A stretch of DNA of 64,000 nucleotides from Bedellia somnulentella (Eukaryota; Arthropoda; Insecta; Lepidoptera; Bedelliidae). The first letter of the stretch is position 1; the number at the start of each line of letters is the position of its first letter. A program made the position numbers and the translations under genes. The notes beneath the pieces were generated by a model that was not told the origin of the DNA, searched no databases, and saw only the letters and a list, made by a program, of their open reading frames with translations. The DNA lies in the NCBI GenBank assembly GCA_963576735.1, contig OY755178.1:4278001-4342000 (forward strand). The letters are read 5' to 3'. Positions 1 to 64,000 of the stretch are shown here, in pieces.

Positions 1-1118
1 GAGTAAAATAATGTTAAATAATATAAGTTCTCTAAGTAGTAGTAAGTAGTAGATAATTAATAATCAGACAGAACATTCATGCATTTCCTTTAGTAATTTT
101 TTGATAACTTGTGAGTTACTGTTTTAATGTGTTACAGTAATTAAATTCAGTGAAATTTTACATGATATGATGTGATCAACTTAAGTGTCCTCTTTTGCGT
201 CATCGTCATATTGTCGAAGCTATATCGTTTTGAGGAGGGAGTATAGAATAGAAAGTATTCGCTAGTGAACAAATTACTCGCAGACAAGACCGACAACAAT
301 AATAACATAACATACCATTACGTCGGCGACCGCGTTGTTGAAAGGACTGTTCATACGAGGTCTACAAATACGCATTTTAAAATGGATCGAAAGTTTGTTA
401 ACCCTTCGTGTGGCAAATTCCCGCTCCGGGAGACAAAGAAAAAGACCTAAAATGGCGGATGTTACTTTTGACATTAGCGCACATGTGGCATCTGTCCCGC
501 TCCGGGAAAGATAAATATTTCGCGCGTCTGGCGGCCGGCCTGCTCCGGGAAAGTAGCTAAGTGCTGTTTTAGACGTGTATTTTGACGAATAAAAAGCATT
601 CTGCACTGCTCTAACGTATACTGAAGCTTATTTATAGAATAAAGATAGACTACAGTGCAACAGAAATGTCAACAAGGCATTTATTTCAGTTAATGTTCAT
701 TGTTCCGTGTGCGGTTGTGTGGGGCGCCTGACAAGGCCCACATTTAGTAATGCTCCTACTGCTAAAAAAATGTATGGATTGAAGTGATTTTATGACTGTA
801 TGTTTTAAATTAGGGTATAGTTTTGTAAATACAACACATATATTGACGAGAAAAAGTAAAATTTATGAATTATGGTAGATTATGTATCGAAAATCGGAAA
901 AAAACCATGACCCTATCTTAACTTTACGACATTGTTTTATTTTCACACTCTATACATATTTATCGTATGCAATATGATAGCGTACTTAATTAAGAATCTA
1001 AAATGCTACATTTTATTACGCTTATAATACAGAAAAGCAGTAAAATTTTAGTTTTTCTAAACATCGAAGACCAGTTTAAATTGTCCTTCCTAGGCCTGCC
1101 AGACGTGGTAAAATTTGC
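1..1118. other. Region upstream of the UNC93-like gene
   Basis: I see no convincing coding sequence here. The first 400 bases are AT-rich. Around 415-555 the sequence becomes GC-richer and carries repeated GCTCCGGGA motifs, listed separately, and 560-1100 is AT-rich again. The promoter and 5' UTR of the UNC93-like gene probably lie in this stretch, but no TATA box or initiator decides a start site. Confidence 0.4.
415..555. promoter_or_regulatory. Possible regulatory island with three GCTCCGGGA repeats
   Basis: The motif GCTCCGGGA occurs at about 422, 500 and 542, the first two preceded by CCC or TCCC, within an otherwise AT-rich region about 0.6 kb upstream of the first coding ATG. AAAATGGCGG, a YY1/Pho-like core, lies between the first two copies at 449-458. 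The related sequence CTCCCGGAGCCGGA follows at 1154-1167 just inside the coding start. Repeated GC-rich motifs in AT-rich DNA suggest a promoter or bound element, but this is inference only. Confidence 0.3.
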
Positions 1119-1130
1119 AAAATGGCGGCC
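1119..1130 (+). promoter_or_regulatory. YY1/Pho-type motif overlapping the start codon
   Basis: AAAATGGCGGCC matches the known YY1/Pleiohomeotic consensus (core ATGGCGGC), and its ATG is the first in-frame start codon of the UNC93-like gene. Related ATGGCGG cores occur at 451 and 1198. In some animal genes with short leaders a YY1 site overlaps the translation start and helps set the transcription start. That role here is inferred. Confidence 0.35.
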
Positions 1131-1289
1131 GCCATACTTGGTCTTTTCTTTTCTCTCCCGGAGCCGGACAGGCGCCAGATGCGCGTAAATGACCAACATG
1201 GCGGCGCCAGGCGAAGGGATAATGTTATTTTGTTAGGGTTTGGATTTATGTTTGTGTTTACGGCGTTCCAGACAATGGGAAATATCGAG
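1122..1289 (+). CDS. UNC93-like exon 1
   Basis: Encodes the N-terminus: a short Ala/Leu-rich start, a basic stretch (GGARRRDN), then the first membrane helix NVILLGFGFMFVFTAFQTMG. It ends after GNIE in phase 0 at a consensus donor GAG|GTGAGT. The reading frame is open from 1122, and an internal ATG at 1179 (MRVNDQ) is an alternative start. Confidence 0.85.
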
Positions 1290-4200
1290 GTGAGTTGAGA
1301 CTCGTTCATTCTTCAGTAGTCTAGATATTCAAATAAGAGTAATTTTATATGTATGGTGAAGATGCACTTTTTGTATTAAAGAACAATTTGTTTATTTAGT
1401 GTTAAGTTACAACAAAGTTTTAGTTAAGTAACAATTGGTATTAAGTTCGAATTTAACATTCAAAAAACAAATATTTATTATTTAACTTTGAATTATATGA
1501 TTATTTTATTTATTTATTTTGTTAGCTTTTTAAAAATGCAATCGAGCTTAAGTATAACCATAGCACAATAAAATACTTCGAAACATTTCTTATCTTATAC
1601 TTCTTACTCTTATACAAAAAAAACTTTACCCTTGTGTATATCTTTAAATTGTTATTTGTATTCCAATCACTCCTATATTAAAATAAAATGCCTTGTAGAC
1701 CACAAACAAAAAAAATAATTAATTAAACCTTTCTTCATTATATCTATGGACTATTACCAATATGAAGTTTGAATATCTGATAGGATAAGCAATAAAACTG
1801 GCTATAGCTGTTCAGGCCCTTTGAACCACAAATTTACTAAACTTTATTTTATAAATTGTGCACTTATCCTAAAATAATCCCCAGCCCAGCCCCAAACCAC
1901 CCTTTATACTTACTGAGAGACTGCTGCCTAAAACTTATGCAAAGGGTATTCTTAGCTAATACATACATACATACATATACTCACAGCTATAAATCCCTTG
2001 GAGGGGTAGCCAGAGCTAGGGAATTAGAAATTCCTCAGCCACTTTTGGAAGTTGCGTGGGGAAAAGATGGCAAAGTAAAGGTATTAGGTCTTAGCAAATA
2101 TTTGTTATAAATTCGGTTCTAAGTATTTAATTAAAAAATAATAATGAAACACTTCATTTTATAAGAATTTAAAGTATATTGAATTAAAGATGTTTTTTAT
2201 GAATGATATATTAGTTTCCAAATTATTGATATTATACAAGGGATTTCATTTATATTCATTATAATATATAAATATATCTATGCCTAATTATGTTTACTCC
2301 TTAGTAACATTCATCTCAAATATCACTGGTCACTCACCCATTATGAAAGGGTCTCGGTCAAAATGGGCGTAACACCAACAGCGTTAAAATATATTTTATG
2401 TGAATGCTAATGATCATAACTTAATTTTATACTATGACGGCGATTACCCAAACAACCGGAGAACAGAGATATTCAGTGATGTTCAAACGCATAGAATCCA
2501 AAACAATCGCTCACCGCAGAGACAACACGGACAATATCGTGCAGTACTAGGCAAAAGATATCAATCTATTGGTTGGTAACCTAACGAATTACTGCATTCC
2601 ATCCCTTTCTAATGTCTCTCACTCAGGTACCGAACAAAGAAAGCGTGCGTACGCGTCACTGCGCGTCAGTTAGACATGCGCATAACGCTTCAGTGAAAAG
2701 AACTTAGTTCATTTAGTTCCTTCACTTAAAAGAACTACTTCGCGAATGTAGTCCAGTAGTCCACTTCGTTCAGCGGCTCATTAGGCTCCTTCAGAGCCGT
2801 TGGACTAAATGAACTGCAGAACGAATTGGACTAAATGAAGAGATTGAGTTGGAAAGATGAATAACTTGCGGTTCTCGCGTTCTCGTATCTTTCTTATAAC
2901 ATTCGCTAGTTCGCGAATGAAAAAAATGATGCTTTTGCTAATGTTTAATGAATGAGTCCCATATGTTGTATTACTTGTATTTAATTTTGCAGAAATATAG
3001 TTATTTTTCATGAAGTATCAGTAAGAATAAATATCTCGATTGTCCTCCATACTTTCCAGGCTTAGGACTGACAACCAAAACATTACTAATATTTTCACTA
3101 TTAGAAAATAAACATTAAAAATAACTCATTGATGGGTCTCGAACCTCATATTTATGTTTTTGTATTTGTGTAAACGAATAGTGATTTAACAGCAAACAAA
3201 TATAGGTCTTAACACCATGTGTGGAGAGTTATTTTCCCCTGCGAGAGAACAGCAATGCATAAGTGAGGTGAACTAATAAGTTGTCAGTATTAGATTTGCG
3301 ATCAAACGAATATAGTCCTTAAGACGATGATCGAAGATTTTTTTTCGCCTGACGGCAACGTATTATTTAACCAGCCTTTGTGTTTTTTTTGCAATAATAC
3401 CCAGTCCATATTGGGGATAACAAGTATGTAGGGGTTATCAAGACGTGCAATAAAGTGAATTACAACGCATTTTATTACTGTTGGTATAACGCCCAGCTCC
3501 TATACAAAAATGCCCATGATCCTTTAGTGTGTTTATAAACAGTCTATAGCACTCCTGTATAGTGTTACTTTGTGATTGTGATATGAATGTCATCATCAGA
3601 ACTGTATTTCTGGCAAATTAACTAAAGTTACAAACCTTAGCTCTTTATAATATTAATATAGATTAAAAGAATCTCAGATCTTTGATTTGAGGATCTTGCT
3701 TGACCGGTTTGTTGAAAAAATTAGACAAGTTGTTGTTTTTTCCATATCTTTAGTAAAATAAAAGTAAAAGTATAATCCATATTTAAGTATAGTGTGGAAA
3801 ACAATAAGTCTTTAATTAAGGATCATTATTCAAGCAATAACTTTAAAATGTACCAATAGTGAATTTAGACAAATTTATTGATACCAATCAAATACATATA
3901 TGGAGATTTTTTTTACCCATGTTATGTGATTTGTTTTTGTGATGGACAATTTAGTTTAATTATGTCAAACTAACGTGTTTGGTTTGGTTGCATAGAAAAT
4001 CTTTAAAAAGTGAATATATGTTAAAACCAAAATTGTACAATTTATATTTTGTACAAAAGAAACAAAGAAAATCCAAGAAGTTTTTTGTTGCTTCTTCTCT
4101 TTACAAAAACCTTCTAAAGCAACGGTAAAGTCAAAAAAATTCAACTCTTGGTGTTCAAAAAATGTTAGTAATTAATCACCTTTATTTAAAAAAATAAACT

Positions 4201-7200
4201 TTATGTTTTTTTTTGCGTAGGCCAATAATCAAGAAAAAAATATGGTTATAAAATAAATGCCCCAATTAGGGATTCAAAAAACTATATATTCAAGTTATAG
4301 ATTAAACATTCCTCACCTTGTCTAAAAAGATAGCGAGAAAAATTGACAATAATTTCAGGTCATTGTGGAAGTTTTACACACAACTTTAACTTAACTGTGA
4401 CATTACATAAGTCACAACTCTCAAAGTTATTGTGTCCTTCATCTTTCATTCATTAAATTATTATGAATATGTTTAAATCAACGACCTGGCGATCCAAAAT
4501 AAAGTCGAATCAATGCTTGAGAGTCCTCTTGACGTAAAGCCTCCAGTACTTGTTACCATCTTGGTGTTTGGCTATAGTCTTTCAACCCTCTATAGGCCTA
4601 TGTTGTGGACTAAAGCCAAAGGACCATTCAGTGTATGATGAGCCCCTCGGTAGAGATATTATATGACCTGTGATGTTGATCTATAAATCTAATAAGGAAC
4701 ATTTTATCATTATACATATTCTCCCGCCATTAGTTTTTCACCATCTAGTACATATAAACATATAACATAAACGTTCACGCCGTTTTATCCCCGAAGGGGT
4801 TGGCAGAGGTACCAATACTCCTGAACTCACATGGCAAGCGCCATCTAGTTTCCAGAGAAGGTACCCACGTTTTGCTTAGACAGTGTACTCACGTGATAGG
4901 GGGCAGGCCTATCGCCGTTTTGTACGAATACACTGTCACATGACTAAGTACAACTCAGCCATGTGGGTTTCCTCACGATGTTTTCCCTCACCGTTAGCAA
5001 CCATGATAAATTAACCACACATATGACTTTAGAAAAGACAAATTGGTGCAGGCCCGTCCCAGGATTGGAACTCACGCCCTTCTGTTTTTCGGGCGGGTGT
5101 TCTTACCCACTGGACTATCATGTCGCTATCCTCGACATCTAGTACGATCCTGGCAAATCTTTCGAGCTTCATTAAAGATTGTGGAAATCTTTTCATATGT
5201 GTACAATTTTCTATTTGATCTAAATGTTCATATTTGCCATGTTGTGCCGGCGTAGAATGTCAATGGCCTTTCTACCTACGTATCGAGCTTTTTAAAGTGG
5301 TTTTTGGGCGCTGCGGTTGGAGACCCATCACCAACATCTTCCCTCCATCTTCCCTCCTATCAACCTTCAAATGTGACTGAGCCCGTGAGTTTATATGTAA
5401 GTATGTGATCTATATGTGTCCTCCGTGGTTGCCATGTATCGACATTTCTATGTATCCCTTTGACAATGTACTATTATCCATCCTCACTATGCGCCCTAAC
5501 CACCATAAACATTCTGTTTCCTGAGTTTTTACATCATCCCATTTTCACATCGCACCGTTCACTAATCACACAATTTCTCACTTAAATTAACATTGTATAT
5601 TTTTCTGAGGAACCTCAAAATCACATCAATCAATATACTCGAATCTGAAGTAAGAAAGAATCCCGTACGACTATAGTTTATTAATTGCTTTTGCGTCCAA
5701 CAATATAAGGAAAGCATACTAATGAACGAGCACTATTTTCCTGTTAGTAGATTACTTCCGCTTAGCACCTCAGTACAAAATAGAGTGAAGTTTATATTCT
5801 TATTTATTTATTTTTATATTAGCCAATAGGCATCTTCTGCTGGACACAGTTCATGACTCATCTACTGCCTTCCTGCAAACTTTACTAAGTAGTCATTCCA
5901 CTTTTTTTATCTAAATATATATACGGGTATAAATCCCAAAAAAGGGTAGCCACAAATTATGAATTGAAAATACTTTAAGTCGCCTCTTTAGACATTCGCA
6001 TAAACAAATAGGTTAGTGTCATTCTAGGCCCACACTACACACCTAAATACATACAAAAAAAACAACTTTAAAAAAAGGATAGGGAAGTAAATGGTGTTGC
6101 ATTGATGAGACTTAGGCGGTTAGGAGCTATATGAGTTACATACATACATACATATACTCACGGCTATAAATCCCTAGAAGGGGTAGCCAGAGCTAAGGAA
6201 TTAAAAATTCCTCAGCCACTTTTGGAAGTTGCGTGGGGAAAAGATTTACTATCTTTTCCCCACGCAACGCAATTAAAGGTTGTTGGTGATGGGTCTCCAA
6301 CCGCATCGCCCAAAAATCCCTTAAAAAGGCCCAATACCGTTAGTCGCCTCTTACGTACACCCACCGGAGGAAAAGGGGTAGTGCTATTATAAGCCGACAC
6401 TACACAGCAAATGAGTTATTTACACACTATATGAGTTATTTACATTTTATCTTTAACTGTTTTATATACACTGTCTTTCGTCTAATTATTCTAGCTGAAA
6501 TACATTCAAACGTAATAAGTTTTTCTTTAAAGAAAAATAAAAAAGAAATTGATAAATTGATTTTATTAGTACATTATGTGTCTGTAATTAACCATAAATG
6601 TGCTAATTTAATGACGTCCTCATTCTTTGTATAATCTTCCTATAATATATTTTTCCTGACCTCGCTTTGCAAGACTACTTTTTAACTTAGTATTAATTCT
6701 ATTGTCTCTTAGCATGTCTAGTATAAAGTATATATTATAACTTGCAACAATAAGAGAACACATGGTAATTACTTTGGCAATATCGTATTACATAACTTAT
6801 CTGCTACTAAAGTCATTGATTCGGTAAAAGTATTTCTTGCATAAAGCAGCTTACTTAAAAATCATGGTTCAAAACCTAAGAAAAATATGTCACGATTATA
6901 GGTTTAGAATATCACTAACCTATTTCTTTCCGCGGGCGTGGTAATAGGCGACTTTTAACTGATTATTTGGCGATTTATCTTAAGAAGAAATATCACCAAG
7001 CATTCCTTATTTTGCATTGTGTCCTCTCGCTACTTCCAAAAGTGGCTGATGAGTTTCTAGTTCCGAGAACTGGCTTTACTTTTGGTATTTACTGATGTGA
7101 GTATATGTATGTATCCGTTCTCATTAAAATGTATTATGGACTGTTAAATATTTTTGAATGGTGATGAAGCTCGAGAGATTCGCAAGGATCGTAGGAAGTG

Positions 7201-10200
7201 GCGATCGATAGTCTCTGCCTATCCCAATGGGGACTAATGGCGTGAATGTAGTTATTTTCTGCTTCAAAGAGGTGTTCCGCAGTTGTGGTCTATATATCCT
7301 AAGGCAGACTAAGGCTTTATAAGACAGTGTAATTAATTTTACTACAATAAGGAAATAAGCCGATGCCGGACGCCTATATAAGTTATGTAGTTAAATTACT
7401 ATGAACTGTCTTAAAAGTAGAGAGCTGATTGCATAATATTCAAGTTTTTGATATTGCACTAAAGCCGTCTGTGTGATATCATTTGAGAACAGGTAATCAC
7501 CCAATTAATTTGCAACATACATACATATACTCACGGCCATAAGTCCCAGAAATGGGGTAGCCAGAGCTTTGGAGCTGGAAACTCCTCTGCCACATTTGGA
7601 ATTTGCAAGCAACGTTTTTTTAGGGTTCCGTGATTACCGCACTCAAATGACTTTGCTATATATCCGTCCGTATGCTCGTCTTTCACCAGGCTGTATCTTA
7701 TCTTATCTTATAAACCGTGGTGGTTCAACGGGTGCTTCTTAACATGTTTGAGGGGCTGCGGGACAAAACTTGTCATACTTTGCTTGAATTTTTTAAATAT
7801 TACCGAATCACCAACTACAAGTAAAGTGTCAGGTCTTTGAACTCTGGCTCTCAGAAATATGTAAAACCGGAATGTAAAAAGACGTAATAACGAAATCATT
7901 ATCATTGCTTGTCATTTCACATTTTATGCGTACAAATGTATTTTTTATTTCGTTGTGCTACATATACATATATCTATCGAGATATTTTATGATACCTTGT
8001 CACATTTTTGTAAGAGATTCTCCAATACGGCTAAACCGATTTTAATGAAATTTCATTTAGCATAGGTTTAATAATAGGTTGCAAAATATTGTCATCACCT
8101 CCCGATAAGTCTTTCTTAGGTACTTTTCTGTGTTACGAATATACATTCAGAAATATATTCACGCCATTAGTACCCAATGGGCAGGCAGAGTCTATCGATT
8201 GTGGCTTTATTCGATTATGATATCCTTCTATTACTTCATTCACGTTCATCAATCTTTTGATACATTCTTTTTATTCTTCTCATTTCGCGTCTTCCCTGTT
8301 TAGCTCATCTTCTATTGGATCTAAATGAGTCATTAAGTTGTCCTCTACTGACATTACAATCCACACATTACATAATAATGACCCACGTCTTAATCTATCT
8401 AAAACAATAAACCGAAGCACGTTGAGAGTTCCTTTATCACATGTCTGCCGATAACTTCAAGGATTCATAACATTATTTAGGTCAAGAGAATTACCACTTC
8501 ACCTAAATGTTTCAATCGATTTGTTTTGCCAGAGATTAAAACTAGTGCTATCAATATTGCTCTACTGAGCTACCGCAGTAAAGGACATGATCATTGTTTC
8601 ATAAACTGATAAAGAATTATTTATTAGTACATTATTTTCATTTTTCTGACAGCATCTTTACTTACTATCGTATATACAAACATAACATAACATAACATAA
8701 CATAAACGTTCACGCCGAATATGCCCGAAGGGGTTGGCAGAGGTACTAATACTTCTGAACATCACGTGACTTTGTCACCTGGTGTTCAGAGTACCCACGT
8801 TTTGCATGGACAGTGTACTCACGTGATAGGGGGCAGGCCTATCGCCGTTTTGTACGAATACACTGTCACATGACTAAGTACAACTCAGCCATGTGGGTTT
8901 CCTCACGATGTAATTCGTATATTTTCACTAGCATTATGTTCCAGTGAAAATATTTTAATAAAGATACACATGAATCCAAGACATACATTAATTAAGTTCA
9001 AGCATAATGCTTCTATCATCGAAACTTAGAACAGCCTTAACCCGTCTTACCGTAGACCTTATATCAGGTGACTAAGGGCTCTTTTAAGTGGCTTTTGGAC
9101 GATGTGTCTGGAAACAGATGATCCTTTATTAGACTTTCTTCTACCAACTTTCAAAAGAAGGCTGAATGTTGTAGTTGATTTAGAAATTATGTCTGTAATA
9201 TAATATTCATCACAACCCATATATGTCCCCATTGAGCACGAGCCTTGCCTGGTAGTGCTGGCAGATAAAGGAATATCTACAGTGTAGTGTAGATTCTACA
9301 CTAATATAATAAAGAGGAAAACTTTGTTTGATTGTAGTGAATAGGCTCAAAAATCTAACCCATTTTAAAATTCTTTCTTCAATGGAAAGCTAATACTTTC
9401 AGAAAGAACATAGGTTATATCACACTAGTGGGGTAAGTAGTGAAAAATACTTAACACATCCGTGCGAAGCCGGGGCGGACCACTAGTAAAATATAAGTGG
9501 GTTGAATTTTATTGTTAAGTTGCTTCACTTCTTTTTTGAGAAAATTGATAAATATTTATTTGGTTCTGACTATAATATTCATCCCAAATGATATTGAATA
9601 TAAAATTTTGAGTTTTACGACACTAAAAATATAGGCAGATTTTGCAATCTGAAAGCCAATGGTACCGTTTTAAGTTATTTTACTTCTTTTTTATACTCGA
9701 ATAATCGAACGAATTATTGTATAATTTAGTGTTATGATTATGACGTGTAGAATATATTTTATGCACCTTATTTCTAGGTCAGGATTGCATATTTTCTGTA
9801 TTATCTTGGTAATAACATGAATATTGCCTTTTTAGTATTTATTAAGATGTCTTGAACACCTCGTTACATATAGGTGTAACATACTTTGTAAGTTGACGTC
9901 ATTTTTTGCTTACTTTGTTTAAATTAATGCAATTTGTTGAAGAAGACTACTTAATGAGCAATTGGGATTTATAAGGCACACATTGACGTATGTTTTTATT
10001 AAATATATATATGCGGACATATTATACACAGATAAAGTTAGCCGCAAACCTAGTAAGACTTGTATTATGGAATACTAACTCAACGATATATTTAATATCA
10101 TCTAATGCACATATAAATAGCATCCAAGACTAAGAAACAATTATTTATGCTCATCACATATATATTGGTCTCAGCGGGATCGAACCCGCAACCTCGGGAC

Positions 10201-13200
10201 CGAGAAGCTATCACCTATCCACTCGGCCACGGCTGTCGACAAATTTAAATATTGTTAGCCAAGTTCATCCCACTGATGGGCGAAGGCCTTTCTTTCATAT
10301 ATATTTCATATATCATAATGGTAATAATCTTTATACGGGGTTCGAAGTTCAGTAGTTTTTTTTTAATGAATTTAATTTATCTTAGAATATTAGAAGTAGA
10401 AACAAAATCAAGGGTTTGATTCAGATCGTTGCGTTATTGCATCGCTTAAATCATCTAGTACAACTTCCTTCGAATCATACATACATACATATACTCACGA
10501 CTATAAATCCCTAGGAGGGTAGCCAGAGCAATAACATTACAAATTCCTCTGCCACTTTTGAAAAGTTCCTTCGTTTCCTTCGAATCATTCTGAAAAGAAT
10601 CCATTGTAGACTTACTTCGTCTCGAACTCAAAAATAATTAACACATAAAACTACTTATCTGATGATAATAAATGATGATGTACGAATACGGTTCAGTCGA
10701 GCTACAACGGAAATATCTGAACATAGAAAATGACTACTAGCAACATCCCAATTGGTCGGATTGAACGATACTGGTACTTAGTTTCCTGATAAATTATCTA
10801 TTTAATTTATTTTTGTTTTGGCTACTAACGATAGTTAGCTTCTGGATTATTCTTAATGGCTGCATCTATTCAATCTGTATCTATGTCTTCTAATATATAT
10901 AAAATTCACGTGTCACAGTGCTCGTCACCAAACTCCTCCGAAACTGCTTTTTAAACCAATTTAAATGAAATTTTGCATACACATTCGGTGGATCTGGGAA
11001 TAATTTTGCAACTATTTTTTATACCCCTAACACTTGCATAAAGAGCTTATTCCATTTGTCTGAATAAAGACGTCTGAAAGCCACAGAATCTGAATTCAGA
11101 CTAGTGGAATAACGTTCAAAACGCTAGAACTGAAATTTGTGTAGTGGAATAACAAGCGTCTGCGGCAGTAACTTCGAAGGACATCTGAATTCAGCAACGA
11201 CAAAGTGTAATGGAATAAGCTCTTAAGCCTTTATTTTTGTTTTGTCGACTAGAAATTTACTAAAAATAATTTCCTATCGGACCCCCTAGAAATACCGACC
11301 CAGTCTGTGTTTACCCCGTTTACTCTTACACATGCACTGGAAACCTCATAGAGTGATACCTCTCCTCTCATAGATGTAGTAAAAAAACCTCCTCTCTAAT
11401 ACCTTCTTACCGTTACCACACTATTATACGCCTTCTCTTAATTTATTAACGAGCAATACACCTTTTGAATTTTGGATAAGAATTTGAATTATCTTAATGT
11501 GTCAAAGTCAAAGTGTTTAAGAGACCAATTTTTCGATATTGGCTAATCGATTAGACAACTGATTGAATGAGATGAATCCAAGACAATTTAAGTTCAATAT
11601 TAAAATAGAATAGAAAATTCTTTATTGCACATCACAAAATAAATATTTACAAAATTTCAGTACAAAAGCAAAAGTATACTTGGCGGTTTTATCACTTCAA
11701 GCGAGTTCCTTCAGACAAGACAACCCTTGGATGATAAGAACAATATTAAATATGGAAATGATAATTCTGAGCCCAATACATCAGTTGTTTTATATCCAAA
11801 ATGCATGCATTTTGAAATAAATCTTTTATTCTATAGTTTTAAGGTTTTGAATTTAGCAATATAGCTTTAGTTTGAAACTTTCTGAACAGTTGTGGCGCAC
11901 ATTTAGCCTTGTGAGGAGTTTATACCTTCTTTTTATTTTGGCTCACCTTTCGATAGCTGTAACCTTGACCCTAGTTGCAGTTGTTTTAGGCATAGCATAG
12001 TTATCAATTGTATCTTAGATACAAGAACTATAATATATCTTCCAAAGGAGTCGGATGAGGCGACTAAAATATCTAGATGAAGTGAAGTCTTCGACAATTT
12101 CAGTCCAAGGCATAGTAGACTCAGAAGTTCTGGCTACCATTTATTGGGTTTAGTGCATTCAAAAAATTAACTGTTGATAGACTCAAACTCAAACTTACAT
12201 GCCGAATATCCCCGAAGGGGTTGGCAGAGGTACTAATACTTCTAAACATCACGTGACATTGTCACCTGGTGTTCAGAGTACCCACGTTTTGCTTGGACAG
12301 TGTACTCACGTAATAGGTAAGAATACACTGTCACATAACTAAGTACAACGTAGGTATGAAGGTTTCCTCACGATGTTTTTCCTCACCGTTAGCAACCATG
12401 ATAATCTCTTTAGAAAAGACAAATTGGTGTAGGCCCGACAAGGGATTAGAACACTAGTCGTCTGCATGATAAGCCGGTGTTCTACCCACTGAGCTATCAC
12501 ATCATCGTCTTGATAGAAAAGATATAAAACTTACTTTAAAATAGAAACACTTGGTTATAAACATTACTAATTACTGTTTAATTCTTCGTGAGGAAATTAC
12601 AGCAAACATTATTCATTTGTAACAATAGATGTTGACTGAAAAATCATCAACAAAGTAGTTTGGGTAATATAATATACATACATATATACTCACGCCTGCA
12701 AATTCCAAAAAGCGGTAGTCAGCACTTTAGAATATGATGTCCCAAGCCACTTTTGTAATTGAGGGGAAGAAATATGGCAAACTAAAGGGTGTTAGGTGAT
12801 GGGTCTCAAACCACGTCGCCCAACAATCACTGAAAAAGCATACATACATACATACATATACTCACGGCTATATTTCCCTAGAAGGGGTAGCCAGAGCTAA
12901 GGAATTATAAATTACTCAGCCACTTTTGGATAATGAGTGGTGAAAAGATGGTAAAAATAAAGGTTTTTGGTAATGGGTCTCCAACCGCATCGCCCAAAAA
13001 TCCAATAGAAAGCCCCAATACCCTTAGTCGCCTCTTACGACACCCGTGGGTAGAAAGGGGTAGCGACATTCTGAGCCGGCATTACACGGCAAAAAAAGCA
13101 TCTAAACGAAAATTCGCCTCTTACGACATCCGCGAGCGGCAAAGCCGAAACTACGCAGCTACTAATCTAACTATCGACCTAAATAGGAAATTATACCCAT

Positions 13201-16200
13201 GTAATAATTGATGATACGACCATAATAATGTCTACTGTTGTTCCCAGAAAACGATCCTGGATAGCATCACGCAAGACGACCCGTCTTTCTCGGGCAACGG
13301 GTACACGTCGCTGGCCATCATCTACGCGACCTTGGCGGTCTGCAACTGGAGCGCGCCTTCCATCATCACCTTCACGGGACCGAGGGGCGCCATGTTCCTC
13401 GGGGGATTGACTTATCTGTGAGTTTTTTTTAGAAGTTTTTCAAGATTGTCTCTTTTTATTAGTGCAAGTTTACAATAGCTCTTACCTACTTTTCTTCCTT
13501 TTTCTCTCTATCTCTCTACTTCTCTCTCTCTTTCTTTACTTCTCTCTACTTCTCTCTCTTTTTCTTTACTTCTCTCTACTTCTCTCTCTCTTTCTTTACT
13601 TCTCTCTCTCTATTTCTCTACTTATCTCTCTCTTTCTCTACTTCTCTTCGATCATCACTTTCATGAGGCCGCGGGGCGCTATGGTGTTAGGAGGCATCAC
13701 GTATCTGTAAGTTACTTCTATTTAGAGGGTTTAGAGTTATTTGTCTCTGTATTGGGTAAGAATAGCATCACGCAAGATGACCCGTCGTTCTCGGGCAACG
13801 GGTACACGTCGCTGGCCATCCTCTACATGACCTTGGCGGTCTGCAACTGGAGCGCGCCTTCTATGATCACCTTCACGGGACCGAGGGGCGCCATGTTTCT
13901 AGGGGGGTTGACTTATCTGTGAGTTTTTTTTAGAAGTTTTTCAAGATTGTCTCTTTTTATTAGTGCAAGTTTACAATAGCACTTACCTACTTTTCTTCCT
14001 TTTTCTCTCTATCTCTCTACTTCTCTCTCTCTTTCTTTACTTCTCTCTCTCTCTTTCTTTACTTCTCTCTCTCTATTTCTCTACTTATCTCTCTCTTTCT
14101 CTACTTCTCTTCGATCATCACTTTCATGAGGCCGCGGGGCGCTATGGTGTTAGGAGGCATCACGTATCTGTAAGTTACTTCTATTTAGAGGGTTTAGAGT
14201 TATTTGTCTCTGTATTGGGTAAGAATAGCATCACGCAAGATGACCCGTCGTTCTCGGGCAACGGGTACACGTCGCTGGCCATCCTCTACATGACCTTGGC
14301 GGTCTGCAACTGGAGCGCGCCTTCTATGATCACCTTCACGGGACCGAGGGGCGCCATGTTTCTAGGGGGGTTGACTTATCTGTGAGTTTTTTTTAGAAGT
14401 TTTTCAAGATTGTCTCTTTTTATTAGTGCAAGTTTACAATAGCTCTTACCTACTTTTCTTCCTTTTTCTCTCTATCTCTCTACTTCTCTCTCTCTTTCTT
14501 TACTTCTCTCTACTTCTCTCTCTTTTTCTTTACTTCTCTCTACTTCTCTCTCTCTTTCTTTACTTCTCTCTCTCTATTTCTCTACTTATCTCTCTCTTTC
14601 TCTACTTCTCTTCGATCATCACTTTCATGAGGCCGCGGGGCGCTATGGTGTTAGGAGGCATCACGTATCTGTAAGTTACTTCTATTTAGAGGGTTTAGAG
14701 TTATTTGTCTCTGTATTGGGTAAGAATAGCATCACGCAAGATGACCCGTCGTTCTCGGGCAACGGGTACACGTCGCTGGCCATCCTTTACGTGAACTTGG
14801 CGGTCTGCAACTGGAGCGCGCCTTCTATGATCACCTTCACGGGACCGAGGGGCGCCATGTTCCTAGGGGGGTTGACTTATCTGTGAGTTTAATTTTTGAG
14901 GCTTTGCGAACATTGTCTCTATGTAGTGCAGATTTAGAATGGAAGTAATCCATTCCTTTGTGCGCCCTTCCTACTACCTTTCGCTTTCGCGACGATTGTG
15001 GATTTTTAAATTGATTGTTGGGCGATGTGGCTGGAGGCTATTTTTCCCACTCAACTTCCAAAAGTAGCTAAGGAATGTCTAATGCTCTAGCTTTGGTTAC
15101 TTTTTTTTAGTATTTGTAGCCGTGAATGTGTAACGTATTTGTAGCCGTGTGTGGGATAAGCTAAGTCAAACTTTCATATACAGGGTGATTACGGGGTCGT
15201 GGAGCAAGAAAGAAGCATTTAACTTACTTTCTCCTAAGCATCACGATAGGTTAGGACTAACAGTACACCAGCGACTTATTTAAGTTTACAAAAAAAAACT
15301 GCGACTATTCGAGATCATGGTCATCCTACTATTTCCCAAGAATTGTTTTGTCAAGTGCATGGACTTAACAATCGTTGTAGTAGTTGCAATTGATATGACG
15401 ATATTGATTGACAGATAAGAAATTTCTTCGATGCCTACTGCGATTACGTCGATTACTTTGTTGTCGTATTTAGAAGGAAAAGACGAATAACGGCGGAGGC
15501 ATAATTAATTTATTTTATTTTAAATCTTTGTTTCGTTATTATTTATTGTTATCGTTTATTGACTTTGACGTGTTGTCACATTATTACTCTTAAAAAATAT
15601 TAAGTATTCTAACAAAGAGTTTGTTTTCTAAAAGGGTGTAATATAAAAAGTAGGGTGACCACGCATTTAGAGTCAGTAAATAAAAATAAGTAAATAACGA
15701 ATCATCTTTGTTTCAATTAAAATAAATACAGGTAGCATCGCAATCATTTACTGAGTCAGAAAAAAATGGTTGGAATCACGACCCCAAAATCACCCTGTAT
15801 AGTCTGTTCACTTGCTACAGTTCTCTTAGTTCCATGTCGTGTATTACCCTTGGGTCGGATGGGTTTCAAGCCGCATTTAATATTTTCCAACTACTTACTG
15901 CCTACTACACGCACACCCAATATACAACGTGAAGGTATGTTGTTAGTATTAGTAAAGATTGGTTTACACGAAAATAAAACTATCATCAACATAAACACAC
16001 AAATTGTTATTCTACTTGCACAATAAAGTAGTAAAATTTTGTATTCAACTAAGCTATATAGAATGTTTTTCATACCGCTATCGTGGTCATAAATATAACG
16101 ATGTACTGCTACCCGTATTGCATTACAAATTTGATTTGACGGTATGTTATCGTGGCGTATGTGCTAAATATTTGTTTTGTGTTCGGTCGTTAAACCTATA

Positions 16201-19200
16201 TGCTTTATTTGAATTTCAATTAATATTATTTTCTTATTTCTCGCCTTTTATATGTTGTATAGAATAGTGCTAATTTAATATATTTTTACCGGCGGGTGTC
16301 GTTCTCAAATCTTGATTTTGAAGTAATTTTTTGTACGATGTGGCTCCTCCATAGTGGCTGAAAAACCATCTCCAACCATTCTTTATATTAAAAGCTTTTC
16401 CTCACTTTGCTGCCCCTATTTAATATATATAGCCGTGTTTGTATGTACTTCTCTTCTCGCTTATATCAGATTTGAGTTGAAATATCGTGAGTAAACCCAC
16501 GCGTGAAAGTGTATCCTTGCAAATTGGCGATCGGCCTGTCTCTCACGTGGGTATATAATAATATAAGTTTGGGTGGATAATACAGATTATAATGGGGCAC
16601 ATGGGCGGAATGGCTGGGTCACAAAAGGTAATGATCGGGACATCGGGTTAAAAATTGAAATGTATGTTTTCGATTACAATTTCAAATAAACCGTGTTAGT
16701 AAGAGGGACAAAATAATTTTTGCATGATTATGATTAGATTATTGGTACTCAACCACGCCTGAGCCACAGAAACTAGCTCTTATGTCACGCAGACGAAGTT
16801 GCGCGGGTCAACTTGTTAGTAAATATGATTATAGCTCTTGAAACATATGCGTTCAACCGACATATCTTTAGATGGATGGAACAACACATCAAAAGTAATT
16901 TAAATCTTTTTGTTCATGAAAACCTCATGTGGGGATTATTACTAATAAATAAAGAATAAATAAAGGAAAGAAAAATTTCGACACAGGCGGGGATCGAACC
17001 CGCGACCTCGGGTAAACGCCCCGGACGCTCTGCCAACTGAGCTACCGTGTCAATTGGCTGCCAGTGCGAAATTCTTCTATCCTTTATTTCTTTTACACGT
17101 TAAAGTAGTGTTTGCGTTTCCTACCTCCGAATTATTACTAATTCGAAAGGCCGCTTGTCTACCTTTTCAGATAGAATGCAAATGTTGAAAACGCCTAACT
17201 ATCACATAATTTAAATCTTTTTGTTCATGAAAACCTCATGTGGGGATTATTACTAATAAATAAAGAATAAATAAAGGAAAGAAAAATTTCGACACAGGCG
17301 GGGATCGAACCCGCGACCTCGGGTAAACGCCCCGGACGCTCTGCCAACTGAGCTACCGTGTCAATTGGCTGCCAGTGCGAAATTCTTCTATCCTTTATTT
17401 CTTTTACACGTTAAAGTAGTGTTTGCGTTTCCTACCTCCGAATTATTACTAATTCGAAAGGCCGCTTGTCTACCTTTTCAGATAGAATGCAAATGTTGAA
17501 AACGCCTAACTATCACATAATTTAAATCTTTTTGTTCATGAAAACCTCATGTGGGGATTATTACTAATAAATAAAGAATAAATAAAGGAAAGAAAAATTT
17601 CGACACAGGCGGGGATCGAACCCGCGACCTCGGGTAAACGCCCCGGACGCTCTGCCAACTGAGCTACCGTGTCAATTGGCTGCCAGTGCGAAATTCTTCT
17701 ATCCTTTATTTCTTTTACACGTTAAAGTAGTGTTTGCGTTTCCTACCTCCGAATTATTACTAATTCGAAAGGCCGCTTGTCTACCTTTTCAGATAGAATG
17801 CAAATGTTGAAAACGCCTAACTATCACATAATTTAAATCTTTTTGTTCATGAAAACCTCATGTGGGGATTATTACTAATAAATAAAGAATAAATAAAGGA
17901 AAGAAAAATTTCGACACAGGCGGGGATCGAACCCGCGACCTCGGGTAAACGCCCCGGACGCACAGTGATTCGCGTAGAACAAGCTAGGTGGACAAAAGTC
18001 ATTGTCCAATTTCCTGGAATTGATCGTTTTATGTTGTCAAGAACAACCCTATTATCTCATTTCCAAGAATTGATTGTGCAAAGTCCCGTTATGGCTTGCT
18101 AATGAGGTGTTAAAGGGTAAGTAATGACGATTATTACTAATTTGTAATCGTCTCAGTTGCAATTTTGCCACACATTCGACAACACCTCATGACTTGTGCA
18201 GTAAACGAATCAGTGTTTTGTGCTATGGATCCTATTAGTACAGGTAAGAACATTATATTTTTATATAAATCTTACTCCTAGGTAACTAAATCCAATAAAA
18301 TTTTACGGTCTAAAGGATAGTGGGAAAAACACAAAAAAATAATTTCATTTTAAATGTTTTATAGACTGCAACTTTTTGTCTCCACATGTCTCCGGGTTAG
18401 ATTTTATATATGTCGTAGATCTAAGCCTAAACTTAATATTAAACATCATTCTCCATGCTCCTTTTTTGCTCTAACATTTTTTTTTATTTTTTTTACAGAG
18501 CAAGTGCTTAGTGTTTCGAAAATTGAATTTTTCGAAGAGTGGATCAAACACGATAAAGAAAACAGAAATTCACGCATTTTCGATTATCTTTCGGTTAAAT
18601 TTGATCTCTCAAATATAACCGAAGTATCCTTGCGTGAAATCACCAAGAGCATCGCTGCTAGTGGCACGAAAATAGCCCAGAAATGGAAAAGTGCTAGTCG
18701 CATTAGGGAAAGGTTTCTCTCTATGCATAAAACATGGCTGGAAGGCACAGACTTTCATTTCAAGGTGTCTGTTAACCCTCCAGTTGCCACCACTTCTACT
18801 GAGGGTGCTCAGCGACCGGGAAGACCTCAAAAGAGCTTTGAGGAGTCATCATATAAAACAAAAAAACGACGTGTGGACGGCATCGTTTCTGAATGGAGTG
18901 CAAAAGAGTTGGCAATTGCTGCAGAAGTAGCTAGTAGATCGGAAGGCAAGCGGAACGTTGCCCAAGCTATAAAGCGAGCGAGTGATGGAACAAGTGTTGA
19001 GCAAAATGTATCCTGCCCTAATGGAAGACTTCTCACCAATATTGAAGCGTGTGCCTATTATATGGACGCTAAGTGTACAAGTCACACGTACAAAGCTACC
19101 AGGAAGTGGGAAATGAAGGCGGGACATAAAGTGTTTCCCTCATACTATAGTATACGTAAGTGTTTTTTATCCTGTTATCCCCCTTCGGAGCACATTTCTG

Positions 19201-22200
19201 TAACGGAAACACGCGCAGAAATTAAGCTACAATCGATTTTAGACAAAACTGCTGAGAGATTAGTAAAAACACAGGAAGAAGTTATAAGAAGTGTGCTTCC
19301 ACAAAATTCGTCATTCACTTTAATAAGTAAGTGGGGCTGTGACGGTAGTTCCGGCCACAGTACCTACAAACAGAAATTTGAAGATCATGAGGCCACAGAT
19401 GAGTTCTTGTTCGTATTTTGTTTCGTGCCATTACGTTTATATCATGGTGATATAATTATTTGGCAAAATCCCCACCCTTCTTCGACAATGAACTGCCGTC
19501 CTATAAAATTTATATTTTCCAAAGAAACCACCGATTTCACTGTAGCTGAAACTAATAAAGTGTTGGAAGAAGTTTCGCTCCTACTTCCAACACTATGTTC
19601 AGTTGGTGATACTCAAATTTCTGTTGAACATAATTTTATCTTTAGTATGGTAGATGGTAAGATTTGTAACGCGTTGACGGAAACACGCTCTTCTCAAACT
19701 TGTTATATATGCAAAGCAACACCAAAAATGATGAACGAGCCCTTAACGGACACTTTTAGCGTAGAACACGATTTTGGCTTTGGTTTGTCCACTTTGCATG
19801 CTTGGATTCGTAGCTTTGAGTGCTTGTTACACATTAGTTATCGCCTTGACACCAAAAAATGGCAGGCCCGAAGTGCAGATGAAAAACAAAGTGTGAAACA
19901 GCGCTCAGACAAAATCAAGTTGTTATTTAAGAAAGAAGGGTTGATAGTGGACAAACCAAAGCCAGGATACGGAAACACAAACGATGGAAACACAGCGCGT
20001 AGATTTTTTGCTAATGCAGATAAGAGTGCAGAGATTACAGGTTTGAATGTTGAGCTCATAAGAAAATTTGATATTATCTTAAGAACCCTTGCCTCAGGCT
20101 ATGATATAAATTTAGAGAAATTTGAAGAAGCTTGTCGTGAAACGCGTGAGCTGTATCTAAGTCTGTATTCGTGGTATTTCATGCCCGTTACCGTGCATAA
20201 GATCCTTGTGCATAGCGTACAGGTAATAAAGACAGCACTTCTTCCGATTGGACAATTCTCCGAAGAAGCCCTAGAAGCGCGTAATAAAGACCTGCGCCGA
20301 TTTCGCTTGCACAATACGCGAAAGACGTCTCGCATTGCCACGAATACAGACTTATTACACATGCTTTTAACTACATCCGACCCTTTAATTAACGCCTTCA
20401 GAGATATACCCAGGAAAAAACCTGAAAAGTTAAATTCGGAAGTTTTAAAATTAGTTATCCCGCCTTCAGTGCCCATTTCGCGACCTTATGTAAATATCCC
20501 TCGTAATGAAAATGATTACATAGAGTCGGATTCTTCAGATGATGATAGTGATAGGGAATGATTGTAACATGTATAGAATATTATTTTTTAAGTAACTGAC
20601 TTGTAAACATTTGTTTTTTATATTAGTTTTAAGTTTAGAAAAATGTTTAATGTGGGAGAATACATGATTTTTGCATTTTTTTAAATATATATATATATTA
20701 TTTTTTCATTCTTTGTGTTTTTATTTACACTACCCCCCTCCCATTTACCTTAAGTCATGAAATGCAAAACAAAGTACAGAATACGTATGATTAAGCACAT
20801 ATAGAGCCATTCGAGTCGAAAAATAATTTTGTCCATCTAGCTTGTTCTACGCGAATCACTGTGGGACGCTCTGCCAACTGAGCTACCGTGTCAATTGGCT
20901 GCCAGTGCGAAATTCTTCTATCCTTTATTTCTTTTACACGTTAAAGTAGTGTTTGCGTTTCTGAACTTCCTCGAAAGACTGAGAAATACTCGATAAAGGT
21001 CCTAAAGAACTTCGAATCCCAATGCTCTATCTAGCTCATTTTAGGATTAAAAATCTCGTTTATAAGTATAAAAGTTAATGATTTGTTTTGCAAGTAACTA
21101 CAGCTAATCAGCAATCCAAATCTTTGTTTGCAACCGGGCATTATCTTTCCTATTTCGCAAGTTACTCGATCACAGGAATGTGGGCGGCCGACGTGCTCGC
21201 TACGGTACGTTGCACTGTTTCTAACACAATCATTATTATATCAGTTCATATACGTACATATATTCACGTCTGTAAAGCCCGAAAAAGGGTAACCAGAGCA
21301 TCAAATTAGACAATTCTTAGTAACTTTTGGAAGTAGAGTGGGGAAAATATTTGTAAGAAAGGTCCTTAAACGGCCCCAGTACCCTAATTCACCTCTTACG
21401 GCACACTCGCTAAAAAGTGAAACTAAATGCCTGACTAATTTAATTAGTTTATTACATACATACATATACCGATATGCCATAAATCCCAAAAAGGGGTAGC
21501 CAAAACTTCAGAGCTAGAAACTCCTCAGCCACATTTGGAAGTTTATAGGGATAAGATGGTAGAAATAAAGTATCATCTGTGACGGGTCTCCAACCGCATC
21601 GCCCAAAAACCACTTTTAATGCCATAGCCCTATTCGCCTTGGGTAGGAAGGGGTAGTGATAATCTAAGCCGGCACTACACGACAAGTCGGCGCTACATGG
21701 CAGTTTCAGTTTATTACCTACTATTAAATTGCCACTTAAATCTGGAATTTGCAGAAACAGTCAAAATGAAATAAAAGCGATAAGTTTTGTGCACATATGA
21801 GTCGCGGAATGTTACGAAATTATGCAAATACATATTGTTTTGCATACTACGATATTGAGAGTTTCTTTTTGTACTGTTTTATGGCGGTGGTTTTGAAATA
21901 CGGTGACCAGTTCTTCTACAACTCGTAAACACAATTCTAGTCTTATGAAATCCAGGGCTCTTAAGTGACTAGATGCAGCGTGATAAAACGATCTAGTTCA
22001 TTTTTACGAAACTACGTTTTAAATGTGTTTTATACTTGTAAGGCAGGTAATTCATGTTTTCGGTATACTTTGGCAAAAAAGAACCTTGACTCGGTGGAAA
22101 CATCACCGCATCTCATACAGGACACGTGAGTTCTAATCTTGAGTCGACCCTCTATCAAAAGCTTTTTTTTTTCAAGTTGTATGTCTGGTTAATTTATTAA

Positions 22201-25200
22201 GGTTGTTAAAATTAGGGAAATACCGTGATGAAACCCACATGAGTGAGTTGTACTTACCCATGTGACAGTGTATTCGTATAAAACGACGATAGGCCGGCAC
22301 CCTATCCCGTGGATTCACTGTCCAAACCAAACGTGGTTACTCTGTACACCCGGTGGCAATGTCACGTTATATTCAGAAGAACCTATACCACCCCTTCGTG
22401 AATAACGGCTAGAACGTTGAGATAAAGTTAATCGAGATTAAAATTGAGCTCATCACCCGTCGCAGCTAACACGCAACTATGCGCAGAAAGTGAAACTAAA
22501 CAGCATTGCTAGTTCAGTGACAGACATATTCACGAAATACAAAACTCTCTTAAGTATTTGAAGGTGAAGTTTAACGTCCAAGACAATGATCTTCAAAGAT
22601 CTTGGAAATCAAACAATCCTAAGCCATTTGAGGTATAAACCGGATATATTATCCGGTGAAATACAGGTTCGGCGGTGACCGATTCTTAATCTGCAAATCT
22701 GTTCTAAACAATGATTCCAGACCTCAGTCATCAGTTCCTAATACGACCACTTTATACGATCCTGGCAAATCCTAGCTTCGTTTACATCCGCCAATCTTTT
22801 CATACATCCTCTTTTATCTTCTTACTACTTTTTGAGCACACTCTCTATTTGATCCAAAGTGTCCTCCGAGGTCGTAGTCTGCTAACTTTACCATTCCTAT
22901 ATTAGCTCTATAATCCTCTTTTACCAATTTACATATATACATACATACATATACTCACGGCTTTAAATCCCAAGAAGGGGTAGCCAGAGCTAAGGAATCA
23001 GAAATTCCTCAGCCACTTTTGGAAAGTTAAGTGGGGAAAAGATGGTAAAATAAAGGTTGTTGGTGATGGGTCTCCAACCGCATCGCCCAAAAAATCCCTG
23101 AAAAGCCCCAATACCGTTAGTCGCCTTTTACGTACACCCACCAGAAGAAATGGGGTAGTGCTACTCTAAGACTTCTATTCTAGCTATCTATTCTAAACAG
23201 TCTTGACTTTACCTCTATGATTGCGTTTTACAAATTTCAAGCGAATTAAGTGACTCAGCCCTCGCAAATATAGAATGGGACTGGGATTGCATTGATTTAT
23301 TAACGTCTGTGATGAAGAGTGAGAGAAGATAGAGAAAATGTAATAAGTTTCATGTTCTTCTCCTCACAAAGTGTAGTTAGTACTCCTTATTGAAGATACG
23401 GTTAATTTACATCTAGTTTAATTTACGTTGAGTTCTTTTTTTGTTTTACCATTCAATAAATGAATCTTGATTTTGGTTGATCATTGCTATTGCAAGTTAT
23501 TCAAGTGGATCGTATTGAGGTGTCAAAGTTTTAAGTCAGTGGTTACGTAACTTTATTTGGATGTTTGCCGTTAGTTACATTTGGACATAATGAGATAATA
23601 GTTGGTGTCCATCCTTCTATTGTTTTGTATTGTAAATAACAATAGAGTGCATAGTTGCATACATGCATGAACATACTACGTCATATTTCACACCCACATT
23701 GAACTAAGAGATAAATCGACCGCTACGGAACTATTCAGTCACTTTCGTGGTTGTGTATAAATTTATAACAATGATTCCGCTCTAATAATAATTATTAATT
23801 TGACTTGTCATAAAGCGTACAGAAAAAAATACAAATGTATATCTAGCGCACTAATTCTAGCTATGAGTTATGAGAACAATATTTTCTGTTATCACTTCAT
23901 CCTGATTCCTTGTTTTGTCGACTCGGTTTAATCAAAAAAATTTTATAATGTTAAAACTTGTCTGTTAAAACTTCATTAATTCCCAAATTGCAAATTTTCT
24001 TTTCCTACAACGTTTGACTATTTGCTCAAAAAGGCAGGTGTCCGAATGAAAAACAAAAGAGCATGTATGTAAAGATTGATGGATGTGAACGAAGCTAGAG
24101 AGGTTTACCAGGATCGTGGCGATCGATAGTCTCTGCCTACCCCAATGGGAACTAACGGCCGGCGTGCGTATATGTATGTTTGACTATTTATTTTTTCCCA
24201 ACCAACACCCATTAACACCCCCAAGCGCAGTAAGTGTATCCATCTTTCATAAAATCTTATAAGAAAACCCAGAAGAAGTTCAGCCGCTTTGCCCCAAATA
24301 CTTGATAACAAGGACAAAACTTGCATACATAAAACAGTATACAAGTTGTCCGGAGGTGTGTTCGGACTAGACTTGTATGTCGACCTTCCACGCGTTCACT
24401 TTCCGGGCAAGGTCACTGCTGTACGGTTAGGACATAAACACGCGCTTATTATGACAAGTTTACTTTCAACGGACATACATTAGTGCGATCGCCAATGGAT
24501 AATATTTCAAATATTTTGCATGGCTGAAATTTGATGCTATGTTAGAAGACGTGTTGTGTAGTGCCGGCTTTGAATGTCACTACCCCTTTCTACCCACGGG
24601 TATTGTCAGTGACTGGAGCTTTTTTTTGCGTTGGTGACTCATCACCAAAGATACTTTATTTCTACTATCTTCTCCCCTATCAACTTCCAGATGTGGCTTA
24701 GGAGTTTCTAGCTCTGAAACTCGGCTACCCCTTTTTTAGATAGTATGTACGTTAAATAAAAGAATAAGCTTTGCTGATGTTTTATATAAATACATTTAAA
24801 TTCTAAGGCGATCACTCTAAGAGATATTTGTAAAAGATGCGATCCCTGTGAATGACCTCAAGCAGGGGCTTGAAAAATATTGAATTTGAGCACACTCACA
24901 TTTGAGCACACTCTCTTTTTGGTCCAGATATGTCACTATTTAGTCAGTTTTTTTTTAAGTTGAGCGTCAACTTCGGCCATGGTTCGCACCTGATAAAGAC
25001 CTTCTGCTTGACAGTATACACTCAAAATAATCTAGCTATTTCAAAACGTAAAACGAGTAATAAAATCAGCAAGGTAAAAAAAGGGAAATTGCAAAAAAAA
25101 CATACATACATATACATACATATACTCACGGCTATAAATCCCAAGAAGGGGTAGCCAGAGCTAAGGAATTTGAAATTCCTCAGTCACTTTTGGAAGGTAC

Positions 25201-28200
25201 GTGGGGATAAGATGGTGAAATAAAGGTTGTTGGTGATGGGTCTCCAACCGCATCGCCCAAAAATTCCTTAAAAGCCCCAATACCGTTAGTCGCCTTTTAC
25301 GTACACCCACCGGAAGAAATGGGGTAGTGCTATTCTAAGCCGACACTACACAGCAAAAAAAACTGGTTTGTAAATTGTGCCTAAAACGTAAAATATTATT
25401 TATATGCCATATTTTGATTGGTATTTTAAAATCAAAGTTAACAGTAAAATTGAAAGAGCAAGTTAACTAATAGAAGTATATAAAAAAATAGAAATATAAG
25501 AATAGAGTTCGTTTATTGACCTTTATGGACTAAAAGAATTCGTTTTCTCAAGGTTTTCTACTTCCACTGTTTAAATGTTAATAAAACAACTGTTTAAATG
25601 TTAATACTTTGCATTCTAGTTCTTAATTGTGTTATTCTGGTTTAGATTTTACTAATATATCTATTAGCTGTGTATTGTCGGTTTAGAATAGCACTACCCC
25701 ATTTCTTCCCGTGGCGTGACGTAAAAGGCGACTAAGGGGATTGGGGCTTTGTAAGTAGTAGGGATTTATAACCGTGAGTATATGTATGTATGTATCTACA
25801 GATAATCGGATTTTTCGCGGATAGATATAAAATCGAATACTGTTTTTGATATTCTGTCGTCTTCTTGCATCTAGGCGCTTTCCACACTTATGGAGAATTT
25901 CCCAAAGTTTCTGAAAAGGGGATTTTTCTTTTCTTTTTATATTAAACGTTAAAAGTGGACTCGATTGATGTTCCGAACGTGAAGTAGCGTAATAATGTAA
26001 ATCTGTGCATCAAACAATGAAATTTATGGAGACTTAAGGCTTTCGGTTTTTGCCACGACTACGATACTCTTAAATTAAAACAATGTCATGCTTAAATAAA
26101 CGTGGCAGCGATTCAATACTTATATTTTTATTTAAAGCAACACAATAGAATAATTTAATATCGTCATCACTATTATTGTGTGGTTTTACTTATTGTATGA
26201 TTTTTTCATAGTTTCAGACGCTATGTTACTTTACAAATTTATTTTTCAATGTCATAGGTTGGCAACACGATAAACCAAAAATTTCTTGACTTAAGTTGGT
26301 TCTCCTAAACTAAGGGATACAAGTAAATTTATAAAATACATTTGCCATCTATTGCGAAGCAGATTTCCACAGACATATACTAAACAAACCTACTTCATAA
26401 TCGAAGATGGTATCTTAACTCTCGAATTCCTTGATAATGTAACAGAATATATGTACGACATAGAAAAAGAAATCAAGTGTGTATTTATTTAAACTTGATT
26501 CTGAATTGAAATGAGTTGACCATGTTACTGGTATTAGCACAAACATTTAAAACTATTGAGCTCCTAGAATAAAAAAATCGGACAACTCCTCAACAAAATG
26601 AATACATGTATGTAATAATGTTCACCTATGTGTATACTACCTTCCTTCAAATGTAAATCCAATTATTTTGTAGTGCTCTAGCTATGACTGTATTAGGTTT
26701 TAATTGTAAATAAAGATTATTATTATTAAAAATATCCTCTTCACAGATTCTTCATAGTAACATTCCTGTACCCGAAGACATGGCTGCTGTACTTCGCGAG
26801 CGTGCTGATTGGCGCTGGTGCGGCCCTCATTTGGACGGGGCAGGGTAACTATCTGACGGTGAACAGCGATGCCGATACTATCTCCAGGAATTCGGGAGTC
26901 TTCTGGGCTATGCTGCAATGCAGGTTGGCTTATTGCAAATATCCTATTAATATTATAAATGAGAAAGTTTAGCCGTTTGGATGTTTGTGTGTTTGAGGCG
27001 AAAAGGCTCCTCAAGTACATAATTATATGAATGAAATTTGACAGAATGCTAGATAATGACCCAAATTAACAAATAGGATACTTTTCATCCCGGAAAAATT
27101 TGACTAATAAAATATTCACGGCTGAACTAAGAGTACCGGAAAAAATGCCTTAATTTTGTCATAAGCAAATTTCACAGTAGGAAGTCTGTCGGGTAAGCTA
27201 GTTTATAAATATCAAAAGACCAATTGGGTTATGAAACCTGGATATGAGATTCATAATTTTAAGTACATCTTGTACAAGCCGAAAGCAGATACCCCTATAT
27301 AAAATAAAGTGTCAGTAGGGTCATTTAAAAGCGATGTGAACTCTAACTCCGTGTTATCATATTAAGAAAAGTCTGCCAGTTTTAATTCGCTACAAAATTG
27401 TAAGTTTTATCGATCTTCTAATAGTTTTATAAGTCTTCTCGGCTCCAGTTACCTTTCCGAATATTCATCCTGAATACGTATCAACAACGACTAGCTATGT
27501 ATTCTTTTTAAGTCTTAAATCCTCTTATAAAATATCAATCAACAGTTACAGACGCATCAGTTTTTTACAACGTTACACTCAGTCCCTATTCTACTTCAAT
27601 TCAATCCGGCACCAATCATACTTCCACCAATTTTTTTAAACTCAAAAATCTGTATACCAATCATCAATGACCACATCTTCCTCCACAGCTTATTCTTCGG
27701 CAACCTGTTCGTGTTCATAAAGTTCCAAGGCAAGACGCACATAGACCTGGCGACGCGAAACGTGGTCTTCGGAGCTCTGACCGCAGTTTGTGTCGTGGGA
27801 CTTATCTTCCTTATGATGCTCAGAGCTGTGAGGAGACCACCTGTTATTGAGGATAATTTGGAGAATAAGGTATGTTTGAAGATTTTTTGTTTATTTGACA
27901 ACCGCTTTAATAGTTGTTGATGTAAGGCGCACATTGATCTGGCGACGAACTTTGACCGCAGTTTGCGTGGTCATCCTCATCTTCTTTATGATGCTAAGAG
28001 TTGTGAGGAAACCGACTGTCATTGAGGATAATATGGAGAATAAGTTATGTTTGTCATTTTTGTTTTTCTGGTTCAGTTGATCATCGCTGTAGAAATTGAT
28101 AATGTATGCCAAATGGTATTTCCATAAATTCTCCTATCCGACGATTCTTATTCTTCTTATCAGCGGATAGTATATGTAGATTTATTCAGATAGAAAAGAA

Positions 28201-28843
28201 AACTCCTAGAAGTAGACGGACTTCTAAACTGAGAAAAATAGGAGCATGTATGAGAAGATTGATGAATGTGAGACAAGCCAAAGAGATTTGTCTGGCTCGT
28301 ACAAAGAAGCAATCAAAAGCCTCCACCAAATCAAACATAAAAAAAAAATATTTTTATAAAAATTTAACATCAAAGAGAATCAACACTAGATTAACGGCCG
28401 ATTTCTGAATTGAGTATTCAAGCTGAGAAGGACTTAAGTATAGTTTTGTCTCATTCAGTTGTTAAAATTTCAATGCGACAGAACGATACTCAAGTTGTTC
28501 TCAGCTGGAATACTCAATGTAGAAATCGGACAAAAATCCTGTGTTGCAGGTGAACTTACATAATATAATAAAAAAGTGTTCTTTCAGGTAGAAATTGTGC
28601 CAGAAGGCCCACTGGATGCGTTCCGTGGCGCGTTGAGACTGTTCTTTACCAGGGACATGTTGCTGCTCAGCGTGACTTTCATATATACCGGTAAGTATGA
28701 AGATACGCTGGCCATTGGTGTTGGCGCACGCATGGGTATTGGCTATGTTTTTTTACCTATTTTTTAGTCGATTGTTGATTGCAGACCATCTGAATCTATG
28801 GTGTGTCTGTGATATATCACATATAAAAATATAATTATATATA

Positions 28844-28898
<55 letters not shown>

Positions 28899-31800
28899 AA
28901 TACTGCATGAGTTCTATAACTTAGAAACTGTTATATATGTAAATTCATAAAATAACTAAGGTTTCTTAGACACAAATGTAAGGCCCAATAGTTAATGTAT
29001 TGTAATTACTACGAGTGTCGGTTACCGTCCAATTTATACACACAGATTTTTACACATTCTCATTTATAACTAAAGTTCTCTTAGACTATTCCAATTTTTA
29101 ATTGGCCTAGACCTTGTTTTTAAAACGAACCCTTTTTATGTTATAAATTGAGTAAAAACATCAAACTAAACAACTTTGCCTATGGAATGCTTATCTAAAA
29201 TATTGTAATTTTCAAAATAATTACATAATACATAAAAAGTGTCGTACCCAGATCAAACTGAGAAAGTATATTGAGGTTCTTAGCCTCAGCTGAAATAAAA
29301 ACATCTCATGATTGGACCATATGTTTTTTATTTTTAGTTTAGCTTAGGCTAAGAAATTTACCATACTTTCTCAGTTTGATCTAGCCAGTGACACTTTTTA
29401 ATTATTAATTATTTTGAAAATTACAATATTTAAGGTAAGCATTCCATAGGCAAAGTTGTTTAGTTTGATGTCCTTAATCGATTTAAAATATAAAAAGGTA
29501 TGTTTTAAAAGCGAGGTCTAGGCCAATTATGTACACACACAACAATTATATAGAAAGCTAAATTGACACGATCCTTGTGTCCACCTTGTTTCTCTAGTGT
29601 CTACTGACTAGTATATCATTGTAGGGGAAGACAGCAGAACCAAATACTAACTTCAGTATTATTTCAGGTGTGGAACTCTCATTCTTCAGCGGCGTATACA
29701 GTCCCAGTATAGGATTCACCACAGCGATGGGGGAGAACGCGAAACAACTGGTGGGGCTTTCCGGGGTGTTTATTGGACTTGGGGAGGTTCTTGGTGAGTG
29801 TTTTTTTTTATGTAAACCATAGTGTAGTTTGGTTCGTATTATTCATTAAATTTATTTACCTAGTTAAAAACCGTGGCCGTGTAGTGTCGGCTTAGAATAG
29901 CACTACCCCGTTTCTACCGGTGGGTGTACGTAAGAGGCGACTAACGGTATTGGGGCTTTTAAGGGATTTTTGGGCGATGCGGTTGGAGACCCATCACCAA
30001 CAACCTTTACTTTACTATCTTTTCCCCACTCAACTTTCCAAAAGTGGCTGAGGAATTTCTAATTCCTTAGCTCTGGCTACCCCTTCTGGGGATTTATAGC
30101 CGTGAGTATATGTATGTATGTATGTATGTTAAAAACGGTGTATAGTTTTGAAATCGAATATTATTAATGTGTTAGTTCTTTTATTTAAAGAACCGAACAT
30201 TTCGATATCTTTCTTAAGATTAGGGAAAAATAAGCTGCAAAACTGCAATACCTCTGAAAATACTTCCATCTGTTAAAAAATATACCTTTGTGATATTGCA
30301 AGAAGAAACAAATCAAGTAAAAATATAAACTCAACCACAATATTTCCCATTTCAGGTGGTGCCTTATTCGGAATTCTGGGCACAAAAACGACTCGCTGGG
30401 GCCGCGACCCAATCGTCATAATGGGCTACATCATCCATTTAGCCAGCTTCTTCCTCATCTACATCAATTTACCAGCAGTAGCCCCGTTTGGTGATACAAC
30501 TGAAATCTCCTATATCACCCCATCGCCAACTTTGGCGATGCTCTGCAGTTTCCTATTAGGGTTTGGCGATGCCTGTTATAATACGCAGATATATTCGCTG
30601 CTTGGTGGAAGTTACGCCAATGATAGTACGTCGGCTTTCGCTCTATTCAAGTTTACACAGGTAATTTGTTTATTACTTTGCACTTCCGTGATAGCTCAGT
30701 GGCAGAACATGGATTGTCGTGCAGACGATGAGAGTTCTAATCCCGGGTCGGACCCATAAAAATTTGTCTTTTCTTACGACGTATGTGTGGTTAATAAGTC
30801 ATGTCTATAAGCGGTGAGGGAAAACACCGTGAGGACACCCACTTGGCAGAATTGTACTTAGTCATGTGACAGTGCACAAAACAGCGAAAGCAAAACGTGG
30901 GTACTCTGAACACTAAGTGAGAATGTTACGTGATGTTCAGAAGTATTAGTACCTCTGCCAACCCCTTCAGAGATATACGGCGTGAACGTTTGAGATTGAG
31001 TGGTTTTTTGGGATATTCGTAACGCGTTGTGTTTATAAACATTTTAGTATATGATATGTATGTCAAAGTACATAATATACTTCATTTTTCTAAAGACACA
31101 TGTGTGGTTAATTTATCATGGTTGTTAACGGTGAGGGAAAACATCGAGTGGAAACCCACATGGCTGAGTTGTACTTAGTCATGTGACAGTGTATTCGTAC
31201 AAAAACGGCGATAGGCCTGCCCCCTATCACGTGAGTACACTGTCCATGCAAAACGTGGGTACTCTGAACACCAGGTGACCAAGTCACGTGATGTGCAGTA
31301 GTATTAGTACCTCTGCCAACCCCTTCGGGGATATTCGGCGTGAACGTTTATGTTTATGTTATACTTCATTTATGTTTGTAGCTATGTGGTTATAGAGGCT
31401 TAGAAGAATTTTCAGAAGAGATCTATCACTCACGAAAGAATAAATATATGCAACAAAATGTTTTAAGGAATGATCCCGTATCGTCTGTATTTACTTGATA
31501 AACGTAATAAATACATACATAAATCCTTAGAAGGGGTAGCCAGAACTAAGGAATTAGTAATTCCTCAGCCTCTTTTGGAAGTTAAATGGATAAAAGATAG
31601 TAAAATAAGGGTCTGCAACTGCATCGCCCAAAAACCACGTAAACAACTCCATACACTTAGTCGCCCCTTACGACACCTGTGGGTAGAAAGGGGTAGTGCT
31701 ATTCCAAGCCACCACTACACAGCTTAATAACTACTGAATGAATTTTCATTAAGACATCAATGAATCAAACTTGCACATATAAAAAACCCAAAATATTAGT

Positions 31801-32375
31801 TAGTGGAATGTAGGGTATATTAACCAATATATCTTTGCTCTTTCTACATATTAGTATTTATATAAATACATATACTCACGGCTATAAATCCCTAAAAGGG
31901 GTAGCCTTGGAATAAGTAATTCCTCAACCACTTTTAGAAGTTGCGAGGGGAAAAGATGGTAATAATAAATAATTGTTGGTGATGGGTCTCCAACCACATC
32001 GCCCAAAAAACACTAAAGAAGCCCCTATGCCCATAGTCGCCTCCTACGGTCACCCCTGGTTAGAAATGGGGTAGTGCTATTTTAAGCCGACACTACACAG
32101 CGAACTTCTTTGTACTGAACAACATTAACATTACATTTTGTTTTTTCCAGTCTCTAGCAGCAGCAGCCTGTTTCTTCTACTCCTCAGCAGCCTTACTAAG
32201 CGTACAACTAAGTATTCTCGGCGTGTTAGCCACGTTGGGAACTGCCACGTTCTGTCGCGTGGAATGGAGTGCGAGAGCCAAACTAAGGGCCGCCTCTCTC
32301 GCCTCAGATGCCTCAGTTGATAAAACTCCGGCCACTCACTCTTTGGCTGATCATGAGAACACGCATTATGATTGA
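1122..32375 (+). CDS. UNC93-like membrane protein (MFS family), eight exons
   Basis: Eight exons join with matching phases and GT..AG borders: 1122-1289, 13248-13417, 26747-26923, 27689-27869, 28588-28690, 29668-29793, 30356-30660 and 32151-32375. Together they give 1455 nt, or 484 aa, the usual size for a 12-helix UNC93 protein. Family hallmarks are FTAFQTMGNIE then SITQDDPSF in the N-terminal half, and GAGAALIWTGQGNYLT and LGFGDACYNTQ later. In nematodes UNC-93 regulates a potassium channel and in vertebrates UNC93B1 escorts Toll-like receptors; UNC93A-type proteins like this one are poorly characterised, so the substrate is unknown. A second in-frame ATG at 1179 would give 465 aa. Introns 1 and 2 are 12.0 and 13.3 kb and full of transposons. 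Oddities are tandem copies of exon 2 and a broken copy of exon 4. Confidence 0.92.
1963..2086 (+). repeat. TATG-tailed short repeat (family A), 5'-partial copy
   Basis: First of about 25 copies of a family seen throughout the window. A copy in this orientation starts with (CATA)n, then ACTCACGGCTATAAATCCC, a GGGGTAGCCAGAGC block, TTCCTCAGCCACTTTTGGA, GATGGGTCTCCAACC, CATCGCCCAAAAA, and ends near CGACACTACACAGC, about 260 bp in all. Read on the other strand it would finish in a (TATG)n tail, as retroposed elements do. I see no pol III boxes, so calling it a SINE is tentative. This copy stops soon after the AAAAGATGG block. Confidence 0.7.
2700..2825. repeat. Small imperfect inverted repeat
   Basis: AGTTCATTTAGTTCC near 2706 is mirrored by GGACTAAATGAACT near 2802, and a further GGACTAAATGAAG follows at 2829. 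This could be a decayed fold-back MITE. No target duplication is clear. Confidence 0.3.
4760..5133 (-). repeat. tRNA-derived SINE (family B), full-length copy
   Basis: Read on the - strand the element opens with a tRNA-like head: box A-like TAGTCCAGTGGG (TAGCTCAGTGGG in better copies) and box B-like GAGTTCCAATCC. A body follows with ACCACACATATG, GTGAGGGAAAACATCG, GACTAAGTACAACTC, CACTGTCACATGA and CCACGTTTTGC. It ends near GAACGTTTATGTTA. Seven copies are visible in the window. The box A and B layout marks a tRNA-derived, pol III-transcribed SINE, now diverged. Confidence 0.75.
5140..5600 (-). repeat. Degenerate RTE-like LINE 3' pieces with a family A copy
   Basis: On the - strand, 5140-5235 resembles the C-terminal coding end of an RTE-type LINE (NEARKICQDRT-like). 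5238-5406 is a degenerate family A repeat. 5450-5590 resembles another stretch near 62940-63085. All are frameshifted remnants. Confidence 0.35.
5917..6050 (+). repeat. Family A repeat, degenerate with internal deletion
   Basis: Keeps GGTATAAATCCCAAAAAAGGG at one end and CCACACTACACAC at the other, with the middle mostly lost. Confidence 0.45.
6138..6412 (+). repeat. Family A repeat with an internal palindrome
   Basis: A nearly full copy in which TGCGTGGGGAAAAGAT (6230-6245) is followed by an inverted copy of itself, ATCTTTTCCCCACGCA (6252-6267), around a 6-nt loop. After this the normal family sequence resumes at AAAGGTTGTTGGTGATGGG. Confidence 0.75.
6915..7115 (-). repeat. Family A repeat, degenerate
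   Basis: Reads from TTTCCGCGGGCGTGG to TGTGAGTATATGTATGTA. The GATGGGTCTCC region is lost. Confidence 0.45.
7147..7250 (+). repeat. RTE-like LINE 3' end fragment
   Basis: Encodes a decayed C-terminal motif similar to AREIRKDRRKWRSIVSAYPNGD, the characteristic end of RTE-clade LINE polymerases in insects. A second copy lies at 24073-24165. Only the last 30 or so codons are present, consistent with a 5'-truncated insertion. Confidence 0.5.
7516..7610 (+). repeat. Family A repeat, 5' fragment
   Basis: Covers (CATA)n, ACTCACGGCCATAAGTCCC and the CTCTGCCACATTTGGAA block, then passes into an unrelated sequence containing TTTTTAGGGTTCCGTG, a motif also found at the ends of the repeat at 34927-35560. 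Confidence 0.55.
8695..8912 (-). repeat. Family B SINE, copy without tRNA head
   Basis: Matches the body of the 4760-5133 copy from AACGTTCACGCCG to CCTCACGATG and stops before the tRNA-like head. It follows a short ATAAC repeat near 8681. Confidence 0.65.
9026..9170 (-). repeat. Family A repeat, strongly degenerate
   Basis: Only the GGTGACTAAGGGCTC and TTTAAGTGGCTTTTGGACGATG blocks remain recognisable. Confidence 0.35.
9295..9486 (+). mobile_element. Short non-autonomous Helitron
   Basis: Starts TCTACACTAATATAATAAAG, a typical lepidopteran Helitron 5' end, and finishes with CCGTGCGAAGCCGGGGCGG and then CTAG followed by T, the canonical Helitron 3' terminus. It is 192 bp with no coding capacity. 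The 3' end matches the larger Helitron at 49699-50392. The base before TC is T rather than the usual A, so the left edge may have mutated. Confidence 0.65.
10160..10290 (-). repeat. tRNA-like SINE fragment
   Basis: On the - strand the sequence reads GCCGTGGCCGAGTGGATAGG (box A) and GCGGGTTCGATCCCGC (box B with a perfect T stem), about 70 nt in all. The flanking CCCACTGATGGGCGAAGGCC block occurs in lepidopteran SINEs. The acceptor stem does not pair, so this is a tRNA-derived repeat and not a working tRNA gene. Confidence 0.55.
10476..10570 (+). repeat. Family A repeat, 5' fragment
   Basis: Covers (CATA)n, ACTCACGACTATAAATCCC, a GGGTAGCCAGAGC block and CCTCTGCCACTTTTG. Confidence 0.55.
10886..11290 (+). 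mobile_element. Helitron-like 5' region, interrupted by a MITE
   Basis: Begins TCTTCTAATATATATAAAAT and continues with CTCCTCCGAAACTGC, TGAAATTTTGCATACACATTC and a run of ACCCCTAACA. I recognise this as a common lepidopteran Helitron-like 5' segment. No CTAG end is evident, so the 3' boundary is unclear. The MITE at 11042-11223 interrupts it. Confidence 0.45.
11042..11223. mobile_element. Harbinger-type MITE with TAA target duplication
   Basis: This 182-bp element has inverted ends AGAGCTTATTCCATT and AATGGAATAAGCTCT, flanked by TAA at 11039-11041 and 11224-11226. A 3-bp TAA duplication is characteristic of PIF/Harbinger MITEs. Inside, the motif AGTGGAATAAC occurs twice. It lies within Helitron-like DNA. 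Confidence 0.75.
12195..12508 (-). repeat. Family B SINE
   Basis: Includes the tRNA-like head at the right end: on the - strand GATAGCTCAGTGGGTAGAAC (box A), then GTGTTCTAATCC (box B). About 40 bases around the TCGCCGTTTTG block are deleted compared with other copies. Confidence 0.75.
12673..12838 (+). repeat. Family A repeat, degenerate
   Basis: Runs directly into the next copy. The order ACTCACGCCTGCAAATTCC, GATGGGTCTCAAACC and GTCGCCCAACAATCAC is preserved. Confidence 0.5.
12839..13160 (+). repeat. Family A repeat plus an extra 3' fragment
   Basis: A near-complete copy (12839-13090) followed by a second, diverged piece of the CGCCTCTTACGACA block (13107-13160). It ends only about 90 bp before exon 2 of the UNC93-like gene, so it may influence splicing there. 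Confidence 0.65.
13248..13417 (+). CDS. UNC93-like exon 2
   Basis: Acceptor TTGTTCCCAG|AAAACG continues exon 1 in phase 0 as KTILDSITQDDPSFSGNG, then a helix with IYATLAVCNWSAPSIITF, then GPRGAMFLGGLTYL. It ends in phase 2 at the donor CT|GTGAGT, which pairs in frame with exon 3 at 26747. Three closely similar copies follow immediately downstream. Confidence 0.9.
13648..13706 (+). pseudogene. Diverged half copy of exon 2 (unit 1)
   Basis: Encodes SIITFMRPRGAMVLGGITYL, which aligns with the 3' part of exon 2 (SIITFTGPRGAMFLGGLTYL), and keeps a donor CT|GTAAGT. No acceptor AG precedes it, only a CT-rich microsatellite. The differences suggest an older or paralogous copy. Equivalent pieces lie at 14111-14169 and 14612-14670. 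Confidence 0.7.
13761..13918 (+). CDS. Exon-2 duplicate 1, possible alternative exon
   Basis: Reads SITQDDPSFSGNGYTSLAIL and on to GGLTYL with an intact donor in phase 2. The start of exon 2 (KTILD) is replaced. The only nearby phase-0 acceptor is GGGTAAG|AATAGC, preceded by a modest pyrimidine stretch. If used, the 158-nt exon would keep the reading frame and encode an UNC93 variant four residues shorter. It may equally be an unused duplicate. Confidence 0.5.
14111..14169 (+). pseudogene. Diverged half copy of exon 2 (unit 2)
   Basis: Same sequence and same donor as the piece in unit 1, again without an acceptor. Confidence 0.65.
14224..14381 (+). CDS. Exon-2 duplicate 2, possible alternative exon
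   Basis: Its coding part matches duplicate 1, including LAILYMTLAVCNW in place of LAIIYATLAVCNW, with the same donor and the same weak acceptor. Confidence 0.5.
14612..14670 (+). pseudogene. Diverged half copy of exon 2 (unit 3)
   Basis: Third copy of the half exon, with donor and without acceptor. Confidence 0.65.
14725..14882 (+). CDS. Exon-2 duplicate 3, possible alternative exon
   Basis: Differs from duplicates 1 and 2 at ILYVNLAVCNW and keeps the open frame and the donor CT|GTGAGT. The intron after it diverges from the others within 20 nt (GTGAGTTTAATTTTTGAG), so this is the original end of the block. Confidence 0.5.
14990..15136 (-). repeat. Family A repeat, degenerate
   Basis: Retains GTTGGGCGATGTGGCTGGAG and CCACTCAACTTCCAAAAGTA. 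Confidence 0.4.
15179..15799. mobile_element. Tc1/mariner-type MITE with TA target site
   Basis: This 621-bp element has inverted ends TACAGGGTGATTACGGGGTC and, on the other strand, TACAGGGTGATTTTGGGGTC (two mismatches), flanked by TA dinucleotides at 15177-15178 and 15800-15801. It is AT-rich inside with no ORF that could be a transposase. TA duplication fits the Tc1/mariner superfamily. Confidence 0.7.
16289..16445 (-). repeat. Family A repeat, degenerate
   Basis: Starts ACCGGCGGGTGTCG and ends ATAGCCGTGTTTGTATG. Confidence 0.45.
16980..17051 (-). repeat. tRNA-like sequence, unit 1
   Basis: The 72 nt fit the tRNA layout: a 7-bp acceptor stem GACACGG/CTGTGTC, D stem GCTC/GAGC, box A TAGCTCAGTTGG, T stem GCGGG/CCCGC with loop TTCGATC (box B). 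The anticodon arm is poor, since its stem mispairs and the loop lacks the usual U33. I judge it a tRNA-derived repeat head or pseudogene, possibly still carrying a pol III promoter. Confidence 0.6.
17291..17362 (-). repeat. tRNA-like sequence, unit 2
   Basis: Copy of the unit-1 tRNA-like sequence, 311 bp further on, with the same defective anticodon arm. Confidence 0.6.
17602..17673 (-). repeat. tRNA-like sequence, unit 3
   Basis: Third copy with the same structure. The fourth copy (from 17913) is split at 17960 by the inserted transposon and continues at 20869. Confidence 0.6.
17956..17960. repeat. Target-site duplication GGACG (left)
   Basis: GGACG stands immediately before the left inverted repeat and again after the right one at 20864-20868. 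Other array units contain GGACG once at this place, which proves the duplication. Confidence 0.95.
17961..17997 (+). repeat. Left terminal inverted repeat, RSS-like
   Basis: CACAGTG, then a 24-nt spacer, then ACAAAAGTC. The nonamer-like part agrees with ACAAAAACC at seven of nine positions. The repeat shared with the right end is 37 bp. Confidence 0.9.
18225..20561 (+). CDS. Transib/RAG1-like transposase, two exons
   Basis: Predicted exons 18225-18243 (MDPIST) and 18499-20561, joined across a 255-bp intron GTAAGA..TTTTACAG, give 693 aa. Using the ATG at 18354 would read through the intron end and add an implausible leader, so I prefer the spliced form. RAG1-family active-site residues are all visible: D288 in KWGCDGSSGHS, D392 in MVDGK, and E599 in the SEEALEARNKDLRRFR block that aligns with RAG1 SEGNESGNKLFRRFR. 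Zinc ligands are C408 and C411 (CYIC) and H573 and H578 (HKILVH), as in RAG1 CTLC and HKTLAH. KPGYGNTNDGNTARRFF aligns with the RAG1 segment containing MNGNFARKL. No stop or frameshift interrupts it. The C-terminus is acidic (ESDSSDDDSD). It would cut at the element ends by a nick-hairpin mechanism, as Transib and RAG do. Confidence 0.92.
20562..20826 (+). other. Transposase 3' region
   Basis: AT-rich sequence between the transposase stop and the right inverted repeat, with a TA run near 20685. I see no second ORF, and nothing resembling RAG2. Confidence 0.6.
20827..20863 (-). repeat. Right terminal inverted repeat, RSS-like
   Basis: On the - strand it reads CACAGTG, 24 nt, then ACAAAATTA. 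GGACG follows at 20864-20868. Confidence 0.9.
20864..20961. repeat. Remainder of the interrupted fourth array unit
   Basis: Continues the 311-bp unit from GGACGCTCTGCCAACTGAGC to GTAGTGTTTGCGTTTC, then the array ends. Confidence 0.9.
21112..21204 (+). CDS. Unassigned exon-like segment
   Basis: A 93-nt open segment between CTAATCAG and GTACGT would encode 31 residues beginning QSKSLFATGHYLSYFASYSI. It is a whole number of codons with plausible splice sites and looks like membrane-protein sequence. In that frame it does not fit between UNC93 exons 2 and 3, which join in phase 2. I do not recognise it. It may be a relic exon of another gene, or chance. Confidence 0.2.
21246..21427 (+). repeat. 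Family A repeat, degenerate
   Basis: From ATATATTCACGTCTGTAAAG to CTTACGGCACAC. The GATGGGTCTCC region is lost. Confidence 0.5.
21455..21697 (+). repeat. Family A repeat
   Basis: Almost full length, from (CATA)n and GCCATAAATCCCAAAAAGGG to GCCGGCACTACACGAC. Confidence 0.7.
22125..22395 (+). repeat. Family B SINE, diverged
   Basis: Opens with the box B end (GTTCTAATCTTGAG) and continues through the body to AACCTATACCACCCCTTCG. Many substitutions compared with the 31090-31362 copy. Confidence 0.65.
22934..23170 (+). repeat. Family A repeat, well preserved
   Basis: Complete from (CATA)n to GGGGTAGTGCTACTCTAAG and close to the family consensus. Confidence 0.75.
24073..24165 (+). repeat. RTE-like LINE 3' end fragment
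   Basis: Encodes VNEAREVYQDRGDR followed by a frameshifted SIVSAYPNGN-like end, parallel to 7147-7250. Confidence 0.5.
24557..24748 (-). repeat. Family A repeat
   Basis: From GTAGTGCCGGCTTTGAATG to CTCGGCTACCCC, then TTTTTTAGATAG. The (TATG)n end is reduced to GTATGTACG. Confidence 0.6.
25084..25353 (+). repeat. Family A repeat, well preserved
   Basis: Full length with a long (CATA)n start, through AGCCGACACTACACAGC. Confidence 0.8.
25670..25793 (-). repeat. Family A repeat with large internal deletion
   Basis: Keeps both ends (TTTAGAATAGCACTACCCC and AACCGTGAGTATATGTATG), joined after TTGGGGCTTTGTAAG. Confidence 0.6.
26747..26923 (+). CDS. UNC93-like exon 3
   Basis: Acceptor CTCTTCACAG|ATTC completes the split Leu codon of exon 2 and reads FFIVTFLYPKTWLLYFASV, then IGAGAALIWTGQGNYLT, the most conserved UNC93 motif, then RNSGVFWAMLQC. 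It ends in phase 2 at AG|GTTGGC. Confidence 0.92.
26942..27201 (+). mobile_element. Short non-autonomous Helitron in intron 3
   Basis: 260 bp from TCCTATTAATATTATAAATG to GGGTAAGCTAG, inserted between A (26941) and T (27202) as Helitrons do. It has no ORF of note. Confidence 0.65.
27689..27869 (+). CDS. UNC93-like exon 4
   Basis: Acceptor CTCCACAG|CTTATT restores a Ser codon and reads LFFGNLFVFIKFQGKTHIDL, then a helix VFGALTAVCVVGLIFLMMLR, then a basic and acidic cytoplasmic stretch AVRRPPVIEDNLENK. Phase 0 donor AAG|GTATGT. Confidence 0.92.
27924..28044 (+). pseudogene. Broken duplicate of UNC93-like exon 4
   Basis: About 120 bp matching the 3' two thirds of exon 4 (LTAVCVVILIFFMMLRVVRKPTVIEDNMENK), only 55 bp after it. 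The first third is missing, an internal stretch (RNVVFGA) is deleted, and the donor has changed from AAGGTATGT to AAGTTATGT. It cannot act as a normal alternative exon. Confidence 0.8.
28249..28320 (+). repeat. Possible RTE-like LINE 3' end remnant
   Basis: The frame RRLMNVRQAKEICLARTKKQ resembles the conserved end of RTE polymerases, but the similarity is weak. Confidence 0.25.
28398..28529. mobile_element. Small MITE-like inverted repeat
   Basis: Ends CCGATTTCTGAATTGAGTAT and, on the other strand, CCGATTTCTACATTGAGTAT, continuing through AGCTGAGAA for about 30 bp with few mismatches. 132 bp with no resolved target duplication. Confidence 0.55.
28588..28690 (+). CDS. UNC93-like exon 5
   Basis: CTTTCAG|GTAGAAATT reads VEIVPEGPLDAFRGALRLFF, then TRDMLLLSVTFIYTG. 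It ends in phase 1 at ACCG|GTAAGT. Confidence 0.92.
28815..28895. repeat. (TA)n microsatellite
   Basis: Nearly pure AT dinucleotide run in intron 5. Confidence 0.85.
29101..29527. mobile_element. Fold-back MITE with TA target site
   Basis: This 427-bp element is almost entirely two diverged inverted arms of about 190 bp. The ends ATTGGCCTAGACCT match exactly, and CATCAAACTAAACAACTTTG and GATCAAACTGAGAAAGTAT also occur in both arms. TA flanks both sides (29099-29100 and 29528-29529). A Tc1/mariner-type MITE is the best fit. Confidence 0.75.
29668..29793 (+). CDS. UNC93-like exon 6
   Basis: ATTTCAG|GTGTGGAA reads VELSFFSGVYSPSIGFTTAM, then GENAKQLVGLSGVFIGLGEVL. It ends in phase 1 at CTTG|GTGAGT. 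Confidence 0.92.
29877..30130 (-). repeat. Family A repeat, near consensus
   Basis: Full length from GTGTAGTGTCGGCTTAGAAT to CGTGAGTATATG plus (TATG)n, inserted in intron 6. A good reference copy of the family. Confidence 0.85.
30356..30660 (+). CDS. UNC93-like exon 7
   Basis: TTTCAG|GTGGTGCC reads GALFGILGTKTTRWGRDPIV and two further helices, with the family motif LLGFGDACYNTQIYSLLGG near its end. Phase 0 donor ACACAG|GTAATT. Confidence 0.92.
30689..31007 (+). repeat. Family B SINE, full-length
   Basis: Opens CGTGATAGCTCAGTGGCAGA (box A) and GAGAGTTCTAATCCCGG (box B), then the family body, ending CGGCGTGAACGTTTGAGA. It has lost the TCACGTGATAGGGGGCAGG block. Confidence 0.75.
31090..31362 (+). 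repeat. Family B SINE body without tRNA head
   Basis: Well-preserved body from AAGACACATGTGTGGTTAAT to GAACGTTTATGTTTATG, close to the previous copy. Confidence 0.7.
31510..31723 (+). repeat. Family A repeat with internal deletion
   Basis: From CATACATAAATCCTTAGAAG to CCACCACTACACAGC, with GTTGTTGGTGATGG missing. Confidence 0.65.
31862..32100 (+). repeat. Family A repeat
   Basis: Complete copy ending 50 bp before exon 8, so it abuts the acceptor region of intron 7. Confidence 0.7.
32151..32375 (+). CDS. UNC93-like exon 8 with stop codon
   Basis: TTTTTTCCAG|TCTCTAGCA reads SLAAAACFFYSSAALLSVQL and the last helix, then CRVEWSARAKLRAASLASDA and a hydrophilic tail ending ENTHYD and a TGA at 32373. 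Confidence 0.92.
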   Translation, partial: SLAAAACFFYSSAALLSVQLSILGVLATLGTATFCRVEWSARAKLRAASLASDASVDKTPATHSLADHENTHYD

Positions 32376-34926
32376 TGGTAGAATAAGTTTTGAGGGTAAA
32401 AATGAGTGCAAGAAAGAAAGAAGAGAGACTTGCATTTTTTGGTTAAAAATATAGCTCTCCTTCTGAAACAAGATTCAAAATACCAACTCAAATATGGCCG
32501 CAAAAAGTTAAAGTCTATTCGCCCCCTTAAATTATTCACTTCAACTCTAATTTGAAGTAGAGATGGATTTGATTTTATGCTTTTCGTATATCTTTGTAAT
32601 GGGCATAACTTAAGAAAGTACTATGTATACATAAATTAAAAACGTGCTGCGCAGGGCTTCCAATAGAGATATAAATCATTCTTTTTGCACAGTTTTCAGT
32701 ACTATAGCCTTATATTATTTTATTATACGTAAGAAACTAAATTAAGAACATTTTTCTTCTATTGCATTGATATGAAGTGAAACATCGCGGAATGATTTAG
32801 AGATGACCAGAATTTAATTTTATAGGAGATGCTATCCAATAAAATAATACTGAAGAATAATTCCAATTAGAGTTTTAGTCGCCATCTTAAATTTCTCGCA
32901 AATTCTTGTTCATAGTGGAAAAAAACATAAATAAATTGTTTACAATTAATATAAATTTCTTATTATATATTTTATTTATATTTCAATACCTAGTGCGGTT
33001 ATGTTATCTACAATATTAAAAAAAAATACACAACTGATATTTCTTCAATTCTGTAATTACCATGTCTTCAAATACTTGTTAAATTACCATAAAAAAAATG
33101 AAATTACTCTTAAATATTAATTTGGATTTTTTAACATGGTCTAATGGTTAAAGAATAGTCTTTAACTTGTTACAAACCAAACGTATAACATTTAGTATAT
33201 TTAATGTACTTATTATTTAGGTAATAGGTAAATGAATAACTTGAAAATCAAACTACAAAATGTTACTCGAATCAACTCGCAATATTGTATATAAAATGAA
33301 AAAAAAATGTTGTTAAAAATCCCTTACTTTATAGTTAAAAGACAATTATCCATAAAACCAAGAATTGAGTCCTTTAGATAAGCAGATACAGTTTAGTTAA
33401 ATATTTCGAAATATTGTGTTGATAGCAGTTAGTAGTCACATATGTAACAATATCTTTCATTGTGTAATTCTACCCGGTAATTTATTTAACTCATGAACCG
33501 TTTAAAACAAACTCTAGTTATTAGTATCTGCGGTTTTATTTTTATGGTATCCACGAACTTTCTAGATGTTTTTATATTGGCTAATTTATACTGGTGTCAG
33601 GGAAACTGACAACAATCTTCTCTATTTTTAATTTTGAGACGCTTTTTGTTCAATTAATTTTATTGTTCAGGAAACTTCACTAATCCACACCCTATTATGG
33701 GATATGTATCTTTCTTTTTATATAGTACCAATATTTGGAACTTTTTGTTAGTAGCTATTGCTGAATCTATAAACAACATTCCATTCACTATAAAACCAGA
33801 TTCGCCTTTACGTACATGAATTTTACCAAATATGTATCAAGGTGATATTTTTACCAGTCTACATTAAATAAGTTTCACTAGCTACCTTCTATAGCTACTT
33901 CATCTATTCAACATTTATCTTCCTATAGATATCAGTTGGTACAGTACTATGTGTGCCTGATTTTGTAATAATGTGTCTGTATGAAACTCGATTTGAGATC
34001 TAATTTTAATTCCAAGAATTCGGACAGTAATTTTTTTTTGCAAAATTTCAAACCAAATTGGCCGGAATCTGTACATTTCAGTTGTTAGTGGATATAACCA
34101 TATCAATGAATATGGCGCTCTAAACTAAAACTGACATCGCGTCCTTTTTCATTGTAACCTCAATGAAGTAATACTACAATCTTTATTATCATAATTGTCG
34201 ATCTTACCAACTAAAGAAAAAAAATGATTCGATCGTAAAATTCTGGATATATCAAGAATAAATTGTATGATTTTTTAGTTAATTTAGGTTTACTTTCGCC
34301 GTGGTACAGCATAAAAAATCAAGTATATTATTTTTTTTATTATTCTCAAATGTGTTTTCAGTTTAGGAGATGTATTTGTAGCAACAACTATTAAACACGA
34401 GAATTCTATGCAATCAAAAATTAGATCTTACAAGAATGATAACGAGCTTTTAGTGTGTATTACATGATACGTTTTACCAAGAGTACGGTTGTAAGTGAAC
34501 GTGTAGTGTTATAAGCTAACTTAGAATTACTTTGCCTATTACACTACCTCTTCACTTACTATCGTTCTCCTTTTTATAGAAAAGATAACACACGGAAACA
34601 GACTATAGATTAAGATTAATATAGTTTTTAAATATAATAAAATAAACCATTAATGAACTACTATTTTCAACTGCTTAGCCAAAATGTGATAACTAAATGT
34701 AATGTTATCAAGATATTTTATTGTTTCCATAGTTTTATTTATAGATTAACTAGTCATAAAAAATATAATGTAAATAAAATAAATACTTATATGTTAAAAG
34801 TTTTTACAAAAATGTTAGTAATTAAATAAAATAACTCCATGTAAACATATTTTTTTTACTAATAGTCCCATGGAAAAAAATATTAGTTTATTTACCTGCC
34901 CACCTGTATTTCCTGCTATAAATTTT
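32376..34926 (+). other. UNC93-like 3' UTR and AT-rich intergenic DNA
   Basis: No gene is visible. A candidate polyadenylation signal AATAAA occurs near 32839, with further ones around 32927-32931 and downstream. I see no clear repeat between about 32900 and 34920. Confidence 0.5.
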
Positions 34927-35560
34927 AAAAAACCGGCCAAGTGCGAGTCGGATCGCGCACTAAGGGTTCCGTACTATCATATATATAGAAAATCCCGTTT
35001 GTGTGAAAATCATGGGAGCCAAATTAGGTAAGTAATTTGATTTATGACGTTTAAAAATAGAACTACTGGCTAGATCTCATTCAAACCAATTTTCGTTAGT
35101 AGTTTGTATAGTAATACACATCATATATTTTTTTCAGTATTATCATGCCCATATTTTAGAAGTTACGGGGGGGGGACACACATTTTAGCACTTTGAAAAA
35201 GTCTCTCGCGCAAACTATTCAGTTTTGAAAAAAATGATATAAGAAACCTCAACATCATTTTCAAATACCTTTTGATAGATAACCCACAAGTATAGGTTTG
35301 ATGAAAAAAAAAATTTTGAGTTTCAGTTCTATGTATGGGGAACCCTAAAAATTTTGTTTTTTTTTCAGATTTTATTTTAAAATCTTAATGCGGTTTACAG
35401 AATACATCTACGCACCAATTTCCAATAATGTAGTTCTTATAGTTTCGGAATAAACTGGCTGTGACATACGGACGGACGGACGGACGGACGGACAGACAGA
35501 CAGACATGACGAATCTATAAGGGTCCCGTTTTTGCCATTTGGCTACGGAACCCTAAAAAG
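34927..35560 (+). repeat. High-copy lepidopteran interspersed repeat (AAACCGGCCAAGTGCGAG type)
   Basis: Starts AAAACCGGCCAAGTGCGAGT, includes AAGGGTTCCGTAC, and ends with a (GGAC)n/(AGAC)n run at 35468-35506, CTATAAGGGTCCCGTTTTTG and TACGGAACCCTAAAAAG. I recognise this block from many lepidopteran sequences but cannot name its class. GGGTTCCGTA near the start and TACGGAACCC near the end are inverted. Confidence 0.6.
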
Positions 35561-35885
35561 GGGTAATCATAGCTTTAGCATTAGTGATTCTGTATCCACG
35601 TTTGGAAGTAGATTCTTCCATATACCTTTTAATCGCCACGCTTTGTTTGACTCTAACAAGGAGATAGGGTTTCTTATGTTATGTTACTTGCTTTGTAAAA
35701 TACAAATTAAATATATTCTCCTTAGTCTATTGCTATAATACCTATGCTTGGTCACTGTTTTGGACTCTTTTTGACTCTATCCCATAAACTAGTGAGTTAT
35801 TTCTATCTCATACCCTACAGCTGCCTCGCTAGAGTGCACGCGTAAACAAGTTTCCTAACTAGTTAGTCAGAGCTTCCGAATTAGA

Positions 35886-36428
35886 AAAATTTCAAATATT
35901 TTCTCTCCAACCGCATCGCCCAAAAATGGCTTATTCCGTTTATCCAATCCACCCTAAAAAATCCTCCCTAAGGCGGATATTCGGAAACGCGTGTCCGTCT
36001 ATCCACCCTGAGCGGGGTGGATATCCGGATTTTTTACCCCAAGTACAGTAATTTACAAAAACATACACAACACAAAATGGGTCCAAGGAACATCGTGAAC
36101 ATTAAAATACTTAAGATAAACATACCTACTTTCTTACTTACAGTTTAAATAAAAATATCTTAGAAACTTAGGGTCTTTTTTCTGTAAATGACTGTACGTA
36201 GGCAGGGTAGAAAATCGGAAGAACCATATTATATGCATTCCGGATATCCACCCCGTTCAGGGTGGATAGACGGACACGCGTTTCCGAATATCCGCCTTAG
36301 GGAGGATTTTTTAGGGTGGATAAACGGAATAAGCCACCCTTAAAAGCCCCAATACCGTTAGTCGCCTCTTACGTACACCCACCGGAAGAAATGGGGTAGT
36401 GCTATTCTAAGCCGACACTACACAGCTA
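35886..36428 (+). repeat. Family A repeat split by a palindromic MITE
   Basis: The family sequence TCTCCAACCGCATCGCCCAA stops at 35926 and resumes at 36337 with CCCTTAAAAGCCCCAATACC, ending in the usual CGACACTACACAGC. Confidence 0.75.
35927..36336. mobile_element. Palindromic MITE with about 100-bp inverted arms
   Basis: Both ends start TGGCTTATTCCGTTTATCC and match for about 100 bp through AAGGCGGATATTCGG, AACGCGTGTCCGTCTATCC and GGGGTGGATATCCGGA, apart from a 4-bp indel and one substitution. The 410-bp element sits cleanly inside a family A repeat, which fixes its edges. The target duplication is not clear and could be absent or one base. No ORF. Confidence 0.8.
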
Positions 36429-36555
36429 GTTAGTTGTTAGTAATAATAATTAAAGTATCATTATTTTCAGTATATCATTATTTTATGTATGTTGTGTGAT
36501 CTTTCCTACTAGGCAAACTGGTAAGTAGTAAAGCAAATGCCAAAATATAAAAATA

Positions 36556-36782
36556 AACATACAAACATATATACGCCTATAAATACCTATAAGGGGTTGC
36601 CAGAACTTCAGAATAAGAAATTCCTCAGCCACTTTTTAATGTTGACGTTGTTGGTGACTAACGGGTCTCCCGCAACATCGCCCAAAAATCACTTGAAAGC
36701 TCTAATTCCCTTAGTTGTCTATTACAATCACCCATGGGAAGAAATGAGTTAGTGCTATTCTAAGCCAACCCCACACAGCTTT
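36556..36782 (+). repeat. Family A repeat, diverged
   Basis: From ATATATACGCCTATAAATAC to CCAACCCCACACAGC. Confidence 0.6.
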
Positions 36783-36939
36783 ACATATTGCTTGCAATGA
36801 GTTTGATAAAAGGTGTGGAGATACAAGGCAACTACTATGTCACAAGTTGAAATAAATTGTTGCTAACCTACGTTGCCAATATGTTTTGACTGTAATAGCA
36901 TAACAGATTATTATAGATAGAAATTATCCCTAGAGGAGG

Positions 36940-37077
36940 ATAAGGATGGCGGTTGGAGACAAGTAAATGAGACAACGAGTAAGGTTCGACTAAGATATAT
37001 TTGGATTACACGTGCGCATCATGAACTATAATAAGGATATAGATAGAAGCTATAAGATATAGGTATATAACTCTACA
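36940..37077 (-). repeat. 3' LTR of the Ty3/gypsy element
   Basis: 138 bp. In element orientation it starts TGTAGAGTTATATACC and ends CAACCGCCATCCTTAT. It is unusually short for this superfamily and matches the other LTR along its whole length. Confidence 0.88.
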
Positions 37078-37185
37078 CCTCCCTCGGTAAGAGAAAAAAA
37101 AATATGACAATACATTTCAATATATTTTTTTTTACATTGGTTATATATGAAATTTATAACTAAAGATTACATTATTATTCGGATA

Positions 37186-38601
37186 TTAGAGAGTAATATA
37201 CTTCTTAGTTCTATTCTTATGTACTAAATCAACTTTTCCATTTTTATCAATTTCGACATTTGGTGGAATATCTCGTATAACCTTGTAAGGACCTGAATAA
37301 ATACTGGTGAACTTATTGCCTGTTTCATTTTTGACCAATATTAAATCATTTGGATAGTATGTAATAGGATTAGAGTTTGTATCATATGATGCTTTTCTTA
37401 TTGTCTTACTTTTAATTAAATTATCTCTAGCTTGTTTTTGAGTTATTTGTAACTGATATTTTAATTGCTGAGGATAACTTTCGTAGTTATATAGTGGGTC
37501 AACTGTCTCTTTGATAAGATTAGTTGGTATATTACAAACCTTCCCAAAGACGAGTTCAAAAGGTGTGTACCCCGTTGAAGTATGCACTGACGTGTTTTGG
37601 GCAAAGCACCAAAATGGTATCCAATTGCTCCAGTTGTCTGGGTCGTTGTCTGTTTGGATTCGGAGAAAGTTACCTAAGCTTTTGTGTGCATTCTCAAGTG
37701 AACCAATTGTCTGGTGATGATATGCTGTCGAATTCAGTTGTTTAATCTGGAGTATTCTACAAACCTCTTGTAACGTGCTGGATAAAAACTCAGATCCGCG
37801 ATCTGTAGCAATGGTTTTGGGTATACCGTATCTTAATATGAAATTACTTACCATACTTTTTGCTACATCTATGCTACTTTTACTGGTTAATGGATAAGCT
37901 TCTAAAAATTTGGTTAGTTCACATTGTATTGTTAGTATGTATACATTGTTATAAATATCTTTCGGTAAAGGACCTACAATGTCCAAATATATTTTTTCAA
38001 AAGCACTGTTGGCTGTAGTAGTTATTACCATTGGTTCTTTAATATATTTATTCGTATATTTTTGCGTTTGACATTTTACACATTTGTTAACAAATTTTTT
38101 TACATCCTCGTATAATCCAGGCCAAAAATAATATTTCTTTATGTTATTATACATTCTCCTTATTCCAGCATGACCACTGGTTGGAAGTATATGAAAATCA
38201 TTAATAATTACTCTTCTGTCATCTTTATTATTTATTCTTTTAATATTATTATTATTTAACACATTTAAACGTGGACGTGGGCCGGTCACATCTTTCATTT
38301 TATTCATTGTTTTCAATAATTTTTCAATAAATATATTATTATAATTATTTTTTACACTGTATATCTCTTTAATATTAAACTCTTCACACATTTGCACTAG
38401 TTCTCTCGCAAAGTCGTCTCGCGTCCTTTGTGATTGAGAAAAAGGCTTTATAAATATTTTCTTCAATTGTGGTACCAACATTAACGATTTACTTTCTTTT
38501 ATTTTATTATTATGTTTTTTAATATTCCTCAATTCTTTCTCATTACTATAAAATAATTCCACATATTCTGAATAAGTTTGACTTATAACTTTGGGTTGAT
38601 C
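37186..38601 (-). pseudogene. Integrase part of pol, separated by a MITE
   Basis: Open frame of about 458 codons that continues the RT frame when the inserted MITE is ignored. It has the HHCC zinc domain (GHAGIRRMY, then KCVKCQTQK), a catalytic core with D in YLDIVGPL, D in ATDRGSEFLS and E in GSLENAHKSLG, and a C-terminal GPY-type module (YSGPYKVIRD). It lacks its own natural start, so the element cannot make an intact pol at this locus. Confidence 0.85.
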
Positions 38602-39283
38602 CAGTGTTGCAAAAGCGAAAGTTAAAAAATCGGGTAATTTTCCAGTTAAAAATCGGGAGAAATCGGGAGTTTTTTTCGTCTTAATAAAATATCAGTATTT
38701 TATGCTAATAAATCAAGTTAAAGTAATTTATTTAAGTATATAAAAATATATACGTAGTACTGATCATTTTAGTACCACTTCTTGCTTACAATTTTAGTAA
38801 TCATTTTTTCATCAATAATTAGATTTTGTTGGGCATGAAACCTCATGTGGGGATTATTGTACTGTTCAATCAAGGAAATTAAAATTTCGACACCAGCAGG
38901 AATTGAACCCGCGGCATTCCGTTTTTCATTTCATTGATTAGTAAGTATATTAACATGAATATTGAAATTTTCGCAAGTTAAATTATTTTACAATAATGAA
39001 CTCTATTGCAAAGCGTTTCGATGTAATATTTTTTGTGTAAATTGACGTCACTGCCGTGTTAAAAGGCCCTGTGAGAATTTTATGGGAATTCCCGTGCGTG
39101 AGAATCCCGTGGTCAGTGTTACTATGTGATTCTTGATGTTTTCTGACTTTAGAATGCTATATTAACTATTACTTTAATGTCAAATGCAAAAAATCGGGAG
39201 ATATGGTCACTAAATCGGGATATCGGGAGGGAAAGGCCAAAATCGGTAGATCTCCCGATAAATCGGGAACTTTTGCAACACTG
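38602..39283. mobile_element. hAT-type MITE inside pol
   Basis: 682 bp with 14-bp ends CAGTGTTGCAAAAG and an 8-bp target duplication GGTTGATC (38594-38601 and 39284-39291), both typical of hAT. The subterminal regions carry about eight copies of ATCGGGA in both orientations. A piece of the tRNA-like dispersed repeat lies inside (38830-38925). No transposase ORF. Confidence 0.9.
38830..38925 (-). repeat. Piece of the 311-bp-type repeat inside the MITE
   Basis: CATGAAACCTCATGTGGGGA and then GGAATTGAACCCGCGG match the array at 16896-17960 with substitutions. The box B-like part is still recognisable. Confidence 0.65.
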
Positions 39284-40908
39284 GGTTGATCAGACCCGCT
39301 GCTGTCTGTCGTCATTTTCTTGCTTTGCGCGCGCGTCATGACGTTGATGACGTCACTCATTTCTTTCAAGTCAGTTGAAGATAGTTTTATCCGAGACAAT
39401 GCATCCGCGGCAGCATTGCTTGAACCTTTTACGTATTCTACAATAAAATCGTATTCCTCAAGAACCATGCAAAATTTTAAAAGTCTACTACTTGGATCTC
39501 GCATGTTAAATAGGTATACAAGTGGTTTATGGTCTGTTAAGATCTTAAATTTTCGTCCGTATAAGTATGGGCGGAAGTGTTTAACTCCCCACACTATTGC
39601 TAAAAGCTCTTTTTCAATCGTGGGATAGTTTAGTTCGTTTTTATTTAATGTACGGCTAGCATAAGCAACTGGTTTGTTATCACCGTTGGCTAAAATTGCA
39701 CCTATAGCAAAACCAGATGCATCGGTTTGCAACTTGAATTCGTTGTTGTCACTAAAATCCGGATAACTTAAGAGAGGCGGCGTAATCAAAAAATTTTTCA
39801 ATTTATGAAACGCCTTTTCACACTCGGAGTTCCAAATAAAAGGAATATTTTTTCTGCATAGTTTATTTAAAGGATGAGCAATTTCCGCAAAGCCATTGAT
39901 AAATTTTCGGTAATAATTTGCAAATGCTACAAATCTCTTAACATCATTCAAATTTTTAGGGACGGGATATTCCTGCATAATTTTTATTTTCTCTGGGTCA
40001 GGGAGAACTCCATTTTCTGTAACTATATGTCCTAGATATAATATTTCTTTTCGCAAAAAGTTACACTTATTAGGATTAAGTTTTAAATTGACTTTTCTTA
40101 GGCGTTCAAAAACGTCAATTAAATTTTTATTGTGATTTTCTAAATTCCTTCCGAAAACTATTAAATCGTCTAGGTATACAAAGCATTTTTCATAAGTTAA
40201 GCCTGACATAGCAAGTGTTACTATTCTTGAAAATGAATTTGGACTGATTTTAAGACCTTGTGGCAGTCTTCGCATTTGGAATTGACCTGCACAATAATAA
40301 TTTTCTTGTTTTCCTGACGTTTCATTTATTTGAATATTTCCCGGGCTGAAAGCTGTATATTTTCTACTATTTTCCGATAAATTTATTTGATTATACCCAG
40401 AAAAACAATCTAAGTGTGTAAAATAGATCGCACCTGCCAAAGAATCCAATATTTCAGTAATGTTCGGTAATGGAAATTTATCTTCTTCTATTTTTTCGTT
40501 TAATTTTCGATAGTCTATAACTAATCTCCATTGTTTTTCATTACTATTACTTTTTTTCGGTACTAATAAGATGGGGCTTGACCACTCACTATTTGTCGGT
40601 TCAATTATTTCATCATCCAACATTTGTTTTATTTGTTTACTTATTTCTAACTTTTGGGAATGCGGTAACCTATAAGGTTTTGTATAGACTGGTGTGGCAT
40701 TGGGTTTTAAATGTATATTTTGTTCACCTAAATTTGTAGTTGTTAATTTGTCTCCAGGCAAATGAAATATATCGGGATATTTAGCACAGATCGTCTCTAT
40801 TGACCTTTTCTCCTCAGTATTCAAATGACTCAGTTTTAAAATAGAAAATAATTGTTTTACTCTATCCGAATTATTCTTACACTTATCAAAAACGCATACC
40901 TTAGTCAC
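39284..40908 (-). pseudogene. RT-RNase H part of pol
   Basis: Reverse transcriptase with LPQGLKISP and the catalytic YLDD motif in VYLDDLIVFG, then RNase H with TDASGFAIGAIL, YPTIEKELLAIV and a C-terminal AAADALSR motif. The frame runs on for about 38 codons into the inserted MITE, giving a foreign C-terminus. It starts in the octamer GTGACTAA where the protease frame ends, directly behind an in-frame stop, so it has no ATG start at the junction. Confidence 0.9.
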
Positions 40909-41536
40909 TTAAGCGCTGAGTCACAATATTAAAGTTATTTAAATATACCTCTTTGTCGGTTGTGTTTAAAATTTTCACCGGTATTTTACCATTCTTTGGC
41001 CTCGCTAAAGAGTTAGCCATGTAAACGCCATCGCTTAGTTCATTAGAACAAATTATGATATCATTACTTTCGATAGTGTCAACAAAATGTATAGATTCCG
41101 ATCGAGGCGGTATTGAAAGTACTTCTTTCGCATAACCGTGACGCATTGGTAATGTAATCGACTCGTTGTATATATTAGTTATCGTTATGGAATTCGTATG
41201 TAAATCTAAATTTGCTTTATATTTATTTAAGAAGTCATGACCTAAAATGCCGTAAGACTTACACGGGAGTGTTTTAAAAACATAAAATATATGATCAAAT
41301 ACTTTGTCATAAGCGGTTAATGACAAACACACGTATCCGATAGTCTTCAACACACCGCCGATGCCCTTAATTAGAGTTCGCTGCTCATGTATCATTAAGT
41401 TCTGTTCAACACAATGTTTATACTTTATAGCCGAAATAGTAGCGCCGGTGTCAATTAACCAATCATAACACTGGTTATAAAGTGTTAATTGTACTGTAAG
41501 GGAATTATCACATGCAAACATATAATGGTTAGTCAC
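40901..41536 (-). CDS. Retroelement aspartic protease ORF
   Basis: About 211 codons with the active-site triad in DWLIDTGATISAI and a later GYGILGHDFLN-type segment, as in retropepsins. The frame is +1 relative to gag, overlaps its end, and opens only a few codons upstream (about 41548), so it is probably reached by frameshifting. The first true ATG lies five codons in. Confidence 0.8.
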   Translation of the reverse strand: MTNHYMFACDNSLTVQLTLYNQCYDWLIDTGATISAIKYKHCVEQNLMIHEQRTLIKGIGGVLKTIGYVCLSLTAYDKVFDHIFYVFKTLPCKSYGILGHDFLNKYKANLDLHTNSITITNIYNESITLPMRHGYAKEVLSIPPRSESIHFVDTIESNDIIICSNELSDGVYMANSLARPKNGKIPVKILNTTDKEVYLNNFNIVTQRLSD

Positions 41537-42728
41537 GAAAAAACTGGTTCAAATTTTCAGGTTTTTCAGCTGTATTAGATTGCATGTTGTCCATGAAGTT
41601 GATATTATTCCTCCGACTTCGTCCTGTAAAATTGTTATTTTTATAATATGACTTACCTGGGTACCGACCTCTGCCTCTGCCGGCTGCGTGGCTCGTGCGG
41701 GACGTACCTCGTTTCCAGTAATGACCACGTGAGGATTGTTCGGGCTGCATGTGTGGCGGCCTACCACGAGAATTAGAGAAATGGCCGCAATGAAAGCTTC
41801 TTGTGTTGAAGTTCCTGCCTTGATAATAATTACCACGATTCCTGAAATTGTAATTTTTATGAGAATTGGTATTCATATTAAGTACTTGTCCTGAAGTACC
41901 AGGAGACGACACCTCCTCGTCGACCGCTGCCTGTATTGCGTCCTTTAATGAAGTAAAATTCCGGGCTGCAATTATTTTACTAATCCTTCTATTCCTCAAA
42001 CCATCGCCAAACTTTTTGATAGCGGTTTTTTCATTCAGAGGTTTTAAGATTGAAAAGCTTTCTGAGTTTCCGTTGGCTTGGGAAATAGTAAGATCCACAA
42101 ATAACTCCGAAAGTTCTCTCCCAAACTCACTTATAGATTTATCATCCTGCCTTATCTGTTGCAACTTTGTTTGAATGGCGGTTGCGCCCTTTTGAGCCAA
42201 CAGTACAGTGCGCATGTCCTCTAACAGGCTAGCAATATTAGCATAATTATTTTGCAATTTAATTTTTGCTGATTGAGATAATCGGCTTTTTAAGACAAAT
42301 TTAATTAAGTTTTGTTGACATTCCGAACTTTTCAACAATGATCCATAATAATCGATATTATCGATAAGTTGTTTAATACTGGTCTGGTCATCATTCATTA
42401 CTGGTAATAAGTTCAACGCAGTCTTTAAATTGAAAGTATCCATTTTTGATGATTTTTCCTGCTTACAATAAGCTTGAATCTCACTATATAAAGTTACAAT
42501 TTCGTTACTTTCAATATACACTTCATCAATGATACTCTTTTCAACCAATTTTTGGCTTACTAAAGTAGTAAATTTACTTATTAATTCCTCATATTCTAAA
42601 TACAATTGTTCAGCTTCAGAAAATTTTTCGTCTAAAATATTTCCTGTCCTTGTTTTTGGGCCTATTTTACAGAGATAGGTCCTTATGGCTTTCAACTTCT
42701 CTTTGATAATTATATATGGTTCTGACAT
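41529..42728 (-). CDS. Retroelement gag-like ORF
   Basis: 399 codons from MSEPYIIIKEK. The N-terminal half is helical and acidic, the middle (LQQIRQDDKSISEFGRELSE) resembles the retrotransposon capsid family, and the C-terminus is rich in Arg, Gly and Asn (RGNYYQGRNF, RGRGRYPGKSYY). No CCHC knuckle is visible, so RNA binding may rest on the RG-rich tail. It ends with TAA at 41529 in the GTGACTAA overlap. Confidence 0.82.
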   Translation of the reverse strand: MSEPYIIIKEKLKAIRTYLCKIGPKTRTGNILDEKFSEAEQLYLEYEELISKFTTLVSQKLVEKSIIDEVYIESNEIVTLYSEIQAYCKQEKSSKMDTFNLKTALNLLPVMNDDQTSIKQLIDNIDYYGSLLKSSECQQNLIKFVLKSRLSQSAKIKLQNNYANIASLLEDMRTVLLAQKGATAIQTKLQQIRQDDKSISEFGRELSELFVDLTISQANGNSESFSILKPLNEKTAIKKFGDGLRNRRISKIIAARNFTSLKDAIQAAVDEEVSSPGTSGQVLNMNTNSHKNYNFRNRGNYYQGRNFNTRSFHCGHFSNSRGRPPHMQPEQSSRGHYWKRGTSRTSHAAGRGRGRYPGKSYYKNNNFTGRSRRNNINFMDNMQSNTAEKPENLNQFFRD

Positions 42729-42936
42729 AACTTACCCATAACACCTAATACACAATAACACTATATTTTTATATATATATTTTTTATGTATTTATTATTA
42801 TTTTAACTTAATTGAACTTAATGTCCATACATGATTACGTTGATTCGAATATAGGTTGAATAATATATACATATTTTTATTTAATTAATTGGAACACTTC
42901 ACTAATCTGCTAGGTTTCACGCGGATCCTGGGGACC

Positions 42937-43197
42937 TCAAACCTTGGAGACCCTCTGCATACGCAGCATCCCAGCGTCGACTCCTCTGTCCACTCTTTTA
43001 TTAAAGCATTTGGCGCAATAGCGCAAAACGAAGACCGCAGATATTAACACAAACATTAGCAGTATAATCAGCATGCACCAAGATATTATGCCGATATGAA
43101 TGTCCACACTATTTGTTGTTATATTATTTTGATATCCAATTTGCGCCGTCACAGGGGTTTGCACTGGGGGTTTAGGGGTAGTATATGTAGTACCCAT
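42937..43197 (-). CDS. Small membrane-protein ORF in the retroelement leader
   Basis: 86 codons from MGTTYTTPKPPVQ, located between the 5' LTR and gag. One clear membrane helix (WCMLIILLMFVLISAVFVL) is followed by cysteines and a basic tail (RYCAKCFNKRVDRG). The Pro/Thr-rich N-terminus would lie outside. I do not know a counterpart in this position in Ty3/gypsy elements. Function unknown; it may be captured or chance. Confidence 0.5.
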   Translation of the reverse strand: MGTTYTTPKPPVQTPVTAQIGYQNNITTNSVDIHIGIISWCMLIILLMFVLISAVFVLRYCAKCFNKRVDRGVDAGMLRMQRVSKV

Positions 43198-43330
43198 TTT
43201 AATTTATTTTCACTGGTATATTTATCACACCACGACAATTTTTCCCGGCGAAAGTAACTTTATTACTGATCAAATCCATTTTTATTTTTCGTGCAAGCAG
43301 CTACACTTTACTAACTTACACTTTGTTTTT

Positions 43331-43344
43331 ATTCACGGTCGCCA
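43331..43344 (-). other. Putative primer-binding site
   Basis: TGGCGACCGTGAA directly follows the 5' LTR on the - strand. A TGG start is normal for binding to a tRNA CCA end. I do not assign the tRNA. Confidence 0.55.
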
Positions 43345-43345
43345 T

Positions 43346-43483
43346 ATAAGGATGGCGGTTGGAGACAAGTAAATGAGACAACGAGTAAGGTTCGACTAAG
43401 ATATATTTGGATTACACGTGCGCATCATGAACTATAATAAGGATATAGATAGAAGCTATAAGATATAGGTATATAACTCTACA
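43346..43483 (-). repeat. 5' LTR of the Ty3/gypsy element
   Basis: Matches 36940-37077 over 138 bp with no difference that I can see. Confidence 0.88.
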
Positions 43484-43566
43484 ATTTCAACCTGTGACAT
43501 CCCACCAGTCCAGAATCTAACCATGGGATCAGAACTGTGTCCTTTTTTATTTCACTGATTTATTAT

Positions 43567-44158
43567 CACTGATCGGAGTAGGTAGAGCGATTTAGGTTCA
43601 TTGACTGCAAACATTGATGTTAATATGGATATTCCACGGGATTCCGAATAATACTCCGGGATTCGATTATTATAATTATTTTTATCAATAAGTATAAAAA
43701 ATGGTATATTTTTTTGTCAAACGCGTGACGTTGCCGCTTTGTTGACTGACACTTGTCGTGATATCGCTGCATTATGCGCTCTTGCTCACACGTACAGGGA
43801 CTGGGGACTGTCACGGGTGTGGCTAGTGACGCACCTGTTTTTGTCTCTTCCTCACTGGAATTCAATTGTTTACCGAAAGTAACTTGCTGTTAAATGTTGT
43901 CTCACTTGATTACTTCGGTTCTCAGAGTGCGCAAAAAAATATATGTGGTTTAACGTATCAAGTTTCTATCTATTTATTATATTATCCTTAAACCCGTCCT
44001 TTTAATTATAGGAAGTGTATGCTTTCATTACTCCCTAAGACGTAAACAGATTTTTATTATTATTCTACTTAAAAAAGAAATCCCGGGATTCGGGGAGTAT
44101 CCATATTATTCTTTCATATGGCAAGTACATAAAATAGCTCTGCCTACTCCGATCACTG
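43567..44158. mobile_element. hAT-type MITE downstream of TMEM70
   Basis: 592 bp. The ends CACTGATCGGAGTAGGTAGA and CAGTGATCGGAGTAGGCAGA are inverted, and the 8-bp target duplication TTTATTAT is at 43559-43566 and 44159-44166. Inside, GGGATTCGG and GGATATTCC-type motifs recur near both ends. A short - strand ORF at 43620-43865 lies within it; I do not recognise it. Confidence 0.82.
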
Positions 44159-44258
44159 TTTATTATAGATATATTTATGGAGACAAATAAAACAAAAACC
44201 ATCTAATCAACACTTATAATTAACCCTAATTAAATACACTAATTGAACAATAACTTTC

Positions 44259-45366
44259 TTATTTGCTGTTATCTTCAGAACTTGGTTCACTTAGTTTAAA
44301 GTCCATAGGTTTGTCATAGCCCATTATCTTTGCATAATGCATTGGGTCGGTGAAGTGTCTTGCTTCAATGAACAGAGGTGTGCCACTGGCTTTCATGGTT
44401 GTGAACATTCCAGGGATTTCTGGGACCTCCACATCTTCCACTTTGAAGCTTGTCTGAAAACATTAAGTGTTAAAACATCATTAAAAGCATGTTTATGGGG
44501 CAAATTGGTTAAATAATGATTAAATAATGACATTATAACTTCCCTGTGTTTCTTTCATAATGCTAGAATGATTTAATTTATCAATTGGATTTAAGCATTC
44601 AAAAACATCAGACTCAAATCAGCCCAGTTCTGTTGTTTAGGTACTTAACTGGAGATAAAACTTAAATTTGTTTAGTTAAGGAAATAAACTTGGCTACTTA
44701 TTTGAATTGTGTATCTTTACATACAGAAACTTATGCAAAGTGCTGGAATTTATTTTTTTGGAATGGAATTGCTCATTAACTATACAAAATAAGTAAAGTG
44801 ATTGCCATCACAATTTTATAGACATTTAAATCAGATCTTAAGGATGATTTCAGTTAATTTAAAGTTTTTTAACATTAAAGCTCAGAAAAAGTAATGTTAA
44901 AGTAATTTCATACCTTTCTTTCAGTGAGGAAGAAGTTGTAAGAGATGGCTGTGTAAGTTTTGGTCTCCGGATTGTAGTCAATTGCAGTTACATATTTTTT
45001 GGTTATCAAGTGCAATAAAAAAGGAGTGAAAAACGTGAAAAACCCTACTACAGTGCACAGAGTTACTAATAAAGCTGTGCTGCCAATTGTTGAAGCTTCC
45101 CTCACTAATATTGGTTGAGACACAATTCCCACAGCACTAGACATAATGGAAAATAGCTTTACTACTCGAATCTGAGGCGTAAGAGTCCCGTGGTATATGC
45201 GCTCGGTTTGACCATTATTTTCTAGGTTTTTAGCATCTTTGATGTTAGTATTACTAACATAACGAGGTTCGAATACACATTTTTGAATAAAAGGTAACCT
45301 AAATGTTTTAGGTTGAATCAACAAAGTTTTTGAGTTAACACATTGTTTGACACAAAGCCGGATCAT
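44259..45366 (-). CDS. TMEM70: Transmembrane protein 70 homologue, mitochondrial
   Basis: Two exons, 45366-44914 and 44453-44259, joined in phase 0 (AAG|GTATGA..TTTTCAG|ACAAGC), give 215 aa. TMEM70 is an inner-membrane factor needed to assemble the c-ring of mitochondrial ATP synthase. Family features are IYHGTLTPQIRVVKLFS, two membrane helices around SIMSSAVGIVSQPIL and STALLVTLCTVVGFFTFFTP, LLHLITKKYV, EIPGMFTTMKASGTPLF and HYAKIMGYDKPMDFKL. The basic, Ser-rich N-terminus (MIRLCVKQCVNSKTLLIQPK) fits a mitochondrial presequence. A Harbinger element starts only about 215 bp upstream, so the promoter must lie in that short gap or in the element end. Confidence 0.93.
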
Positions 45367-45580
45367 GGTTATTTTTTTTCTTGCAACAGTAATTCTATGT
45401 TTAATTTTCTAATGTTACATATTTATGATTTATAATTAAATTCAAGTTTTATACTTTCATACGAGGAAAAATATTAATTATTTTTAGTAAGTTGACTGAC
45501 ATTGACGTGACGTGACAATGACATGAATTAGACGTTGACGTTGACGGAGCTAAACTTCAATGTGACTTTGCTTTGGTATA
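45367..45580 (-). promoter_or_regulatory. Presumed TMEM70 promoter region
   Basis: The 214 bp between the TMEM70 start codon and the inserted Harbinger end. It is AT-rich and then contains TGACGTGACGTGACAATGAC and GACGTTGACGTTGACGG, which include repeated TGACGT half-sites of the CRE/ATF kind. The promoter role is inferred from position. Confidence 0.35.
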
Positions 45581-45733
45581 CCCCCTGGTCCGAATGACGA
45601 TGAAATCGATTTTATCGCTGTCAGCGCGCTAAATCTTGGTCCGAATGAACGTTAGCGCGCTAACGAAATCCCGCGTGACGTCATATATGACGTCATTACC
45701 GGCGCCATTTTGCGATTACAGCGATATCGCATT

Positions 45734-45815
45734 ACAGATCCACAATCTTTTCTTGGCCGGCGGCGACTAGGTAGGTAGGTAGTCGCCGCCGGCCAAGAAA
45801 AGATTGTGGATCTGT
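45734..45815. repeat. Perfect 35-bp palindrome with a 12-nt loop
   Basis: Arms 45734-45768 and 45781-45815 are exact inverted copies (ACAGATCCACAATC at the outer end, GGCCGGCGGCGACT at the inner end), around AGGTAGGTAGGT. It lies between the Harbinger end and the LINE insertion point. Confidence 0.9.
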
Positions 45816-46870
45816 AGAGCAGAGCGTTAGCACTGTGAGAGACTTTTTGGCGGGAAGTCTACGAGAGCGGGAGTTTAAAATTTCTCAAATATTTAAATTG
45901 ATTAATAAAGTGGTAAATTTAATTTATTTGGTTGGTTCTCACCATCAAAATGCCCACCGATAGTGGCGGTGGTGTGGCGCCAAATACTAAGAAGAGAAAA
46001 ATTGACAACAAAATGATGAATGATATGGATAAGTATAAACCATTCATTAAAGCAAACTATATCAGAGTTTATCCTGATAATTTAATACTGAATGAATATG
46101 CAGTGTTCGTGGCATCTGTTAACGATGACAAAATCGGTAATAGAGACCCCATTCAAATTCAGTCGCTATTTAGCAAATATATCAAAGGGCAATATGAAAT
46201 GAACAGGATTAATGCTTACAAACTGAAAATTAATTTCAAACAATCAACTGCTGCCAATGATTTCTTAAACTACAGCGAACAATTGATAGAAAAGCATGGT
46301 ATCAGGGCATTCATTCCAAGTAGTTTTGTCGAGAAAGTGGGAGTGGTACAGTTTGTGCCCGAAGAGATGGGTAATGAGGACCTTTTTAGATCCCTATCCT
46401 GCCAATATGAAATTATTTCTATAAGGAGATTCATGAAGAAGGATGAAGATGGTAATTTATTTCCATTAAAATCAATTTCTGTCACTTTTGTATCTAGCTC
46501 TTTACCAGAGTTTATTTATTTAGACCGATGGAGGTCAAAAGTGTCTCCATACATTCCTCCTCTGCTTCAGTGTTTTAAATGTTTAAAGTTTAACCATTCA
46601 GCAAAAATTTGTAAAAATAATCAAATATGTTCCATATGTGCCAGTGCGCATTCCTACAAAGACTGTAATAAGGAAAATGAAATTAAATGCAGTAATTGTG
46701 GGGGGGCCCATTTGGCAATATCTAAAACATGTCCGATTAAACAGGCTAAAATTAATAAAAAGAAAACCTTAAGCTATGCAAACATAGTTAGTAACAATAC
46801 AAGTGTTAAGTCTTTTCCACCATTGCCTAGAAAAATAACCGAAGCAGTCCAATGTACAAATAATAATGTA

Positions 46871-48161
46871 CGAGGGCTGCTATTTATGTATCCGGAACTG
46901 GCCACTTACAGAACAATAATTTAAAAAGTAATTACATCATTTAAAAATAGAACTCTTTAGCTTTAGAATACATTTATTTTTATGTGACTGTCAATTGTTT
47001 TCACATCGTAGCGTCATTTTGAAAATTGCGTGTCTTCACCACCATGGATTTAACTCGTGAACATTTTCGTGCCATGATTTTTTACGATTTTCGGCGTGGT
47101 CTAACTCAAAAACAGTGCATCGATCAGCTTACTTCGACTTTTGGGGATGAAGCACCCTCAAAGACCACTGTGTATCACTGGTTTAGCGAGTTTAATCGTG
47201 GACGATCTAAGCTTACTGATGAAATTAAAGAAGGTCGCCCTAAAACGGTCGTTGTACCTCAAAACATCGATGCTGTCCGGGAACTAATAACTCAAGATCG
47301 TCATGTTACATATCGTGAGATAGAGGCATCTCTGGGCATTAGTATGACGAGCATACATAAGATACTTCATGAACATTTAGCTGTAAAAAAAATTTGCTCC
47401 CGTTGGATTCCGCACAACTTGAGTATTGATCAAAAACAGGCTCGTGTCGATTGGTGCAAAGAAATGTTAAAAAAATACAACCGTGGTGCGTCAAAAGCTG
47501 TTTATAATATCTACACAGGTGACGAATCTTGGATCTACGCTTACGACCCCGAAACTATGCAGCAGTCCACGGTGTGGGTGTTCCAAGATGAGCCGAACCC
47601 AACAAAAGTTATTCGTGCAAAAAGCTCATTGAAGCAAATGGTCGCTTGTTTTTTTGGTATAAATGGCCATGTAGCTACAGTGCCTTTAGAGAATCGTAAA
47701 ACTGTTAATTCGGAGTGGTATACGACCATTTGTTTGCCGGAAGTCTTTGAACAAATAAGAAAGACTAACCGACAACGTAGAATCATTCTGCATCACGACA
47801 ATGCTAGCTGTCACAGGTCGGCCGTCACAACTCAGTTTTTAGAAGCTCAAAAGATCGAATTGACAGGTCATCCGCCGTACAGCCCTGATTTGGCACCCAA
47901 TGATTTTTATTTATTTCCAAATGTGAAGAAAAAATTACGTGGTCAACGTTTTTCGAGCCGCGAAGAGGCAGTCGATGCGTTCAAAATGCACGTTTTGGAG
48001 ATACCTCAGTCTGAGTGGAAAAAGTGCTATGAAAATTGGTTTCAACGCATGCAAAAGTGTATAGATCTGAGCGGCGAATATTTTGAGAAGCAATAAAACC
48101 ATATTAATTGATATATGTTTGTTTCTTTTTTTTATTCCGGATACATAAATAGCAGCCCTCG
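46871..48161 (+). mobile_element. Complete mariner transposon
   Basis: 1291 bp with perfect 26-bp inverted ends starting CGAGGGCTGCTATTTATG, TA on both sides (46869-46870 and 48162-48163) and an intact transposase. Nothing looks decayed, so it is a recent insertion into LINE ORF1. Confidence 0.95.
47044..48096 (+). CDS. Mariner transposase (DD34D)
   Basis: 350 aa from MDLTREHFRAMIFYDF; an upstream in-frame ATG at 47026 adds MRVFTT and is less likely. The N-terminal helix-turn-helix region includes SKTTVYHWFSEFNRGR. The catalytic acids lie in TGDESWIYAYDPE, HHDNASCHRS and PYSPDLAPNDF, with the YSPDLAP signature of mariners. WVFQDEPNPTK is the usual WVPHEL-like linker position. Full length with no stops, so it may encode an active enzyme. 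Confidence 0.95.
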   Translation: MDLTREHFRAMIFYDFRRGLTQKQCIDQLTSTFGDEAPSKTTVYHWFSEFNRGRSKLTDEIKEGRPKTVVVPQNIDAVRELITQDRHVTYREIEASLGISMTSIHKILHEHLAVKKICSRWIPHNLSIDQKQARVDWCKEMLKKYNRGASKAVYNIYTGDESWIYAYDPETMQQSTVWVFQDEPNPTKVIRAKSSLKQMVACFFGINGHVATVPLENRKTVNSEWYTTICLPEVFEQIRKTNRQRRIILHHDNASCHRSAVTTQFLEAQKIELTGHPPYSPDLAPNDFYLFPNVKKKLRGQRFSSREEAVDAFKMHVLEIPQSEWKKCYENWFQRMQKCIDLSGEYFEKQ

Positions 48162-49698
48162 TAAAACACCATGACATAGTAAATAACATGGATATAATTA
48201 ATGCCATAATTAAAACATTGGTAATAATAGGGAATAGCAATGATACACCAAGAAACACAGAGAAAATTAAAGAAATTTTATTAAATAATCTTAAAACCAA
48301 ATAATGGATAACTTTATAAGAATAGTGCAGCATAACATACAGAGTATTAATAGTAAAAAAACCCTTTTAAAACAATTTTTACTTGAAAATAAAGTAGACA
48401 TATATCTAGCTAATGAAACATGGTTAAAGTCTTCAAACAGCCATGTTCATTTTCCAGGTTATAATTGTCTTTACAAAAACTCTAATACTGGCTTCGGAGG
48501 AGTAGGTATACTTATTAAAAATACTTTAAAATATACTGAACTAGATATTAACTTTTATGAAGATATACAGGCAGTAGCAGTTTCACTTATCACAGATCTT
48601 GGTCCTTTGTCCATCATCACTTTTTATTGTCCTCCTAGGTATAAAAATATTAAAATTAATAAACTAAGAAATATAATCAATAGATTATCTAAACCTTGCA
48701 TTATATCTGGAGATTTTAATGCTCATCATCTAGCCTTTGGATGCGCTGCATCAAACACTAGAGGTAATGATTTGTACAGTTTATTTGATGAGTTGGATTT
48801 ATGTATTTTAAACACAGGTTCGCCAACAACTGTGCAAGCCCCAAATAAAAATCAATCTGCCATAGACGTCACCACAGTCAGCTCAGAAATAGCCCCGTTG
48901 TGTGAGTGGTATGTTGGAACTGATCCCTTGGGCAGTTACCATTATCCCACTTTTATTGATGTTATCATTAAGCCACACAGTTACTCTGTTAATGAAAATA
49001 TGGAGAGATATTTGTTTCATAAAGTAGATTGGGATAAGTATTTATGCCAATCAGAAAATCTTATTCTAAATTATACTTTTAACAATAAAGATCCATTAGA
49101 AAATTATAATACTTTTTGCAAATTTTTGAATGAACTTAGAGATGTATGTATACCATTGATGTGTAAGAGGAAGTCCAATTCTAAATTTAAAGTTCCTGCC
49201 CCATGGTGGAATGATGAATGTCAAAATATGGTAGAGAAGTCTAGAGAGGCATTAAAAACATATAGACAAAAATATGACATTAATTCCTTTATTGAATATA
49301 AAAAGATAGATGCTCAGAAAAAAAAGATTATAAATGAGAACAAAAGAAATAGTTGGAAAAATCTTTGTGAGTCATTAAATAGAACCACTCCTATGACAAA
49401 AATATGGAACTATATACGTAGGTTTAAAAGAGTAGCTACTAATAGAAATTGTTTCAAGAATGATGAGTGGATCCCATCCTTTATTAATAAGTTAACTAAT
49501 ACAGATAAGATTGACATGAATTCTTTAAATACATTATTTTCACAAAATAATGATCATAGTAATAGCCAGATACTCATTAAAGATTTTACCAGTACTGAAT
49601 TAGAAATAGCATTAGGCTCTAGACGCAACACTACACCAGGTCTTGATAATTATTCTTATAGTATGATTCAGAAATTACATAATTCTAGTAAAAACATA

Positions 49699-50392
49699 TC
49701 AATACATAGTATAAAACAAAGTCGCTTTCGCTGTATGTCCGTATGTATGCTTAGATCTTTAAAACTACGCAACGGATTTTGATGCGGTTTTTTTTAATAG
49801 ATAGAGTGATTCTTAAGGAAGGTTTGTATGTATAATAAATGCATAATATAGTAGAGAATCACTGATAAATTTAAAGGTTTCTAATGTGATGTCGTAAATA
49901 AGCACGTTTTTTTGCGCTTATATTGCAAACGCTGGCTGAACCCTACGAGATAGACCAAAATAATGTACTACAGTATTGTTCACCTTAAAAAGTTCAACAA
50001 AAAAGTCCGCGATGGTATATGTCTATCTCTTAGGGATAACCCAGCATAACCATTTTTATTCTTTACTAAAAAATGGTTATTTACGAAGTGATTTTAAACA
50101 ATACAGCATTAATCCTTATCCAATGAAGTACCTTAAATAAATTGTGCATTTATTATAGATCAATATGCTTTTTACAGCATGTAATTTAAGTGAATATTAC
50201 CGAAGATATTACAAATTTAAAATGCAGGGTCGTAGTTGTTTGCGCCGGGCGGCGGCGCGTGCCTATAAATAGTCTAAGCAAAACATGTTTGTATTGGCTA
50301 ATGACAAAAAAGCTGTGAACGTTGTGTATAAGGATATTCTGTAGTAGGTATATTTTGCATTGCACCCGTGCGAAGCCGGGGCGGGTCGCTAG
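49699..50392 (+). mobile_element. Non-autonomous Helitron in LINE ORF2
   Basis: 694 bp from TCAATACATAGTATAAAAC to a hairpin region (ACCCG..CGGGT) and TCGCTAG, inserted exactly between A (49698) and T (50393). Its removal restores the reading frame. The 3' end resembles the short Helitron at 9295-9486. Confidence 0.88.
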
Positions 50393-50783
50393 TTTTTAAA
50401 TATAATTAACAGTCTTTGGAAAAATCAGATAGTTCCAAATGAATGGAAAACACAATGTATATTACCCATCTTAAAATGTGACAAATCGCCATTGAATGCT
50501 GATTCTTATAGACCCATTTCTTTGGCTTCATGTATAGGAAAAATTACTGAACAAATAATCAAAATGAGATTAGACTACTACACTGAAAAACATAACCTAT
50601 TACCTCCGAACCAGTTTGGTTTTCGTAAGGGCAAAAGTTGTGCAGAGAGTTTTGTTGCTTTAATTTCAGATGTTAAAAATAGTCAACTTTCCAAGTCTTC
50701 AACTATATGTACATTTCTTGATGTTCAGGGTGCATATGATAATACAGGATTAATGCAGCTTATTCAAGTTTTATCATCTATAG

Positions 50784-52781
50784 GGGTGAGGCCGAGAATT
50801 TTCCCACTTTTCAAAAGTAAAAATTGTCTCATTTTTTGACAGCTTATAAAAAAAAAACTAACCAGTAATATTTAATTGATGAACTCTTATTGTGTTTTTC
50901 GGGACTCTAAATTATATATTTTTATATCAAAGTTGAAATACTCCTTAAAGTTTAATAACTACAGTGAGTTCAATTCGTCCATTACCCCAAATTTTACAAA
51001 AAAACTTGTTGTCTTTTTCATGCATCCAAATATTTGGAACTACAAATTTGTATTTTTTTCTATTGAATGACAAATTCACAAGAACTGACTTAAATAAACT
51101 TAAACTAAGCAATTTATTAGTAGTCTCGTTCTTTTGGAATAAATAGATTTCATGACTTTACCGCAATTTAAATGTTTGTCCCCGTATTTTCGCTTCTACG
51201 TTACAATTTTGTATGTTACCACAATTTCGCCTATAAACAATGTTAATCTTTTGTGGTACTATTTTGTATTGACACTGGCAACACCGAGTATCTATATGCG
51301 AATAAAAAATTTAAAAAAGACGTTATCTCGTGGTTTGTGAAGTCAAGTTTGTGCACTCCATGTGTTGTGGTCGGAGTTTTTCAAAGTGCATTTGGACGAT
51401 TTCAAAGGTAAATAACGGCTTTTATTACACTTGTTCCAAATAAAATTATGTATAAGTGGAGAAGCAATGCGTGGCGTGTGTTTCTGTTTGAAATTACGCT
51501 CGAATTATCGATTTATGGTAAATTATAAACTAAAGAATCTCGCTTCTATGTTACTTTTATGTTACTTCTATGTTACCGGTAACGTTCATTGTATGTTACG
51601 TAACGTAGAAGTGTTGTAAAGGTTTGTTCATATCATTATATTGTGCTATTTATTGTTTTTTTGTAAACACTACAATATCGTCAGGGTGCGTGAGGCGGTT
51701 GTGTGCTGTTGATTGATTTTGTTGATAACATTTAATTCATTTAATAATCTAAATATTACTTAACACACGCACTACAAGCACATGCAAGAAATAAAAAAAA
51801 AAATTAAGAATTTGTTTAAAACCACTAAAAACATACCGATCACCGCAAACGTAAAAAAAATATAAAGAGCGGTAATTTTTTTAACTTCTGGTGATATGTT
51901 TCGTACGAAAGCTGTTCAGTATTATTGTCTGATCATAATAATAATAAAATTAAATTTATTTAATATTATTTATCCATGTTTTTGTTAGTAGGTAATTGAA
52001 GATACAAAGCAACTTTTGTGTAGTGTTAATCATGTCTCGACCTGTCCCTTACATCCAGCGTTTAATAAATATATTTTACTAATCCACGATCACGCATTTT
52101 TTCTGGCTTTCTGGGGGGAGCTCCCTGTCCTGCAGTGAACGTTTAATGGGATGTTATGATGATTTTACTATTCGATTTAAATAAATTAACAATATCACAG
52201 ATGCCGATGACTGCAGCTGAAAAACAAAAGAAATATCGCGGAAAAGCTGAAAAACGAAAACCCCGACAAGTTTGAAGAAACGAGAAAGAAGGCCATAGAA
52301 AGATCTGCACGACACTATGAAAAAGAAGAGTACTTATACTGAAGAGGACAAACAAAAATTACGTCAAAAATGGAAAGAAGATCGAAAAAGGGCAAAGGAT
52401 GAAAAAATTGTGCCCAAAAATGAACCCTCAACATCACTTTCGAGCAAGCAACAAGCTGATGACTCATTAATGTACCAAAATATACAACAACGCTTGGAAC
52501 AAAGGCTGACACGAGAGAACGCAGAATCACGTTCACGGCTATTTGGTACTTAGTTAGGCACTTAATCTAAATAAAAGACATAATTTGATAAAAGATTTGG
52601 TTTTATATTTTCTTGTTATCCATGAATATCATAAGGCATAAAGTATTACATCAAAAAGGTGCAGTATGAAATCGGCCTTACATCTTTTACTCGTTACTTT
52701 CATGTTACTTCTACGTTACCGTAACATAGAAGTATCTACGTTACTCAATGTTACTAAGTGGGAAAATTCTCGGCCTTACCC
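50784..52781. mobile_element. Unclassified DNA transposon with ATAG target duplication
   Basis: 1998 bp with ends GGGTGAGGCCGAGAATTTTC and GGGTAAGGCCGAGAATTTTC, 26 bp with one mismatch, and a 4-bp duplication ATAG (50780-50783 and 52782-52785). Removal restores LINE ORF2. Near both ends the motif TTCTAYGTTAC occurs repeatedly (around 51190, 51545-51610, and 52695-52740). A small basic ORF remnant lies at 52201-52553. No transposase motif is recognisable, so the superfamily is open. Confidence 0.85.
52201..52553 (+). pseudogene. Frameshifted Lys/Arg-rich coding remnant
   Basis: Begins MPMTAAEKQKKYRGKAEKRK, and after a shift continues NENPDKFEETRKKAIERSAR. After a second shift it reads TYTEEDKQKLRQKWKEDRKR and ends NAESRSRLFGT and TAG. 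The AAEKQKKYR opening, followed by charged helices, is seen in uncharacterised insect proteins linked to transposons, as far as I recall. Probably the ruined first exon or accessory gene of this element. Confidence 0.45.
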
Positions 52782-54983
52782 ATAGGCCTTCCTGGAATTT
52801 TATTAAAATGGATTTTTAATTTCTTGAATGACAGAACTCTGTATGTTAAGTATAATAATATTTTGCATGGCCCTAATGTTACAAATAAAGGTTTAATGCA
52901 AGGAGCTACTCTGTCTCCTATATTATACAATTTGTTCACTTCCCAAATAAATAAATATGTAACAGCCGATGTAAAAATTTTACAATTTGCTGATGACATT
53001 CTTTTATATTGTTCTGATAAAAACCTCAAAACAGCTGAGCTTAAGATGAATACTGCATTAAAACAATTAAATGTCTATTATGAAAAAATCTTGAATCTTC
53101 AAATTAATGGGAATAAAAGTTGTGCGTTAATTTTTGGCAAAGAAAGAATTGTAAATATTAAATATAATAATAGTGATATTGTTGTAAATAGAGAAAAAAA
53201 GTTCTTAGGGGTAATTATTGATGACAAATTAAAATTTGATAAGCATATCAATTATATTATCAAAAAAGCATTAAAAGGGATAAACATTCTAAGATACTTA
53301 ACTGGCACTTTCTGGGGAGCGGATCCAAAAATTTTATGTTTACTTTACAAAAGTATAGTACGGAGTCATTTTGATTACAGTTGTTTAGCTTACTTGAATG
53401 CAAGTCCCACATTACTTAAAAAATTGGATGTTGTACAAAATAATGCACTTAGGATCATAGTTGGTGCCATGAAGTCTACCCCAATTAATGCTTTAGAAGT
53501 TTAAACAGGTATTGAACCATTACCAATTCGTAGATTACTTATAGCTCAAAGGTTCGCCCTTAAAGCAGTTTCTTGTAAAAATTCAATTCTATTAGATAAA
53601 CTACAAATACCTGATTCAATAATAAGATCATTGGGCCATTCAGCCCCACTTACTCCAACAGATATTATTTACTATAATACCCCTCAAATGTGTAGAATTT
53701 TTAATGATGTTAAAAACACATGTCTTGATAACATATATCAGTCAAATGTGTGGCCTCTCTATAATAATGACTATGAAGCATGCTATAATTATAATGTAAC
53801 CATAAACAAAACACAAATCAATAATCAAACAGACTTATCCAGATACTTTGAAATAAATAATTCATATTACAGAATTTATACAGATGGTTCTAAAACAGAT
53901 GTTAAAGTCACTTCAGCTTTTTATGATCCACAGGAAAAACTTAGTAAAACCTTTTTATTGAATAACTTTTGTTCCATTTTTACAGCAGAATGTTATGCTA
54001 TTTACTGCGCACTTTGTTATATTTATAATTTAAATAATGTACATAAATGTTTGATTCTGTCAGATTCATTAAGTGTTTTGCTAGGATTAGAGTCAAATAA
54101 AATTAGTTTTAATACTAATTACCTTGTATATAAGATTAAGCAATTGTTACTAAGTTTAGATAGTGAAGGCACAGTCGTTGAATTTATGTGGGTTCCTTCC
54201 CACTCAGGCATTACTGGAAATGAGATTGCTGATGCAGCCACAAAAAGTGATGATTATGAAGACCACTCCCACAAATTGAAATGTCCATTCACTGATTATT
54301 ATCCTATATTCAGGAAGAAAATGAGATCATTGTGGAATGACTATTGGTCTCGAGTTAATTCTGAAAAGGGCAGATGGTATGCCCAGATTCAGAAAGTCTT
54401 GCCCGCCCATCCATGGTACAACGTGCACAAAGACATTGATTGCAGAAGATTCATAACAACTATTTCAAGATTAAGACTTGGTCATTGTTTAACCCGAAAA
54501 CATTTGTTCAAACTGAAGATTGTGAGTGATCCAAAATGTGAAACTTGCAATATTGATGAAGACTTAGAACATATTATTATGAAATGTAAAAAGTATACAA
54601 TTCAAAGACTCATCTTAGCCAGTGACATACAATCATTAACCGAAGGGGAAATACCTAAAGTACTAACTGAGTTATTAAGTGTTCCAAAATATTATAGTGC
54701 TATTTTTCAGTGTTGCCAACAAGCCAAGACCTTATGTCGCCCAATTTTCAAAGCTTGAGTAGCCTAAGTAGCCCAATTTGAAATGAGGTAGCCTAAAGTA
54801 GCCCAAACCCAAAACTGAAATAAAACCACTTTTTTAACTATTTACTTATGTATTATATTATAACTTCCTGTACATACAATAAAATCAGTACTTCACACCT
54901 AAACCTACAAGTCGTTTAAACTAGAGTCTGAAGTTATTTAAAGAAAATAAAAGTATCAAAACGTAATTTGAATGTTTTTGATA

Positions 54984-55280
54984 ATGAAAACCTCATGTGG
55001 GGATTATTACTAAGAAATAATGGAAAGAAAAACTTAAACTTGCGTTCCCTACTTCCGATATTTTTATTTTTTATATTTTACTAATTTTTGATTTTTTTGC
55101 AAACACTACTTTAAAGTGTAAAAGAAACAAAGGATAGAAGAATTTCGCGCTGGCAGCCATTGACATGGTAGCTCAATTAGCATTGAGCTACCGTGGACAT
55201 AGGTACGGGATTGTATACCCGAGGTCGCGGGTTCGATTCCCGCCTGTGTCGAAGTTTTTCTTTCCTTTATTTATTAGTAG
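54984..55280 (+). repeat. Rearranged 311-bp-type repeat with tRNA-like part
   Basis: Starts ATGAAAACCTCATGTGGGGA as in the array, but the tRNA-like part (CCCGAGGTCGCGGGTTCGAT) is in the opposite relative orientation. TAGCTCAATTAGCATTGAGCTA forms a short palindrome where the D arm should be, so an inversion or fold-back has occurred. Confidence 0.65.
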
Positions 55281-55445
55281 TATCAAAACGTGTTTATTGT
55301 TAGTGTGCTGTGTTTTAAAGTTAAAGAAAGAAAAAAAATTAAAATTGGCGTGTCCATATACTTATTAGCCAGAATCTTAAACACTATTCTGCTTGATCTG
55401 CTGCAACCAATTTCTGTTCTTGCCCCTGTTAGTTAAAACTCCTAA

Positions 55446-55647
55446 AACGCCTTACACACGATCGGTTTCCGACCACCGACCATGTGTCCTTGGTCGGGAC
55501 AACCAATCTTTGTATTTGTTCTACGCGGTCGGTGGTTAGAATCAACTTGAGCAGATGATATTCCGACCAAGGCCGTTGAAATCAACCAAGTATTGGTATG
55601 AACAACAGACTTCCCTGCGGTTGGAAATCGATCGTGTATAAGGCCTT
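55446..55647. mobile_element. Small Harbinger-type MITE inside the hAT element
   Basis: 202 bp with ends AACGCCTTACACACGATCG and AAGGCCTTATACACGATCG, flanked by TAA at 55443-55445 and 55648-55650. Confidence 0.7.
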
Positions 55648-56253
55648 TAAAGGTTAAGCGGATAAAAAATACTGATTCGAATAGTTCTAATTAACATACT
55701 GATTCGAATAATTGGTTGATTCGAAACTAAATATTCGCAACTCCATCTGTGATATTTTCACAGTAGTGCCAACATGATCTCAGAGGTATTTAGAGATAAA
55801 ACGTTTAATATGGGTGAAGGGGTTTACCATCTTTTTATCTTGATCGTCGTATATCTTTTTATGTAGATTTTTTTTGTGCTTATTTGTGTTGTAATTCGAT
55901 TATAAATTAAAGTAAACTTACTCTTTTTCGAGTAGCCTAAAAGGCGACCAGTCGCCTTTACGATTTTTTGGTCGCCGTTTTCCAATCTGAGTAGCCTAAA
56001 TGGCGAAAAATCGCCTTCGTTGGCAACACTGCTATTTTTAAGTTTATTTCAACAACTGTTGAAAAAATATAATAACATGTGTAGAGTTTAAGTATAAATG
56101 TAAAAACAGACTGGCTGAAAGGACTAGTTTCCAGGGCCGTAAATAAATAAATAAATAAATAGTTAGCACTGTGAGCCAAATGTCAAACTGACGTTTAAAA
56201 GTTTGAAAAGTTAGGGAAGTTTTGTTTTGTTAGCTTTTAAGTTTTTATTTAAA

Positions 56254-57139
56254 ATGGAAAATATTCCTGTAGTCGTCTCGAACGAAAGTAATGGAAGACA
56301 AATAACCTTGAATTTAAGTTATGAGGAGTTACAACGCGCTCAATCGGGTTAGTAATCAAAAAGCAGTGCTCTATCAAGTTTGTTATTTCCGTTGAACTCA
56401 ATTTTCTATAATCTTTTTAACTTTAATCTTTATTGTTGTATGATCTAAGGCATCAATAATATTTATTTTGTAAATCTTTTAGATAGCAGCTATTTGGCTA
56501 ACCGAGTGCAATTATTTTATGAATATGAAAGTGAGAATACAATTTCTATTGATGCCCAAAACGAGGAAGGTGTTAATGAAGTTGGATCAGCAGAAAAGTT
56601 TTTGAAACAATTGCAAAAAAATGAAAGATCAAAATTCTGCCTATAAAATAAATGGTAATCAGTGCCAATCGAAAATAAATAGCCTCAAAAAACATTTAAA
56701 GAAATAAAAGATCACAATAACACATCAATGACAGAGCAACATGGCCTTATTTTGAAGTAAGTCAATGGTTTAATTGTGCAAGTCAAAATAAAGAGTGACT
56801 AAATAATTCTTTCTTTTCAAATTGTTGTATTCTTAATAAGAAAATGTGTTGTTACAGCGAATGCAAGAAATTTTTGGAACCCAGGGATGGGTAGAACCAC
56901 CTGCTGTTGCGTCAGAACTGGGGCCAGCAGCTACTGATGCTGCTGCTGAAGCAAGTAGTTCTACTAATACAAATAAAAAGAGGAAAATTGAAACCATATT
57001 AGAAAATTTAAATGATCAGAGAAATCAGCGCCACTGACAAAAAATGGAAATATTTAACAATCTATTGCAACAAAAAGAAAAACACCACCAAGAGAAATTG
57101 GCTGTTTTGCGCAATTTGTGTGAAAATTTAAATAAATAA
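56254..57139 (+). pseudogene. Harbinger Myb/SANT-like protein, frameshifted
   Basis: Two joined exons (56254-56347 and 56483 onward, GT..AG, phase fits) start MENIPVVVSNESNGRQ and continue DSSYLANRVQLFYEYE. A frameshift near 56625 changes frame into DQNSAYKINGNQCQSKINSL, typical of the Myb/SANT-like DNA-binding protein of Harbinger elements. The end includes KKRKIETILENLNDQRNQR, then a stop, and in the next frame MEIFNNLLQQKEKHHQEKLA. This accessory protein normally brings the nuclease to the element ends. Confidence 0.6.
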
Positions 57140-57142
57140 CAT

Positions 57143-60100
57143 TATTATTATTATTAGACGGGCGGTAAACGCCACGGGTTTCCGCACTGAGCCCGACATG
57201 GCGGACCATTGTACGTGGACCAAGTGGTCAACTAGCTCTCCCAGCCTAATTCCGTCCAGAAGGCAAGTAGCTTATCCAGGTCAGCTACCGCCCCTGGGAG
57301 CGACTTTATTGTTCCTATAGTGTTTTTTCGGATATCGGCCACTCCAGTGCATTCCTGGAGCACGTGAGCGACCGTCTCATCAGCCTTCATGCACGCACGG
57401 CATAGAGAGCTGTCGGTGATGCCTATAGTGTGTAAGTGTTTGTTTAATGTGGTATGTCCTGTGAGTATTCCCGCCACTGTCCGCAGGTCCTTCCTACTAA
57501 GTCGTAGTGCGCGCCCGGTCAGCTTTATGTCAAGGGTTGGCATAGTTTCCTTTGACTGTCTGCAGCCAGGCTCTTCCTGCCAGTGTGACTTGGAGAGAGA
57601 GTGTGTGCGTTCTCTTAGCCTCGCACGCAGCTGACCAAAAGGCAGGGGGATAATCGGTTCAGGACCCTGCAGGTTCCTGGCCGACCCCGCCCTAGCCAGT
57701 TCGTCAGCCGCGTCGTTTCCCAATGAGCCGCTATGACCTTTAATCCATTGAAGGGTTATAATGTTTTTCCCGGCTACCTCCTCCAGAGCACCGTGGCACT
57801 CCAGGACTAGTCCTGAAGTGAACACACAACGATCCAGAGCCTGTAGCACAGATGCACTGTCCGAGATGATTTTGACATGCATATCGGACAGCGCACGGGC
57901 TTTGATTGCCATTGCCGCCTCAATTATTCCAAGACACTCCGCTTGGAATACCGTATTGTGGTGGCCTAGGCTTTTGGAGATTTTGATATTGAGGTCTTGT
58001 GAGTATACGCCCGCTCCAGTCCCTTGGTTGGTCTTGGAGCCATCTGTATACACACGCACCTCTTTAATATCGGAGTAGTCATGTTGTTCCTCTTCGAGTA
58101 CAACTGTGTAATTGTGCTTGGTTATAATGGTTTTTGTTATCCTATCACATGGTGCAGTAAGTAAGGGCTGGTATTGGATGGCCGCTGTATAAATATTAGT
58201 GTGTAGGATTCTGGAGTCATTTTTGAGGTGTCCTGCCTTTTTCAGCCTAAGTGAGGACATCGCTGCCTCTTGCTGTATGTGTAAGTGTAAGGGCGGCAGA
58301 TTCAGTAGCACCTGAAGAGCTGCCGTGGGTGCGGTTCTCATACAGCCCGTGATGGCCATACAGGCAAGCCGTTGCATTTTTTCTAGGTCGTTTTGGGCTG
58401 TTGTTAATCTAGTTCTCGACCACCAGACCAGTGAGCCGTAGGTTATCACAGGTCTAATAATGGTGGTATAAAGCCAGTGTACGATCTTAGGTTTTAATCC
58501 CCAGTTTTTACCTAGTATCCGCTTGCACTGCCATAGCATAGCGCTGGCTTTTTTTAAAGTGTTATCTAAATGTGGTTTCCAGCTCAGTTTGTCATCTAGG
58601 GTAATTCCTAGATATTTAACAGTCTTGGAAAGAGTGAGTTGGGTTCCAAAGAGTTTTGGAAGTTCAAAAGGGGGGAGTTTCCTTTTGTGAGTGAAAAGAA
58701 TTAGTTCAGTCTTTTTAGGGTTTACTTTCAGGTCGTATTCGTTACACCATGTCTCCACTACTCTTAATGCTTGACCCATTTGATTGCAGAGCGTGTTTAC
58801 ATGATTTCCATTTAGTAGGATAGTGAGATCGTCCGCGTAGCCTACAGTAAAGTAGCCTCGGGCATTAAGCCTCCTAAGTAGAGAGTCGACCACCATGTTC
58901 CATAGGAGTGGGGAGAGGACCCCCCCTTGGGGGCATCCTCTTGTCACAATGGCTCTGGTGGTGTCTTTTAAGGTTACTTGGACCGCTCTGAGTCTCAACA
59001 TGTTAACAACCCAACCCCTGAGTGTGGAGTTAACACGGAAGTCTTTCAGAGTTTTCTCGATACAGGGTATGTTAGTTTTATCGAAAGCACCTTCAATATC
59101 TATGAAGGTGCCTAGTGTGGATAGCTTAGTGCTGAGTGCACATTCAATTTTAGATATTACGTTGTGTAGTGCAGTCTCAGTTGATTTATCTTTAGTGAAA
59201 GCGTGTTGGTTTATATGGAGGGGTTTTTTCGCAAGTGATTTTTCTCTTATATGTCTGTCACAGAGTCTTTCCAGAGTTTTTAAGAGAAAGGATGTGAGGC
59301 TGATGGGTCTAAAGGACTTCGGGTCGGTATAGTCCGACTTACCGGGTTTGGGTATGAAAGTTACTTTGACTTCGCGCCATGGTATCGGTACATATCTGTA
59401 AGCGATGCATGATTGATATATTTTGACCAGCCAGGGGGATAGGATGTCTCTTGCCCACTGGAGCAAAGCAGGGAAGATTCCATCTAGGCCTGGTGATTTG
59501 AAGGGGTTGAAAGACTTAACCGCCCATTCAATTTGGTCATTAGTGACAAGGTCTCGTGAGAAGAGCCTGTCCGCTTCGGTAGGAGGCGTAATATGCTCCT
59601 CATTCCAGTCAATATCATCAGTATGATGACAGTCTGGGAAGTGGTTTCTAGGAGCAATTTATGTGTTTCTGTATCTGTCGTGGTGTATGTATTATCAGGT
59701 GTTTTGAGCGGCCCTACGGTGAGGTTGTTATCGGTAGACAGAATTTTTCGAACCCTAGCCGCTTTATTGTTCGATTCTATTGATCCGCAAAACTTTCGCC
59801 AAGCTTGCCTTTTGATAGATCGGATTCGTTTTTTGTAGGTGGCTAACATGTTTTTATAGTTTTCCCAGTCTGTAGGTAGCCTGGAGTTTTTAGCTTTATT
59901 GAAAAGTTTGCGTAGTTCACCGCGCATTTTTTCCAACTCCGGGGTCCACCACCTACTGGTTTCTTTCCCTGGGATTGTTGGTTGTTTAAGTGGGCAGGAG
60001 GCTTCATAAGACTCTATTATAGCTGCGGTTACTACTTTAAGGTCATTTTCAATTTGTGTAGGGCCATCTATATTCTCGTTGGTGAGTGTATTTAGCTTAC

Positions 60101-60760
60101 TTTTTAGAGAAGATCTATATGAGAGTACATTCGTAACTCGAGGGTTACGTTTAGGAGGGGGTAGTGTGTAGTCACTGGTAATGTTGAAACAGATCCGCCG
60201 ATGATCAGCGCAGCTTAGTTCTTTTGACACGTGCCAATTTGAGACTAAGTGGGACGCCCCGGTGCTAACTAGTGTAATGTCAATGATAGTTTGGCCCCTG
60301 GATGTAACCCATGTGGGCTCCGATCCTATATTTGCTATGCTAAGGTTAGTAGAGAATAAATAGGTTGATAATGCCTGTCCTCTTTGATTGGCCGCGTGGC
60401 AGCCCCACAGCGGATGATGCGCATTTGCATCGGCTCCGATGATGAGCTCAGTACCGGACTGCTCACAGTACTGCACCAGGTCGACCATTTCTTTAGGTGG
60501 GCAGTCGGCGTCACCGGGCATGTAGCAGGACGCTAGGACCACATCTGGGATCACCCTGCTAGCTGTTGTGATCTTGATAGCTATCAGGTCTCTGGAACAA
60601 TATTGGGTGAGTGGCATGCTTTGAATATATTTAGGAATATAAATGCATGCCCTTGGGTTTGTGCATGTGGTGTCGCAGATTAACTTACCTCCGATGTTAC
60701 TGAGACCACATATACGGTTTGCCCTGATCCACGGCTCCTGAATCAGAGCAGTACTGTTGT
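57143..60760 (-). mobile_element. 5'-truncated RNase H-bearing LINE
   Basis: On the - strand, flanked by a 12-bp duplication AATAAATAACAT (57131-57142 and 60761-60772), with a (TAA)n tail as in the I group. It begins inside the endonuclease domain, so ORF1 and the 5' UTR are missing. It interrupts the Harbinger element just after the Myb-like gene. Confidence 0.88.
57232..60760 (-). pseudogene. LINE polyprotein, endonuclease-RT-RNase H with a frameshift
   Basis: Endonuclease part (QEPWIRANRICGL, GADANAHHPLWGC, SCADHRRICF) from 60760 to about 59640, then a frameshift, then a long frame with RT (YRPI-like FRPISLTSFLLK, CPQGGVLSPLLWN, GYADDLTILL) and RNase H (VYTDGSKTNQG, QAECLGIIEAAM, DSASVLQAL, WIKGHSGSLGNDAADELA). 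It ends CRACMKADETVAHVLQEC, a Cys/His motif. Otherwise well preserved. Confidence 0.88.
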
Positions 60761-60772
60761 AATAAATAACAT

Positions 60773-61026
60773 ACATCTATACATACATATACATACTCAC
60801 GGCTATAAATCCCTAGAAGGGGTAGCCAGAACTAAGAAATTTTAAATTCCTCAGCCACTTTTGGAAGTTAAGTGGGGAAAAGATTGTAAAATAAAGGTTG
60901 TTGGTGATGGGTCTCCAACTGCATCGCCCAAAAATCCATTAAAAAGCCCCAATACCTTTAGTCACCTCCTATGTACACCCATGGGAAGAAACGGGGTAGT
61001 GCTATTCTAAGCCGACACTACACAGC
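60773..61026 (+). repeat. Family A repeat adjoining the LINE
   Basis: Near-consensus full copy. It starts right at the LINE target duplication. Confidence 0.8.
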
Positions 61027-61089
61027 ATAAATAAATAAGGAGTTATAAATTCAAACTAGGTGTAGTAGATTGTTGACTTTGGGATAATT

Positions 61090-61510
61090 TAAATGTTCCT
61101 TGACTTTTTAAAATAGTCATTATTAATTAAGGCTTGGAAAGATTTATCTCATTAATAAATTAATGTTTGGTTGATTGTTGTGAAATTAGTTATATATGAA
61201 TAAAGATAATTTTATTTATATATAAGTGTTCAGATGCAGAGACTGATTATAGATGACTTAAATGACATCAAGTAAGTGAGTGTATGTGATAGTGCTGTGG
61301 AAAGAATATTTCAGTTAATAAGTAAATATATAACAAATTATTATTTTTATGTATTTGTTTCTCAAAATAGGTTTAGGTTATTGATTTACAGATATTTCTA
61401 GTTTTCTTAGACTTGTTAAAATAGTTATTATTATTTAAGTCTTGAAAAGATTGATCTCAATTATAATTTATGTTTGTTTGATTGTTGTGAAATTAGTAAA
61501 GTTTATAATT
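61090..61510. repeat. Diverged local duplication
   Basis: A segment near 61100-61195 (AATAGTCATTATTAATTAAG..TTGATTGTTGTGAAATTAG) recurs at 61410-61500. GACTTAAATGACATCAAGTAAG near 61255 recurs near 62060. These look like duplicated internal parts of the Harbinger element. Confidence 0.45.
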
Positions 61511-61635
61511 ATTAATAATGTGTGATTTTGTACTGTCCTGCTGTTATGCATCTAGGCAAGCGTGTGCACTGCACCCATATTACCCTTTTTAGAGTAAGCT
61601 CAAACAAAATATTTAATGAAGTTCATACTGTAATA

Positions 61636-61812
61636 TAGACTGCCTCCGTGGTCTCGATGATAGCATTTGGTTTCAACTATGGAGGCCTCGGGTTTGATCC
61701 CCTGAGGGGTAAACTCACAAATTTAATTTGTAATATTTAACTTAGCTTGAAAGGATATTGCAGGCCTGAATCACCCTAATATCCGAAATCAAGGATGATT
61801 CTGTGCTTCGGA
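61636..61812 (+). repeat. tRNA-derived SINE of another family
   Basis: Head GCCTCCGTGGTCTCGATGAT and box B GGGTTTGATCCCCTGAG, then a tail region with GATTCTGTGCTTCGGAA, which I know from lepidopteran SINEs. It is cut off by the next SINE. Confidence 0.65.
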
Positions 61813-61817
61813 AAATT

Positions 61818-62033
61818 AATATAACATAAATGTTTACACCGAATATCCCCGAAGGCGTTGGCAGAGGTACTAATATTTCTGAACATCACATGACTGTCAC
61901 CTTATGTTCAGAGTACCCTCGTTTTGTTGGGACAGTGTAATCACTTCAATTTTGTACAAATACACTGTCATATGACTAAGTAAATGTTTTCCCTCACCGT
62001 TAACAATCATGATAAATTAACCACACATAAGTG
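61818..62033 (-). repeat. Family B SINE, partial
   Basis: Body from ATAAATGTTTACACCGAATA to AAATTAACCACACATAAG, with deletions and no tRNA-like head. Confidence 0.65.
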
Positions 62034-62109
62034 TTAAGATGCGAAGACTGACTACAGATGACTTAAATGACAACAAGTAAACTTATAACATATGATTATT
62101 TTTATATAT

Positions 62110-62542
62110 TTAATTGTTTCGAATTAATAAATTATTCATTATATGCATTCTTTTAATTATTCCACTCTCTCTTCCTTCTTCAAAAAGATGCCCCCTTCTG
62201 ACTACTCTTAACTGTACTTGTTCCACATCCATTATTTCACCATTTAAAATGCAGATGTTATGTAACAACAAATATTCTGGGATTTTTTCTATTACAATGC
62301 AGAATACTGCGCCAGCGGGTTTTCCATAAGCCAAATGCCCTTTCAATGGACATTCTAGCTGATGAAAGGCAAAAATTTTTTTTTTTCTGGTGTTGTGTCA
62401 GATGTCTATTGTCTTTAAATGGTACCATTAAACTTTGATAGATCCCATATGCAGCATCTCTCACTAAATGGGTATCATTCGGGAAATGATTGTCAGGGTC
62501 TTGCATATAACACATCACTATATTTAGTTTAGTTTTCAACAA
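62110..62542 (-). pseudogene. Harbinger DDE nuclease remnant
   Basis: The C-terminal third of a Harbinger (DDE_Tnp_4-type) nuclease: DTHLVRDAAYGIYQSLMVPF, TQHQKKKNFCLSSARMSIER, AFGLWKTRWRS. One frameshift follows and then LLLHNICILNGEI. The N-terminal two thirds, with the first catalytic acids, are gone, so it is inactive. Confidence 0.8.
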
Positions 62543-62827
62543 TGAATGTTCAATGAGTATGTGTTAATCAATTTCAAAATTTTTTTAACTTTATAATACG
62601 TTTTTTCTTTTTACTTAACGTTGGCAAAATTACTGTGTTGAAACACGGTCAAAGGCCATTTAAGAAAAAATGAAATGAAACAAACAAGAGCGATTACAAA
62701 ATGCGTCCCGATTCGATAGACGCGCTGTTAGCACTGTTATCACTTTTAGCGCGATAACTGAATCGGACCGCAAAATATCGCTGACAGCGATAAAATCGAT
62801 TTCATCGTCATTCGGACCAGGGGGATA

Positions 62828-63435
62828 GTGATGGATGTCATTGACAGTCAATGATACTAAAATTAGGTACTACTAATATTTAATCTGTGACTAAAATGTT
62901 GCTTACATTTTTATTAAATTAAATTTCGTCGTCCTCTACTATCATCAGCTTCCACATCTTACCTTACTATCCTCCATCCTCTTTAAATGCCCGAATCATC
63001 TCACGATTCCTTTGTCTATCTTTTTTTCAATTTCATCTTTTACATCGCACTTTTCACGAATCATGTCATTTCTCACCCACATTACGTTACATTACAACCT
63101 ACTATTATTATTTACTACATTATTAATAGATTTACTTTAGTTGATTAAGAAGTTATGAATTATATTGTATTTTTAATTAAATTTAGTTAATGTTTCACGC
63201 AACGGTGGAGTAATATTATTCGAATATTTAGTTGCATTATATTATAACGAAAACTTCCAGTAAAAGCTACAGTACGATGATGGACTAGTGATAAAGATGG
63301 AAGCATGCTTCGAACATATATTTTATATTTCATTCGAATATCTTTCTCCCTCGATCATTTAACCTAACATTATTAACTTTTGTTGTGTAGTCCAATGAGG
63401 TTATATTGTACTACGCTAGTAGTTATAACTCAATG
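62828..63435. other. AT-rich flank with a decayed LINE fragment
   Basis: No gene. 62940-63085 resembles the stretch at 5450-5590 (CTCCATCC, TTTTACATCGCAC, TTCACGAATCA) and is probably a common decayed RTE-like coding remnant. Confidence 0.4.
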
Positions 63436-63662
63436 GTGTAGTCCCCTTTCTTCTCTACCCACGAGTGTCGTATGAAGCGATGTTTGGGGCTTTTTTAAGT
63501 TGTTTTTGGGGCGATTGATGCGGTTGGAGACTCATTACCAATGATACTTTATTCCTACCATCTCGTCCCCTAACAACTTCCAAATGTGACTGAGGAGTTT
63601 CTAGCTCTGAAGCTCTGGCTACCCCTTTTTGGATTTATGGCCGTGAGTATATGTATGTATGT
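63436..63662 (-). repeat. Family A repeat
   Basis: From TGTAGTCCCCTTTCTTC to GGCCGTGAGTATATG and (TATG)n. Moderately diverged. Confidence 0.7.
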
Positions 63663-63976
63663 ATAAACTTTTCTGAGGAACATCATGTCTACCTACTTCA
63701 TTCACTCTACTCTCTTACTTCTTTTGCCACATCCCACATTCGCGTAGCGAAGTAACAAGAGACAGACACCGATTGACTGGTCATCAGACTATTAATTGCT
63801 CCATTTACCACATTTCCCTTTTCGACTCTTCTTTCAATCTCTATCACTTTTTCAACTTTAGGAAACGAACTTCATAGGTATACAAACTCTATCACTTGTT
63901 CCACGCATTTATACGATTGCAAACAAGGATATTGAATTGCAGTGTTTAGTTAGCGTATAATTTTGGTAGCTTACTG

Positions 63977-64000
63977 GGGCGCCGCCGCCGCCGCCGCCGC
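63977..64000. repeat. GCC trinucleotide repeat at the window edge
   Basis: GGCGCC followed by (GCC)n up to the last base. The run continues beyond the window and stands out against AT-rich DNA. It could belong to a CpG-rich promoter or a homopolymer-coding exon outside. Confidence 0.7.

Follow-up and report, generated by a model that had tools for sequence, protein, structure and literature searches.

The general link between Transib transposons and RAG is already established. For HzTransib of Helicoverpa zea (PDB 6pqn, 6pqx), the available text of PMC8289069 describes ends that are heptamer-like, with little or no likeness to the nonamer, and PMC1852546, in the part consulted, reports a 5-bp GCTCG duplication. 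The heptamers and nonamers of some Transibs are stated to be identical to those that RAG recognises (excerpt of PMC6941560) or to the canonical ones (excerpt of PMC8355894); the latter excerpt attributes spacers of 12 or 23 (±1) to a few Transibs and symmetric ones of 20–22 bp to others, and symmetric as well as asymmetric Transib ends are mentioned in a section of PMC9435367. RAG prefers CACAGTG only marginally, the purine/pyrimidine pattern counting more, according to an excerpt of PMC9723617; by my own reading, CACAATG shares that pattern. On the protein side, the same section of PMC9435367 describes an equivalent nonamer-binding domain with a GRP motif in both Transib subgroups, Subgroup II being marked by the loss of the alpha11–alpha12 region and by a CTT2 tail. 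As for the target, CGNCG is named as the Transib site in the cited part of PMC4735498, and palindromic targets reaching beyond the duplication are described, Transib families included, in that of PMC3276498.

Here I describe a Transib element found in a 64-kb stretch of Bedellia somnulentella DNA (hereafter the window), together with its relatives in the genome.

Results

The element and its insertion site

The coordinates of the features discussed below are collected in Table 1. The element clearly belongs to Transib: its inverted ends start with CAC, they are flanked by a 5-bp GC-rich target duplication (perfect in 59 of the 62 copies), the single gene between them has no RAG2 companion, and the transposase is homologous to known Transib transposases and carries the D-D-E triad and the zinc-binding Cys/His residues in RAG1 order.

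Table 1. Features of the Transib locus (window coordinates)
Feature	Position	Strand	Remarks
Autonomous Transib transposon, complete, 2903 bp	17961..20863	+	TIRs, TSD, empty site, 37 further full-length copies
Left target-site duplication (TSD), GGACG	17956..17960	.	Copy L048 listed as further basis
Right target-site duplication (TSD), GGACG	20864..20868	.	Copy L048 listed as further basis
Left terminal inverted repeat (TIR): CACAGTG, 24 nt, ACAAAA	17961..17997	+	
Right terminal inverted repeat (TIR): CACAGTG, 24 nt, ACAAAA	20827..20863	-	
Predicted coding exon 1 (MDPISTE, last codon split)	18225..18243	+	
Predicted coding exon 2 of the transposase, stop included	18499..20561	+	
Possible nonamer-binding-like region, GRP motif then three predicted helices	18819..18983	+	Residues 107-161, exon-2 numbering
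Interrupted target: 311-bp tandem repeat, three intact tRNA-like copies and left part of the fourth	16896..17960	-	
Right part of the interrupted fourth repeat unit	20864..20961	-	98 bp, 100% identity to unit

The three full units of the 311-bp tandem array are mutually identical, and the fourth is split by the element. Joining the flanks and removing one GGACG restores the repeat unit exactly (143 bp of the unit are present); since the three neighbouring units represent empty sites, the boundaries of the element are fixed to the base. The duplication and the empty site are features beyond those of an earlier note on this DNA. Each intact unit contains a tRNA-like sequence, called tRNA-Asn. 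Because related units recur beside other Transib copies (about 82–98% identity, some in tandem, as at L020 and L033), the array has the look of a repeat family derived from a tRNA and not of ordinary tRNA genes. At 54961–55275 the window holds a diverged copy (81–90% identity, with an Rfam tRNA match at 55162–55251).

Other features of the window, the mobile elements among them labelled by eye, include a 357-codon stop-free, mariner-transposase-like frame (47023–48096) that sits between LINE-like element frames (45923–46924 and 48295–54758), a Gypsy-type retroelement on the minus strand with gag-, protease-, polymerase- and integrase-like sequences in separate frames (37186–42731), and another LINE, also on the minus strand, with long endonuclease-like and reverse-transcriptase-like frames (57232–60776). 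A 463-bp unit is repeated 2.2 times at 95% at 13541–14569, with CT-rich minisatellites within, and a TMEM70-like gene is present as well. This gene has 31 relatives, and the 16 named ones come from 15 Lepidoptera and one caddisfly, which points to a moth or butterfly as the probable host.

The transposase

A single long frame occupies the element; the other frames of at least 60 aa between the ends reach at most 125 aa and overlap it. A GT/AG intron predicted from the sequence (18244–18498) would, once removed, splice exon 1 to exon 2 and give a frame of 693 aa. Residues D288, D392 and E599, singled out in the earlier note, proved to be correctly placed, as did C408, C411, H573 and H578, and the description of the element as an intact Transib with RAG1-type catalytic residues is right. 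Over 98% of the query, identity to an insect Transib protein (P0001) is 66%, with a value of 68% in the multiple alignment; this protein pairs with the window transposase in the tree (SH-aLRT 97). A Transib protein of Spodoptera litura (P0013) is 65% identical over 90%, and identity to HzTransib is about 40%.

The terminal inverted repeats

The two 37-bp ends agree at 36 of 37 positions, and the wider inverted repeat extends over 46 bp at 89%. Re-reading of the sequence agrees with the earlier note in finding CACAGTG, 24 nt and ACAAAA at both ends: the spacer of 24 is followed by ACAAAAGTC on the left and ACAAAATTA on the right. When spacings from 10 to 35 were scanned, none other than 24 attained 5/9 against ACAAAAACC. 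The only two occurrences of CACAGTG-N10..24-ACAAAA in the window are the element's own ends, against 0.05 expected in shuffles. Per end, the chance of finding ACAAAA at exactly +24 is 0.10% (window) to 0.15% (element interior), and that of finding it at any of six RSS-like spacings is 0.6–0.9%. Since both ends form one inverted repeat, these figures describe a single coincidence or a single signal.

The RSS-like layout proposed in the earlier note holds for the heptamer, which is exact, but not for the spacing, since a symmetric 24/24 arrangement breaks the asymmetric 12/23 rule of V(D)J signals. That note also took the ends to be closer to the real RSS heptamer than the usual Transib consensus; the idea that they are unusual among Transibs is weakened by published statements that other Transibs have RSS-identical heptamers (see the excerpts of PMC6941560 and PMC8355894 cited above). 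The RSS-like ends illustrate well an idea that is already in the literature and are not a discovery. Searches of public viral and genome contigs yielded matches to the pattern but no confirmed relative, and the inner end sequence had no match in either.

The N-terminal region and the ACAAAA block

In the structure model, three predicted helices follow the GRP motif. In the rows selected for alignment GRP is always present (20/20 and 44/44); over the full set of 121 proteins the figure is 111, and eight of the ten proteins without it have gaps at that position of the alignment. The profile alignment with RAG1 is weak around GRP, with only 6–8 bits over the N-terminal part. A foldseek search with the N-terminal 177 aa gave 12 matches, their E values lying between 2.6 and 10; RAG1 chains took ranks 1–3, 5 and 6 of this list. 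Neither the profile alignment nor the fold search reaches significance by itself, and the fold matches are not counted as proof of a nonamer-binding domain. The whole-model structural comparison effectively covered residues 175–638; the alignment with the solved HzTransib chain starts at model residue 175 and does not reach the GRP-bearing N-terminal part.

It is an even bet, on this evidence, that ACAAAA is a chance A-rich stretch, that only the outer end is read and that nothing nonamer-like is at work. The ends of HzTransib show little or no nonamer similarity in the text available from PMC8289069, and in the window element the block matches ACAAAAACC at 7/9 positions on the left and 6/9 on the right. 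In the window 1.7% of stretches, and in the element 2.5%, attain 7/9 at one of six spacings, and the failure of the N-terminal fold search to return anything with an E below 2.6 also speaks for chance. Against it, the block closes the 37-bp repeat common to both ends, and the ends diverge beyond it.

Copies across the genome

A DNA search of the 549-Mb assembly, in which 40 of 271 candidates were scored, gave at least 38 end-to-end copies including that of the window, one of them without the last four bases of the match; two of the 40 match only from base 232 or 282 onward. Two copies that look left-truncated in this search (G000:C6:19470046-19474228 and C8:9459470-9463182) may have been interrupted by a later insertion, since a second end is found 3.7–4.2 kb away. 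All 40 scored copies, the window copy among them, were fetched. CACAGTG stands at 38/38 left ends and 39/40 right ends, the exception being the changed right end of L014, and the flanking duplications are perfect in 36 of 38. The mean distance from the majority is 0.14% (37 copies; L045, with 68 differences, was omitted). Using exact anchors, the 693-aa frame is kept in 33 of the 40, and one copy has 694 aa; two copies are broken (L022 and L042), and in four that lack the exact anchors exon 2 is open. Because the copies diverge by only about 0.14% and 33 of 40 keep the full frame, this is a recent burst of a Transib family. A protein search in which 65 of 1180 candidates were scored gave 68 rows, of which 67 are 96–100% identical and one, a short row, 92%. 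A subfamily 97% identical in protein, of which four copies were read, has CACAGTG at 8/8 ends and perfect duplications.

The inner end sequence, with up to two mismatches, occurs 390 times genome-wide, versus four times for the reversed control. Among 100 of these 390 places, many ends pair up at distances of about 1.73 or 2.1 kb; two of these shorter elements, partly seen, are internal-deletion derivatives. Twenty shorter, non-autonomous copies, picked in listing order on contigs C1–C7 from the same 100 places, have CACAGTG at 40/40 ends and a perfect duplication in 19 cases.

In all samples together, 125 of 126 ends are CACAGTG (64 copies, of which 62 contribute both ends; L001–L008 are the same places as L009–L015 and L048 and were counted once). 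The earlier note had named the finding of other first seven bases in most copies as the result that would speak against it; the opposite was found, and CACAGTG is family-wide within this genome for the sampled copies, which were chosen by similarity to the window element or its inner end and thus leave old or decayed copies outside the sample. The idea that the heptamer is a private mutation of the window copy has virtually no chance of being right and is rejected within the copies sampled here, given that the four subfamily copies share it and that only the right end of L014 deviates. Since near-identical copies share recent ancestry, the uniformity of CACAGTG is not by itself evidence of selection.

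Target choice

Insertion sites were compared in 55 copies set in one orientation, L014, L023 and L087, which lack a perfect duplication, being excluded. The consensus reads A C before, C G W C G within and G T after the duplication, and is a palindrome; it emerged from a count made without adding reverse complements. Inside the duplication the four specified bases are found in 44 (C), 41 (G), 41 (C) and 49 (G) of the 55 sites, and outside it in 32 (A), 29 (C), 32 (G) and 27 (T), so that each base is a preference, not a rule. The duplication is exactly CGNCG in 17 of the 36 full-length copies and in 4 of the 19 shorter ones.

One and the same site of the tRNA-like repeat is hit by 9 of 56 copies, namely 7 of 36 full-length copies with a perfect duplication and 2 of 20 non-autonomous ones (L015, L020, L026, L031, L033, L044, L065, L099 and the window copy at 17956–17960). 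A doubtful tenth, L077, was not counted, its match to the repeat being limited to some 20 bases at that position; other positions are hit by L101 and L032 within the tRNA-like part and by L040 within the 311-bp unit. There are 143 CGNCG sites in 96.2 kb of flanks plus window, a small sample taken beside insertions and partly overlapping. The repeat site is thus a possible insertion hot spot, enrichment not being claimed as proven; the recurrence of 9 of 56 copies at one site of a tRNA-derived repeat is mildly new.

Discussion

Almost certainly, the element is a Transib similar in kind to HzTransib, autonomous and mobile until recently, and its probable mechanism is as follows. The transposase, with its intact frame, D-D-E triad, zinc-binding Cys/His residues and predicted fold, most likely binds both 37-bp ends. 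By analogy with HzTransib and RAG, it would nick 5' of each CACAGTG and convert the flank into a hairpin, leaving a blunt transposon end, and insertion into a CG-rich palindromic target would then produce the 5-bp duplications that are observed. The shared fold suggests that the catalytic core would contact the heptamer, while the GRP-bearing N-terminal region might conceivably contact the ACAAAA block.

Compared with vertebrate RAG1 and the 12/23 signals, the element lacks a RAG2 partner, its spacers are symmetric (24/24) and it has 6–7 of the 9 nonamer bases. ProtoRAG and RAG-like transposons resemble it in their CAC ends, 5-bp duplications and RAG1-type core, but have two genes and different ends, that of ProtoRAG being CACTATG in the cited part of PMC8289069 as against CACAGTG here. 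That the element is itself a RAG-like (RAG1L-RAG2L) transposon, with which it has the CAC end, the duplication and a fold common with RAG1 to share, is so improbable that it is rejected: no second long frame for a RAG2-like gene lies within the ends, the sequence is far nearer HzTransib, and the ends do not carry the protostome RAG-like consensus CACTWMCAAAC given in the available part of PMC7204232.

For the Transib of the window, it is a rather unlikely proposal that end recognition is split as in RAG, with the heptamer read by the core and the ACAAAA 24 bp away by an NBD-like N-terminal domain. If this were true, a transposon encoding a single protein and no RAG2 would combine the recognition of heptamer, spacer and nonamer in one functional system. 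The suggestion in the earlier note that the element may serve as a living model for RAG recognition is plausible, although HzTransib is already available for this purpose. The family is young, many of its copies are intact and its heptamers match the RSS exactly, so that it could be a second, possibly nonamer-bearing companion to HzTransib for asking which features of RSS recognition are older than RAG2 and the 12/23 rule. With dozens of intact, nearly identical copies in one genome and ready non-autonomous substrates, two-part reading of the ends would be directly testable.
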